This document shows positions 1 to 50,584 of a stretch of 50,584 nucleotides of DNA, in pieces; positions within the stretch are counted from its first letter, which is position 1, and each line of letters begins with the position of its first letter. Position numbers and translations under genes: made by a program. The notes below the pieces were generated by a model. The model ran no database searches. It was not told the DNA's origin and saw nothing but the letters and a program-made list of their open reading frames with translations. Source of the stretch: Acidobacteriota bacterium (lineage in GTDB: Bacteria; Acidobacteriota; Blastocatellia; UBA7656); NCBI GenBank assembly GCA_040754075.1, contig JBFMDH010000017.1, positions 1 to 50,584 of the forward strand. The letters are read 5' to 3'.

Positions 1-84
1 GTAAGACGAAAGGGTAACATCGGGGAATCTCCTTTGGTTTTTGGATAAAGTGAAACTATGGAGATACCCCGATTGAATCCTTAC
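1..84. repeat. Imperfect inverted repeat at window edge
   Basis: The 14 bases at 19-32 pair with those at 60-73 with one mismatch, around a loop of about 27 bases. GTAAG at 1-5 also matches CTTAC at 80-84 in inverted orientation. The structure may continue to the left of the window. It resembles the other intergenic palindromes here, but no clear heptamer unit is visible. It could act as a terminator for a gene to the left. Confidence 0.5.
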
Positions 85-139
85 TTTCAAGTGATTCTCA
101 GAAATTCTTTTTCATGAGGTCTATAGATTAAACTTGGCT

Positions 140-168
140 GGAACTTTTTCCGTAAGCCGGGTGTCTAA
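140..168 (+). promoter_or_regulatory. Putative ECF sigma-type promoter of the sigma factor gene
   Basis: GGAACTT at 140-146 is followed after 16 bases by GTCTAA at 163-168. This matches the usual ECF (sigma-E like) pattern of a GGAAC -35 box and a TCTAA-type -10 box. It lies about 130 bases upstream of the ECF sigma factor start at 298, so the sigma factor probably controls its own gene. The long leader between promoter and start has no obvious structure. Confidence 0.6.
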
Positions 169-297
169 CATAAACGACAAGTGAGGTGAGGGTCATTGCC
201 CGTTCGGTTTGGAGCTAAAACGGCGCTCGGCTTCCTCAGGAACGTGCTTTGACCCGCCTAAAAAACTCACAGAGCGCCAAAGGTCAACAAAAGCCGC

Positions 298-939
298 ATG
301 ATTGCATTAGAGCAAACCACGATTGCTCAGGTCGAACTGGATGCGCAGCCCATAGAAAATCGCTATGAGGCGCAGTTCATCGCGCGTTTGCGCGCTCACG
401 ACCTCGGGGCTTTTGAAGAGTTGGTGTTGCATTTCGAGCGTCCGGTTTATGCCATCTGTTATCGCCTGCTTGGTGATGCAGAGGACGCGCGCGATGCGGC
501 GCAAGAGACCTTTTTGAAAATTTATCGAGGACTCAACAGTTTTCGCGGCGAATCGGGACTAAAGACCTGGATTTATCGCATCGCCATCAATCAGGCAATG
601 AATCAGCAACGCTGGTGGCGACGCCGCAAAAAAGATGAAACCATTTCGCTTGACCTCAGCCGCACCGATTCGGAAACCACTTTCGGCAACACCCTGGCGG
701 GCGCTCATGCGACGCCTGAAGAGCGCGCCATTGAAAGCCAGCGCGAACGCCGCATTATGCGGGCGCTTTCCGAAATCAAAGCGGAATACCGCGCCGCCCT
801 GATGTTGCGCGAAATTGAGGAACTCTCTTACGAAGAGATTGCTGACACCTTAGAGATTTCCATCGGCACGGTGAAATCTCGTATTGCTCGTGGACGCGAA
901 GAGTTGCGCCACAAATTAAAAGATCTGATGCAGCTTTAG
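298..939 (+). CDS. ECF-family RNA polymerase sigma factor
   Basis: This 213-residue protein has the two-domain layout of sigma-70 group 4 (ECF) factors. Region 2 lies at about residues 28-110, with AEDARDAAQETFLKIY and the -10 recognition stretch FRGESGLKTWIYRIAINQA. Region 4 lies at about residues 145-208, with the helix-turn-helix LSYEEIADTLEISIGTVKSRIARGR. It should direct RNA polymerase to a small regulon in response to an envelope signal. The next gene encodes a zinc-finger membrane anti-sigma factor, the normal partner arrangement. A GGAAC/GTCTAA promoter upstream suggests autoregulation. The start is the first ATG of the frame and no strong ribosome binding site precedes it. The N-terminal 25 residues are poorly conserved in such factors and could be shorter. 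Confidence 0.93.
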   Translation: MIALEQTTIAQVELDAQPIENRYEAQFIARLRAHDLGAFEELVLHFERPVYAICYRLLGDAEDARDAAQETFLKIYRGLNSFRGESGLKTWIYRIAINQAMNQQRWWRRRKKDETISLDLSRTDSETTFGNTLAGAHATPEERAIESQRERRIMRALSEIKAEYRAALMLREIEELSYEEIADTLEISIGTVKSRIARGREELRHKLKDLMQL

Positions 940-1046
940 GACAGAAGATTTTGGCTTCGGATGCTTTGAATGAATGGAACTCCCCGCCGGTTTTTAAACG
1001 TTTGCTTTCGGGCAAACCTTTGAAAACGGAAAAAGAGTATGTTGTT

Positions 1047-1856
1047 ATGATTTGCAATGATTTTCAATTAATGGCTTCCGCTTACCTGGACGAGGAACTG
1101 ACCGCGCCAGAAACCGAACACTTTCACGCCCACACGGCATTTTGTTCGGCGTGTCGTGAGCACCTCGAAGAAATTAAACAAACTTCGCTTTTATTAAAAC
1201 AGACACCAACTCCTGAAGTGCCGCGAGAACTGCGCGGTTATGTCATGAATGCCATCGTCGGGCGAGTCAATCACGACATCAGTTTTTTTCAACGACTCAC
1301 CGAATGGTTGTTAAAGATGAATCCGCGACCCTTTTCCATTGCCACAGGTTCAGTGGTCACGGTTATTTTGTTCGCCTTTTTAATGACCGGATTCAAACCG
1401 ATTCCGGTTCCTCATGAGCAATTAGAAGAACTTGATCAAACGGCATCGTTCATTTATCCGATTGTCGGGTCAGCAAAGGAATATTTCAGTTACAACAATT
1501 TGCAACAGGATAAAGACCTGACGGATGCTTCGGCATTGTTTGCGATTCCGCCGCCACCGCCACCGGTCTTTGGTTTGGATTATGAATTGCCGCGTTTGAA
1601 CACCGACCCGATGGTCAGTTTCAGTCACATCGCTTATCAAAAACCTGGCAATGAAGATATGTCCGCCTTGGTCGAAGTAGACCCGAACGGACGCGCGCGT
1701 CTGGTCAACGTGTTTAATGAACCCAAAGACCCTGCGGTTATCGAACAACTCTGGTGGTCGCTTACGAATAATTCGTTTAAACCCGCAAAGGTCGAAGGTC
1801 AGCCGGTCACGACCCACATCGTTCTGCTTTTTGAAAAGATGGATGTCCGTGGATAA
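1047..1856 (+). CDS. Membrane anti-sigma factor with zinc finger and TonB-like C-terminal domain
   Basis: A 269-residue protein whose N-terminus carries the ZAS zinc-binding motif (H29-x3-C33-x2-C36, with C3 near the start), as in cytoplasmic anti-sigma domains that hold ECF factors. One membrane span lies at about 95-115. A proline run (six prolines near 168) leads to a periplasmic C-terminal part at about 190-267. There the pattern VEVDPNGRA...SFKPAKVEGQPV resembles a TonB C-terminal domain. The frame is open from a TTG at 951, but the ATG at 1047 follows a purine-rich site (AAAAAGAG) and places the zinc finger at the N-terminus as usual. It follows the sigma gene by about 105 bases. The TonB-like end may sense an envelope partner; that is inference. 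Confidence 0.85.
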   Translation: MICNDFQLMASAYLDEELTAPETEHFHAHTAFCSACREHLEEIKQTSLLLKQTPTPEVPRELRGYVMNAIVGRVNHDISFFQRLTEWLLKMNPRPFSIATGSVVTVILFAFLMTGFKPIPVPHEQLEELDQTASFIYPIVGSAKEYFSYNNLQQDKDLTDASALFAIPPPPPPVFGLDYELPRLNTDPMVSFSHIAYQKPGNEDMSALVEVDPNGRARLVNVFNEPKDPAVIEQLWWSLTNNSFKPAKVEGQPVTTHIVLLFEKMDVRG

Positions 1857-1869
1857 ATAAACTTTGAAC

Positions 1870-1901
1870 GGAGAGAGCGGGCGAAGTTTTCCGCTTTCTC
1901 C
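1870..1901 (+). terminator. Stem-loop after the anti-sigma gene
   Basis: An 11-base stem (1870-1880 with 1891-1901, one G-T type mismatch) and a 10-base loop start 14 bases after the stop codon. No clear U-run follows, so it may be a weak terminator or an mRNA-end stabiliser rather than a strong intrinsic terminator. Confidence 0.45.
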
Positions 1902-1960
1902 CTTCCGATTTCGATTCAGCCTCGCTTGTCACCAACCCATTTTTAGAGCGCCTGCCTGAT

Positions 1961-1979
1961 GGTTCCGCTTCCCGGAACC
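1961..1979 (+). promoter_or_regulatory. Short perfect hairpin upstream of the TonB-family gene
   Basis: GGTTCCG and CGGAACC form a perfect 7-base stem around CTTCC, about 105 bases before the TonB-family start. Nearby, the string AGAGCGCCTG occurs twice and TCACCAAC twice, so this leader is repetitive. A role as operator or attenuator is possible but not shown. Confidence 0.35.
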
Positions 1980-2085
1980 GCAATCATCAACTCAAGAGCG
2001 CCTGTCACCAACACACGATTTCCGCTCATTGCCCGTTTGCATCGGCTCACCACTCAACGTGTGTTTAATGAAAGGAGAGTTCGTT

Positions 2086-2895
2086 ATGTTTGAAAAATTA
2101 GTGCTATCAAGTAAAGCAAAGCGCCAGGGTCGCACCGGCAGATTTTTTCTGCTGACAACCATGTTTTATTCCTTTGTCGTTGTATCGGCGCTGGTGGTTT
2201 CGGTGGTTGCCGCAAACCCCGCGATATTTGAAAAAAGCGATGTGACACACATTGTTGCTGTTCCTCCACCGCCACTCCCACCGAAAGGGCGCGCGCCTGT
2301 GCAAGAGGCTAATTCAAACCCTGCACCGCAACCAAACCCTTACAAAGTGGCGACCCTTGACCAAATCACGCACCCTGAATCAAACCCCAATATGATTAAA
2401 GCAGGCATAAACCTTCCTACGAACACAATCATCGGTGATGCCGGATCAGAGGGAATCGGCGACCCCAACGGTGTGCTTTATGGAGACCCAGACGGCAGAG
2501 GCATCGGCGTTCCTACAGGTGTTCCTCACGGCGAAGAGATAACCCCACCGCCGCCTGCGCCAAAGCCGAAACCGGAGCCGCCACCGCAGGCGAAAGAACC
2601 GGAAAATAAAATTGTCAGAGTTGCTTCAAGTATTTTGACCGGCAAAGCCCTCACCAGAAAAACCCCCGATTATCCGGCGATTGCCAAACAGATTCGTCTG
2701 GAAGGTTCGATTGTCGTGGAAATCGTTATCTCGCCCGAAGGTCGCGTCGAATCAGCGCGGGCGCTTGGCGGGCATCCGTTGCTCACGAAAGCCGCCGTCG
2801 ATGCGGCATACGGCTGGCGTTTTGAACCGACGATATTAAACGGCACAACCGTGCGCGTGACCGGCGTGATTACCTTTAATTTCAGAATCAATTAG
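2086..2895 (+). CDS. TonB-family energy transducer protein
   Basis: A 269-residue protein with a basic N-terminus, one membrane span at about 19-42, a proline-rich spacer, a Gly/Asp-rich middle (GDPNGVLYGDPDGRGIGVP) and a TonB C-terminal domain at about 195-269 (PDYPAIAKQIRLEG, WRFEPTILNGTTVRV). TonB proteins span the periplasm and pass proton-motive force to outer-membrane receptors. Many acidobacterial paralogues serve unknown envelope tasks. The ATG at 2086 has GGAG eight bases upstream (2074-2077), which decides against the upstream TTG at 2029 and ATG at 2068. No exbB, exbD or receptor gene lies nearby. The preceding anti-sigma gene also carries a TonB-like end, so the two products may act in the same envelope response. 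Confidence 0.88.
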   Translation: MFEKLVLSSKAKRQGRTGRFFLLTTMFYSFVVVSALVVSVVAANPAIFEKSDVTHIVAVPPPPLPPKGRAPVQEANSNPAPQPNPYKVATLDQITHPESNPNMIKAGINLPTNTIIGDAGSEGIGDPNGVLYGDPDGRGIGVPTGVPHGEEITPPPPAPKPKPEPPPQAKEPENKIVRVASSILTGKALTRKTPDYPAIAKQIRLEGSIVVEIVISPEGRVESARALGGHPLLTKAAVDAAYGWRFEPTILNGTTVRVTGVITFNFRIN

Positions 2896-2903
2896 GTAGA
2901 GGG

Positions 2904-3135
2904 TACAGGATATAGAATTCAGGATTCAGGATTCAGGATTCAGCAAGAAGGAGGGTGGAAGGATAACCATGAACTAAGTAGGCAGGAAAAACTTCTTTGA
3001 CAAAAACTATTGGAATTTCTTAGGAAATTCGCGGTTTCGTGTCAAAGAACTTTTTCGGTTCTACTTAATTGAAAACTCTTTTGCTCATTGTTGATCCTTT
3101 CACCTTCTACGTCTCTTCTGTCTGAATCCTGAATC
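2904..3135. repeat. Large nested palindrome with period-7 ATTCAGG tandem repeats
   Basis: Nearly four copies of ATTCAGG run at 2917-2943, with degenerate heptamers before them from 2904. The reverse complement CTGAATCCTGAATC lies at 3122-3135, touching the lepA stop codon. Between them are nested pairs: TAAGTAG 2975-2981 with CTACTTA 3061-3067, TTCTTTGACA 2993-3002 with TGTCAAAGAA 3040-3049, and GAATTTC 3013-3019 with GAAATTC 3024-3030. The whole gap between the convergent tonB-like and lepA genes could fold as one long hairpin and may end transcription from both sides. Confidence 0.75.
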
Positions 3136-4937
3136 TATTCATTCACTTTCAAAACGGCGAGGAAAGCTTCCTGCGGGATTTCAACTTTGCCGACGCGCTT
3201 CATGCGCTTTTTGCCCTCTTTCTGTTTTTCGAGCAGTTTGCGTTTGCGGGTGATGTCGCCGCCGTAACATTTCGCCAGAACATTTTTGCCAATGGCTTTG
3301 ACGGTTTCGCGGGCAATCACTTTGTTCCCAATAGCGGCTTGAATCGGCACTTCAAAAAGTTGGCGTGGAATCAGTTTGCGCATCTTTTCAACTAAAATTT
3401 TGCCGCGTGAATAAGCGAACTCCTTATGCACAATGAGCGACAAAGCGTCCACCTGTTCGCCCGCAACCAAGATGTCGAGTTTGACCATATCGCCTTCACG
3501 ATAACCGATGAGTTCGTAATCAAACGACGCATAACCGCGCGACACGGTTTTCAAACGGTCATAAAAATCGAGCATGATTTCGGCAAGCGGAATTTCATAG
3601 GTGAGCAATACCCGTTTGGTCGCGGGGTATTCAAAGCCTATCTGGACGCCGCGTTTTTCTTCCAGAAGCGCAAACAACTGCCCGACGAATTCGTCATTGC
3701 ACATAATCATGGCGCGAATGTACGGCTCTTCAATCATGGCAATTTTTCCGGGGTCGGGCAGGCGTGACGGGCTATCGATTTCCAACACTTCGCCTGATGT
3801 CGTGGTCACGCGATAACGCACGTTTGGCGCAGTAGTAATTAAATCCAAATCGAATTCGCGCTCCAAACGCTCCTGCACGATTTCCATGTGCAGGAGTCCC
3901 AGAAAGCCGCAACGAAACCCGAACCCTAAAGCCGCCGATGATTCCGGCTCATAAAAAAATGATGAATCGTTCAGACGCAGTTTATCGAGCGCATCGCGCA
4001 ACTCTTCATACTTATTCGACTCGACCGGATACAGCCCCGCAAAGACCATCGGTTTGATACGTTTGAATCCGGGAAATGGGATTGCGGTCGGGCGCGCGGC
4101 TTCGGTGACGGTGTCACCGATTTCAACATCGGCGACGGTCTTGATGGCGGCGGTGAAAAAGCCGACTTCACCGGCGCTGAGTTGATCAATCTCGCGCGGT
4201 TTCGGCGTCAACACGCCGAGCGAATCAATCAAATAATCTTTCTGCGTGTCCATAAAGCGCACACGCATGCCTTTTTTAAGCACGCCGTCAATCAAACGCA
4301 CGAGGACAACCACGCCACGGTAGCTATCGAACCACGAATCGAAAATCAACGCCTTGAGCGAGGTATCGGTTTCGCCTGTGGGCGGCGGCACGTCGCGCAC
4401 GATGGCTTCCAGAACTTCATCAATGCCTAGCCCCATTTTCGCAGAGATGTTTACGGCATTTTCGGTTTCAAGCCCGATGGTGTGTTCAATCTCTTCGCGC
4501 ACGCGCTCGGGTTCCGCGCCCGGTAAATCAATTTTATTAATCACCGGAATCAAATTGAGGTTATGATCAAGCGCAAGGTAGGTGTTGGCAAGCGTCTGCG
4601 CTTCGACGCCCTGCGAAGCGTCAACGACAAGCAGCGCGCCTTCACAAGCCGAAAGCGAACGCGAAACTTCGTAAGAAAAATCGACGTGACCGGGCGTGTC
4701 AATGAGATTGAGAATGTAATCGCGCCCGTCTTTAGCTTGGTAATTGAGGCGCACCGCATGGGCTTTGATGGTGATGCCGCGCTCGCGTTCGAGGTCCATC
4801 GCGTCTAAAACTTGTTCACTCATTTCGCGTTGCGAAAGCGCCCCCGTGAATTCGAGCAAGCGATCAGCCAGCGTGCTTTTGCCGTGGTCAATGTGAGCAA
4901 TAATCGAAAAATTTCTAATGTGTGATAAATCGGACAT
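3135..4937 (-). CDS. lepA: Elongation factor 4 (LepA GTPase)
   Basis: A full-length 600-residue LepA. The G domain shows the P-loop AHIDHGKST (about 14-22), switch [16 protein letters not shown] and NKID. EF-G-like domains follow, and then the LepA-specific C-terminal region with [28 protein letters not shown]. LepA is a ribosome-binding GTPase that can back-translocate ribosomes and influences initiation and ribosome assembly. Length and all motifs match the family, so the gene looks intact. The start ATG at 4937 has only a weak ribosome binding site. The gene stands alone in orientation relative to the TonB-family gene (convergent) and lies downstream of the VWA gene in the opposite sense of reading order, separated by a palindrome at 4945-5022. 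Confidence 0.98.
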
Positions 4938-4944
4938 CTTAATC

Positions 4945-5022
4945 GTTTCTAGTCTACAGTTTGAATTTTTAGTTTACACGAACTTCAAAGCATAACCTAA
5001 CTGGAAACTGGAAACCAGAAAC
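4945..5022. repeat. Inverted repeat with CTGGAAA heptamers upstream of lepA
   Basis: The 18 bases at 4945-4962 match the reverse complement of 5005-5022 at 15 positions. The right arm holds the heptamers CTGGAAA, CTGGAAA and CCAGAAA in tandem. It fills the space between the stop codon of the VWA gene and the lepA start, so it lies in the lepA leader or at the VWA mRNA end. Confidence 0.65.
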
Positions 5023-5024
5023 TC

Positions 5025-5981
5025 TTACTTGGCAAAATAGCCTTCGCGGGTGCGGGCTTTGAGTTTCATATTTTGGGTGGTGGAATCTTTCGTAGATACT
5101 TCTTGTACTGGTGAAGGGGAAACGATGACTTTAATTTTGTGATATTTGTTGTCAGAAATAATTGGATTGAATCCGATAGTGTATTGATTCTGCAATTCCA
5201 AAGATATTTCTTGAACTGCCTCGTCAAACTTCTTTGATTGAGTCGGGATATAAGATTTGCCGCCAGAAATCCGAGCTAACTCTTCAAGTACTTCTCGCCC
5301 AAAACCGGTTAATGGTTCGTAAAAGAAATCCCTTACGCCAAGCGAATAAATCATTACTTCCGATTGCCGTAAAAGTTTTTTTAAGTCTTCAAAACTTTTT
5401 TTAGAATAGCTATCTTCCCCATCGCTAATTAAAAAAATTACCCGCTTCGCTGTAGTAACCTTTCCTTGCATTAATTTTTTTACTGCTTCGTAACAGGTGT
5501 CAAATAGGCTACCTCTTCGTTTTGGTCTTGCTACTGCCTGATTCAAAGCTGTTTTTATAGTTTCAATATTTTTTGTCCAATCAGCCAATAACCGAGGCTC
5601 TTCCTGAAAGCTCATAACAAAATAATTATTGGATGAGTGACCTTGGCTAACAAATTTCAAGAGTGCGGTTTGTATGGTCGTTACTTTGTCTTTATGAGAT
5701 TGCATTGAACCAGAAGCGTCAATTACCAATCCTATGCTTGTGGGGACGTGCTGCCCTGCGAAAAAGGTAATGTCTTGTTTTTCATCTTCAGAAAAAACCG
5801 TGAATGCTTCTTTAGGTAATCCTTCAACTATGGATTTTTTCTTCTCATCGGAAACTGTGACGTGAATTAAATGGCTGTAAGCTGAATTCTGTTTTTGATA
5901 AGCAGTTTGAGGTAGGCAGAGACACACAAGACCTAACCAAGAGATGAGAACCAAGCTAATCAATCGCAATGGCTTGTTCAT
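5025..5981 (-). CDS. Secreted VWFA-related domain protein
   Basis: About 318 residues, starting with an export signal or membrane anchor (KPLRLISLVLISWLGLVCLC). Most of the rest is a von Willebrand factor A domain. The metal-ion adhesion site DASGSMQ lies near residue 90 and the matching Thr/Asp loops follow (SDGEDSY). The pattern agrees with the VWFA-related domain family common in Acidobacteria (TIGR03436 type), ending with YTIGFNP. Such proteins probably bind surface partners, but their role is unknown. The ATG at 5981 has GGGG ten bases upstream; a GTG at 5987 is also possible. The gene is visibly more AT-rich, with more AAA/TTT codons, than lepA and the ROK gene beside it, so it may have a different history. 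Confidence 0.85.
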   Translation of the reverse strand: MNKPLRLISLVLISWLGLVCLCLPQTAYQKQNSAYSHLIHVTVSDEKKKSIVEGLPKEAFTVFSEDEKQDITFFAGQHVPTSIGLVIDASGSMQSHKDKVTTIQTALLKFVSQGHSSNNYFVMSFQEEPRLLADWTKNIETIKTALNQAVARPKRRGSLFDTCYEAVKKLMQGKVTTAKRVIFLISDGEDSYSKKSFEDLKKLLRQSEVMIYSLGVRDFFYEPLTGFGREVLEELARISGGKSYIPTQSKKFDEAVQEISLELQNQYTIGFNPIISDNKYHKIKVIVSPSPVQEVSTKDSTTQNMKLKARTREGYFAK

Positions 5982-6010
5982 ACTCACAAATCCCCTTTTG
6001 CCGCTATCTC

Positions 6011-6976
6011 TTACTTCGCGTAATCGCGTCCGATGAGGGCTGCGCCGATGACGCCGGCTGCGGCTCCGAGTTCGGCGAGTACAATTTCACAATTATTAAA
6101 CGACGGCGGGAAAGCCCGGCGGCGCGTTTCACTGGTTGTCGGTTTCAAAATCAAATTGCCTGCCGCCATCACCCCGCCGCCAAGCACGACCATTTCAACG
6201 TTCAACAAATTAACCACCGCCGCAATCGCAATGCCTAAAAACATGCCGGTGCGTTCCATAATCAACTGCGCCATTTCGTCGCCGTTTTGCGCCGCAACGC
6301 CAATGTCTTCGGCGGTCATTTCGCGGTCACGCGGGATGGCAAGCAGTGAAAGCGAACTGGTGCGGTCGCGTTGCAGTCTGGCGCGCATACGTCGCACAAT
6401 GTTGGGCGCAGAGGCAATGGTTTCCAAACAACCGACATTGCCGCAGCCGCATTCGATACCTTCGGGGTCAATCGTCATGTGCCCGAATTCGCCCGCAAAC
6501 CCGGTCGCGCCGCGATAAATTTTGCCGTCCATAATCAGCCCCGCGCCGACGCCTGTGCCAAGAGTTACGAAGAACACATCTTTTTTATCGCGCGCCGCGC
6601 CCGCTTTGAGTTCCGCATAAGCCGCGGCGTTCGCGTCATTATCAATCGTCACCGGGAGTTTGGTCGCTTCGCTGAGGCGACCGGGAATATCAATCTCGCT
6701 TAAATTGGGCAAGTTGGGCATGGTCTCTATGCGGTTGGTTTTGATGTTGACGAGTCCCGGCACCCCTATGCCGATGGTTGCGGCGCGACTTTCCGATTGT
6801 TGTTGCAGGTGTTTGGTAAATTCGATGATTTGCGCGAGAAGTTTTTCGGAATCATTTTTTTCCGTATCGACGCGCGTTTCGTAAACGATGTTACCCGCGT
6901 CGTCAACGAGCGCGCCTTTGATGGTAGTTCCGCCGAGGTCTATACCGATAAATAGTTTGTCATTTTGTTCTGTCAT
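6011..6976 (-). CDS. ROK family sugar kinase (glucokinase-like)
   Basis: A 321-residue ROK-family protein. The ATP-binding motif GIDLGGTTIKGAL is at about 10-22. DNDANAAAYAE contains the catalytic-base region. GHMTIDPEGIECGCGNVGCLE gives the ROK zinc site (CxCGxxGCxE), and GGGV lies near the C-terminus. There is no N-terminal DNA-binding helix-turn-helix, so it is a kinase rather than a ROK repressor. It probably phosphorylates glucose or a related hexose for glycolysis. The ATG has AGGA eight bases upstream. It precedes the VWA gene by 29 bases in the same direction, so the two could share a transcript, although their functions show no clear link. Confidence 0.93.
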   Translation of the reverse strand: MTEQNDKLFIGIDLGGTTIKGALVDDAGNIVYETRVDTEKNDSEKLLAQIIEFTKHLQQQSESRAATIGIGVPGLVNIKTNRIETMPNLPNLSEIDIPGRLSEATKLPVTIDNDANAAAYAELKAGAARDKKDVFFVTLGTGVGAGLIMDGKIYRGATGFAGEFGHMTIDPEGIECGCGNVGCLETIASAPNIVRRMRARLQRDRTSSLSLLAIPRDREMTAEDIGVAAQNGDEMAQLIMERTGMFLGIAIAAVVNLLNVEMVVLGGGVMAAGNLILKPTTSETRRRAFPPSFNNCEIVLAELGAAAGVIGAALIGRDYAK

Positions 6977-7302
6977 AAAAGCAATCCTTAGCGTGTCGAT
7001 TCGGAAAACGCTGCCTTAGATGCGGATATTTAATTTGATGAATGCGTCGTTTCAGAATTTTTACGACCCGCGCTCTCGAATCTTTATTGATTTCCCTGCT
7101 TTGTCCGCGAAAAATTAATTAAGAGTTCAGAATTGAATCGGAAAGCTGAGCATAACAAAGGCTTAAAATGGATGTCAATTTTCGCTCCCATAAGCTACAA
7201 TCTCACGCCACGTAAATCAGGCTGCGCGTAGTTACCAGCTATTTTTTATGGCTGAAATTCATAATTCAAACTTACGACGCGCAATATTTTTCATAACGTT
7301 CA
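6977..7302. other. Divergent intergenic region, no gene seen
   Basis: This 326-base AT-rich gap separates the divergent ROK and DedA genes and must hold promoters for both. TACAAT at 7196-7201 could be a -10 box toward the DedA gene, but the matching -35 (TGTCAA at 7173-7178) is poor. No repeat, RNA gene or open frame with support was found. Confidence 0.4.
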
Positions 7303-7905
7303 ATGGAAGACATAATCAAACAATACGGACTGTGGGCGGTTTTTTTCGGCACCATGATTGAAGGCGACCTGACGCTGCTGTTTGCAGGGGTGCTGGCGAA
7401 AACCGGACTGTTTTCTTTTCGAGACGCATTCTTAGTTGGCACCGCCGGCGGCGTGGTTGGCGATTCCATTACCTATTGGATTGGCTCGCGCTTTCGCGGC
7501 AAAGCTCGCTCACTAAGATTTTTCGTCCGCGCCAAACCACGCATTGAAATGTTGATGCGCCATTTCGGGGTGGCGTCGGTGTTTATCGTCAAATATGTTT
7601 ATGGACTGAGAACCGCAAGCGCCATGTTCTGGGGCTTGGCGCATTTCGGCAGGGTCAGGTTTTTGGTTTTAACCCTGCTCAGTTGCGGCGCGTGGGTCGG
7701 CATACTTGCAGGCATCGGATTTACTTTTGCAACCGGCATTGAAAAACTCACGGGCGATCTCAAACGCATTCAAATCATTCTGCTGGTGGTGGTCGGCATC
7801 ATTTTGCTGTTTTATGCCATCGGCAAATTCGAGCATAAAATCGAAGAGAAGGTCATCGAAGAAGAACTCGAAGAAGAAAAACTGAAATCCGGTGAAGCTT
7901 CGTAA
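7303..7905 (+). CDS. DedA family membrane protein
   Basis: A 200-residue membrane protein of the DedA/VTT (SNARE-associated) family. It has the family's F/YGLWAVFFGTMIEGD opening, the glycine-rich re-entrant segment GTAGGVVGDSITYWIGSRFRG, the conserved basic RFGV/KYVYGLR region around residues 85-105, and two further hydrophobic segments. DedA proteins are inner-membrane transporters implicated in flipping undecaprenyl phosphate or phospholipids and in maintaining the proton-motive force. The C-terminal 30 residues are highly charged (KIEEKVIEEELEEEK) and probably form a cytoplasmic helix. No strong ribosome binding site precedes the ATG. Divergent from the ROK gene and followed after about 120 bases by the kinase pair. 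Confidence 0.9.
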   Translation: MEDIIKQYGLWAVFFGTMIEGDLTLLFAGVLAKTGLFSFRDAFLVGTAGGVVGDSITYWIGSRFRGKARSLRFFVRAKPRIEMLMRHFGVASVFIVKYVYGLRTASAMFWGLAHFGRVRFLVLTLLSCGAWVGILAGIGFTFATGIEKLTGDLKRIQIILLVVVGIILLFYAIGKFEHKIEEKVIEEELEEEKLKSGEAS

Positions 7906-7942
7906 TATCTGAGCGTGATGCAACCCCGTGCCGCTTTTAACA

Positions 7943-7972
7943 CTGACTGGCTCCCCATTTGTGGTTTATACT
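7943..7972 (+). promoter_or_regulatory. Possible sigma-70 promoter for the first kinase gene
   Basis: CTGACT at 7943-7948 and TATACT at 7967-7972 are separated by 18 bases, close to the TTGACA/TATAAT pattern. The TTG start of the kinase gene is 54 bases downstream. Read by eye only. Confidence 0.35.
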
Positions 7973-8025
7973 TTTAAAACATTCCGGGCGCGCGTGTTGG
8001 CAGATTGGTTTCGAGGTAAATCGGC

Positions 8026-10608
8026 TTGCTGTCTGAACAAATTTCTCATTACAAAATTATTAAAAAACTCGGCGCGGGCGGAATGGGTGAAGTTTATCTC
8101 GCCGAAGACACACGCTTGTTTCGTCAGGTCGCTCTAAAAATTTTACCGGCATCCTATCAATACGACCCCGAACGCCGTTCACGGTTTTTGAAAGAAGCGC
8201 GCGCCGCTTCCGCCTTGCGTTCGCCAAATACCGCAGCAATTTATGACATCGGCGAACATCAGGGGTTGAGCTTTATCGTGATGGAATATGTCGAAGGCGA
8301 TTTATTGTCACGCAAAATTCATTGCGGGCCGCTTGCTGAAACCGCTGTTCTTGATATTGCCGCGCAGGTCGTTGAAGCCCTCGACGAAGCCCATTCACTT
8401 AACATCATTCACCGCGATATTAAATGCTCGAATATTATGATAACCCCGCGCGGGCTGGTGAAACTGCTCGATTTCGGGTTGGCGCGCGTCACCGGGCGAC
8501 TCAATGAAGACGGGCGGCATTATGAAACCCAGCCGCTTGCCAACGAAGCGGATAATTTTTCCAACTACCCCACGGTTCAATTGAATGAAACGAATGCTGC
8601 AACCGTTTTACTCGATGACTCAGCCGCGACCGATGCGCTTGATATTTCAACCAATCCGACCGTGGCGCTTGATGACCTGAGCCAACCAACAGTGACGCTC
8701 GACGAAACTTCGCAACCGACTGTGGCGCTTGATGAATACGCCACGCGCCTTGATTCAGCAAACCCAAAAATGCAAGCCGACAGTTTCAAAACGGTTTACG
8801 CGCCCGAGGTCGCGCAAGAGGCAACGCCCGCGTTCCAGGAAACGGCTGTTGGCGTGGTGATGGGCACGGTGCCTTATATGTCGCCCGAACAGGCTTTCGG
8901 GCTTGCGCTCGACCCGCGCACGGATTTATTCAGCCTCGGCGTGGTGATGTATGAACTCGCGACCGGCGCGCTGCCGTTTACCGGCAACACTGAGCGCGAA
9001 CTCATTCAAAACATCGGCTTCACAGAACCCGCGCCGCTCACTGCGCTTAAACCCGGTCTCTCTGCGGAATTCGCGCGCGTGGTGAAAAAATGTCTCGAAA
9101 AAGCCCGCGAAAATCGCTATCAAACGGCGCGCGATTTATTAAACGATTTACAGGAGATTCAACAGGCGGCAAAAAATACCGCATCACTGACTAAGTCAAC
9201 CGGAGCGGTTCGCAAACGTTCACGCAAAGCCATTGACGCGCTCGCCATTTTGCCTTTTGAAAATGACAGCCACGATGCGGACGCCGAGTTTTTAAGCGAT
9301 GGCATCACCGAAAGCATCATCAATAACCTGTCACAAATTGGCAAACTCAAAGTCATGGCGCGGTCAACGGTGTTTCGCTACAAAGGCAAAGCCATTGACC
9401 CGCAAGCGGTCGCAGCGGAACTCGGAGTTCGCGGCGTACTGACCGGCAGAGTCCTGCAACGCGGCGACCGGCTGGTCATCAAAACCGAATTGATTGACGC
9501 GGACGACGGGTCGCAACTCTGGGGCGAACAATTCAACCGGCAACTCGCAGACATCTTCGCTATCGAAGAAGAGATTTCCAGAGAGATTTCCGACAAACTG
9601 AAACTCAAACTGACCGGCGAACAGAAAAAACGTTTAAGCAAACGCCACACCCAGAACACTGACGCTTATCAGGAATATTTGAAAGGGCGCTTTCATTGGA
9701 ACAAACGCTCGCGCGACGGGTTGCATAAAAGCATCGAGCATTTCAACAAAGCGATTGATATTGACCCCAATTATGCGCTCGCTTATGCGGGACTCGCAGA
9801 CGCTTATAACATCATCGCCAGTTACAGTTCATCGCCACCCAGCGAAGCCTTTCCGAAAGCGCGTTCGGCGGCGACTCGCGCTTTAGCGTTGGACGAGGCG
9901 CTCGCCGAAGCTCACACCTCACTGGCGTTTGTGAAACTCGGATACGATTGGGACTGGGCGGCTGCCGAACGCGAATTTCGCACAGCGATTGCGCTCAATC
10001 CGGGCTATGCGACAGCCCATCTCTGGTATGCGCTATATCTCGTCGCCCTGCAACGCCACGATGAAGCGCTCGTTGAAATGCAAAAGGCGCAAGAGATTGA
10101 CCCGATGTCTTTACCGATTAAAGCCAATCTCGGTTGGTTGTTGTATATGAGCCGCGATTACGACGCAGCGATTGACCAACTGCATAAAACTTTGGAGATT
10201 GAACCGAACTTTCTACTGGCGCGACGGCGTTTGTGGCAGGTCTATGCCATCAAAGGAATGTACGAAGCCTCGGCTGCCGAATTTCAAAAGGCGCTACAGA
10301 TTGCCGGTGAAGACCTGGAAACCTTAGCTTCCCAAGCCTATTTTTATGCGCTTTCCGGTAATCGCGATGAAGCCCATCGGCTGCTTGAAGAACTCGGCGA
10401 CCTGTCGTGTCATCAATATGTACCGGCATATTTTCTTGCAAGAATTTTCGTCGGGCTTGGCGACAAAGATCGCGCCTTTAAATTTTTGGATATGGCATTT
10501 GAAGAGCGTTACGGGTTGCTCGCGTATATGAATGTCGAACCGGAACTCGATTTATTGCGCGATGACCCGCGCTTTGCCGATCTGGCGCGGCGTGTTGGTT
10601 TAAATTAA
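8026..10608 (+). CDS. Ser/Thr protein kinase with FlgO/TolB-like and TPR regions; repeat insert in activation segment
   Basis: An 860-residue Hanks-type kinase. The P-loop GAGGMGEVY is at about 16-24, HRDIKCSN at 129-136, DFG at 149-151 and SPEQA at 286-290. The activation segment is 137 residues long between DFG and SPE, against 40 in the next gene. Most of the excess is six 10-residue repeats (180-238). After the kinase, IDALAILPFEND begins a FlgO/TolB-amino-terminal-like domain (about 403-540), and TPR repeats fill the C-terminus. No membrane span is visible, so it is probably cytoplasmic. The TTG start is supported by GAGG nine bases upstream. Kinase and TPR parts suggest phosphorylation of proteins recruited by the TPR arm. 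It is a tandem paralogue of the following kinase, 146 bases away. Confidence 0.92.
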   Translation: MLSEQISHYKIIKKLGAGGMGEVYLAEDTRLFRQVALKILPASYQYDPERRSRFLKEARAASALRSPNTAAIYDIGEHQGLSFIVMEYVEGDLLSRKIHCGPLAETAVLDIAAQVVEALDEAHSLNIIHRDIKCSNIMITPRGLVKLLDFGLARVTGRLNEDGRHYETQPLANEADNFSNYPTVQLNETNAATVLLDDSAATDALDISTNPTVALDDLSQPTVTLDETSQPTVALDEYATRLDSANPKMQADSFKTVYAPEVAQEATPAFQETAVGVVMGTVPYMSPEQAFGLALDPRTDLFSLGVVMYELATGALPFTGNTERELIQNIGFTEPAPLTALKPGLSAEFARVVKKCLEKARENRYQTARDLLNDLQEIQQAAKNTASLTKSTGAVRKRSRKAIDALAILPFENDSHDADAEFLSDGITESIINNLSQIGKLKVMARSTVFRYKGKAIDPQAVAAELGVRGVLTGRVLQRGDRLVIKTELIDADDGSQLWGEQFNRQLADIFAIEEEISREISDKLKLKLTGEQKKRLSKRHTQNTDAYQEYLKGRFHWNKRSRDGLHKSIEHFNKAIDIDPNYALAYAGLADAYNIIASYSSSPPSEAFPKARSAATRALALDEALAEAHTSLAFVKLGYDWDWAAAEREFRTAIALNPGYATAHLWYALYLVALQRHDEALVEMQKAQEIDPMSLPIKANLGWLLYMSRDYDAAIDQLHKTLEIEPNFLLARRRLWQVYAIKGMYEASAAEFQKALQIAGEDLETLASQAYFYALSGNRDEAHRLLEELGDLSCHQYVPAYFLARIFVGLGDKDRAFKFLDMAFEERYGLLAYMNVEPELDLLRDDPRFADLARRVGLN
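8563..8739 (+). repeat. Six in-frame 30-bp repeats coding for PTVxLDE units in the kinase activation segment
   Basis: Residues 180-238 read as NYPTVQLNET, NAATVLLDDS, AATDALDIS, TNPTVALDDL, SQPTVTLDET and SQPTVALDEY. The period is 10 residues (one unit has 9). The last three units are the most alike at DNA level, which suggests recent duplication. Five of the six keep Thr-Val-x-Leu, a Thr followed at +3 by Leu, then Asp or Asn. Confidence 0.9.
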
Positions 10609-10772
10609 TTGGAAAAGTACAATCGCTTTTCACCTTTCATTCAGGAATAATTCCGTAATCACAGTGGATTTTCATTTGGGTTGCTAATCGCTGTTTGCTT
10701 GGCTAAAAATCACTGGCATAATCAAACCCGTATTGGGCGACAATAAATTTTAAATTGGCAAAGCAACAAGCT

Positions 10773-13271
10773 ATGCAGAAGATGTCTTTCGCAGCCGGTA
10801 CAAGTTTTTCGCATTATCGCATCATGTCCAGACTCGGTTCGGGCGGCATGGGTGAAGTGTACCTGGCGGAAGACACGCGACTCGGACGCAAAGTGGCGCT
10901 CAAAGTCTTGCCTTCGCATTTTACCCACGAAGCCGACCGCTTGCGGCGCTTCGAGCAGGAAGCGCGCGCCGCCTCGGCTTTGAACCATCCCAATATCATC
11001 ACCATTTTTGAAGTCGGTCACACAGGCGAACTCAATTACATCGTCACCGAATTTATTGAAGGACAAACCCTCAGACAACGCATGATGAGCGGGCGACTAA
11101 GCCTCCGCGACGCCTTAAAGATTGCCATTCAAGTCGCCAACGCGCTGAGCGCAGCCCATGCGGCAGGCATCGTGCATCGCGACATCAAACCTGAAAATGT
11201 GATGGTGCGTCCCGATGGTTATGTCAAAGTCGTCGATTTTGGACTGGTGAAACTTACGGAACCACTGCCGAATTCCGGCGAGATTGATGATGAAACGGAA
11301 ACCCAGATTTTAAGCACCGACCCAAGCATCGTCATGGGCACGCCGCATTATATGTCGCCCGAACAGGCGCGCGGCATGAGCATCGATGCGCGCGCCGATA
11401 TTTTCAGCCTCGGCTCGATGGTTTATGAAATGGTTTCGGGACGCACGCCCTTTGAAGGTTCAACGCCAGGCGAAATCATCGCTTCGATTCTCTACAAAGA
11501 GCCACCCTTACTGGCGCGTTACTCAAGAGAAGTGCCGCAGGAGTTGGAGCGCATCGTCACCAAAGCCCTGCGCAAAGACCGTGAAGAACGCTATCAAACC
11601 GCCAAAGACATCGCGCTCGATTTAAAAAATCTGCGTCAGCATCTGGCATTTGAAGAAATTCGCGAACGTTCGATGACGCCCGATGTGAGTTACGAAGTCA
11701 GTACGATTCGCAATAGCGGCAGTCGCCCGACGGTGGTTGACTATTCGCGAGATGAATTTTTCACAGGCGATATGCAGCCCGTGCGTCCGATGTCGAGCGC
11801 CGAATACATCATCACCGAACTTAAACAACGCAAGAAAACCGTCTTCTTTTCGTTGTTCGCAGTGATTCTCGCGGTTGTCGCGTTGATTTATTTTAATGGC
11901 AGAAACAAGACCGCTGTTGATTCCATCGCCGTCCTGCCCTTTGTCAATACCGGCGGCGAACCGAGTTCCGATTATGTTGCAGACGGCATGACTGAAAGTT
12001 TGATTAAAAATCTTTCGCAATTGCCTAAGCTCAAAGTCATGTCGTTGATTTCCGTCTTGCGTTACAAAGGCGGCGATGTTGACCCGCGCGCGGTTGGTCG
12101 CGACCTCAGTGTGCAGGCGGTGCTGTCGGGCAGAATCAGCAAACGCGATGATGGCGTCCTGGTCAACATCGAACTCGTTGATGCCCGCGATAACACGCGC
12201 ATCTGGGGCGAACAATATCAACGCAAATTCTCGGACATCCTTGCTTTGCAGGAAGAAATCCTGCGCAGCATTTCGCAAAAACTCCAACTCAAACTCAACA
12301 GCGATGAGCGCAAACGCCTGGAAGCCTATCAACTCTATTTGATGGGACGCAATTATTGGAACAAGCGTCGCGCCGACGATGTGCGCAAAGGTTTGGATTA
12401 TTTCCAACAGGCAATTGATAAAAATCCGCAATACGCGCCGGCTTATGCAGGGCTTGCCGATTCTTACAACCTGCTGGTGGTTTATGGCATTATGCCGCCG
12501 CACGAGGCTTTCCCTAAAGCCAAAGAAGCCGCCGAAAAAGCCCTCGCTTTGGATGACACTCTGGCTGAAGCGCATACCTCGCTGGCGTTCGTCAAAAGCC
12601 GTTATGAGTGGGATTGGGAAGGCGCAGAAGCCGCCTTTCGTCGCGCCATCGAACTCAATCCCAATTACGCGCTCGCCAGACAATGGTACGCCAATCATCT
12701 GGTTTCCGTCGGTCGCAGCCTGGAAGCCATTGAAGAATCGAAACGCACACAGGAACTTGACCCGCTGTCGCTGATGGCAAACGCGCAAATCGGATGGATT
12801 TATTTTTACTCGCGGCAATATGATGCGGGCGCGAAAGCCTGTCAAAAGGCGATTGAGATGGGACCCAATTTCTTTTCGGCGCGGCGTTATTACGGGTTGA
12901 TTCTCGAAGCGCAAAATAAATATGACGAAGCCATCGAGCAATTTGAAAAAGGACGCGAATCATCAGCCAACAATCCGATTATGATTGCCGCCCTGGGTCA
13001 CGCTTATGCCGTTGCCGGAAAAAAACGCGAAGCGCAAAAACTGTTGGATGAACTCACCAATGAACCCAACGAACGCAAACCTTCGTCTTACGACATTGCG
13101 GTGATTTACACAGGGCTTGGCGAAACCGAAAAAGCCATTGAGTGGTTGGAAAAAGCTTATGAAGAACGCAACGAATATTTGTCTTATGTAAAAGCCGACC
13201 CGCGTTTTGACCCGTTACGCACCGACCCGCGTTTTCAGGATATCTTGCGCCGCATGAGCTTGATGAATTAA
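10773..13271 (+). CDS. Membrane Ser/Thr protein kinase with FlgO/TolB-like and TPR regions
   Basis: About 832 residues with a standard kinase domain: GSGGMGEVY P-loop, VALKVL lysine, HRDIKPEN, DFGLVK and MSPEQARG. A membrane span follows at about 354-374 (TVFFSLFAVILAVVALIYF). The exported or C-terminal part begins with SIAVLPFVNTGG, a FlgO/TolB-like domain, and ends with TPR repeats (AEAHTSLAFVKSRY, AIELNPNYALARQWYANHL). The layout equals the previous kinase except for the membrane span and the normal activation segment. The pair probably arose by duplication. TPRs would lie on the far side of the membrane from the kinase if the span is single, giving a receptor-like protein. Candidate starts are TTG 10755, ATG 10773 and ATG 10782; none has a strong ribosome binding site. 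Confidence 0.92.
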   Translation: MQKMSFAAGTSFSHYRIMSRLGSGGMGEVYLAEDTRLGRKVALKVLPSHFTHEADRLRRFEQEARAASALNHPNIITIFEVGHTGELNYIVTEFIEGQTLRQRMMSGRLSLRDALKIAIQVANALSAAHAAGIVHRDIKPENVMVRPDGYVKVVDFGLVKLTEPLPNSGEIDDETETQILSTDPSIVMGTPHYMSPEQARGMSIDARADIFSLGSMVYEMVSGRTPFEGSTPGEIIASILYKEPPLLARYSREVPQELERIVTKALRKDREERYQTAKDIALDLKNLRQHLAFEEIRERSMTPDVSYEVSTIRNSGSRPTVVDYSRDEFFTGDMQPVRPMSSAEYIITELKQRKKTVFFSLFAVILAVVALIYFNGRNKTAVDSIAVLPFVNTGGEPSSDYVADGMTESLIKNLSQLPKLKVMSLISVLRYKGGDVDPRAVGRDLSVQAVLSGRISKRDDGVLVNIELVDARDNTRIWGEQYQRKFSDILALQEEILRSISQKLQLKLNSDERKRLEAYQLYLMGRNYWNKRRADDVRKGLDYFQQAIDKNPQYAPAYAGLADSYNLLVVYGIMPPHEAFPKAKEAAEKALALDDTLAEAHTSLAFVKSRYEWDWEGAEAAFRRAIELNPNYALARQWYANHLVSVGRSLEAIEESKRTQELDPLSLMANAQIGWIYFYSRQYDAGAKACQKAIEMGPNFFSARRYYGLILEAQNKYDEAIEQFEKGRESSANNPIMIAALGHAYAVAGKKREAQKLLDELTNEPNERKPSSYDIAVIYTGLGETEKAIEWLEKAYEERNEYLSYVKADPRFDPLRTDPRFQDILRRMSLMN

Positions 13272-13343
13272 TCAATAACCTTTGAGCAAGCGGTGTTTGA
13301 CGGCGCTTTCAATGGCTTTGGATTTTGCTTTGCGCGATTCGTC

Positions 13344-14102
13344 TCAACGGACTTTTTCGCACACCACCAGCCAGTCCCAGGGGTAAGGCGGCGTCAATTC
13401 ATCTGCCGATTCATCCAACTCAAGCCGCCAATCGTATTCGACTTTTTCAAACGATTTCACCTCGAGTCCCACGCGATGCAGTAAAACCAGCAACTCTTCT
13501 TTGACATAATGTTTGGTGGCAACGTTTTCGATATTGAGGATGCCGTTGGGGATAGAAAAATTTTTCAGACTGCCATCCGAAAGTTTTTCGTAAAGCGGAT
13601 TTTTGCGCCGCTTGTTCAATTTTGCAAACCACTCGGCGATGCGAAACTGCGTGTAGAGCACCGATTCAACCGAAGGCGCAAGCAACAGCAGATGCCCGCC
13701 TTTAACGATTTTGCGTGACAGGTTCTGCAAAATCGCCAGCCGCTTTTCCGGCGATGGCATAATGATGACATTGGTGTTGATAGCAAAATGAGCTTTAGGG
13801 ATGCGCAATTCGCCGTTACTCAAATCGCATTTCAAAAATCTGATATTTGAAAATTCTTCACACGACTTTTTGGCAACATCCAGGCATTTTTGTGAATGGT
13901 CGATGGCATAAACTTTATGAAACCTTTTGGCAAGCGTCGGCAAATATTTCCCTACACCGCAGCCGAAATCCGTCGCCTGATGTTCGCTTGACGCAAACCG
14001 GTCAATGTATTTGGCAAGAATGCCATGCTTATCATTTTTTAAGGTATCAAAAACTTCTTCATCGTAATTCGCCGCAAGGCTATCCCAGAATTTTTCGTCC
14101 AT
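13344..14102 (-). CDS. Class I SAM-dependent methyltransferase
   Basis: 252 residues with the Rossmann-fold methyltransferase motif I (TDFGCGVGKYLPTLAKRF, about 59-76), the acidic end of strand 2 (VYAIDHSQKCLDVAKK) and motif II to IV positions (IRFLKCDLSN, AHFAINTNVIIMP). The substrate cannot be told; the fold with the C-terminal insertion resembles methyltransferase types 11, 12 and 25, used on small molecules. It is convergent with the kinase pair and 52 bases upstream of the dioxygenase gene's end in genome order. Because it lies directly downstream of the propeller/dioxygenase pair on the same strand, it may be co-transcribed with them. Intact with an ATG start, weak ribosome binding site. 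Confidence 0.85.
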   Translation of the reverse strand: MDEKFWDSLAANYDEEVFDTLKNDKHGILAKYIDRFASSEHQATDFGCGVGKYLPTLAKRFHKVYAIDHSQKCLDVAKKSCEEFSNIRFLKCDLSNGELRIPKAHFAINTNVIIMPSPEKRLAILQNLSRKIVKGGHLLLLAPSVESVLYTQFRIAEWFAKLNKRRKNPLYEKLSDGSLKNFSIPNGILNIENVATKHYVKEELLVLLHRVGLEVKSFEKVEYDWRLELDESADELTPPYPWDWLVVCEKVR

Positions 14103-14154
14103 GGTTTTTTATTGAATAGATTGAGTAGTATTGAACGAAGATTTGCCCATTTTA

Positions 14155-15147
14155 TCAGATGATTTTCTCGCGCAACTGCGGAAAAACCTTCGCCACTTTG
14201 TTTAACAAATACTCGCCATAAGTGCCCTGAAATTCATGAACACTCGCTTTATCCCAACGCTCATCCTTATCATCCTTGACTGCAAGGCTCAGGTCAATGG
14301 CTTTGACTTCAGCATTGAAATTCGGATCAAAGAAAAACGGAAACGATAACCGATTGTGGGTTGTCGGATTTTTCACGCGATGCGGCGTTGACCGATACAA
14401 CCCGCCGGTCATGCGGTCAAGCATATCCCCCAGGTTACAGACAAACGTATTGGCAACCGGCGGCGCTTCGACCCATTGCGATTTTGATTTCACCTGCAAG
14501 CCGCCCGAATCGTCCTGTTTTAAAATCGTCAGCACACCATAATCCGTGTGTTCACCAACGCCCCAGCTTTTTTCAACTTCAAGGTCAGGCGGATAATTGA
14601 AGATGCGAAAAAGCGTCAATGGTTCAGCCGTATAGCGCTCATAAAAATAATTTTCATCGAGTTCGAGACTGAGCGCGATACCCTGCATCAATTGATGACC
14701 AAGCGCGGTCATCGCCGCCATATAGTCAAGCACCGTTTCACGAAATTCATTGAGTCCCGTCGGAAAGAGATTGCGCCCGTGCATCGGCGTATGCGCTTGA
14801 ACCATTGGATGGTCATCACCGAGTTCCGCGCCGAAATAGATGCCTTCTTTCAAATCCGGTTTGCCGGATGTGAGTTCATCACCAACCGCAAAATAACCGC
14901 GCCAGGCGCGTCCGCCTCGTGCCATGCGAATTTGCAATTTGTCTGCAAGCGGTTGCGCGAAAAATTCGCGACTCAAATTTTCAAGCCTCGCTTGCAACGC
15001 TTCATCAACGCCGTGCCCGGTTATGTAAAAAAATCCGCATTCGCGACACGCCTGCCCGATTTGCGCTGCCACAGCGCGCCGTTCAGGCTTTTGCTGAACC
15101 AGCGCGCTGATGTCGATTATCGGGATGTGTGAAAACCCATCACTCAT
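14155..15147 (-). CDS. Isopenicillin N synthase-like 2OG-Fe(II) dioxygenase
   Basis: 330 residues with an N-terminal DIOX_N region (IPIIDISALVQQ, then CGFFYITGHGVD at about 36-47) and a C-terminal double-stranded beta-helix. The iron triad is visible as HTD in GEHTDYGVLTIL, and His in STPHRVKNP followed by the 2-oxoglutarate-binding RLSFPFF. These enzymes use Fe(II), O2 and usually 2-oxoglutarate to oxidise small molecules. The substrate is unknown. The ATG abuts the stop codon of the propeller gene upstream (TAAATG), so translation is probably coupled. The nearby methyltransferase could act in the same pathway, but that is inference from position. Confidence 0.92.
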   Translation of the reverse strand: MSDGFSHIPIIDISALVQQKPERRAVAAQIGQACRECGFFYITGHGVDEALQARLENLSREFFAQPLADKLQIRMARGGRAWRGYFAVGDELTSGKPDLKEGIYFGAELGDDHPMVQAHTPMHGRNLFPTGLNEFRETVLDYMAAMTALGHQLMQGIALSLELDENYFYERYTAEPLTLFRIFNYPPDLEVEKSWGVGEHTDYGVLTILKQDDSGGLQVKSKSQWVEAPPVANTFVCNLGDMLDRMTGGLYRSTPHRVKNPTTHNRLSFPFFFDPNFNAEVKAIDLSLAVKDDKDERWDKASVHEFQGTYGEYLLNKVAKVFPQLREKII

Positions 15148-16494
15148 TTACTTTTTATTTTCGCTGATACAGTAGAGCGTATTTTGACTGCGCAGAAACA
15201 GTTCGCCATCGACAATCACCGGCGAGGCAATAAACATCTGATCTTCGAGTTTGTTGGTGGTTAAGACTTCGAGTTTATCGGTCATCTTCAAAATGATGAC
15301 TTCGCCATCTTCGCTTGCCAGATAAAGTTTGCCGTTTGCGCCAACCGGCGAGGCTTTGAAATTATACGGACGCGGCAAACGCACCTGCTGAAAATAAGGC
15401 TCACCCGTCGCAACATTAAAACAACTGACCTGTCCGCCGTCGGTCAACACATAGAGTTTGCCGTCATGCAAAACCGGCGACGCCGTATAAGACATGCCGC
15501 GCGTATGCGTCCATAACACCGCATCGGTTCCGGTCAAATCACCTTCTTTGCCCAGTTTAATCGCCATCAATTTCGGGTCGCGATGCCCGCTCATCACGTA
15601 CACTACGCCGTTATAAAAAATCGGCGCGGGAATCACATTTGAACCTAAGCCCGCACATTCCCAAATCACTTTGCCGGTTTGCGCGTCATAGCTTCGCACC
15701 TTCTTGCTTGCCGCCACGATGATTTGCCGCCGTCCGCCGTATTCAATAATCAACGGCACACTCCAGGCGCTGATTTCATCACGCGACACGCGCCACAACT
15801 CTTTACCGGTTTGTTTATCGAGCGCCACGATGAATGAACCGGCTTCGTGGTCAAAAGTCAAAATCAGTTTGTCTTTGTCGAGCGCCGGAGCCGTCCCTTC
15901 GCCGAATTGCAAGCGCATACGCATCTGCACGCCGAGGTCTTTTTCCCAGATGAGCTTGCCGTTCATATCGAAACAATAGACGCCGCGCGAACCGAAAGAG
16001 ACATAAACATATTTGCCGTCGGTGACCGGCGAATTGGAAGCGAAGCTGCCATACATTCGATGGTAGCCTTCGTGCGGGGTGGCGACGCGGGCAGTTTTCT
16101 GCCAGAGAATTTTGCCGGTTTTACGATTGAGGCAAAGTACCTCGAATTTATGTTCGACCTGTGCCATCGCGCCGCCGCCTGATAATCCGCCGCGCCGCCC
16201 TTGCCCGCCTGCTTCAGGCGCAGGTGGCGGGGTTTTGCCCGTCGGCGTGGCAGTCGTCAGAAAAATTTTGTCGCCCCAGATGATTGGCGTCGAATGACCG
16301 CGACCGGGAATCGAGGCTTTCCATTTGATGTTTTTGGTTTCGTCCCAACTGGTCGGCGCATCGCCACGCGCCATGCCATTAAAAGAAGGTCCGCGCCATT
16401 CAGGCCAATGCGCCTGCTGGTTGTCGGCAATAACCGATGCATTAATTAACGAAAATAGAAACGCGGTTACAGCAAAGACCGATATTTTCTTCAT
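15148..16494 (-). CDS. Secreted PQQ-like beta-propeller protein (copy 1)
   Basis: About 448 residues with a signal peptide (KKISVFAVTAFLFSLINASVIA), the HWPEWRGPSFNG opening and repeated blades ending in GKILWQ, GKLIWEKDLG, GKELWRVSRD and GKVIWECAG. This is the PQQ-like/quinoprotein-like propeller fold also seen in BamB. There is no conserved set of PQQ ligands or dehydrogenase domain that I can point to, so enzyme activity is unproven. A Gly/Arg/Pro-rich insert (APEAGGQGRRGG) interrupts the first blade at about 95-115 and is absent from the other three copies here. Translationally coupled to the dioxygenase gene. The ATG at 16494 is preferred; a GTG at 16506 overlaps the likely ribosome binding site. 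Confidence 0.9.
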   Translation of the reverse strand: MKKISVFAVTAFLFSLINASVIADNQQAHWPEWRGPSFNGMARGDAPTSWDETKNIKWKASIPGRGHSTPIIWGDKIFLTTATPTGKTPPPAPEAGGQGRRGGLSGGGAMAQVEHKFEVLCLNRKTGKILWQKTARVATPHEGYHRMYGSFASNSPVTDGKYVYVSFGSRGVYCFDMNGKLIWEKDLGVQMRMRLQFGEGTAPALDKDKLILTFDHEAGSFIVALDKQTGKELWRVSRDEISAWSVPLIIEYGGRRQIIVAASKKVRSYDAQTGKVIWECAGLGSNVIPAPIFYNGVVYVMSGHRDPKLMAIKLGKEGDLTGTDAVLWTHTRGMSYTASPVLHDGKLYVLTDGGQVSCFNVATGEPYFQQVRLPRPYNFKASPVGANGKLYLASEDGEVIILKMTDKLEVLTTNKLEDQMFIASPVIVDGELFLRSQNTLYCISENKK

Positions 16495-16615
16495 AGCCTG
16501 TTTCACCTCAATGCAAAGTTGAACTTATCTTCGCCGGTCTACAATGAGTGCCGACGTTGGTGATTTAGAATCCACTGTGTTGAAGTTGATTTTGAATTAG
16601 AAACCCATCACTTAG

Positions 16616-16630
16616 GCGGTCAAAGACCGC
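16616..16630. repeat. Small hairpin GCGGTC-AAA-GACCGC
   Basis: A perfect 6-base stem with a 3-base loop in the gap upstream of the first propeller gene. Almost the same sequence (loop ACA) recurs at 45917-45931, so this is likely a small dispersed palindrome. Confidence 0.55.
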
Positions 16631-16708
16631 TTGCTCAATGATTATTAATTCGTCCTTGAGTGACAGCTATACCAGATGAAACGGTTCGCGCTGCTGACGA
16701 TTGTCAGT

Positions 16709-17971
16709 CTATTTTTTCTCTTCCGCCGCGATGTAGTTTGTCGTAATCAAGTCGTTATAAGTTTGATAACGCCCTTCGTCAAAATCTTTCAGAAAAACCT
16801 TCATCAATTGCAGCAAGGTTGTCAAACGATGCCCCGGAATGTGCGCCGGATGGGCATTGCGTCCTGCCGCGGCGCGAATGAACAAGCTTTTTTCGGTCAT
16901 CGGCAATTTGCGCACATTTTCTGCAAAGGCTGCAAACGAACTGCTGCCGAAAAGATATTGCTCGACATTCGAGGTATAAAATGCAGTGACCGTAAATCCG
17001 TTTTTACGCAGGTAATCGCCAACCGCGACAATCGCTTTTTTGCCGCCGAAATCACCGACCACCGGAATGATCAGATTTTTGCGATGCATATCGCGCACAA
17101 AGTTAAAATCATCCGTAGTGGCGAGGAAATTGCCTTGCTTACCATTTAAATCGGTTCCGGCAATGATTTCCCTAAAGGTCGGGAAATAATTATTTCCCCA
17201 GGTTCCTTCGACGCGATAGGAAATATCCAATCCATCGGCGCGAAAACTTTTATACACATAATCAAGACTGTGCTGGTCTTCTTCGGAAAGCGGGAACTGA
17301 AAATCTTCCTGAATGGTTTTACGAACCGCCGCGAGATTCGCTTCATAGGTTTTATCGTCTGCGGCTGCCTGGCTGAAAAAATTCAACAAATCATTGATCG
17401 GCACATCTGCCGCCGGAGCTTTTTCTTTCGGCAACGGTTTACTGAATAATCGCGACAGAAATTGCGGGCGGGTCGGCGACAGATGAAAAATCGCTTTGTA
17501 CATCAAGTGCTGAATAATCGCCTGACGACGAATATCGATTAAAAATGCGATGCGCGGGCGGATTTTGGCGATGTAGGTGAAATTCTGTTCGGGACCGACG
17601 CCAAGATATGCGCCCCCGGTTGCGCCCAACTGTTTCAATTTATCAACGATGTGCAGGTATGAGGTTTCATTCGAGGTAAAATTGTCCGAGCGAAAATAAC
17701 CGCCTTCTTCGGAAAGTTCACGAACCAGCCGGGAAAATTCGGCGGCGCTCAAACTCTCAGGTTGTTTTACCGGTGTCGCACTGGTTACCGGCGCAGTTTG
17801 TGGTTTCGTAGCGGTTTGTCCAAAGGTGTTTAATGAGGCATTAAACAGCAACAAAAATAGGATTGCCGCAAGGCACACGGGGCTTGCGACAATCCGATCA
17901 TTGCTTACCAGTTTCCGGTTTATCAATCGAACTTTTCTCAACAAGGACATCATATCGACCATGAAATTCAT
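16709..17971 (-). CDS. LIC_10091-like conserved protein of unknown function
   Basis: A 420-residue protein with an N-terminal membrane anchor or signal (PVCLAAILFLLLFNASLNTFGQ, about 32-53) after an unusually long basic lead. The body contains EFSRLVRELSEEGGYFRSDNFTSNETSYLHIV, GGAYLGVGPEQNFTYIAKIRPRIAFLIDIRRQAI and FYTSNVEQYLF. This agrees with a family sometimes labelled LIC_10091, which has a methyltransferase-like core, recalled from memory and not searched. GVGPEQNF and IDIRRQA sit where a SAM-binding loop and strand-2 acid would lie. No substrate is known. The ATG has GGAG eight bases upstream. It is followed by a 200-base gap before the propeller gene, so co-transcription is uncertain. 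Confidence 0.65.
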   Translation of the reverse strand: MNFMVDMMSLLRKVRLINRKLVSNDRIVASPVCLAAILFLLLFNASLNTFGQTATKPQTAPVTSATPVKQPESLSAAEFSRLVRELSEEGGYFRSDNFTSNETSYLHIVDKLKQLGATGGAYLGVGPEQNFTYIAKIRPRIAFLIDIRRQAIIQHLMYKAIFHLSPTRPQFLSRLFSKPLPKEKAPAADVPINDLLNFFSQAAADDKTYEANLAAVRKTIQEDFQFPLSEEDQHSLDYVYKSFRADGLDISYRVEGTWGNNYFPTFREIIAGTDLNGKQGNFLATTDDFNFVRDMHRKNLIIPVVGDFGGKKAIVAVGDYLRKNGFTVTAFYTSNVEQYLFGSSSFAAFAENVRKLPMTEKSLFIRAAAGRNAHPAHIPGHRLTTLLQLMKVFLKDFDEGRYQTYNDLITTNYIAAEEKK

Positions 17972-18385
17972 ACCAACATCTCCATCGTTTCAAGGTTTCC
18001 ACTGGATTTAAAATTGCCGGGTTGATGAATTTAGTCTAGCAGAATTTTTCTACGCTGGCTTTCCTTTATCCAACAAAATAACCCAAGGAAGCGAATGCTG
18101 AAAATTAATTCACAACCGTGGGGTCATCAGTAATTGCGAATCCTTACCCGAAACAACTCCAACAAGAATTTGTTGATGAGTTTTCGGACGAATTAAATCT
18201 CAACGAGGATTCAACGGGGTTGCATCGGCTCCACGAGCCGGTTTTATCGTCAATGTCTGATACGGAAAATCATTGTGCTACTACTCAAGAGTTGAAAACA
18301 AAATTCTGTCAACCCCAAATACCTTATAAAAATTTTTAATCAGTCTTTCACCGCTTCACCTTCACACCCTTTCACCTGTTCATGC
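17972..18385. other. Intergenic region with TTCAC-rich tract and no supported gene
   Basis: A 414-base gap between two minus-strand genes. A GTG-started frame of 73 codons at 18118-18339 on the plus strand is acidic and hydrophilic but has no ribosome binding site or recognisable similarity. At 18346-18376 TTCAC occurs four times with irregular spacing, similar in style to the other short-repeat tracts. It lies just after the stop of the MHS transporter gene. Confidence 0.4.
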
Positions 18386-19930
18386 CTAAGCTGGACCTTC
18401 CATATCGCTGGTCACATGGTCAGGCAAATCGGTTTCCAGTTCTCTCCAGATGAGCACGCTACGAGTCTCTTTCAACAATAGCGAACCAACAATAAACGTT
18501 ATTGCGGCAACTGCTATCGGGTAATAAAGCCCTGCATAGATGTTGCCGGTTTCAGCAACGATGGTCAGCCCGATGAGCGGCAACAGTCCGCCGAATACAC
18601 CATTGCCGATGTGGTAAGGCAGAGACAATGCCGTATAACGAATTTTTGCGGGAAAGGCTTCGACCAGGTATGCCGCAATCGGCCCGTAAACCAGGGTCAC
18701 AAAAATCACTTGAACGAATACCAGTAATATTAATTTCCAGGCAATCGGATTGCTGATGAAATCGCTGAAGTTTGTATAAATCAACACCTCTTTTGCGGTT
18801 TGCAACACACCATCAACAGAGGTTTGCGGTTCAAGGGTAATCGCGCCGGTGATCGCGTTGGTTTGCGAAGTCGCGGTCACCACATTTGAACCGGCGACCG
18901 ATTGCATGGCTTTATAAATCGGCAGGTAAAACACGGCTGCCAGGAAACAGCCAAGCATCATAATTTTTTTGCGACCGATGCGGTCAGAGAGCGCCCCTGC
19001 GAAAACAAAAAACGGCATCCCTAAAAGCAACGCCATCGCCACAATGTAATTTGCCGACGTGGCGTTGACTTTCAAAATCGTCTGCAAATAAAAGAGCGCG
19101 TAAAATTGCCCGGTGTACCAGACGACGCCTTGCCCGGCGGTTGCGCCAAAGAGCGACACCAGCACGCGATGCAGGTTGTCCCAATGGGTGAAGGCTTCCT
19201 TGAGCGGTTTTGCCGAAGTCATTCCCGCGCCTTTGATATGTTGAAAAATCGGCGACTCTTTCATGCGCAAGCGAATGTAAAGCGATACGCCAACCAGAAA
19301 AATCGAAATCAAAAACGGAATGCGCCAGCCCCATTCGTTGAACGCTGCTTTGCTCATCAGATTTTGCACAATCAGAATCACCGCAAGCGAAACGAAGAGT
19401 CCAAGGGTTGCGGTGATTTGAATAAAGCTCGTATAAAAACCGCGTTTGCCATCGGGCACATGCTCTGCGACATAGACCGCCGCGCCGCCATATTCGCCGC
19501 CAAGCGCCAAGCCTTGCAATATCCGTATGAGTAAAAGCGCGACAGGCGCGGCAAGACCAATGCTGTTATAGGTCGGCAAAAAGCCGATAATCGCGGTTGC
19601 GCCGCCCATAATTAAAAGCGTCACTAAAAAAGCGTATTTGCGCCCGACTAAGTCTCCGATGCGACCGAAAAAGAGCGCCCCAAACGGGCGCACCACAAAC
19701 CCAACCGCAAAGGTCGAAAGATACGCGATGAGCGCCAGCGTTTCGTTGCCCGTGGGATAAAAGAGCGGCGAGATAACCGTAGCGAGGCTTCCGAAAATAT
19801 AGAAATCATACCACTCAATCATGGTGCCGACCGCCGAAGCCGAAATCACTTGCCAGATTTTATAATCGCCGTTGGTGGCAGTGGTGGTCTTAGGTGAAGC
19901 ATTCAACTGCGCAACAGGGTCTTTAAACAT
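18386..19930 (-). CDS. MHS-family major facilitator transporter
   Basis: About 514 residues with 12 predicted membrane spans and the metabolite:H+ symporter signature. These include GTMIEWYDFYIFGSLA near residues 38-53, the loop 2-3 motif GRIGDLVGRKYAF and a long loop before span 7. Members carry shikimate, proline/betaine, citrate or other organic acids with protons; the substrate here cannot be told. An unusually long segment between spans 9 and 10 (VTATSQTNAITGAITLEP) looks like an extracytoplasmic loop extension. The start is set at the ATG at 19930, which has GAGG upstream (GAGGAAAAAAACAAA), rather than 19969. Flanked by unrelated single genes, so it is probably transcribed alone. Confidence 0.9.
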   Translation of the reverse strand: MFKDPVAQLNASPKTTTATNGDYKIWQVISASAVGTMIEWYDFYIFGSLATVISPLFYPTGNETLALIAYLSTFAVGFVVRPFGALFFGRIGDLVGRKYAFLVTLLIMGGATAIIGFLPTYNSIGLAAPVALLLIRILQGLALGGEYGGAAVYVAEHVPDGKRGFYTSFIQITATLGLFVSLAVILIVQNLMSKAAFNEWGWRIPFLISIFLVGVSLYIRLRMKESPIFQHIKGAGMTSAKPLKEAFTHWDNLHRVLVSLFGATAGQGVVWYTGQFYALFYLQTILKVNATSANYIVAMALLLGMPFFVFAGALSDRIGRKKIMMLGCFLAAVFYLPIYKAMQSVAGSNVVTATSQTNAITGAITLEPQTSVDGVLQTAKEVLIYTNFSDFISNPIAWKLILLVFVQVIFVTLVYGPIAAYLVEAFPAKIRYTALSLPYHIGNGVFGGLLPLIGLTIVAETGNIYAGLYYPIAVAAITFIVGSLLLKETRSVLIWRELETDLPDHVTSDMEGPA

Positions 19931-20003
19931 TTTGTTTTTTTCCTCAACGAAGGATTTGATTTTCTGCAAAAGGTGAAAACTATTTTTTTGAAAAGCAAGC
20001 GAA

Positions 20004-21458
20004 TTACTTTCGCGTTTTGAATTTCACCGTGTAGGGCTGCAACGGATAGCCGTCTCTGGTTTTGAACGCGATCCCGGTGAGCGCAAATTCATATTGCCAA
20101 TCGGGTTTCAATTGCATCTCGACGGTAAACGTCGTGCCCGTTTCGTTATAGCCGACGACTTTGGTAATCGGGAAGTGTTCGCGTCCGCCTTCGCCGAAAT
20201 TAATTGACACGCCGCCTTTCGGGTCGAGCGGTTTATCAAAGGTAAAGGTCAATCGGGTAATCGTCGGGTCAACATCCTGCGCGCCGTTTGCGAATGGCGC
20301 AAGGCTGGCAACGCGCGGCGTCAGGTCTTCAAAATTTTTGGCATCAAGGGTTATGCGTTTGGCGTAATCGTTGAAATAACCAATGACCATCGGCATAAAC
20401 GAACGAAAAGTCGGGTAACTCGCGCGGTTGTTTTCATACGCGCCAAGCAAGGCAAACAACTCGCTCATCCACAAGAATCCGATATTGCGTTGTTGAATGA
20501 CCTCTTTATTTGCCGATTCTTGCTCGTGTTCAAAGAGGTAACGCGCCACGGCGGCACGCACCAGCGATTCAAGCATCATTACCTGCCAGTTACCATAGGC
20601 AAGCTTTTGCATTTTCTCTCGAACCGGCGGATAAATTTTTTCTCCGGCATTTTTCAAAGCGGCTTCGTTGGCATAAACCAGATGGTTGATGAATGAGTGA
20701 TTGAATTCGTGAATGATGGTCGAAAGCAATCGCTCGTTGTAAAGCGGCATTCCCTCTTTATCCATCTGCCAGGTGCCGATGATGGCATAGAGGTCTTCTT
20801 CGCCTTTCGGATGCACAACTTTCGGACCGTAATTGCCGCCGCCGTTTAACAATCCAATGTAGAGGTTAAAGGTGCCGCCTGGCACTTCGCCGTAAAAACG
20901 TTTATACCAATCGAAATCCACCTTGTTTAAGAGTTGTTGAAAGCGCTGCTCGGCGGTGTTGTATAACTCACTGTGGGCTTTGAAAAAATTTTCGCAATCG
21001 GCATCTTTGTAAAACTGCCGCAATAGCCTGGTGAACTCCTCGGCGTCGGCTTTGCCCCAGCGTCTATCGGGAATTTTGTCTGTGAAGGCAACACGAGGCG
21101 CAAGTTCCGGTGGCGGGCTGAGATGCACAGCCATATTCATGACGGCATCAAACCCGACGCCGTTTTGCTGTCGCACTTTCAACATCTGCTGAACGACGGC
21201 GTGTTGTTTGTATTTCGCGAAATGCCGGTTGACTTCATCAACATAGAGTTTGAAATCATTGCCACTGTACTCTTCAAACTCAGCGAGCCGCGCAACGATG
21301 CTCAAGAGTTCGACGCGGCGGTCAACTTTCGGAGCGATAAAAAATGGTTTTTGTCGAACTGGTTTTGCGATTTGCACAGGTCGAGATTCCGCCGGATTGC
21401 ACAAAACAAGCAGTGAGACCAAAGATAAAATAACCGCTGAAATTTTTATTCTCATCAT
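20004..21458 (-). CDS. Secreted DUF4932 protein, putative metalloprotease with Ig-like end
   Basis: About 484 residues: a signal peptide (KISAVILSLVSLLVLCNPAES), a large DUF4932-type domain with the HExxH-like site HEFNHSF in STIIHEFNHSFINHL at about residue 240, and a C-terminal Ig-like module (DVDPTITRLTFTFDKPLDPKGG...YPLQPYTVKFKTRK, about 390-484) similar to Big_5 domains. HEFNH reads as a zinc-binding HExxH with a downstream acidic ligand still to be located. The family is described as of unknown function with peptidase-like features, so protease activity is inference. The ATG at 21458 or 21455 is likely, without a strong ribosome binding site; a TTG at 21470 is the longest option. Precedes the MHS gene with 73 bases between them. 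Confidence 0.8.
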   Translation of the reverse strand: MMRIKISAVILSLVSLLVLCNPAESRPVQIAKPVRQKPFFIAPKVDRRVELLSIVARLAEFEEYSGNDFKLYVDEVNRHFAKYKQHAVVQQMLKVRQQNGVGFDAVMNMAVHLSPPPELAPRVAFTDKIPDRRWGKADAEEFTRLLRQFYKDADCENFFKAHSELYNTAEQRFQQLLNKVDFDWYKRFYGEVPGGTFNLYIGLLNGGGNYGPKVVHPKGEEDLYAIIGTWQMDKEGMPLYNERLLSTIIHEFNHSFINHLVYANEAALKNAGEKIYPPVREKMQKLAYGNWQVMMLESLVRAAVARYLFEHEQESANKEVIQQRNIGFLWMSELFALLGAYENNRASYPTFRSFMPMVIGYFNDYAKRITLDAKNFEDLTPRVASLAPFANGAQDVDPTITRLTFTFDKPLDPKGGVSINFGEGGREHFPITKVVGYNETGTTFTVEMQLKPDWQYEFALTGIAFKTRDGYPLQPYTVKFKTRK

Positions 21459-21561
21459 GTTTAGAAGCAATTGGTGGGAGGAAGTCAGGCTCTGGTTTTA
21501 CTCAGAGCCTGAAAGAAGTTTTGGTTGACAAGCTTAAAAATGATCCGGGCTTTATCAATTT

Positions 21562-22563
21562 TTATTTGATAAATTCGCGAATGTATTGATTGACGAGTTG
21601 CGGTTTTTCGTGAATCACCCAGTGCGTGCCTTCGGGTATGCGTTTGATGGTGAGTTGCGGAACGAATTTATCCAGACCGTCGAGATTGCCGGTAAGCAAC
21701 GCGGCATCCTTTTCGCCCCAGATGACCAGGGTCGGCACGTTCACCATTAACGAATTCATGCCTGATGCAAAATTGGCTTCGCTCTTTTGTCCTTCAGCCG
21801 GAGGGCCAACTCTGGCGGCGCGATAATAATTCAAACCGCCAGTGAGCGCGCCGGGTTGCGACCAGGCTTCGATATACATCTTTTTATCTTCTTCGTTGAA
21901 GACGCCGGTTTTGAGTCCTTCGCCTAAAACGATGTTGACCAACATTGCATAGTTATTCGCCGACAGCGTTTTCTCTGCATCAGGACCGCGAAACCACAAC
22001 ATATAACCGCTGGCTTTTTGTTGGGCGGGATTTTGCGCCAGTTCGCGGGCAAAGACACCCGGATGCGGCGCGTTGATGATGACGAGTTTTTCCAAATTTT
22101 CAGGATGCGCAATCGCAAATGCCCAGGCAATGGCTCCACCCCAATCGTGCGCAACCAATATAAATTTCCGGTGTCCGAGTTTTTCGGCAAGCAGGCGCAG
22201 GTCTTCGACCATGTATTTGACTTGATATTTTTCAAGCTCCGCAGGTTTTTCCGATAAATTGTAACCGCGCATATCGGGGGCTACGGCGGTGTAATCTTTG
22301 CCGAAGTCTTCGAGTTGATTTTTGTATTCGTACCAGAATTCGGGAAAGCCGTGAACGAACATCACCAGTTTTTTGCCTTCACCGGCTTTCACATAATGCA
22401 ATTTGACGCCGTTGACTTCGGCGTATTGGTGCTTGAACATAACCTTTTTTGCTCCGTTCTTTTTGTCTTTCGCGCCGTCGGCATACGCCGAGAGCATCAA
22501 AGTGCCGACGACCAGACAGCTTGTCAGCAAACGAAAAATCCAGGGTGCGGTTTTGGTTTTCAT
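21562..22563 (-). CDS. Exported epoxide-hydrolase-like alpha/beta hydrolase
   Basis: 333 residues with a signal peptide (IFRLLTSCLVVGTLMLSAYA). The oxyanion motif HGFPEFWYEY lies near 70. The nucleophile elbow VAHDWGGAIAWAFA has Asp in place of Ser, as in epoxide hydrolases and haloalkane dehalogenases. A second acid is in WGEKDAAL and the catalytic His in EGTHWVIHEKP. The cap has NYYRAA, whose Tyr could be an epoxide-activating residue, favouring epoxide hydrolase over dehalogenase. It would act in the periplasm on small hydrophobic substrates. The ATG at 22563 follows GAGATG-type purines. Stands 91 bases upstream of the DUF4932 gene on the same strand. Confidence 0.9.
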   Translation of the reverse strand: MKTKTAPWIFRLLTSCLVVGTLMLSAYADGAKDKKNGAKKVMFKHQYAEVNGVKLHYVKAGEGKKLVMFVHGFPEFWYEYKNQLEDFGKDYTAVAPDMRGYNLSEKPAELEKYQVKYMVEDLRLLAEKLGHRKFILVAHDWGGAIAWAFAIAHPENLEKLVIINAPHPGVFARELAQNPAQQKASGYMLWFRGPDAEKTLSANNYAMLVNIVLGEGLKTGVFNEEDKKMYIEAWSQPGALTGGLNYYRAARVGPPAEGQKSEANFASGMNSLMVNVPTLVIWGEKDAALLTGNLDGLDKFVPQLTIKRIPEGTHWVIHEKPQLVNQYIREFIK

Positions 22564-22726
22564 AAGCGTTGCATCTCTTTCAATCGGGGATTTGAGTTGA
22601 GCGCGGGCATAAGACTCACACTCAACAAATAGAACTTTTTAACAGGTCTCTTCGATAATCTGTGAGAAGAAATCCTTGCGCTCATCGTTGAAGTGAGGCG
22701 CAATCAAAGCCCGTTCCTCAACGGAT

Positions 22727-23011
22727 TCATTTCTTCTTTTTCGGTAGCGGGTTGAGATGTTGTTTCGGCGGACCTTCGTAAACCGCCTGGCAGCGTTGAC
22801 AACGATGCAGGACATTACCCGCTGCGGCTTTGGCTAAATCCTCTTTTGAAGCCGTGAACCATTGTTTGATATGCCCTAAACAATTTTCGCCTTTTTCGTT
22901 TTTCACTGTACACACCGTCTGTCCGGGAAGCAGCGGCAGGTACGCGCCGGTTTTTTCCGTCGGCGGTTGAATGAATCTCGATTTAATGTCAGGAATTCCC
23001 GTTGAACTCAT
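22727..23011 (-). CDS. Small unknown protein with putative zinc ribbon
   Basis: 94 residues, not recognised. Four cysteines are arranged as C34 (TVCTVKNEKGENC) and C43, then CQRC near 72-75, a spacing that would fit a zinc ribbon. The C-terminus is basic (PLPKKKK) and the N-terminus proline-rich. There is no signal peptide. The ATG has GGAG eight bases upstream, which supports a real gene. It follows the terminator-like hairpin after the propeller gene, so it is likely transcribed alone. Confidence 0.7.
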   Translation of the reverse strand: MSSTGIPDIKSRFIQPPTEKTGAYLPLLPGQTVCTVKNEKGENCLGHIKQWFTASKEDLAKAAAGNVLHRCQRCQAVYEGPPKQHLNPLPKKKK

Positions 23012-23142
23012 GATCGTCGCTCCAATGAAAAGAAATTTTGCGAGGCAATGTTAAGTGAAGCACGAGGCAGCGGTCAATGTGCGCGCCCAGAATCGCTTCG
23101 CGTAAAATGATTAAACCAGGCGAATCCGCTACTTCAAGCCCC

Positions 23143-23166
23143 TATGTCATCCTGACAGATGACATA
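23143..23166. repeat. Perfect 9-base hairpin TATGTCATC / GATGACATA
   Basis: Stem 23143-23151 with 23158-23166 and a 6-base loop CTGACA. It sits 16 bases from a second hairpin at 23183-23210 and 130 bases upstream of the small zinc-ribbon gene. It may be part of a double terminator or an operator. Confidence 0.55.
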
Positions 23167-23182
23167 AAAACCTGAAGAACAT

Positions 23183-23210
23183 AAAAGGTTCACCCGGTAG
23201 TGAACCTTTT
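23183..23210 (-). terminator. Terminator hairpin after propeller copy 2
   Basis: AAAAGGTTCA and TGAACCTTTT form a perfect 10-base stem with an 8-base loop. On the minus strand the stem ends in TTTT and is followed by ATGTT, giving a short U-run. It lies about 50 bases after the stop of the propeller gene at 23262-24602. Confidence 0.8.
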
Positions 23211-23261
23211 GTCATTTGTGATTATCAACGGCTTGGCAATGGTGAATTGCCTTCAGGGGCA

Positions 23262-24602
23262 TCAGCTTTTCTTTTTGGCGATGCGATAGAGTTTCGACGC
23301 GGTGCGAATGATTAAACTGCCGCGCGCGATTGCCGGTGTCGCCATGCAAAACTCTTCCAATGAATTTTTGCCGATGACTTTGAATTCGTTGCCCGCTTGA
23401 ATGACGAAGGTATCGCCGTCTTCGCTCAAGGCAAAAATCTTTCCGTTATAAGCCCACGGTGAAGAGGTGAAGGCAGTGGTAGCCGGGTCGATGCGTTGTT
23501 TGCCGTAAATCTCTTTGCCGGTTTTGGCATCGTGGGCGGTGAAAAAGCCCCGGTCATAGAGCGTGTAATAGTTATCGCCGTAAATGATTGGCGAGGGGTT
23601 GTAGGGCCCGGCTTGCGGTTGATACCAGGTGATGAATTGATTTGCAGTCTCGCCTTTTTTAAGCGAGATGTCACCGCTTGCGCCTGCGCGAATCGCATAA
23701 ACCGGGCGATGCTGGTCGCCGACGTAACCTGATGCAATGTAAAGCAGTCCGAATTTTGAAAACGGCGTCGGGATGGCAATCGACGACATACCGGAAAATT
23801 CCCAGAGCACTTTACCGTTCAAATCATAAGCGCGCACGCGGTCAGTGCCGGAAGTGACGAGTTCGGTGCGCTGCTCATTTTCCCAGATGTAAGGCGTCGC
23901 CCAGTTGGTGCCTTCCTGTCTTGCGGCTCGCCAGATTTCTTCACCGGTCTTTTTGTTCAAGGCAACGATGAACGATTGTTCGTCGTTGTCGTTGACGATG
24001 TAGACGCGGTCTTTGTAAACCACCGGCGAAGCCGCCGTGCCCCAGCCGTAACGGGTTTTAAAAGCGCCGAATTTTTTCGACCACAACGGTTTGCCTTTCA
24101 TATCGAAAACAAAAAGCCCGACGTTGCCGAAATAGGCATAGACACGTTCGCCGTCGGTCACAGGGGTTTCCGACGCATAAGAATTTTTCAAGTGGCGCGA
24201 TTGTTTGGCTTCGGGGATGGCTTTAAAAACTTCGCGTTCCCATTTGATTTTGCCGGTGTTGAAATCCACAGCGTAAACCGCCCAGCGATGTTCGGCTTTC
24301 GACGCCGGGCGTTCGCCGCCGAAATAAAGCCCTTTTTTCGGCTTCTCTTCATCGCTTGCCGAAATCACCGAAGTTAAGAATATCGAATCGCCAAACACCA
24401 CAGGCGAACTCCATCCGGTTCCCGATATATCAGTTTTCCAGACGACGTTTTCCGTCGCGCTCCATTTATCGGGCAGATTCGGGTCATCGGTTGCCACCCC
24501 AAGCGAACCCGCGCCGCGAAACTGCGTCCAGTTGGTTTGAGCAAAAACCGGATTGATAAAAAGCAAAATCAACAACATCGCCAAATGAGTTTTTATATGC
24601 AT
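23262..24602 (-). CDS. Secreted PQQ-like beta-propeller protein (copy 2)
   Basis: 446 residues with a signal peptide (HLAMLLILLFINPVFA), the NWTQFRGAGSLG opening and blades GKIKWEREV, GKPLWSKKFG, GEEIWRAARQEG and GKVLWEFSG. Same family and length as the three other copies in the window. FDMKGKPLWSKKFG matches YCFDMNGKLIWEKDLG of copy 1. The conserved last blade (MATPAIARGSLIIRTASKLYRI) closes the propeller. Role unknown: either an outer-membrane assembly scaffold like BamB or a redox quinoprotein. ATG at 24602 with GGACAAGAAG upstream. Confidence 0.9.
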   Translation of the reverse strand: MHIKTHLAMLLILLFINPVFAQTNWTQFRGAGSLGVATDDPNLPDKWSATENVVWKTDISGTGWSSPVVFGDSIFLTSVISASDEEKPKKGLYFGGERPASKAEHRWAVYAVDFNTGKIKWEREVFKAIPEAKQSRHLKNSYASETPVTDGERVYAYFGNVGLFVFDMKGKPLWSKKFGAFKTRYGWGTAASPVVYKDRVYIVNDNDEQSFIVALNKKTGEEIWRAARQEGTNWATPYIWENEQRTELVTSGTDRVRAYDLNGKVLWEFSGMSSIAIPTPFSKFGLLYIASGYVGDQHRPVYAIRAGASGDISLKKGETANQFITWYQPQAGPYNPSPIIYGDNYYTLYDRGFFTAHDAKTGKEIYGKQRIDPATTAFTSSPWAYNGKIFALSEDGDTFVIQAGNEFKVIGKNSLEEFCMATPAIARGSLIIRTASKLYRIAKKKS

Positions 24603-24718
24603 CTTCTTGTCCCTTTAATTGTTAATTTGGAAATCAAACGGTGGTTCTCTTTCAAATCGAAAAACGCTTTAAAAGAAAGCATAAGTTGTCTCAAGCAATT
24701 TGCCGGGTGTTGATTCAA

Positions 24719-25126
24719 TTAACCCGTGTACGGACTCAGATAAATCGCTTCATCGTAATCAACGATGGCAAGTCGCACCAGTCGAAGCCATCCTTGCCTA
24801 CCTAAAAGATTGCGCGGCAAATTTTCAAATTCGGAAAAATAGACAATAGTTTGGAAACTGAGTCCCAGCGTTTCCAATGTGACTTCGTGCCCATAAGCCA
24901 GCATACTGCCCGCAATCGTCGTGAGCGATAAAGGAATGCCGGATTCAATATCAATTCCCAAATCTTCACCGGCGTCTCGCGTATAAAGACAAACTTGCGC
25001 GCCGGTATCTATCTTTGCATCAACGGAAACAAAATGTCGACCAAGCCGCAAAGCCGTTGGTATAGTGATTCCACTCTCCAGAGATTTATAAACGTAACGC
25101 TCAGCAAATGTGAGTTGAAATGGCAT
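24719..25126 (-). CDS. Retropepsin-like aspartic protease
   Basis: 135 residues. KIDTGAQVCLY (Asp at 40) is the DTGA active site of clan AA aspartic proteases. TTIAGSMLAYGHEV and NLLGRQGWL supply the flap-like and ILG-like C-terminal elements. Length fits a single retropepsin-like domain that acts as a homodimer. No signal peptide, so cytoplasmic. The gene follows a DUF5678-type gene by 23 bases. Such neighbouring pairs are, from memory, also frequent in cyanobacteria, where the function is unknown. Only a distant AGG precedes the ATG, so translation may depend on coupling to the gene upstream. Confidence 0.85.
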   Translation of the reverse strand: MPFQLTFAERYVYKSLESGITIPTALRLGRHFVSVDAKIDTGAQVCLYTRDAGEDLGIDIESGIPLSLTTIAGSMLAYGHEVTLETLGLSFQTIVYFSEFENLPRNLLGRQGWLRLVRLAIVDYDEAIYLSPYTG

Positions 25127-25149
25127 ACAGATTCAAAACCTGAAAAGGA

Positions 25150-25530
25150 TTACCACAACACAAATGGCGGCGCATCGGGCGGTTCGACAAAAATCATCAA
25201 TGCATCAGGAACCCCTTTTTGTCGCGCTGTTTCAATGACTTCTTTGAACTTTTTGCCATGTGCAAGCAAATTATCATCATCCAACGCTACCCATTGATGC
25301 AAATATTCCTGACGGTGCGCTCGTAACCACTCGTATTCTTTGGTGCGGTCTTTGGGAGGCGCAGTGTAGCCGAGAAATCGCGGCACTGGAAGTTTATTGG
25401 GCGTCGGTTCTGAAGTTGCTTGTTCCAGCCGCTGCAATTTTTCGTCCACCACTTGACGCAATTGACGCAAGCTTTCCTGATTCAAGGCATCAATCTCAGC
25501 AATAACTTTTTCGAGCGTCACTTCAGACAT
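25150..25530 (-). CDS. DUF5678-type small protein paired with the protease
   Basis: 126 residues. The N-terminal half is a charged helical region (LEKVIAEIDALNQESLRQLRQVVDEKLQRLEQ) that could form a coiled coil. The C-terminal half (WLRAHRQEYLHQWVALDDDNLLAHGKKFKEVI, then GVPDALMIFVEPPD) agrees with the DUF5678 pattern of a Trp/Val/Ala/Leu strand, an acidic turn and a basic helix. Start chosen at the ATG at 25530, which has GGAG seven bases upstream; upstream methionines in the frame lack that spacing. The retropepsin-like gene directly downstream suggests it is a partner, regulator or substrate of the protease. Confidence 0.75.
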   Translation of the reverse strand: MSEVTLEKVIAEIDALNQESLRQLRQVVDEKLQRLEQATSEPTPNKLPVPRFLGYTAPPKDRTKEYEWLRAHRQEYLHQWVALDDDNLLAHGKKFKEVIETARQKGVPDALMIFVEPPDAPPFVLW

Positions 25531-25591
25531 AACCATTCTCCTGGTCGCTATCATAGCGTATCGCTCAATTGATTGCGATAACTTGCGCGCC

Positions 25592-26857
25592 TTATCTGGC
25601 TACACGTTTGCCGATGCAATAAAGGTGCTGCGTGGTGCGAATGAAAATCTGCCCGTCGGAAATTGCCAGCGTACTCAGACAATAATCTTTCAAATCGTTT
25701 TCAGCGAGCACTTCAAATTTATCACCGGCTTTTAACACGACGGTGAGTCCGTCTTCATTGGTGATGTAAATTTTGCCGTCCGCCAAGATAGGCGAGGCGC
25801 TGTAGGTCGCGGGTTTAATGCGTTCAGGTCCCCAGATGACTTTTCCGGTTTTCGCATCCAGACACCAGGTGACGCCCCGGTCATCGAACGAATAAAAATA
25901 TTTTCCATCGGTCACCGGCGTCGGCACATCGGGTCCTCTATCAAATGACCAGAGCTTATGCGAAGCGGTAATATCGCCGCGCCCTCCGGCTTTAATCGCG
26001 ACTACAGGCTTGACGCGACTCGGTGAATAGACGATGCCATCTGCAACCACAGGCGACGCGACGATGCGATAAAACGGATGGTTTTCGGGATTGAGACCAT
26101 TGACGCGCCACAACTCTTTGCCGGTCGCCAGGTCGTGCCCGGTTACACAATCGCCGCCGGTGATGACGATTTCTTTGGTGTTGCCGTATTTCAGAAGCGC
26201 CGGTGTCGCATAGGAATCGGGCGATTCCTGTATGGCTTGCGTAGGACGTTCAACCCGCCACAAAGTCTTGCCGGTTTTTTTATCAATGCGAAGGATGTAT
26301 GACGGGTCATCGGTTCGCATGCCGTGAAGCACCTGCACATAAAGCGAATCTTCATGGAGAAGCGGCGATGAAGCATAACCCCAGTTCAAGCCGAAATGTC
26401 CGTAATCTTTTTGAATATCGCGCGCCCAAGTTTCCGCGCCTTTGAAATCAAAAGCTTTTAAAACGCCGGTGCCGGTCATCACCCAGACGTTTTGCCCATC
26501 GGTGACAGGACTGGGCGATGACATATTCTGTTTGCGCATTTTGACATTGCCGGTGCCTAAAAGTTTCCTCCAAAGCGTTTCGCCTTTGGCGCGATTTAAA
26601 CACCAGAGGTAGAGGCTATCGCCATCAGCGATGTTTAAAAAAATCAATTCACCCCAGATAATCGGCGTTGACCCGCTCAAGGCAGGCATCGGCACTTTCC
26701 AGGTAAGGTTTTCGGTTTCGCTCCAGGTGGTCGGCAGATTCTTTTCGCTGCTCGTGCCGTTTAAATTGGGTCCGCGCCATTGCGCCCAATTTTCGGCAAA
26801 CGAAATATTCAGACAAAACAAAAGGATGAATCCCGCAATGAAAATTCGTTGGGTCAC
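25592..26857 (-). CDS. Secreted PQQ-like beta-propeller protein (copy 3)
   Basis: 421 residues with a signal peptide ([18 protein letters not shown]) and [12 protein letters not shown] opening, followed by blades with [34 protein letters not shown] and [13 protein letters not shown] start at 26857 with a strong ribosome binding site (GGAGGTAAATC). It is closest in its opening to copy 1 (WRGPSFNG against WRGPNLNG) and lacks the Gly-rich insert. Several acid and His residues differ from copies 2 and 4. Function as for the other copies: periplasmic or surface propeller, unproven activity. Confidence 0.9.
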
Positions 26858-26899
26858 GATTTACCTCCCTGTAGTGTGTGTTTAGGAAATGTAAAACTA

Positions 26900-26926
26900 A
26901 CCGCAAAAACGCCAGGAACGCAAAGC
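26900..26926. repeat. Short period-9 degenerate tandem repeat
   Basis: Three 9-base units, ACCGCAAAA, ACGCCAGGA and ACGCAAAGC, run in tandem between two propeller genes, 43 bases upstream of the GTG of copy 3. It matches the style of the other short-period tracts but with a period of 9. Confidence 0.45.
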
Positions 26927-27008
26927 CAAATCGAAATTCGCTCATAGACCGACTATCAGAGCGCACACACCTGAACGCCCGCGCTGATGGTCAATCGGTT
27001 GACAGCTT

Positions 27009-28256
27009 TTATTCAAAACTCCAAAGCGCCAGTGAGTTCTGGTCTTTAATCAACACCTGCTTGCCGATTATTGCGGGATGCGCCCACGTCGGACTATCGG
27101 CGACGGTGTATTTCTTGAGTATCTGATACTGTTTTTCAGAAGCATTGGCAACCGTGAGTTCCGCGCCGTCGTCGAGCAGAAATAGCCATGACCCGGCAGC
27201 GACGATTGCCGCATTGTCGCCTTCGCGTCCTGCGCTTGTCCAAAGGGTTTTGCCAGTCCTCGCATCAAGGCAAAAGTATTGCCCTTTTTTCTTGTGCGAC
27301 ATGCCGTAAAGATAATCGCCTCGCAGTACAGGCGAATTCATGTACATCGCCACCTCTTTATTTTCCCAGACAGTTTCGGGCTTGAATTTCCCATCGCTTT
27401 TTGTGAGGCGAACTGCAAATGTGCCTTTGTCGATGCCGGAAAAAATCAACGTGTCTTTATAGGCGACGGGAGTGACGATGTTTTGCAAATACGCTGTGGT
27501 AAATGGTATCTGCCAGAGCAATTCGCCATTCGCCGGGTTGACGCCGATGATGTTGACTTGTGACTGCGTAACCAGTTGCCGCGTGCCGCCGAGTTCAACG
27601 ACAATCGGCGAAGCGTAAGCGGGACCATCGCCCATCCAGCGCCATTTCACCTCGCCGGTCTCGGCATCAAATGCCGTGAGCGCGCCGCTATTCAAGCCGC
27701 CGACATGCGCAATCACTAACCCCTTATCCACGATGGGCGACATAGCGACGCCGAAATCGGGTGAGGTGGTTTTAAATTCTTTGGAAAATTCCTTGCGCCA
27801 TCGGCGCGCGCCAGTCGTCGCGTCGTAGCAGGACAGCACCCCGTTGATGCCGAAAGTATAAAGCTTGCCGTTGGCGATAACCGGAGTTGATTTCGGTCCC
27901 TTGCCGTGGGTGACGGCAGCGGGATTCATCTTGTAATCCACCGCATAGCTGTCTTTCCAGATTGGTTTGCCGCTTGCCAAATCATAAGCGGCAACGGTTT
28001 CGAGTTCGCCCACTCGCGTGAACGTAAAAATGCGCTTGCCGACAACCACAGGCGATGCATGCCCGATACCGATTTCGATTTTCCATTGGCGTTGCAATTG
28101 TTCCGGCAAGCTTTTGGGTTGAACAAAACCGTTGGCAATGCCATCACGACCCGCGCCGCGCCATTGCGCCCAATCTTGCGCAAGAGTTGATTGAGTGATG
28201 AAGAAAGTAGTTAAAGCAACGAAAAAAACTGGGCGAAAAAGGTTTCTTTTAAGCAT
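27009..28256 (-). CDS. Secreted PQQ-like beta-propeller protein (copy 4)
   Basis: About 415 residues starting MLKRNLFRPVFF, with signal peptide ending near TLAQ, then DWAQWRGAGRDGIANGF. Blades follow with GKPIWKDSYA, GARRWRKEFSKEF, GEVKWRWMGDG and GELLWQIPF. Fourth copy of the family within 13 kb. It differs more than the others in the middle blades (YLQNIVTPVAYKDTLIF). ATG at 28256 chosen over an upstream TTG. It is followed on the same strand by copy 3 with a 150-base gap. Confidence 0.9.
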   Translation of the reverse strand: MLKRNLFRPVFFVALTTFFITQSTLAQDWAQWRGAGRDGIANGFVQPKSLPEQLQRQWKIEIGIGHASPVVVGKRIFTFTRVGELETVAAYDLASGKPIWKDSYAVDYKMNPAAVTHGKGPKSTPVIANGKLYTFGINGVLSCYDATTGARRWRKEFSKEFKTTSPDFGVAMSPIVDKGLVIAHVGGLNSGALTAFDAETGEVKWRWMGDGPAYASPIVVELGGTRQLVTQSQVNIIGVNPANGELLWQIPFTTAYLQNIVTPVAYKDTLIFSGIDKGTFAVRLTKSDGKFKPETVWENKEVAMYMNSPVLRGDYLYGMSHKKKGQYFCLDARTGKTLWTSAGREGDNAAIVAAGSWLFLLDDGAELTVANASEKQYQILKKYTVADSPTWAHPAIIGKQVLIKDQNSLALWSFE

Positions 28257-28389
28257 GAAAATTTGAACTCCCAATAATTACTGGCTGGTGATTATCATTA
28301 AAAATCATTCATATGAAAATTTATTCCCGTTTTTATTCGGCGCGCAAAGAGGCAAGCAACGGCAACCTGAAGGAGAATACTGAATCCTC

Positions 28390-28821
28390 TCACTTCTTAG
28401 AGGGCGGGTGTTCGCCAAGGGCTTTCAAGGCGCGACGCAAGTTGACGACTTCCGGGCGATTCAGATGCAAAGCATCAACCGTCGCTCTGCCGGTAGCCGT
28501 TCGTCCGATGATGAACAGCGAATCATCACTCCATTGAAAATGTCTCGACCATTGCTGCCGACGCGGATGAAACAGCGAAACCGAGCGTCGGGTTTGCGCA
28601 TCGGGTGCCTCAGTTTTCGCATATTTATGTCCATTACAAGCCGCACAGGCAAACGCCAGATTTTCTATTGAATCATCTTCGCTGAACACACGCGGCAAAA
28701 TATGTTCGCAAACAAAAGGCGCGCAAGCATAGTCAGCCGGATGGCGGCAATATTCGCAACGATTGCCAGCCCGTTGGCGAACCATCCGTCGCACGGCGCG
28801 CGAGATGGCTTTAGCTGTCAT
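28390..28821 (-). CDS. HNH endonuclease
   Basis: 143 residues. A basic N-terminal helix (RAVRRMVRQRAGNRC) leads to the HNH core: C22-x2-C25, H40 in CEHILPR, then C59-x2-C62 with N63 and H65 in CAACNGHK. The two CxxC pairs bind structural zinc and H40, N63 and H65 form the catalytic centre. The gene overlaps the end of its upstream partner by 11 bases, so translation is probably coupled. Stand-alone HNH genes with a small partner like this are common in cyanobacteria and may be mobile or defence related. The exact role is unknown. Confidence 0.92.
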   Translation of the reverse strand: MTAKAISRAVRRMVRQRAGNRCEYCRHPADYACAPFVCEHILPRVFSEDDSIENLAFACAACNGHKYAKTEAPDAQTRRSVSLFHPRRQQWSRHFQWSDDSLFIIGRTATGRATVDALHLNRPEVVNLRRALKALGEHPPSKK

Positions 28822-29197
28822 AGGAATTTTTCCAACCGATTTTTCGCTTCACCGCGCTGACCGGTTGTTTGTGCCGTTGAACCAATTCCGCTAAGGCGGC
28901 GACGCGCTTTGCCGCTATTTCTTCCGCCTGACGGGCGAGGCGTTGATATTCGGTTAATTCTTTTTCGGTGAGCTTGCCGCGCTCACTTTTATCGGTGAGC
29001 CGTTGCAACCGACGTTTATCGGCAGGCGAAAGTGAAAGCCGGGTCGCTTTTATTAATTCAGCTTCGGATTTCTTCGCCTCTTTATTTTGCCAATCGGCAA
29101 AGCGGTTTTTGAACTCACGCAATTCGGAAGGAGATAATCGCTTAATGACCGCCAGTAAGTTTTCTACAGTCATCGGCGAGGCTGGTGTTGTAGACAT
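28811..29197 (-). CDS. Small helical partner protein of the HNH nuclease
   Basis: 128 residues, not assigned to a named family. The sequence is strongly charged and helical: LLAVIKRLSPSELREFKNRFADWQNKEAKKSE, then a basic TRLSLSPADKRRLQRLTDKSERGKLTEKELTEYQRLARQAEEIAAKRVAALAELVQRHK. The second part looks like helix pairs of a coiled coil that might bind DNA or the nuclease. ATG at 29197 has AAGG nine bases upstream; a second ATG six codons earlier is possible. It overlaps the HNH gene by 11 bases, which argues for function as a pair. Confidence 0.7.
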   Translation of the reverse strand: MSTTPASPMTVENLLAVIKRLSPSELREFKNRFADWQNKEAKKSEAELIKATRLSLSPADKRRLQRLTDKSERGKLTEKELTEYQRLARQAEEIAAKRVAALAELVQRHKQPVSAVKRKIGWKNSYDS

Positions 29198-29255
29198 AGA
29201 CGATTTCCTTTCCACCTTTCCATTTTATGCAATGAGGTCACACCGGCAAAATGAT

Positions 29256-32200
29256 TTATTCGGCGCGCAAAGAAGCAAGCAAGGGCAACCTGAGCGCCGC
29301 CCGCGTAGCAAAAACCGATGCCAGCAAACCAGTCGCTAAAACCGCAAGCAACAACAGCGCCAGCGACACGGTCGGCAAATGTCCGCCACGCGCCAGAAAC
29401 GCCGGGGCGATGGCAAGTAGCGCACACGCGGTTCCGGTCACCAGTCCGCAAATTAACAGCAGCGCGTTTTCGGCAATCACCATCAGTGAAAAATGCCTGG
29501 CGTTGTAACCGATGGCTTTTAGTAGTGCCAGCTCTTTGCGCCGCTCTAAAACATTTCTCAAGAGCACGGTCGCAAGCCCCAGCGTGCCAAGCAACAGTCC
29601 CAATGCGCCGAGGGTTTGAAACGTAGAGATATAGGTGTTTTCGACGCGATGAAAACTCGCCAGACGTTCTGCCGTAGACATCACATCAAACCCATAATCG
29701 GATAATTTTTCTTCAAGCGCCGCAGTGACTGCGGTTTGATTCTGCGACTCGACATCAAGCAGGAAAAATCCATATCCGCCTTCGTTAATAAAGGCGTTTA
29801 AAAAATTTTTCTCGCTCATCAGAAATTCGCTTTGAAAGAGGCTGTCAGAGAGCGCCGCAACAATTTTTAATCTGAGCGCCGCTTTGCCGGTTTGTTCGAG
29901 CAAAAATTCATCGCCCAACTTCAAATGCAGAACATAGGTGAGCGAATTGGCATCAACAATAACCGGAATCACCGATTGCGGACTTTCCAATTGCGGATTG
30001 CGGATTGTGGATTGCGGATTGACGCTGCTGGTTGATGATTGCGATTGGTTTTTTGAATTTGATTCTGAAAAATCTTTGTTGAGCAATAACCAGGGATTCG
30101 CTTTTTCTTCTGCGGTTTGTGCCAGTGAATCCTGAAAGGTGAAGCGATTGCTTTGAATGAAATCGTCGGTTGCGCCGAGAATGCGCGGGTTGTGCGGTTG
30201 ATAGAGGTTTAAACAACTGGTATCTTCGCCGCGCCTCAGTCGAAAGCGCGTAAACGCGACCATATCGGGCGAAAACCGGCTGTCGGCGGTGATGTTCAAT
30301 TCTTCGCGTCCATCAACGGTTGCCGGGTCATAATGCAAATTCAAAAGCGTTTCGGCAAGCAAGGGAAATCCTCCGGTTCCCGATTTTTTATCAAACGCAT
30401 TGGCGCTTACGTCGCGTCTGAACGCATCAACCGCGACGATAATGAACGCCGCCGAAGCAATGAGCGCGATACACAGGACGCTGCGTCCGGCACGATACGT
30501 CGCATTGCGAAATCCCATCGCCGATACGGCGCGAAAACCTTTGCCCTTGAGTAGCGATTTGTTTTCGCTGCGCAACCACACCGATTGCCAACCAAGCAAG
30601 GCAACCAAAAGCGAAATCCCCGCCCCGAAAAATCCCGCAACCTGCCCGATACGATTGGTTGCTGCCATCGCCAGCAGCGCAAAGCCCAGTATGGCAAAAA
30701 TGATTGCCGCAACTCGGGCAGAAAACAGTCGCCCGATGGCAAAGCCCTGACGTTTGTTTTTTTCACCAACGACCGGCGACTGATCGCCGACCACCACGCC
30801 GGATAGCAAAGCGCGCGGCGCGGCACGTTTAAGCGCGCGCAACGTCCACCAGATACACAGAAGCGCCGCAATCACGCCGCCGAGGCTTCCGAAAATCAGC
30901 GATATTGGACTAATGTGCAATCGCAAAAGCGTGGTGCCGACCGCGCCGACCCAAAACGTTTTCAGCCCAACCATCAACAACCAGGCAAAGATGATTGCTG
31001 CAACAATGCCGATGAGACTGCCAAGCGCCGCGAGCATCACGCCTTCGATTAAAAACAGGTTGCGAACTTTGCTATTGGAAAAACCGATGGCGCGCAGCAA
31101 GCCGATTTCTCTGACGCGCTGTTCAATACCGAGTTTGAAAAACAGGCTTGCAAGCATCAATGCTGAAACCACCAGAAAGAAACTGAAATAGATAAAGTAT
31201 TCGCCGAAATCGGTCGCGCCCTGCGATGCTTTTAACCCTTGCGCTTTCACATCGAATACCACCAAACCCGCTGCCACAGGGTCTAGCGCATCGCGCAATC
31301 GGGTTTTGAAGTTTGCAAGCGAACTTTGCAAATCGCTTTTATCTTCGGGGTAAATTCTCATTGAAGTCGCCCGACCATAACGGGTTTGCCAGAGCCTTTG
31401 CCCGACCGGCAATTCGATAAAAGCTTTCGGCGTGGTGCGATATTGTTTCCAGTAGGCATCGTCTTTCGGACGCACACGTTTGAGGTCTACGGGAAACGGC
31501 GGGTCCCAATCCGAAAGACTTGCGGTATCACTGATACCCGGATAATCGGGAACCAGATTGCGGTCGGCTGCCGCGCCTGCAATTGAAGTCACACCTGCCA
31601 GTCGAAAATTGGCGCGCGCGGTTTCCAATTTCCCGTCTTCTTGCCAAACATAATATTCAAGGGTGATTACATCTCCGACCCGGGCATGCAAATCACTTGC
31701 TGCCCAGTCATTCAGAATAATCGGCGGGCTTTGCGCAGTCACTGTGCCTTGCGCGGCACGAGGATTCGCATATCCTGATTCCGCATTGCCTGTCGCGTTT
31801 TGCGGCGCAGTTTGAGTTGAATGGCTTGCATCATTTTTCGCGGATGTATTGCGTGAAACCGGGTTGGATTTGGTCAATGTCGCAAGCCGCGTTTCATCAA
31901 ACGCTGTGACCAGTGAATAAGGAATTGCATGGCTTTCGGTGCTGATAGTATTTGCCAGATAACTCAACACCGGCTCGGCTTTCGCGCCGGAACTTGCGGC
32001 AACGGTCTTTACTTCATCGGCAATCGTGTCGTTAATGATGGCGCTGTCGCTTTCAAGTTGAATACAACTTTGGTCTTCGAGCACGCGCAATTTCAATCCT
32101 AAATCTTCGAGCGCGAATTGCTCTTTTAAAATTTTCGCAAGCGTTGCAACCTTTCCCGACTCCCGACTCCCGACTCCTGATTCCTGACTTCCTTGAATCA

Positions 32201-32882
32201 GTAAGGCATTGGCTTTGCCCTGCATCTCCAAATCTTTTTGCAGGCGACGCAGGGAAACAAAAATTGCGCGCACCTGACCTTGTTGCGGGCGCAGTGAAAA
32301 ACTGCCAAGCATGGATTCGCTCAATGCTTCGCGCATTGAGAGGCGAATGGTGCGACCTAAATCATCTTTCTTGCCGTGCAAAGACCCCGCCGGAATTGCC
32401 GAAGGTTTTTCAATGCGCAGCAGTATCGAATCATTGGCGTTGCTTCCAAGTTCAGCGGCAAGCGCCTCGCTCATAAGCAATTCGCGGTCTTCGATTGGGT
32501 GAGCGGTTTTGCCGTGAAATTGCCAGAAGCGTTCATCAATGCCATAGACCTGCACCTGCGAGGCGCTCTGTTTGCTTTTTTCGTGCGTTACATATCCGTT
32601 CAAAGTAATGACCGGACAGGCGGCTTTGAAATTGGCGCTGAATTGATTATTCGCCTGTAAATCGGCGGCAAGCGGTTCGCGAAAAAAGCTTGTCGAAGAA
32701 ATGATGTAATCGGTATTGCCAAGCCTTGATAAAAATAATTCGCGAAGGCTGGCGCGCACCGAATCGCCGACGAGCAAGGCTCCGGCAAGCACCGCCACGG
32801 CAGTCGCTACACCTGAGATGACCGCGAGATTGGTGCGCCAAAAATGCAGGAGGTTTTGTTTAATCAGCCTGGAGGTTTTCAT
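29256..32882 (-). CDS. MacB/FtsX-type ABC transporter permease with in-frame repeat tracts
   Basis: About 1208 residues. Membrane spans lie near the N-terminus (HFWRTNLAVISGVATAVAVLAGALLVGDS), around 560-700 (a cluster of four, FFLVVSALMLASLFF onward), near 740-800 and at the C-terminus (LGALGLLLGTLGLATVLL onward). The FtsX pattern EQRVREIGLLRAIGFSNSKVRNLF appears once, with a matching ERRKELALLKAIGYNARHFSL later, so two FtsX units are joined as in long LolC/MacB-like permeases. Such permeases drive lipoprotein or peptide transport by mechanotransmission. The ATPase gene is 1.8 kb upstream in the same operon. Two in-frame heptamer tracts lie at residues about 232-243 and 954-965 in extracytoplasmic loops. 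ATG at 32882 preferred; M positions at 32894 and 32909 also exist. Confidence 0.88.
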   Translation of the reverse strand: MKTSRLIKQNLLHFWRTNLAVISGVATAVAVLAGALLVGDSVRASLRELFLSRLGNTDYIISSTSFFREPLAADLQANNQFSANFKAACPVITLNGYVTHEKSKQSASQVQVYGIDERFWQFHGKTAHPIEDRELLMSEALAAELGSNANDSILLRIEKPSAIPAGSLHGKKDDLGRTIRLSMREALSESMLGSFSLRPQQGQVRAIFVSLRRLQKDLEMQGKANALLIQGSQESGVGSRESGKVATLAKILKEQFALEDLGLKLRVLEDQSCIQLESDSAIINDTIADEVKTVAASSGAKAEPVLSYLANTISTESHAIPYSLVTAFDETRLATLTKSNPVSRNTSAKNDASHSTQTAPQNATGNAESGYANPRAAQGTVTAQSPPIILNDWAASDLHARVGDVITLEYYVWQEDGKLETARANFRLAGVTSIAGAAADRNLVPDYPGISDTASLSDWDPPFPVDLKRVRPKDDAYWKQYRTTPKAFIELPVGQRLWQTRYGRATSMRIYPEDKSDLQSSLANFKTRLRDALDPVAAGLVVFDVKAQGLKASQGATDFGEYFIYFSFFLVVSALMLASLFFKLGIEQRVREIGLLRAIGFSNSKVRNLFLIEGVMLAALGSLIGIVAAIIFAWLLMVGLKTFWVGAVGTTLLRLHISPISLIFGSLGGVIAALLCIWWTLRALKRAAPRALLSGVVVGDQSPVVGEKNKRQGFAIGRLFSARVAAIIFAILGFALLAMAATNRIGQVAGFFGAGISLLVALLGWQSVWLRSENKSLLKGKGFRAVSAMGFRNATYRAGRSVLCIALIASAAFIIVAVDAFRRDVSANAFDKKSGTGGFPLLAETLLNLHYDPATVDGREELNITADSRFSPDMVAFTRFRLRRGEDTSCLNLYQPHNPRILGATDDFIQSNRFTFQDSLAQTAEEKANPWLLLNKDFSESNSKNQSQSSTSSVNPQSTIRNPQLESPQSVIPVIVDANSLTYVLHLKLGDEFLLEQTGKAALRLKIVAALSDSLFQSEFLMSEKNFLNAFINEGGYGFFLLDVESQNQTAVTAALEEKLSDYGFDVMSTAERLASFHRVENTYISTFQTLGALGLLLGTLGLATVLLRNVLERRKELALLKAIGYNARHFSLMVIAENALLLICGLVTGTACALLAIAPAFLARGGHLPTVSLALLLLAVLATGLLASVFATRAALRLPLLASLRAE
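29990..30024. repeat. Period-7 ATTGCGG tract inside the permease gene
   Basis: ATTGCGG, ATTGCGG, ATTGTGG, ATTGCGG and a partial unit run in tandem. On the minus strand they encode part of a Ser/Asn/Gln-rich stretch around SVNPQSTIRNPQ (residues about 954-965). The frame stays open because 35 bases of added sequence still read through without a stop. Confidence 0.85.
32155..32189. repeat. Period-7 CCCGACT tract inside the permease gene
   Basis: Five heptamers: CCCGACT three times, then CCTGATT and CCTGACT. On the minus strand they encode QESGVGSRESG (residues about 232-243). This low-complexity patch sits in the first large extracytoplasmic region of the permease. Confidence 0.88.
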
Positions 32883-32911
32883 AATGAACTGCATTGACTG
32901 GTGTCGCAAAT

Positions 32912-34609
32912 TTATTGCGCTTGTTTGACGAAGCGCATATTGCGTATGCGTCCCGAACCGATAATCAATCCGTTAATGCGTTTTTGCGCGTCGCGTGTAA
33001 AGCGAAGGGTTCCCAGTTGAATGTTGATGAACGCATCTTTGAATGCTGTCATAAACGACGCAGCCGGATATTTTTTGCGTTTCAAAAACAGCTTGCCATC
33101 CTGGATTTCGATTCTGTAAGTCGCGTCCAACTCATCGCTATAAAACGCCCCGGCATACTCTTTCAACTCGTCGGCAGTCGGATTCATCGCCTCCATTTGT
33201 GTAAATAGAATCGGCTTTCTGCCTTCGATATTGACAATCATTTGGAGTCTGCCATCCGCACCCGGTTCAAATCGCACCTCGGCGGGTTGCACTTTCATCT
33301 GAAAACGGTTTTCGGAAAGCGCAATGAGTTCGCTGCTTGTGCCGCCCGCGAAATAGAGCTTGCCATTCGAGAGCGTCACTTTGGCGAAATCTTCGGCAGA
33401 CGGGTTCCAGTACGCGCCTATTTTCAGTTTCAACTGCTCTTCGGTAAGCGTCACCCCCTTAATTTCCGCAACGGGTTTCGCCGCCTCCGGTTTCAGAAGG
33501 TCAGCAAGATAAACATCGGCGACCTGTCGCGCCAGCATACCGGGATTGGTGCTGGCGAGATTGCAAAGACAGGCGACAGAAAATTTCTGTTCGGGAAACC
33601 GCATCAGGTGCGAGCGATAACCGGCATCGGCTCCCGAATGCTCGACGATTTTCAAACCTTTATAATTGCCAACTGCCAGTCCATGTGTGTAAGGGAATTT
33701 ATCGCCGTTATTGAGCGTCGTGGTGGTTTGCATTTGCGTAATCACGTCGTTTCCACCGACTTGATAGTCGTAAAAATTTTGATCCCATTTGACGAGGTCT
33801 TCGATGGTGGTAAGCAAACTGCTCGCGCCCACAGTATCGTAATTCGGCACATTGAATTTGAATGTATTATTGGCGGCAGGCACATAACCGTATGCCTGAT
33901 TTTTAACAATCACTGCATGGTCATCACGAAAGAAAGTGTTGTTCATGCCAAGCGATTTGAAAATATTTTCAGCGGCGAATTCGCGCAGGGATTTGCCGCT
34001 CACGCGCTTAACGATAATCGCCAGCAAGGTGTACCCGGTATTGCAATAAAGAAACTGGTCGCCGGGTTTGAAGTTCAAATCTTTCTGTCGCGATACGAGT
34101 TCGAGAATGTCTTCGTCGCGCACTACGTCTTCGGAAAGTCGCCAGCCCGCCATCACCAACAAACTCCACTGGTCGCGCAGTCCGCTGGTGTGATGCAGTA
34201 AATGGCGAATGGTGATTTTGTGCCCAAAATCCGGCAATTCCGTAATATATTTTTTCACTTCATCATCAAGCGACAGTTTGCCTTGTTTGGCGAGCAGGTG
34301 AATCGCCATCGCAGTAAATTGTTTGGAAACCGAGGCGACGTGAAAAACTGAGGCAGAGGTGATTGGAATGTCATGGTCGAGGTCTGCCATTCCATAACCG
34401 CGTTTGTAAATCAACTGCCCGTCTTTGATGACGCCAAGCGCGCAACCGGGCGAGGTCGGCTTATCCCAATTCGCGAAAATTTTATCAACCTTAGCGGCGA
34501 GCGTTTCAGCCTGATGGTTTTGCGCGAACGTTGAAAATGGCAATAGAACGATGCCCGATAGCATGACAACAAGTTCTAATAAAGGGAATCGGTGATGGGA
34601 TAATTTCAT
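32912..34609 (-). CDS. Exported serine beta-lactamase-like hydrolase (class C fold)
   Basis: 565 residues with a signal peptide (LVVMLSGIVLLPFSTFA). The SxxK motif is in VASVSKQFTAMA (near 94-97), the YxN in YCNTGYTLLAI and the third element in EHSGADAGYRSHLM. This is the serine hydrolase fold shared by class C beta-lactamases, esterases and D-aminopeptidases. The C-terminal 200 residues look like two small beta domains of the DUF3471 kind, which are common in such proteins. Substrate unknown. It lies between the ABC ATPase (37 bases upstream) and the permease (29 bases downstream) on one strand. The ATG has AAGGAG eight bases upstream. The position suggests that its product works with the transporter. 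Confidence 0.92.
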   Translation of the reverse strand: MKLSHHRFPLLELVVMLSGIVLLPFSTFAQNHQAETLAAKVDKIFANWDKPTSPGCALGVIKDGQLIYKRGYGMADLDHDIPITSASVFHVASVSKQFTAMAIHLLAKQGKLSLDDEVKKYITELPDFGHKITIRHLLHHTSGLRDQWSLLVMAGWRLSEDVVRDEDILELVSRQKDLNFKPGDQFLYCNTGYTLLAIIVKRVSGKSLREFAAENIFKSLGMNNTFFRDDHAVIVKNQAYGYVPAANNTFKFNVPNYDTVGASSLLTTIEDLVKWDQNFYDYQVGGNDVITQMQTTTTLNNGDKFPYTHGLAVGNYKGLKIVEHSGADAGYRSHLMRFPEQKFSVACLCNLASTNPGMLARQVADVYLADLLKPEAAKPVAEIKGVTLTEEQLKLKIGAYWNPSAEDFAKVTLSNGKLYFAGGTSSELIALSENRFQMKVQPAEVRFEPGADGRLQMIVNIEGRKPILFTQMEAMNPTADELKEYAGAFYSDELDATYRIEIQDGKLFLKRKKYPAASFMTAFKDAFINIQLGTLRFTRDAQKRINGLIIGSGRIRNMRFVKQAQ

Positions 34610-34646
34610 CGTGCAGTCTCCTTGAAATTAAAGAAGCAATCGCTGA

Positions 34647-35312
34647 TTAAATTTGTTTAAGGTGATGGTCGCACATTTCAAAGCGTTTCGGAAAACGCGC
34701 CGCGAGTTCGGCGTTGTGAGTAACCACCACGAGAATAGTCTGTTGTTTCCGGTGCAGTTCAAATAAAAGTCCGGCGACCGCTTCGGCGGAGTTGTGGTCG
34801 AGGTTGCCGGTCGGTTCATCGCACAAAAGCATCGTTGGTTGCATAATCAAGGCGCGGGCAATCGCTACACGTTGTTTTTCGCCGCCCGATAGTTCCGCCG
34901 GTCGATGGGTGAGTCGCTCGGTGAGTCCTACCTGCGCAAGCAAAGTTTTGGCGCGCGCCGTAAAATCTTCACCTTTTTCGGCAATCAGCGTCGGCGTCAG
35001 CACATTTTCCAAGACGGTGAGTTGCGGCAACAGACAATGGTCTTGAAAGACAAAGCCGATTTGTTGGTTGCGAAAGGTCGCGAGTTGCGCTTCATCAAGC
35101 GCGAAGGGATTTTGCCCATCGAGTGTGACACTCCCATTGGTTGGCGTATCGAGCGCGCCGAGAATGTAAAGCAGTGTGCTTTTGCCGCTGCCCGAAGGAC
35201 CCATAATCGAAACCGCGTCGCCGCGTTCAATTTTTAAGCTGATGTCTTCAAGCACCGGAAGCGTGCCGTTGGGTGTTGGGTAGGTTTTGGTTAAGTTGGT
35301 AATTTCGAGCAA
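34647..35312 (-). CDS. LolD/MacB-type ABC transporter ATPase
   Basis: 221 residues: Walker [10 protein letters not shown] (about 38-46), Q-loop [22 protein letters not shown], signature [15 protein letters not shown], Walker [14 protein letters not shown] and the H-loop VVVTHN. The ENVL pattern after the Q-loop fits the MacB/LolD group of ATPases that pair with FtsX-type permeases. The TTG start at 35312 has GAGG eight bases upstream. It is the first gene of an operon with the serine hydrolase and the long permease. Preceded by the palindrome at 35331-35490. Confidence 0.95.
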
Positions 35313-35330
35313 TCAGAGAACCTCTTTTTC

Positions 35331-35490
35331 ACCACTTGAGGAAGAAGAGAGAAAATGAGAAAGAGAGAATTTCATTCGACTCCTAAAAACATCCTGAAAT
35401 TCTAAAAATTGAGTTCACGGAAATGCTTGAAATCCGTTTGGTCTCCCTTTCTCCCTCTCTCCCCTTCTCCCCTTCTTCTTCACCTGTGGT
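35331..35490. repeat. Long purine/pyrimidine palindrome upstream of the ABC operon
   Basis: A purine-rich arm (from ACCACTTGAGGAAGAAG at 35331) faces a pyrimidine-rich arm ending CTTCTTCACCTGTGGT at 35490. The ends pair closely and the inner parts loosely. It fills the gap between the glycosyltransferase and ABC operons and could end the upstream transcript. Confidence 0.65.
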
Positions 35491-35510
35491 TATTTTTAAT
35501 CACTTTAACT

Positions 35511-36803
35511 TCATTGATTGATTAATCCTGTATAAACTTCGACGGCGCGTTCGGTCATGCGTTCGACGCTGTAATGTTTACGCACGCCCGCGTGTCCGTT
35601 GCGGCTGAGTTCTTCCGCCAACGCTCTATCCTGCCAGATGGCAAACAATCCGTCTGCTAAATTTTTAGCATCACCGGGTTCGACCAGGATACCGCCGGAA
35701 GTTTTCGCGATGATTTCAGGAAATGCGCCGTGTCGCGGTTGCACAACCGGAATGCCTGATGCCATCGCTTCAAATAAAAACAAGCCTTTCGGTTCATGAT
35801 AAGGCGTCGGCACCGAAAGCACATCGAGCGTATGCAGAAAATCGATTTTGCCCTGCCGGTCGAGCGAACCGCGATAGGTGAATTCATTGCTAAAGCCCCA
35901 ATCGCTTACCTGCTGTTTAATTTTATTGAAATAATCGTGATTTTCAGCGCCGAGGTATCCGGCAACTTCCAGACGCATCTTCGGCGCGTCCCGGCGTTCA
36001 CGCAAAAATTTGTAAGCTTCGGTTAAAACGTGCAGCCCTTTTTCGGGTGCAATGCGCGCAAAGTAGCCGACCGTAAAAATGTCCGCGTGGTTTTCGCGCT
36101 CTCGGCGCGAGTAGCCTTCGAGATTGATGCCAAGCGGCACGAGGTGAATTTTTTCCGGCGGAATGCGCAGATAATCTGCCATAAACTCCGCGTAGTAATT
36201 GCTCACCGCGATGAAGGCATCGACGTATTCGATATTGTCACGCACCAGATTCATGGCGGTTTGGCGGTAAGCGTCTTGCAGTCCGTCTAAAAATAAATCT
36301 TCGCCTTGCAGGGTGCAGACAATCGGTTTTTTAAGGGCTTCGCGCAGAGGTCGCGCAAGTCCGATGAGCAAGGCGTTCGGCAGATTGATGAGGTCAATGT
36401 CGGGTTCGGTCCTAAGCCAGTGAATGAGTTTATGAATCTCTTTGCGCTGAAAACCGTCTTCGCCTTTAAGGGTCGAGATGGTCATTTCGCCGAGCAGTTT
36501 GGGGTCAACGGCGATTGAGCGTTTCGCTGCCATTTTCAAAGCGAATTTTGAATCCCAGAGTTTGTCCAGTAGCCATGGGGTTTTGCGAAACAGGGCGGAG
36601 TGTTGTTCAAGGTAAACACTGATGCCGCCGAAAAAGACCTTTTCCTGCGAAACATTCACTTCATCGGTAAGCGTCGGCGTGTAGATAGGCACAAGCATTA
36701 CGTCGTGCCCCTGGCGTTTCATTTCCGCAGCCAGCGCATTATCGCGCAAACAACTGCCGCAATACATACCCGCTGCCCCAGCCGTGATGTAAATCAGTTT
36801 CAT
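35511..36803 (-). CDS. GT4-family glycosyltransferase
   Basis: 430 residues with two Rossmann halves. The N-terminal half starts LIYITAGAAGMYCGSCLRDNALA, the C-terminal half holds the sugar-nucleotide site EPKGLFLFEAMASGIPVVQPRHGAFPE (E-x7-E, near 345-370) and LVEPGDAKNLADGL. This is the GT-B fold of GT4 enzymes, which use nucleotide sugars to build polysaccharides or glycolipids. The acceptor is not known. GSCLRD at the start is common to a subset of GT4 enzymes from Acidobacteria and Planctomycetes, from memory. It stands alone between the ABC operon and the small gene at 36905. Confidence 0.92.
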   Translation of the reverse strand: MKLIYITAGAAGMYCGSCLRDNALAAEMKRQGHDVMLVPIYTPTLTDEVNVSQEKVFFGGISVYLEQHSALFRKTPWLLDKLWDSKFALKMAAKRSIAVDPKLLGEMTISTLKGEDGFQRKEIHKLIHWLRTEPDIDLINLPNALLIGLARPLREALKKPIVCTLQGEDLFLDGLQDAYRQTAMNLVRDNIEYVDAFIAVSNYYAEFMADYLRIPPEKIHLVPLGINLEGYSRRERENHADIFTVGYFARIAPEKGLHVLTEAYKFLRERRDAPKMRLEVAGYLGAENHDYFNKIKQQVSDWGFSNEFTYRGSLDRQGKIDFLHTLDVLSVPTPYHEPKGLFLFEAMASGIPVVQPRHGAFPEIIAKTSGGILVEPGDAKNLADGLFAIWQDRALAEELSRNGHAGVRKHYSVERMTERAVEVYTGLINQ

Positions 36804-36904
36804 CGTCGTTTTTGAATAGTAACCAGAAAAAGATTTGAAAGAAAGTTCGACCGGGTTTGTAGGAAAAATCTAAGCAGACTTAATTATCCAGGGGAATTCC
36901 AGTT

Positions 36905-37435
36905 TTACCAAATGATTGCTGCACCACCTTGTCTTCCGCCAGCAGCCAGGTCAGCAGAATAGATTATTTGGTTAGGATATTCAGGGCGGCTACTCAATGT
37001 AATAGCTAATGAAGTTGTACGAGCATCTTTTGGATACTTATCCCAACCGTTTTCTGTTTGCGTGTAGATTACGTTACAGCCATCTGGTTGATATAGGCGG
37101 GTTATTTCCATCGGAGGCGGCTGCCGATACATAATGATGAGCGCACGACTAAATTTTCCAAATTTGTTTCCGTGAACACCCTGACTTCTGAAGTGCAATT
37201 GACCTGTCAGTCCTTGGCTTTTGAGATATTGCATCTCTTCATCGGTTAGTTTGCAAGATGCACACTGATCAAAAACTGCTGGCAGTTCAATCATTCTAAG
37301 AGGTTCGGAATCTATTTCTAATTTATAAAAAACGACTTCTAGGTTTTGTGATGAGGTGGTTACATTAGCTACCAAAATGGAAGATATAACTACAATTAAA
37401 AACGAAAGAGTTGTTGTACGTACTAATCGTGTCAT
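36905..37435 (-). CDS. Small exported protein of unknown function
   Basis: 176 residues with a signal peptide or anchor (TTTLSFLIVVISSILVANV). Not recognised. After it are FYKLEIDSEPLRMIELP and CASCKLTDEEMQYL with a CxxC-like pair, then a beta-rich region and a Gly-rich end (AAGGRQGGAAIIW). The ATG has GGAGG five bases upstream, one of the best ribosome binding sites in the window, and the gene is more AT-rich than its neighbours. It begins 19 bases after the aldehyde dehydrogenase gene on the same strand, so it is probably in the same transcript. Confidence 0.65.
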   Translation of the reverse strand: MTRLVRTTTLSFLIVVISSILVANVTTSSQNLEVVFYKLEIDSEPLRMIELPAVFDQCASCKLTDEEMQYLKSQGLTGQLHFRSQGVHGNKFGKFSRALIIMYRQPPPMEITRLYQPDGCNVIYTQTENGWDKYPKDARTTSLAITLSSRPEYPNQIIYSADLAAGGRQGGAAIIW

Positions 37436-37454
37436 GAATTCCTCCATTGCCTAT

Positions 37455-38879
37455 TTAAGCCCTTGCGCGTTGAAATGCCCGCCGCGCATAGAGGTGTTCA
37501 AAGAGATTGCCTTCGTGCGGTTGATCCCAACCGATTTGCCAGGTCGGAATCGCGCCGATGTTTAAACGGTCAACCAAGCGCGAAGTAATCAAACGCTCGA
37601 TTAACGATTCATCCCGCGTGATTGCCGTTAGCACCAATGTCTGCCCCAGGCGTTCGGGAATTTCGTCTTGACTCACGGTCACGACACTTGCATAGGGGAA
37701 GAGGAATTCTTTATTCGCCAAAGTGTGTTCAGGCGAATTGCACAGCACCACGGTCGGCAGCAAGTAGGTACAGCCATTCAAATGCGCGATGCGTTCGCCG
37801 TTGCGATAAGCGGCGGTCAAATCCTGCGCGCCTTCTTCCATTAATCCGCCATCAACCATCGCCGAAATGCGTTCACCAACCGCGCCATCGGCAAACGGCG
37901 CGATTTGCGCGTTGTCATCATCGGCAGCCAGCGGCATCACTTGAGCGAAACGTTCAGCCAAGGCTTGAGCGATTTTATCTGCGTGACGCGGCACCCAGAC
38001 GCCCGAGGCATTGATGCACGAACGCCCGCCGTTTTCCAAAATCGAAGAAGCAATCACATCAATATATTTTTCCCATTCGTCTATACAATCTTCGCCGATG
38101 ACAACTTTGCTGTAACCGGGCCCGTGCAATTCAATGCGCGGGTCGTTTTTGAATTTGCCGACCGCCGCGACATCGCCGAACATCATGCCGCGCCCGCTCA
38201 TTCTTAAAATATCCGCCGCACCCGCGTGCGATGTCGGATAAAAATAAAATGCTTCACGCGAAATACCCGCTTTGATGAAGGCTTGAATGATGCGATAAGG
38301 CGACCACGGTTCAGCCGCGCCGGGTTTTAAAACCAGCGCCGTTTTGAGGGCAATCGCCGGAATCCACAATGAATGTACGCCGGGCGAATTGCTCGGCAAG
38401 ACGACGCCAAGCGTATCGCCGCGCGGGTAAAAACCGACCGCGTGACCTTCGTGAGCGCCAAACCCCGAATCGAGAATCTGCAAATCAAGTCCCCGTGTCA
38501 GCCCGTCAATAACGCTGCGCATCTGGGCGAGCGCGTTATAAATCTTGCGCATATTTTTGCGCACCATCACAAACGGCATGCCGGTGGTTGCCGATAACTG
38601 CTCGACATAATCCTGCGGCGATTGCTCGCCGTCACCAAGCGGCAAGCTATCGTTTAAAAAATATTCCGCAGCCTGCCTGGAAATCGCGAGTAACTCTTCG
38701 GTAGAAAATTTCGTCAGCGCCAGGCGGCTTTGGTGTTGGGTGAGCAGATCGCGGCGAATCAGACCGCCGTTGGCTTGCGAAATTTCCACAAAGGGTTCGC
38801 GGGTCTGATGATGCGGAGTCGTCGAAACGTCAACGCTTTTATAAGGATTGCCTTTTCTGAGAATGGGTATGTGTATCAT
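37455..38879 (-). CDS. Aldehyde dehydrogenase family protein (LuxC-size acyl reductase candidate)
   Basis: 474 residues. The opening IPILRKGNPYKSVDV is typical of a planctomycete/acidobacterial subfamily. The ALDH motifs appear: LGVVLPSNSPGVHSLWIPAIALKTALVLKPG (NAD site), ELHGPGYSKVVIGEDC in place of the usual ELGGK stretch, and NGGRSCINASGVW with the catalytic Cys. It should oxidise an aldehyde or, in LuxC-like enzymes, reduce an acyl group to an aldehyde; direction is unknown. Its length is near the about 480 residues of LuxC. It starts 24 bases after the GCS2-CBS gene and precedes a small exported protein, in the same operon as a LuxE-size adenylating enzyme. Confidence 0.88.
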   Translation of the reverse strand: MIHIPILRKGNPYKSVDVSTTPHHQTREPFVEISQANGGLIRRDLLTQHQSRLALTKFSTEELLAISRQAAEYFLNDSLPLGDGEQSPQDYVEQLSATTGMPFVMVRKNMRKIYNALAQMRSVIDGLTRGLDLQILDSGFGAHEGHAVGFYPRGDTLGVVLPSNSPGVHSLWIPAIALKTALVLKPGAAEPWSPYRIIQAFIKAGISREAFYFYPTSHAGAADILRMSGRGMMFGDVAAVGKFKNDPRIELHGPGYSKVVIGEDCIDEWEKYIDVIASSILENGGRSCINASGVWVPRHADKIAQALAERFAQVMPLAADDDNAQIAPFADGAVGERISAMVDGGLMEEGAQDLTAAYRNGERIAHLNGCTYLLPTVVLCNSPEHTLANKEFLFPYASVVTVSQDEIPERLGQTLVLTAITRDESLIERLITSRLVDRLNIGAIPTWQIGWDQPHEGNLFEHLYARRAFQRARA

Positions 38880-38903
38880 AAATTTGTCGCTCGCATAAAG
38901 GTT

Positions 38904-40841
38904 TTAGCTGACCGGGTCGTCGTTTTCAATCTCTGAAAAAATTTTTCTAATTAAATCGGCGGAAATGGTTAAAAAATCATATGCGGTGACGATGCCAACC
39001 AGTTGACCGTCTTCAACGATTGGCAAACAGCCGACGCGATGTTCGCGCATCAGTTCCATCGCTTCGATAATCGAGGTGTCGGGGGTTGCGGTGAGCGGCT
39101 CCGATTTCATAATCTCTTTCACTTTAATCGGCTCGGATTTTTTATCGGTCGTGCGATGATAGAGCATCTTGAGCAAATCTCTATGCGACACCAGACCGAT
39201 CAAATGTCCTTCATTGTCTTCAACCGGAATGTGACGAATGTGCCGCCAATCCATCACCGATGCCGCGAGGTCAATCAAATCATCGGGTCTTAGAGTAAAC
39301 AAATCCGTCGTCATAAATTGACTGAGGGTGCGAAAACTATTCGCCCAATCGCGAAAGCCCGACAGTTTGGCGAGTTCCCAAGTGTGCACCGGGTTATTCA
39401 GCTTTTGTTCTTTGAGCATGGTTGCCACCAGTGCCTGATGCCTTTGTTCGCGCGTACCCTGTTCGTGCATCGCCGCAAGCGAACGCAATATCCAGAGCGA
39501 GCCGTTCTGGTCGCGCCTGACGCGCTCTTCGATGGTGCCAAGATAACGGTCGCGGTCTTCCACCGGCACGGCGGCTTTTTCCAGCCCTTGATGCGCCAGC
39601 GGCAAGAGATGGTCGAGAACGAGTTCCGGCGCGGGAATCCGGCGACCGTTCACCCAACTGAATTGCGCATTCAATCCGTGCCGCGCCGCCGCATAAAAAT
39701 TCTCTTTCGCATCATCGAACGACATGATTTGCCGGACGTCACCATATTCATCCGGGAGCGCGTTCATCAGTCCCAGAAAAAACGCAGCGTTTGCTATTTC
39801 ATCGAGCATCGTTGGACCCGACGGAATGACGCGGTTTTCAATCCGCAGATGCGCTTTGCCGTCGAGTATGCCGTAACAAGGGCGATTCCAACGCCAGACC
39901 GTGCCATTATGTAAACGCAACGCCGAAAGCTCCGGGAGTTTGCCGCGTTCAAGCGCGCCCAGCGGGTCTTCTTCTATATGCTTGGTCAAAATCACACGGT
40001 AGCGCGCCACCTGTTCGCGAAAAATTTCCAGAATCGAATGCGCCAACCACTGATTGCCAAAGGTGACGCGCGCCGGATAGCCGCGCACATAGCGCGCGCT
40101 TGAGCGTTCATCAACCGAATGTTGAAAGAGCGCGATTCGCGTTTCGTGCCACAAACGATTGCCGAGCAATAGCGGCGAATTGGTTGAGACCGCCATCACC
40201 GGCGCGGTTATCGCCTGCGCCAGATTATAAAAGCCGACGAACTCTTGGGCGCTGACTTGCAAGTGAACCTGAAAGCTTGTGCAACAGGCTTCCAGCATGA
40301 CGTTATCGTGGGTCAGGTGCAGGGCATCCAAACCTTTGATGTAAACATTAAAAGAGCCGCCGCGCAGCAGATTCACAGCGCGATTGAGTTCGGCGTATCG
40401 CGGATTGGGCGCAAGGTTTTCAAGGGACAAATCTGAATGACGAATGGTCGGTAAGATGCCGGTTAAAACAATATCGGCATCACAGGCTTGTGCGCCGCGT
40501 CTGGCAATGGCAACAACCTCTTCCAACTCGCGTTCCATCAATTGCAGACAGCGACCTTGAAAAAGTTGTGGCGAAAGATTGGCTTCGAGATTGAACCTGC
40601 CGATTTCCGTAGTAAGCCGCGGGTCTTTACCTTCAGCGAGAATCTCCATAGAGACCGGCGCAGGACGCATGGAATCATCCACCAGAAACATCTCCTGCTC
40701 GGCTCCGATTCTGCGCGCGCCGCTTTCAATCAACCCGCTTTCCAACATCTGTTCAAGCGCGGCAATATCGGCAAGCAACGATTGCATAAACCCGAGCGCC
40801 TGCCGGTCATCATGTTCGAGAGCAATATCATGTTCCCCCAT
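38904..40841 (-). CDS. GCS2-type carboxylate-amine ligase fused to two CBS domains
   Basis: About 645 residues. The N-terminal 500 residues match the glutamate-cysteine ligase GCS2 group, with [11 protein letters not shown], a long beta-sheet core ([22 protein letters not shown]) and the catalytic region [13 protein letters not shown]. Two CBS motifs follow at about 505-640 ([31 protein letters not shown] and [30 protein letters not shown]), which bind adenosine nucleotides and usually regulate. The enzyme should join a carboxylate to an amine with ATP; the substrates are unknown. Start set at the ATG at 40841, which has GGGG six bases upstream. It lies between the nuclease remnant and the ALDH gene, 24 bases from the latter. 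Confidence 0.9.
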
Positions 40842-40949
40842 AAACATCCCCTAATGATTCGTTCAAATGACTGCTGATTTCACGGGGGATATCTCAATTT
40901 TGAAAAGCTGCTTTAACGCCTGAAAAAAAGCCTTCTTGCACACCCGCTT

Positions 40950-41821
40950 CTAATGAGTCGAGGAATTTTTATCGAGCCAGGCAATGAGGTCAGCTTTGGT
41001 TTTGAAATCCAATAACTCATCGCTCATTTTTTCAAGCTGTTTTGAAGAAAGACTTTCTATTTGACGATGGATTTTAGGCGACAACCTGCCAAGCTTACGA
41101 GTCAGCAATCGCAAAACGATATTTTGTTCGCCTTGAACCAAACCTCGCTTCACGCCCTTTTGTAAAATGTCCTGATAAACCGATGATTCTTCCAACATAT
41201 CGCTCTCCTTCAAAATCCCATAAACGATATTTTTATTGTACCGCAATCCCGCCAACACTTGAGAAAAAGTCAGCGTCTCGCGTCGTTGTTGTGACGATTT
41301 TAACATACCAATCCGGCTCGCCAATTCGCTCAATAAACTTTCGCCGGATTCGGTTCGGCATAACGCCGCCAAAGGAAGCAAGCCGCCGAATTTCATTAAG
41401 GCTTTTGCGTCCTGTTCCCACATTCGCACCACCGTATAGGCATGATGCGTATGTTCATCGCGATATTCGTCAACCACTTTTTCGCCGGTCGCTTTCAAAA
41501 CAATCAAAACTTGCCGGATGGGATTAGTAAGGTGCAAGCGTTTGAGACCAACGTAATAATCAAGCATCCTGAGCGGCAAAGGAATTTTACTTTGCGCAGT
41601 GGTTTGAAATTCAATATGAAAAATCTCGCCGGTTTTAGCTGACAAAATTACCGAATCGGCGCGAATTGGCTCACGACTCATTTCGGTTTTAATATTTTCA
41701 CTTTGCCGCTGCGCACCCCGAAAAGCCACTGCACGAATTGCTCAGGATACCTTTCCGCAAGTTCTTTGCAGAGATTGTCGCTGGCTATCGGTTTGGATTC
41801 GGTATCCGGTTGCCCATCCAA
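40950..41821 (-). pseudogene. Rpn/DUF4351-like PD-(D/E)XK nuclease gene with a frameshift
   Basis: The frame that begins with TTG at 41821 reads DGQPDTESKPIASDNLCKELAERYPEQFVQWLFGV and ends in a stop after KVKILKPK. The continuing protein is in another frame: ENIKTEMSREPIRADSVILSAKTGEIFHIEFQTTAQSK. Adding one A to the four-A run at 41687-41690 joins the two frames into one protein with the family's DNLCKxLAE start, EPIRAD and HIEFQT active-site stretch, and the DUF4351-like end. It may be a one-base deletion, a sequence error or programmed slippage. The TTG starts three bases from the stop codon of the LuxE-like gene, with GGAG ten bases upstream inside that gene. Confidence 0.8.
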
Positions 41822-41823
41822 TT

Positions 41824-42921
41824 TCAATAAACTCCTTCAACCACTTTGGTCTGGAAGCGTGAGAAGGGGCGCACATTGCGAACTCCATCCCAGGGGTATT
41901 TTTCACAGGGCAACTCGCGTTCGGCTTCGTCACGTTCCAAAAATCGTGGCATGAAAAATTCTTTAGTAAGCGTCGTGAGCCGCACTCTTCCGGTCTTTCC
42001 GTATTCGACAACGCTATCGGTTTCATCCGGGTCAACGACTTCAATCATGGCGCGCGGCGACGGTGGATAATAGATAATCGCGTAATTGTCTGCCGGGTCG
42101 AAGGGTTTATGCGTCGCCAGTCCCATTAACGTATTGCCATAGGTCGGCGCAAAATAACCGCCTTCCATTAATTCTTCAACGGCAAAGCGATGAAATTGCG
42201 GGGTCATTTCCGTGCCACCACAAAATACGCCTCGGATACCGGCTTTCTTGAGCGAGATTTTTTCACATAATGCTTCAAGTAATTTAGGCGTCGTAAACAG
42301 ACATTGAATGTTATCGTGGGCTTTGATTAACGTCAGCGCCTGATTGATCACATGGTCTTTGTAAGCCTGCGCGATTTCGGCTTCGCCCCACTTGAGCAGC
42401 TTGATAAAAAAGCGCGGGTCGAGGTCAATCATAAAACAGATGCCGCCGCGAAATTGCGCCAGATGTTCAATCGCCAGTCTCAGTCGTCGCGGACCCGATG
42501 GCCCAACCATCAACCAGTCCGCGCCTTTCGGAAAAAATTCATCGGGCAGGGTTTCACTGAAGAGTTCATAGTCAATGCGAAAATCATTGATGGCGATGCG
42601 CGATTTAGGAACGCCCGTTGACCCGCCGGTTTCAAATGTATAAATCGGTTTATCGGCATAGGCTTTCGGGACCCAGCGGCGCACGGGACCGCCGCGCAAC
42701 CATTCATCCTGAAAATTGCCAAACAGATTCAGGTCATCATAGGTTTTGATGTCTTTACGCGGATCAAAATCCAAGGTCTTTGCCCGCTCTAACCAGAAAG
42801 GGCAGCCGGTTTCCGGGTTAAAATGCCACTGAACAACTTCGCGCACCCAGGCATCCAATCGCTCGCGTGCGCTCTTCATCTGTGCTTGCATATCGGTTTC
42901 CGTTCTTGATTTCAATTTCAT
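41824..42921 (-). CDS. LuxE/PaaK-like adenylating enzyme
   Basis: 365 residues with the adenylation loop TFETGGSTGVPKSRIA near 92-107, a variant of the T(S/T)GTTGxPK P-loop of acyl-AMP-forming enzymes. Later come FTTPKLLEAL, FCGGTEMTPQFH and FAPTYGNTLMG, which fit the phenylacetate-CoA ligase/LuxE group. It lacks the C-terminal lid domain of PaaK, and its length is close to LuxE acyl-protein synthetase (about 370). A Cys in ELPCEKYPWDG near the C-terminus could be an acyl-acceptor candidate. It probably activates a carboxylic acid with ATP. First gene of the cluster that also holds GCS2-CBS and ALDH; divergent from the YbaK gene. The start has only GAGAGA close upstream. Confidence 0.85.
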   Translation of the reverse strand: MKLKSRTETDMQAQMKSARERLDAWVREVVQWHFNPETGCPFWLERAKTLDFDPRKDIKTYDDLNLFGNFQDEWLRGGPVRRWVPKAYADKPIYTFETGGSTGVPKSRIAINDFRIDYELFSETLPDEFFPKGADWLMVGPSGPRRLRLAIEHLAQFRGGICFMIDLDPRFFIKLLKWGEAEIAQAYKDHVINQALTLIKAHDNIQCLFTTPKLLEALCEKISLKKAGIRGVFCGGTEMTPQFHRFAVEELMEGGYFAPTYGNTLMGLATHKPFDPADNYAIIYYPPSPRAMIEVVDPDETDSVVEYGKTGRVRLTTLTKEFFMPRFLERDEAERELPCEKYPWDGVRNVRPFSRFQTKVVEGVY

Positions 42922-43017
42922 TCTCTCTAATTGATAAAATGGCTGGCGAAAATTCGATTGTTGCCGCTCAGTAAGAAGGCTGTCAAGATAGACAAGGATT
43001 TAGTAAAAAGGATAGAA

Positions 43018-43057
43018 GATTTAGGGTTTAGGATTTAGCTAAACGCAGCCCTAAATC
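43018..43057. repeat. Short inverted repeat with GATTTAG heptamers
   Basis: GATTTAG, GGTTTAG and GATTTAG run in tandem at 43018-43038. GATTTAGGG pairs with CCCTAAATC at 43049-43057. It lies 22 bases before the start of the YbaK gene. Confidence 0.7.
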
Positions 43058-43078
43058 CGCTACCCTTGCAGGAGAAAA

Positions 43079-43567
43079 ATGGCAAAAGCAGATTATCCGA
43101 TTACTCAAGCTGTGCGTGTTTTGCGTGATAAGAAAATCACCTTCACGCCGCACCTTTATGATTATCAGGAAAAAGGCGGCACGCGGCGCTCTTCCGAAGA
43201 ACTCGGCGTCGATGAACATACGGTTGTGAAAACTCTGGTGATGGAAGATGAAGCGCGGCGGGCGCTGATTGTCTTGATGCACGGCGACCGCGAAGTTTCG
43301 ACCAAACAACTCGCCCGCCAGCTTGGCGTCAAAAGCATTCAACCTTGCGACCCGAACACCGCGCAAAAACACACGGGTTATTTAGTCGGCGGCACCAGTC
43401 CTTTTGGCACGCGCGCGAATTTGCCGGTCTATGTAGAGCGGACGGTTTTCGCTTTGCCGAAAATTTATATCAACGGCGGCAAACGCGGTTTTTTAGTTGA
43501 AATCAACCCCCAGGTGCTGCGCGAAGTGTTGCCGGTAACCGAAGTCGAAGTGGCGATTGCTCTTTGA
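43079..43567 (+). CDS. ybaK: Cys-tRNA(Pro) deacylase, YbaK family
   Basis: 162 residues with the YbaK/EbsC fold: an N-terminal AVRVLRDKKITFTPHLYDYQ, then GVDEHTVVKTLVMEDE and HGDREVSTKQLARQLGVKSI. The active-site loop GGTSPFGTRANLPVYVE follows and NGGKRGFLVEI closes the domain. The enzyme removes Cys mis-charged on tRNA(Pro) by prolyl-tRNA synthetase and is usually a free-standing cytoplasmic trans-editing enzyme. Length and motifs fit the family, with the catalytic Lys probably in KTLVMEDE. The ATG has GGAG five bases upstream. Divergent from the LuxE-like gene. Confidence 0.93.
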   Translation: MAKADYPITQAVRVLRDKKITFTPHLYDYQEKGGTRRSSEELGVDEHTVVKTLVMEDEARRALIVLMHGDREVSTKQLARQLGVKSIQPCDPNTAQKHTGYLVGGTSPFGTRANLPVYVERTVFALPKIYINGGKRGFLVEINPQVLREVLPVTEVEVAIAL

Positions 43568-43689
43568 AGGTTGATGGAATTTTCTCATTGCGCGTTGCAG
43601 AGCGTGCGGGCTTCGCTTACCCTGAGTATTTGCTGACCGGATGTCAGTAGCCCGACCCTGCTGCCAAAATATGCTCTAAAGGACAATTC

Positions 43690-43908
43690 ATGATTGTAGA
43701 TTTCAGTGAAATCAAACATTTGATACCGATGTACATTTTTAACGAATACGGACAACTCACGGGCAACTATGTTTATGGAAATAAAATTGTCTGCGAAGTC
43801 ACCGACGGGCGCGTAAAAATCTGGCTCGACCGAGAGTCTTATGATGCCAAAGACCCTGAACGTTTAATCTGCGATTATGAAGAAGACGTGCTGCGCGGGT
43901 TGAAATAA
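43690..43908 (+). CDS. Small unknown protein
   Basis: 72 residues, not recognised. It reads as a mixed alpha/beta domain: VDFSEIKHLIPMYIFNEYG, LTGNYVYGNKIVCEV, GRVKIWLDRESYD and a C-terminal helix (ICDYEEDVLRGL). No signal peptide or membrane span. The ATG has AAAGGA six bases upstream, which supports expression. It and the next gene are compact, AT-rich and in the same direction as ybaK, with 122 bases between. Confidence 0.6.
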   Translation: MIVDFSEIKHLIPMYIFNEYGQLTGNYVYGNKIVCEVTDGRVKIWLDRESYDAKDPERLICDYEEDVLRGLK

Positions 43909-43953
43909 GATTTGTAAAAAAGCAATTAAAATTTGTGAAGTAGCGAAACTCAC

Positions 43954-44178
43954 ATGACACCAGAAAAGAAAAAAGAGAAATTGGACTCACTGGCGCATCA
44001 GCTTTTCAAGGTTAGTAAAGAACTTGAAAAATTGATACCTGAACTTGCACTTGATAGCGACCAAGAAACTGCTCAATCAATTATTGAAGATTTATTTTGG
44101 GCAGTTGAAAATTGCACCACGATAGGACTTCATCAAATGGATAAGGCTCTTAATGATTCCTTGAGTAGTGTGAAATGA
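43954..44178 (+). CDS. Small helical unknown protein
   Basis: 74 residues, not recognised. Strongly helical and amphipathic: KEKLDSLAHQLFKVSKELEKLIPELAL, then ETAQSIIEDLFWAVENCTTIGLHQMDKAL. It could be a small coiled-coil or regulatory protein. No good ribosome binding site is visible. Forty-five bases downstream of the previous small gene, so the two may be co-transcribed. It ends next to the convergent MsrQ gene. Confidence 0.5.
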   Translation: MTPEKKKEKLDSLAHQLFKVSKELEKLIPELALDSDQETAQSIIEDLFWAVENCTTIGLHQMDKALNDSLSSVK

Positions 44179-44187
44179 TGCGAAGTA

Positions 44188-44817
44188 TTATTCAGGTCGC
44201 GCCTGCGTTCTTGCAGGTTGTTTTTGCGTCAATTGCGGCGCGTATTTGTTCAGCAAACGATAAATCAATAACACCGCCAGCGCGACGCCGAACCATACAG
44301 GAATACGGACATCGGTTTTGACTTTCAAGTAGTAATGAATCACTCCGGCGACCGGCGCAAGATAAGCGAGTTTATGCAAACGATTCCAGTTTTTCCCGCC
44401 CAGACGCTTCACCCAACCCTGCGTTGAAGTAACGGCGAGCGGTATCATCAAAAAAAATCCGAGCATCCCAAAAGCGATGAACGGGCGTTTCACAACGTCT
44501 TCGGTGACCGCGCCGAGTTGAAAAGATTTGTCGAACCACACATAAGCCACAAGATGCAAAAAGCCATAAAAGAATGCGAAAAGCCCGGTCATTCTTCTGA
44601 GTTTTATCATCCACGGAAGCCCTAAAATTTTTCTAAGCGGCGTCACCAGCAAGGCGATTATCAAGAACACCAACGTCAAGGTTCCCGTCGTCCAGGTGAA
44701 AAATTCCAAAGGATTCGCGCCGAGCCGATGATAGTAGGCGTCATAACTCAGGAGTGCCAGCGGCACCAAAGCATTGACGAACACCAATAATTTGATAAAA
44801 CCGATTTCTTCTTTCAT
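44188..44817 (-). CDS. msrQ: MsrQ, heme b membrane subunit of methionine sulfoxide reductase
   Basis: 209 residues with about six membrane spans (FLIIALLVTPL, LFAFFYGFLHLVAYVW and others), fitting the ferric-reductase-like MsrQ/YedZ subunit. Candidate heme-binding His residues lie in GFLHLVAY, HKLAYLAPVAGVIHYYL. It passes electrons from quinone (or a flavin) to MsrP for repair of oxidised methionine in exported proteins. The MsrP gene lies upstream on the same strand, separated by a long perfect hairpin at 44835-44906. Confidence 0.92.
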   Translation of the reverse strand: MKEEIGFIKLLVFVNALVPLALLSYDAYYHRLGANPLEFFTWTTGTLTLVFLIIALLVTPLRKILGLPWMIKLRRMTGLFAFFYGFLHLVAYVWFDKSFQLGAVTEDVVKRPFIAFGMLGFFLMIPLAVTSTQGWVKRLGGKNWNRLHKLAYLAPVAGVIHYYLKVKTDVRIPVWFGVALAVLLIYRLLNKYAPQLTQKQPARTQARPE

Positions 44818-44834
44818 AACGCTTCGCGTAGTTC

Positions 44835-44906
44835 TTAGTCAGTAGTCAGTAGCCCGTAGGTTTACGAAAGCGACCTACGGGCTACTGACTACTGACTACT
44901 GACTAA
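44835..44906. repeat. Perfect 26-bp hairpin with CAGTAGT heptamers between msrP and msrQ
   Basis: Left arm 44836-44861 pairs without mismatch with 44873-44898 around an 11-base loop. The right arm continues one further heptamer to 44906. The unit is TCAGTAG/CTACTGA, period 7. It occupies nearly the whole gap between the two genes. A related fragment (GTCAGTAGCCCG) occurs at about 43645-43656. Confidence 0.92.
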
Positions 44907-45880
44907 AAATTCTTCCGCAAATCCATGTCTGCGTAGAGGCTTGCGACCTGATCGCCGTAACCGTTGAATAAAATCGTATCGCGCCTGCCGAATTCCCCAA
45001 TGCGACGTTCCGTCGCTTGTGACCAGCGCGGATGGTCTACGCCTGGGTTGACGTTAGAATAGAATCCATATTCGCGGGAGTTCGCTTCCTGCCACGTCGT
45101 CTTAGGTTGATTTTCAACCAGGCGAATTTTGACGATGGATTTGATGCTCTTGAATCCGTATTTCCACGGCACGACCAGACGGATCGGCGCGCCATTTTGC
45201 GGCAACAATTCTTTGCCGTAAAGCCCGGTTGAAAGAATCACGAGCGGATGCAACGCTTCATCCATTCTCAGTCCCTCGACATAGGGCCAATCCAATACAT
45301 CGGTGCCGCGTTGATTGGGCATCTGTTTCGGGTCAACCACAGTGACGAACTCGACGAACCTGGCATTTGATAACGGTTCAACCTCTTTCAACAAACTCGC
45401 AAGCGGAAAACCAATCCACGGGATGACCATTGACCAGCCTTCGACACAACGCAAACGATAGACGCGCTCTTCCGGTTTCCAAAGCCGCGTGAGTTCATCA
45501 AGGTCATAAGTTTTCGGTTTGCGACAAAGCCCGGCGACTTCGACCGTCCACGGACGCGATATGAAATTTTTGGCGACCGATGCGACCCCTTGTTTGTTAG
45601 TCGTAAATTCGTAGAAGTTGTTGTAGTTGGTGATGTCTTCAAAGGAATTCAATTTTTCGCCCGGCAGGAGTCCCGCCGGTTGCGAAGTTGCTTCGACATT
45701 GGCAATCGGTTGAGCACTTGGCGTTACTTTGCTGTTTGAGGTGAGCGTGCGGTAGAGCCAACCGGTTCCCAAGGTGGTCGCGGCAAGCGCCGCGCCGCGA
45801 ATAAAATTGCGGCGGTTCAACACCAGATTTTCGTCGGTAATCTCGCTTGATTTAAAGTCGTCTGCTTTTTTAATCAACAT
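44903..45880 (-). CDS. msrP: MsrP, molybdopterin catalytic subunit of methionine sulfoxide reductase
   Basis: 325 residues. A Tat signal (RRNFIRGAALAATTLGTGW, residues 23 on) directs the folded protein with its molybdopterin cofactor across the membrane. The sulfite-oxidase fold includes RLRCVEGWSM with the Mo-binding Cys (C145) and GVDHPRWSQATERR near the end. The enzyme reduces methionine sulfoxide in periplasmic proteins, taking electrons from MsrQ. Same operon as msrQ. Promoter and ribosome binding site are not clear. Intact compared with the usual length of about 330. Confidence 0.95.
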   Translation of the reverse strand: MLIKKADDFKSSEITDENLVLNRRNFIRGAALAATTLGTGWLYRTLTSNSKVTPSAQPIANVEATSQPAGLLPGEKLNSFEDITNYNNFYEFTTNKQGVASVAKNFISRPWTVEVAGLCRKPKTYDLDELTRLWKPEERVYRLRCVEGWSMVIPWIGFPLASLLKEVEPLSNARFVEFVTVVDPKQMPNQRGTDVLDWPYVEGLRMDEALHPLVILSTGLYGKELLPQNGAPIRLVVPWKYGFKSIKSIVKIRLVENQPKTTWQEANSREYGFYSNVNPGVDHPRWSQATERRIGEFGRRDTILFNGYGDQVASLYADMDLRKNF

Positions 45881-45916
45881 AACAACTGCCTTTTATTTTT
45901 CACCTGATGGCAATTT

Positions 45917-45931
45917 GCGGTCACAGACCGC
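45917..45931. repeat. Small hairpin GCGGTC-ACA-GACCGC
   Basis: Same 6-base stem as at 16616-16630 with a different loop base, in the gap between msrP and the DUF1223 gene. It appears to be the same dispersed small palindrome. Confidence 0.5.
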
Positions 45932-46003
45932 TCCTTCAACATCGCTATGATTTATTTGCCGCTTCTTTGCATCAGCAAGTACGCGCCAGCGAGAATCGCA
46001 GAT

Positions 46004-46849
46004 TTAAAGTTTTATCGAAGCTGCGCCCAGCACTTTGCGACTGTCACGTTCCTGAATGAAAGCGACAACTTTTAGATTATCGCGCTTCCAGTTTTTTTCA
46101 ATGGCGATTGTGTGATTGAAGCTGAACGATTTTTCGTTGGCGTTCAGTTTGCCGATGACTTTCATCTGGCGCACCACAGCAGTGTGCGCGAGTTTGCGCC
46201 CCGAATTTTCGCCGCGCGACACACTTGAACTCAAATTGTTTTCCGCGATGGCAAGTAAAATTTCTGTCGTGTCGGTCGAGGTTCTGGGGGGCAAATTTTC
46301 AATTGTAATTTCGAGTTGGGCGTCTTTCGGATTTGAAGCAAGCAAAGCGATATTGACCGTCGCTTTCGATTGCCCGGCGGCTCTGGCGATTTCATCGCGG
46401 GCTTGGGCAACGCGGCTGCCGACAAATTCGCGTTGTCCGTCAACAATCATTTGCGGCGTATAAACCCGGTCGCCGCCAAATGACAATGAATAGGCTTCCT
46501 GTCTGCGGCTAAAAAACGGCGACGAATAGGGATCGTTCCAGCCGATATAATTCCAGTAATCGACGTGCTGGCTGAGGGCGATGACTTCGGCACCGGCGAT
46601 GGGTTGCAATTGGTCTAATTGCATAAGCAGAGCATCGGCGGGCGGACAACTTGAACAGCCTTCCGAAGTGAATAATTCGACCAGCACCGGAACGCGCTTG
46701 CCATCGGCGACAGCAACCGTCTCTTTCAACATCGCTAAATCACGATTAAATTCGGCTTCGGCGCGCACTTTTGTATAATGGCGAACCAGCGAAAAGCCCA
46801 TCAGCAACATCGCGCACATGGTTAAAAACAGCGTTATTCTTAATTTCAT
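46004..46849 (-). CDS. DUF1223 secreted thioredoxin-like protein
   Basis: 281 residues with a signal peptide (ITLFLTMCAMLLMGFSLV). PVLVELFTSEGCSSCPPADALL near 55-75 shows a thioredoxin-like strand ending in CxxC (GCSSCPP), as in DUF1223 proteins. A beta-rich C-terminal domain follows (LEITIENLPPRTS...). The role is probably thiol-redox in the periplasm, but no partner is known. The ATG at 46849 is chosen over TTG codons upstream because AGAGG lies six bases away. Its neighbour upstream is the MsrP gene, also a periplasmic redox repair function, although not in the same operon with certainty. Confidence 0.88.
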   Translation of the reverse strand: MKLRITLFLTMCAMLLMGFSLVRHYTKVRAEAEFNRDLAMLKETVAVADGKRVPVLVELFTSEGCSSCPPADALLMQLDQLQPIAGAEVIALSQHVDYWNYIGWNDPYSSPFFSRRQEAYSLSFGGDRVYTPQMIVDGQREFVGSRVAQARDEIARAAGQSKATVNIALLASNPKDAQLEITIENLPPRTSTDTTEILLAIAENNLSSSVSRGENSGRKLAHTAVVRQMKVIGKLNANEKSFSFNHTIAIEKNWKRDNLKVVAFIQERDSRKVLGAASIKL

Positions 46850-46949
46850 CAACAACCTCTCGTCATTTCAGTTTCAACATATCAATAAAATGCTCAGGCG
46901 GGAAATTTTATTCCCACGCCTTTGATTCTCGTTGGATACAGAAAATTTG

Positions 46950-47026
46950 AACCGCCAAACCGCGAAATCCGCCAAAATTAAAATCTTTGCAAAAATTTTC
47001 CCGGCGAATTTGGCGACCTGGCGGTT
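46950..47026. repeat. Imperfect palindrome with CCGCCAAA motifs
   Basis: AACCGCC at 46950-46956 pairs with GGCGGTT at 47020-47026, and CGCCAAA at 46970-46976 with TTTGGCG at 47009-47015. The gap from 46850 to 47152 separates the divergent DUF1223 and ferredoxin-like genes and otherwise shows no gene. Confidence 0.6.
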
Positions 47027-47152
47027 AGAAAATTTTTTATTGAAACGGGCATCGTTTCATTGCAAGCGATTATCAAGCTTGGAGTCGCGCAAAGTGACCT
47101 GTTAAAATTTCGCATTTCAATTTTTATATCATAAACAACAGGTATCAGCGTG

Positions 47153-48166
47153 ATGACACATAACAGTGGTTCTTTATTTGCAGCATACTTAAATTCACAC
47201 AATGAAGAAAAATGGCGAGAAGTAATTGAATCGCTTCTGCCGGCGATTCACGTGGTCGATAAAGCAGCAACCCAAATCTGGTTTTATTTCTATCCGCTCT
47301 CACTGCATCAGGCTCTTGAACAAGCCCAAGACTGTGAAGCCTTGGCGAAACGATTGTTGCTCAAAGGCAAGTATTCTTTAAAAGAGCAGATTGATTCGTC
47401 ACACACCTTTTTGTACGGGCATCGTTACTGGTCGCAGGTCAAATCCGCCGTCGCGCAATTTGCCACTTCAAACACCGCGCCGAAAAGTCTGGAACTCGCG
47501 GCGCAAATCAAAGATGTTGCCTTGGAAGTCGGAAAGCAGATTGGCGTGGATGCCTCATTACTTGTCGGTATCACGGCGGTCGCGTTTATGACCTTGCAAC
47601 AGGTTGGCATTGCCGCATTCAAAGCTGCGCCCGGTACGCTGCACATCAGCAAAAAGGCGGCGCACAAAACGCCCGAACAGGTTTTAGCAAATCGCGCCAA
47701 AGACGAAGGGCAGGGACTGTTGGGGTTCCTGCGTGGCTATCGCAAAATTTTCAAAGTCACCTTTGATGAAAACGACGATGAAGCGCATTTCCCAATCATT
47801 AACACGCAGCAAATCACCACCGCCGCTGCCGAAGACAAACGCGATTATTACCCCAAAGATTCGCGTTGCGTAACCGGCGAAGGGGCGATTCCGATTGAAT
47901 GCCGGTCGGGGGCTTGCGGCACCTGTTGGGTTGGCATCCTTGGCGGCATTGAAAATACCAGCGATATTGCCGGGCTTGAATACCGCAAGATGCCCGATTT
48001 CGGCTATATCCTGAGCGAAGAAGACAAGCCGCTCATTCGCCTGGCTTGTCAAACACAGGTCACGGGTCCGGTATCAATTGTGATTCCCCCGTGGAGTGGC
48101 GTCTTCGGAAAATTTATTCGCGCTTTAAAAGATGAAGATAACGAACAGAGTAATGTGAGTTACTAG
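47153..48166 (+). CDS. [2Fe-2S] protein with unknown N-terminal half
   Basis: 337 residues. The C-terminal part holds a plant-type [2Fe-2S] ferredoxin site: C250-x4-C255-x2-C258 (ECRSGACGTC), then C299 after a 40-residue gap, longer than the usual 29. The first 200 residues are not recognised. They read as helices (EKWREVIESLLPAIHVVDKAATQIWFYFYPLSL and FKAAPGTLHISKK) with no signal peptide. The protein may be a redox subunit or a flavin/iron carrier. The ATG at 47153 is preferred to the GTG one codon earlier. Its stop codon overlaps the start of a heptamer palindrome. The next gene (YceH) is unrelated by known function. Confidence 0.8.
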   Translation: MTHNSGSLFAAYLNSHNEEKWREVIESLLPAIHVVDKAATQIWFYFYPLSLHQALEQAQDCEALAKRLLLKGKYSLKEQIDSSHTFLYGHRYWSQVKSAVAQFATSNTAPKSLELAAQIKDVALEVGKQIGVDASLLVGITAVAFMTLQQVGIAAFKAAPGTLHISKKAAHKTPEQVLANRAKDEGQGLLGFLRGYRKIFKVTFDENDDEAHFPIINTQQITTAAAEDKRDYYPKDSRCVTGEGAIPIECRSGACGTCWVGILGGIENTSDIAGLEYRKMPDFGYILSEEDKPLIRLACQTQVTGPVSIVIPPWSGVFGKFIRALKDEDNEQSNVSY

Positions 48167-48300
48167 GATACGGGATTCAGGATACAGGAATCAGGGGAGA
48201 AGAAACGATGAAAGCGGAATGTTAAACGATGAATAATTGCAAAACGCTTTTTGTTCATCGTTCATCGTTCCTACTTCATACTTTCTTTTCCCTGTATCCT
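48166..48300. repeat. Palindrome with GGATxCx heptamers between the ferredoxin-like gene and yceH
   Basis: GGATACG, GGATTCA, GGATACA and GGAATCA run in tandem at 48166-48193. GGATACAGG pairs with CCTGTATCC at 48291-48299, and AAACGATGAA (two copies) pairs with TTCATCGTT (two copies). Period 7 and nested inverted arms, as at 2904-3135. Confidence 0.78.
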
Positions 48301-48313
48301 AACCAGAGGAATT

Positions 48314-48979
48314 ATGAAAACTCTATTGAATGAAGTTGAAGTTCGCGTTCTTGGTTGTCTGGTTGAAAAACAGATTACTTTGCCCGATTACTACCCGCTG
48401 TCACTTAATGCGCTTATCAACGCCTGCAATCAGAAATCGAGTCGCAACCCGGTGGTTGCTTACGATGAGCAGACGGTGATGCGCGCCCTCGATAGTTTGC
48501 GCGATAAAGGTTTGGCGTGGGTATTTCGCGGCGCAGACAGTCGGGTTCCGAAATATGGTCATGTCTTTGAGAAAAGTTTTGAGTTGAACCAGGAAGAGAT
48601 TGCGGTGCTTTGTGTATTGATGCTTCGCGGCGCGCAAACGCCCGGCGAAATTCGCACGCGCTGCAATCCGCTGTGGAATTTCGACAGCCTTGATGAAGTC
48701 GAAGCCGCTTTGCAACGTTTGCTTGAACGCGATACCGGCGCGTTGGTCGTCAAATTGCCGCGCCAGGCGGGAACCAAAGAAGCCCGGTTTATGCATTTGC
48801 TCGCGGGGGAAGTCAAGGTGGATTATGAAGAAGCGCCGCCTGCGCGCGAAGCCAGCGCGCCGCGCACTCGCATTGATGAAGAGCGCATCATTCAACTTGA
48901 AACGCAAGTGGCAACTTTAAACCAGGAGCTTTCCGATTTACGCCAGCAATTTTTAGATTTTAAAAAACAGTTTGAATAG
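48314..48979 (+). CDS. yceH: YceH family protein (DUF480)
   Basis: 221 residues, close to the 215 of E. coli YceH. The start MKTLLNEVEVRVLGCLVEKQ and the two winged-helix-like halves (TLPDYYPLSLNALINACNQKSSR and GAQTPGEIRTRCNPLWNFDSLDEV) match the family, followed by a C-terminal coiled coil (IIQLETQVATLNQELSDLRQQFLDFKKQ). Function unknown; likely cytoplasmic. The ATG at 48314 has AGAGG upstream, preferred to the longer frame that begins inside the palindrome. Confidence 0.9.
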   Translation: MKTLLNEVEVRVLGCLVEKQITLPDYYPLSLNALINACNQKSSRNPVVAYDEQTVMRALDSLRDKGLAWVFRGADSRVPKYGHVFEKSFELNQEEIAVLCVLMLRGAQTPGEIRTRCNPLWNFDSLDEVEAALQRLLERDTGALVVKLPRQAGTKEARFMHLLAGEVKVDYEEAPPAREASAPRTRIDEERIIQLETQVATLNQELSDLRQQFLDFKKQFE

Positions 48980-48991
48980 TCTAGACAAATA

Positions 48992-50584
48992 ATGCACACA
49001 AAATTAGAACCTAAATTTATCACCATTTTGCGCGGAGGTTACACGCGCAAACACTTCTTTGCCGATTTAGCCGCCGGATTAACCGTTGGCATCGTTGCTC
49101 TCCCACTCGCTATCGCTTTTGCGATTGCTTCCGGCGTCAAACCCGAACAGGGTCTTTATACCGCCATCATCGCCGGTTTCGTCATCGCCGTGCTTGGCGG
49201 CAGCCGCGCTCAAATCAGCGGACCCACAGGCGCGTTCATCGTCATTATCTACGGCATCGTTCAACAATACGGCTATTCGGGACTGGCGACCGCGACCTTG
49301 ATTGCCGGCGTGCTGTTAATCGTGATGGGAGTTGCGCGAATGGGCGCGCTGCTCAAATTCATTCCTTATCCGGTCATCATCGGGTTTACGGGTGGCATCG
49401 CGCTAATCATTTTCTCTTCGCAAATCAAAGATTTTTTCGGCTTAAAGATGGATTTGGTGCCCGCCGAATTTATTGAAAAATGGCTGGAATACGGAAAACA
49501 TTTTGCGACTTTGAATCCTTATGCGCTCGGCGTTGGCTTAGCGTCGTTGCTGATTATTATTATCTGGCCGCGCATCACCCACCGCATACCCAGCCCGCTG
49601 GTGGCGATTCTGGTGATGACTGCGATTGTCCAATTTTTTCACCTGCCGGTTGAAACCATTGGCAGCCGCTTCGGCAATGTCCCGAATCATTTTCCCGCGC
49701 CACATTTGCCGTTGGTTACCTGGCAACTGGTTCAACAAATGTTTTCACCGGGGGTGACGATTGCTTTGCTGGCGGCGCTTGAATCACTGCTAGCGGCAGT
49801 CGTAGCAGACGGTATGATGGGAACCCGGCATCGCTCGAATATGGAATTGATTGCCCAGGGCGCAGGCAATATCGCTTCAATCCTGTTTGGCGGCATTCCC
49901 GCAACCGGGGCGATTGCCCGCACCGCAACCAATATCAAAAGCGGTGGGCGCACCCCTGTGGCTGCCATCATTCATGCGGTGACGCTTGCGTTGATTCTGG
50001 TCTTTCTGGGGCAGTGGGCGGCGCTCATTCCGATGACTACGCTTGCGGCAATTTTAATCATTGTCGCCTACAACATGAGCGAATGGCATGCGTTTGTGCA
50101 ACTATTCAAAAGTCCGAAAAGCGATATTGCGGTTCTGGTGACAACGTTTTTGCTTACCGTGTTGATTGATTTAACCGTCGCCATTCAGGTAGGCGTGATT
50201 CTCGGCGCGTTTTTATTCATTCAACGCATGTCGAATGAAACCCAGGTGTCATTGATTACGGAAAACCTCAGAGAGCGCGATGAAAGCGAAACGCGAGACC
50301 TGTCAAAATTGGCGATTCCGCGCGGCGTCGAGATTTTTGAAATTTACGGTTCGTTATTTTTCGGGGCGATTGAGCGATTCAAAGATGCCATGCGGCGGGT
50401 TGAAAAGACGCCTAAAGTGTTAATTCTTAGAATGCGCAATGTTGTAGTCATCGACGCTTCGGGGTTGCAGGTCATGGAAGAGTTGCTTGCCAGTTCTCAA
50501 CGCAAAGGTATTTATTTATTGCTTTCGGCAGTTTCTGCACAACCGTTTGTAGCCATGCAACAATCAGGATTTCTTGGGCGTCTG
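48992..50584 (+). CDS. SulP family anion transporter (cut by the window end)
   Basis: 531 residues seen, incomplete at the C-terminus. The N-terminus FITILRGGYTRKHFFADLAAGLTVGIVALPLAIAFAIASG and the SulP signature GPTGAFIVIIYGIV are clear, with about 12 membrane segments. A STAS domain begins near residue 445 (VEIFEIYGSLFFGAIERFK ... LILRMRNVVVIDASGL) and is cut near its end. Members import sulfate, bicarbonate or other anions with protons or sodium. STAS domains regulate transport. It starts 12 bases after yceH. Confidence 0.93.
   Translation, partial: MHTKLEPKFITILRGGYTRKHFFADLAAGLTVGIVALPLAIAFAIASGVKPEQGLYTAIIAGFVIAVLGGSRAQISGPTGAFIVIIYGIVQQYGYSGLATATLIAGVLLIVMGVARMGALLKFIPYPVIIGFTGGIALIIFSSQIKDFFGLKMDLVPAEFIEKWLEYGKHFATLNPYALGVGLASLLIIIIWPRITHRIPSPLVAILVMTAIVQFFHLPVETIGSRFGNVPNHFPAPHLPLVTWQLVQQMFSPGVTIALLAALESLLAAVVADGMMGTRHRSNMELIAQGAGNIASILFGGIPATGAIARTATNIKSGGRTPVAAIIHAVTLALILVFLGQWAALIPMTTLAAILIIVAYNMSEWHAFVQLFKSPKSDIAVLVTTFLLTVLIDLTVAIQVGVILGAFLFIQRMSNETQVSLITENLRERDESETRDLSKLAIPRGVEIFEIYGSLFFGAIERFKDAMRRVEKTPKVLILRMRNVVVIDASGLQVMEELLASSQRKGIYLLLSAVSAQPFVAMQQSGFLGRL

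Follow-up and report, generated by a model that had tools for sequence, protein, structure and literature searches.

A probable two-protein carboxylate reductase of the EhpF/EhpG kind in a gene set shared by Acidobacteria, Planctomycetota and Poribacteria

The window, a 50,584-nucleotide stretch of acidobacterial DNA, raises the question of what chemistry is carried out by an adenylating enzyme without a C-terminal (lid) domain and a nearby aldehyde dehydrogenase (ALDH), and which neighbouring genes share in it. The sequence-only reading had joined these two genes and a GCS2-CBS carboxylate-amine ligase-like gene in a series of acid activation, amide formation and acyl reduction. The three genes are real and all lie on the minus strand, with the adenylating enzyme at 41824–42921 (365 aa), GCS2-CBS at 38904–40847 (647 aa) and the ALDH at 37455–38879 (474 aa). 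In a Pfam search of the window proteins at an E threshold of 1e-3, AMP-binding scored 30.4 bits on the adenylating enzyme, barely above its cut-off of 29.9, and Aldedh scored 56.8 bits on the ALDH; the third protein carries two CBS stretches (107 bits) and a GCS2 match of 20.4, slightly under the cut-off of 21. The small gaps that had been described hold for the 24 bases from GCS2-CBS to the ALDH and the 7 bases from the ALDH to a small protein with a hydrophobic N-terminus (36905–37447, minus strand, 180 aa), but 976 bases separate the adenylating enzyme from GCS2-CBS. This spacing contains an Rpn/DUF4351 nuclease-family ORF (40950–41729, minus strand, 259 aa), which appears to be 5′-truncated because it aligns with the Rpn model from position 45 onward only. 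The inserts between the adenylating enzyme and the ALDH span 2.9 kb. The small protein, previously counted in as an exported component, is present but falls outside the interval 37455–42921; it has no Pfam match and was rejected as a part of the unit, with matches in 0/80 relative loci.

We compared the adenylating enzyme with known structures and families. EhpF was its best sequence match in the PDB (E 1.4e-44), and a profile search against EhpF gave 3e-52. Foldseek placed EhpF at ranks 1–5 with TM scores of 0.76–0.77, followed by PaaK as the second-best fold family at about 0.6–0.65, so that the comparison with LuxE and PaaK that had been suggested for this gene led to EhpF instead. NCBIfam gave a sub-threshold match only. 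The P-loop ETGGSTGVPKS is mostly invariant among 24 aligned rows, and identity is 31–36% to seven plasmid relatives and 33–37% to plasmid relatives annotated 'arylcarboxylate reductase'. The enzymes of Planctomycetota and Poribacteria are closer, at 55–74% identity to that of the window. A tree was computed without EhpF hits that were under about 320 residues or contained stops. The seven plasmid proteins did not form a single clade and the tree was therefore midpoint-rooted; the 104 proteins from Acidobacteria, Planctomycetota and Poribacteria were monophyletic with a support of 0.94. The first gene of the window thus encodes a lid-less ANL adenylating domain with EhpF as its nearest structure, an EhpF/GriC-type enzyme and not LuxE.

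The ALDH-fold protein is less readily placed by overall similarity. In the PDB it matches generic ALDHs, such as semialdehyde and betaine-aldehyde dehydrogenases; structure comparison led to generic ALDHs as well and was not discriminating, and identity with EhpG is only 22%. Common to the two are GPGxSK and a C-terminal motif. The catalytic cysteine, C288, is invariant in an alignment of 31 rows, and in all 31 a histidine (H252) replaces the general-base glutamate of hydrolytic ALDHs; none of five aligned plasmid partners, EhpG among them, carries Glu at this position. By these residues, with the cysteine kept and the hydrolytic Glu changed to His, the protein is of the EhpG/GriD type. The exception is an internally deleted copy found at two loci. 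In one EhpF-positive relative (G027, locus L003), the equivalent of query residues 125–352, including C288, is missing from a single open frame, and no other close reductase copy was found in that genome; the reductase of locus L023 has the same deletion shape. Four further genomes (G002–G005) have two EhpF copies with one divergent reductase.

The two genes go together. The reductase was found in 60 of the 80 relative loci, and among 99 Planctomycetota EhpF and reductase occurred in the identical set of 21 genomes, unlinked cases included (p 6e-22). The p values given here overstate independence because the genomes share kinship, although genus-level counts agree. The pair occurs together in three phyla. 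AMP-binding and ALDH genes are also neighbours in the phenazine cluster of Pantoea agglomerans, as well as in a single Streptomyces, Burkholderia and haloarchaeal plasmid each, and related genes on plasmids bear the annotation 'arylcarboxylate reductase'.

This arrangement resembles two described systems. The Pantoea agglomerans cluster for the phenazine D-alanylgriseoluteic acid encodes EhpF, a lid-less ANL enzyme that equals the one in the window in length and is closest to it in fold, beside the ALDH-fold partner EhpG, with 31% and 22% identity to the window proteins. Bera et al. 2010 reportedly proposed that EhpF/EhpG convert a phenazine dicarboxylate to a formyl-phenazine via an adenylate. 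The adjacency of the two genes was seen in locus L106, taken from its gene content to be this ehp cluster. Unlike that cluster, the window has no phenazine genes and has instead a GT4 glycosyltransferase, a LolD-like ATPase and a giant permease, with radical SAM and halogenase-like genes elsewhere in the genome. The grixazone system of Streptomyces griseus follows the same two-protein logic: according to PMC10179220, the acyl-AMP is made by GriC, and its reduction by GriD yields the aldehyde. Its neighbours differ from those in the window, and the sequence comparison was with plasmid relatives named 'arylcarboxylate reductase', 33–37% identical to the adenylating enzyme. Because EhpF with EhpG and GriC with GriD are each known, or have been proposed, to act as a carboxylate reductase of two proteins, the succession of acid activation and acyl reduction, as the sequence-only reading had it, is well supported.

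That reading did not take in the conserved continuation of the locus on the minus strand, which consists of the GT4 glycosyltransferase assigned by Pfam (35511–36803), the LolD-like ABC ATPase (34647–35312) and an FtsX/ADOP-like ABC permease of 1217 aa (29256–32909). NCBIfam LolD scored 264 bits on the ATPase, under the equivalog cut-off of 307.75, and the ADOP model matched the C-terminal part of the permease alone, with 39.3 bits. We sampled 58 relative genomes, 17 with EhpF and 41 without. GT4 was present in 15 of the 58, each of them EhpF-positive, and 35 of the 36 acidobacterial loci with enough room carry it downstream of the reductase, within 700 bases. The LolD-like ATPase has a match, placed after GT4, in 32/80 relative loci. 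The permease was found in 17/17 EhpF-positive relatives, 20/21 EhpF-positive Planctomycetota and 20/20 further EhpF-positive genomes; in most genomes these searches scored no more than the top 11 or 7 candidates of a first look. Seven Planctomycetota gave a permease match without EhpF, and one match of this kind (G087, 2.4e-84) is at least as strong as those in some EhpF-positive genomes. Both permease and GT4 track the presence of EhpF. The conserved unit is EhpF, reductase, GT4, LolD ATPase and giant FtsX-like permease, a gene set whose members tend to be retained or absent together across Acidobacteria, Planctomycetota and Poribacteria.

Other neighbours were considered as parts of the unit. 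A beta-lactamase-like gene (32912–34609) was rejected, with matches in 2/80 relative loci and a long match, at 63% identity, solely in L031. Two PQQ_2 beta-propeller proteins follow on the minus strand (27009–28274 and 25592–26857), and among 39 loci that offer 7.5 kb to either side, L051 and L064 being left out of the count, 27 have related propellers near EhpF. They were rejected as core parts despite this proximity and classed as associated, with membership uncertain, because PQQ_2 matches number 47 in the window's genome, some being fragments of a single gene.

Further candidate genes lie away from the window. On another contig of its genome, a HemN-like radical SAM gene adjoins a gene for a halogenase-like flavoprotein. 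The radical SAM ortholog was present in 9/17 EhpF-positive relatives, the window's own genome among them, versus 0/41 EhpF-negative ones; the halogenase-like gene adjoins it in 9/9, and a strong radical SAM match is absent from the remaining 8/17. In Planctomycetota, both are added to one gene run, together with a PaaK-type gene separate from EhpF, an Fe-ADH (an alcohol dehydrogenase following the reductase), a hotdog thioesterase, a sodium symporter and a possible chorismate lyase. The long run is visible in seven planctomycetal stretches (L192–L198), with single genes absent from some. The chorismate lyase assignment is weak, with a Pfam match of 0.037, under the cut-off, in 1/8 and a profile match of 7.7e-4 to structure 2nwi, named only 'hypothetical protein'; the acidobacterial stretches yielded no such gene. 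The best PDB matches of the flavoprotein are entries named halogenase (8zop, PltA, 5buk, ChlB4), and 11 of 12 aligned rows, that of the window's genome among them, retain WFWxIP, a form of the WxWxIP motif that we take to be the signature of the flavin-dependent halogenase family, which suggests membership of that family.

Other readings of the locus were weighed against these data. That all three genes form one pathway, with GCS2-CBS forming an amide under control by adenylate charge, would agree with the shared strand and the 24 bases between GCS2-CBS and ALDH, but the trio occurred together in no genome examined, even though the activation/reduction duo is conserved. GCS2-CBS was found in 0/80 relative loci; its presence in 9/17 EhpF-positive versus 18/41 EhpF-negative genomes shows no association (p 0.57), the nearest relative carries a proline-tRNA ligase gene at this place, and in the window the 976-base gap holds the Rpn remnant, itself matched in 0/80 relative loci. 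The amide-forming step and its CBS control are thus refuted at the level of conservation, leaving the trio very improbable, and we judge GCS2-CBS and the Rpn remnant to be local insertions, the former a passenger outside the unit. A fatty acid reductase similar to LuxE/LuxC is quite unlikely. LuxE carries an acyl-accepting cysteine close to its C-terminus, and in such a system the acyl group would leave the adenylate for a cysteine of the activating enzyme, from which the reductase would take it over to form a fatty aldehyde. The size classes and the two-protein logic of acid activation and then reduction match, and the nearby ABC exporter would suit a lipid too. The window proteins, however, have no LuxE or LuxC Pfam match at E 1e-3, the last 20 residues of the adenylating enzyme contain zero cysteines, no cysteine past position 234 is conserved throughout the 24 rows, and fold and sequence point to EhpF and then PaaK; we rejected this reading on Pfam, fold and cysteines. 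PaaK, a phenylacetate-CoA ligase, is alike in aryl acid adenylation and as the second-best fold, but it has a C-terminal domain and its product is a CoA thioester.

A catabolic direction, in which the ALDH would oxidise a free aldehyde to an acid for the adenylating enzyme to use, is unlikely. The ALDH fold and the dehydrogenases among the PDB matches would allow it; the histidine in place of the general base and the lack of Glu in the five plasmid partners argue against it, as does the position of the planctomycetal gene before an alcohol dehydrogenase, amid biosynthetic-looking genes. We consider it similarly improbable that the halogenase-like and radical SAM enzymes, together with the exporter, yield a product or cofactor derived from a protein or peptide, with the carboxylate reductase serving a side branch. 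The adjacency of the radical SAM and flavoprotein genes would fit such a product. The QhpG, LodB and GoxB models match the flavoprotein as well; going by the model names and, for QhpG, by the literature, these enzymes act on proteins. Hydroxylases such as QhpG likewise belong to the halogenase-like flavoproteins. Against this stand the halogenase-named PDB entries and the WFWxIP retained in most flavoprotein rows.

Collectively, the outer gene pair probably encodes an ATP-dependent carboxylate reductase made of two proteins, like EhpF/EhpG and GriC/GriD, within a larger pathway. Family, fold, catalytic residues, linkage and co-occurrence were computed, and we infer the direction of the reaction, the aryl substrate, the order of steps, the product and its export. 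The lid-less enzyme would convert an acid, most likely aromatic, to the acyl-adenylate, and the ALDH-fold partner would bind the acyl group through its catalytic cysteine and use NAD(P)H to reduce it, which gives the aldehyde. In the pathway as a whole, an aryl acid may be made or imported, modified, reduced to the aldehyde and in some lineages to the alcohol, glycosylated and exported. GT4, the LolD-like ATPase and the giant FtsX-like permease would be the parts in the window, and the HemN-like radical SAM enzyme and adjoining halogenase-like flavoprotein the parts elsewhere in the genome. The best reading is an arylcarboxylate-reductase step in what would be an undescribed, phylum-spanning glycoside/export pathway.

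More tentatively, and short of an even chance in our estimate, Acidobacteria, Planctomycetota and Poribacteria may share an undescribed pathway of about a dozen genes, encoded in one run in some Planctomycetota and scattered elsewhere. Its product would be an aryl aldehyde or alcohol that is halogenated (or hydroxylated), modified by the radical SAM enzyme, glycosylated, and exported by the giant FtsX-type ABC transporter. With its genes scattered over the chromosome, usual cluster mining would miss such a pathway in Acidobacteria. To our knowledge, EhpF/EhpG-type chemistry has so far been put to use in single antibiotic or pigment clusters. A literature search, which covered few subscription papers and is thus weak evidence of novelty, found, among the papers listed, none naming the gene set; with its sugar transferase, predicted exporter and halogenase-like enzyme, it is apparently unstudied. 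The chemistry of the pair is already known; here this step is conserved within a gene set that three little-studied phyla share and that is recognisable even with its genes dispersed. The strong conservation of such a pathway, seen in the adenylating enzyme, would point to a widespread role in physiology or signalling and not to a lineage-specific antibiotic. If the wider pathway is true, it predicts a common, so far unseen small molecule of these bacteria.

The adenylating enzyme (42921-41824), a carboxylate-amine ligase-like gene called GCS2-CBS (40847-38904), an aldehyde dehydrogenase-fold partner (ALDH, 38879-37455), and a small exported protein (37447-36905) all exist, as the sequence-only reading had proposed, and lie on the minus strand. 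The small gaps that it had also described did not hold between the adenylating enzyme and GCS2-CBS, where a 976-base interval contains a 259-residue Rpn/DUF4351 open reading frame that the Rpn model matched only from position 45. Elsewhere, four PQQ_2 propeller genes occupy 15148-28274 of the window, and the genome, a 7.58 Mb assembly in which the window is C17:1-50584, has 47 PQQ_2 matches.

The adenylating enzyme ends without a C-terminal lid domain, as that reading had noticed, and the same is true of EhpF, its match among PDB sequences (1.4e-44 over residues 10-365; 3e-52 in the profile version). The structure comparison it had suggested for this gene was performed by Foldseek with an AlphaFold model (mean pLDDT 82, below 50 in the P-loop stretch 96-105); ranks 1-5 were all EhpF chains, with TM scores of 0.76-0.77, and PaaK-type ligases came next. 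In alignment the enzyme retains the P-loop ETGGSTGVPKS and the motif YGNT. Seven plasmid relatives were examined out of 28 records with a match, and in four the EhpF-like gene adjoins an ALDH gene: a Pantoea agglomerans phenazine cluster (L106), Burkholderia ubonensis (L105), a Streptomyces (L103), and Halalkalicoccus (L107). The ALDH of L104 lies 2 kb away on the opposite strand, and none was listed within 5 kb for L102 or L108. The EhpF-like gene of L108, a Streptomyces plasmid, is annotated as an arylcarboxylate reductase (4998-6080) and is surrounded by the futalosine-pathway menaquinone genes mqnE and mqnC. A queuosine-precursor-transporter-like gene sits directly upstream of EhpF in 12 loci (680-1432 of L004, for example), including those of seven genomes from a single family of the relatives.

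The window ALDH is only 22-25% identical to five plasmid partners, and its GPGxSK, Cys, and C-terminal PHxG motifs are common to most of them. C288 is invariant in the 31 family members. In hydrolytic aldehyde dehydrogenases a glutamate acts as the hydrolytic base; that position is histidine (H252) in 31/31 members, and none of the five plasmid partners has glutamate there. By the features tested, EhpF and ALDH form a pair of a known two-protein kind, with their activity predicted from these likenesses. At two loci, L003 (from the EhpF-positive genome G027) and L023, the ALDH beside EhpF is without query residues 125-352, C288 included, in one open frame, which reflects either a deletion in the gene or faulty assembly.

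GCS2-CBS, which the sequence-only reading had placed in a trio with EhpF and ALDH, is a passenger. We compared the best 80 of 152 relative loci from a search of genome contigs, several of these stretches being short as contigs end. An ALDH match was present on 60 of the 80; GCS2-CBS, the Rpn gene, and the small protein were each present on none, and the trio recurred in none. The nearest relative, L022, carries a complete family-I proline-tRNA ligase gene between EhpF and ALDH (9271-10710; TIGR00408, 582 bits against a cut-off of 437). Among 58 relatives, comprising the window's own genome and others of its family, order, and class (presumed Blastocatellia), GCS2-CBS was found in 27, 9/17 with EhpF versus 18/41 without (p 0.57, co-occurrence p values being inflated by kinship among genomes), or 8/13 versus 7/17 by genus. 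It shares a contig with EhpF only in the window and in G031, 12.6 kb apart in the latter.

The genes that do accompany the pair follow the acidobacterial order EhpF, ALDH, glycosyltransferase (GT4), ABC ATPase (LolD), and a giant FtsX/ADOP-like ABC permease. GT4 lies on the same strand within 700 bases downstream of ALDH in 35 of 36 acidobacterial loci with ALDH and at least 1 kb of sequence after it. EhpF occurs in 17 of the 58 relatives. ALDH occurs in 16 at E 1e-60, of which 15 are EhpF-positive and one is a fragment in G046; of the two remaining EhpF-positive genomes, G015 gave no match and G027 has the shortened copy described above. GT4 occurs in 15, all EhpF-positive (missing from G015 and G052), and the permease in 19, namely all 17 with EhpF plus G042 and G046, which are of one genus and 83 and 89% complete. 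By genus, with versus without EhpF, the counts are 12/13 versus 0/17 for ALDH and 13/13 versus 0/17 for both GT4 and the permease. In 99 Planctomycetota, EhpF and ALDH occur in the identical 21 genomes; the permease occurs in 27, 20 of these 21 (not G138) and seven others whose matches are mostly, not all, weaker. Another 20 EhpF-positive genomes, hand-chosen from the 80 loci and 16 of them non-acidobacterial, gave the permease in 20 and ALDH in 19 (not G072). In most genomes the permease searches scored no more than the top 11 or 7 initial candidates. EhpF, ALDH, and the permease are unlinked in the one-contig genome G063, where the three positions are 0.90, 0.44, and 3.68 Mb, and their association is therefore independent of linkage. 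Four genomes (G002-G005; L018-L021) carry a second EhpF copy, 64-65% identical to the window's, with its own ALDH (45-46%). No other close ALDH was found in these genomes, and in a tree the copies cluster with planctomycetal sequences (support 0.73), a possible sign of horizontal replacement.

Seven planctomycetal stretches (L192-L198) have the unit as one long run: sodium symporter, EhpF, ALDH, iron alcohol dehydrogenase, PQQ propeller, HemN-like radical SAM, possible chorismate lyase, halogenase-like flavoprotein, GT4, hotdog thioesterase, small membrane protein, PaaK-type ligase, LolD, and permease. Individual genes are absent or relocated in some stretches (L197 has neither the halogenase-like nor the PaaK-type gene), and in Phycisphaerae and Poribacteria several members are spread across two or more places. 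The halogenase-like flavoprotein matches 8zop, PltA, ChlB4, and CmlS, and retains WFWxIP in 11/12; in L198, chorismate-lyase-like and halogenase-like proteins share one 695-residue open frame (8434-10521). Within 8 kb or less on each side of acidobacterial EhpF genes, the further long-run genes gave no match at E 1e-8 except for the small membrane protein in L054; G008 has a weak thioesterase match (56 bits) 2.7 kb away. The radical SAM ortholog occurs in nine of the 58 relatives, all EhpF-positive (688-709 bits; other matches at most 226), beside a halogenase-like gene in all nine, next to PaaK in two, and within 8 kb of an alcohol dehydrogenase in one. In the window's own genome this pair lies on another contig (C24:20432-23244, or 10432-13244 of L230), the radical SAM gene first and the flavoprotein directly after.

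Families, folds, residues, linkage, and co-occurrence were established computationally for this system, and they frame a predicted reaction. EhpF and EhpG (Bera et al. 2010) reportedly were proposed to convert a phenazine dicarboxylate to a formyl-phenazine via an adenylate. According to PMC10179220, GriC makes an acyl-AMP, which GriD reduces. By analogy, the adenylating enzyme would use ATP to turn an acid into acyl-AMP, the acyl group would pass to C288 of ALDH as a thioester, and NAD(P)H would reduce it to the aldehyde. In Planctomycetota the aldehyde would be further reduced to an alcohol, and the product would be glycosylated and exported by the ABC system. The EhpF/GriC relatives suggest an aryl acid as the substrate, as do PaaK, the halogenase-like enzyme, and what may be a chorismate lyase; a fatty acid may take its place. 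What is known is the two-protein kind of pair; for the surrounding gene set no paper was found among the literature listed, with most subscription journals outside its coverage. A pathway spanning phyla around the pair is a tentative reading that we consider somewhat doubtful.
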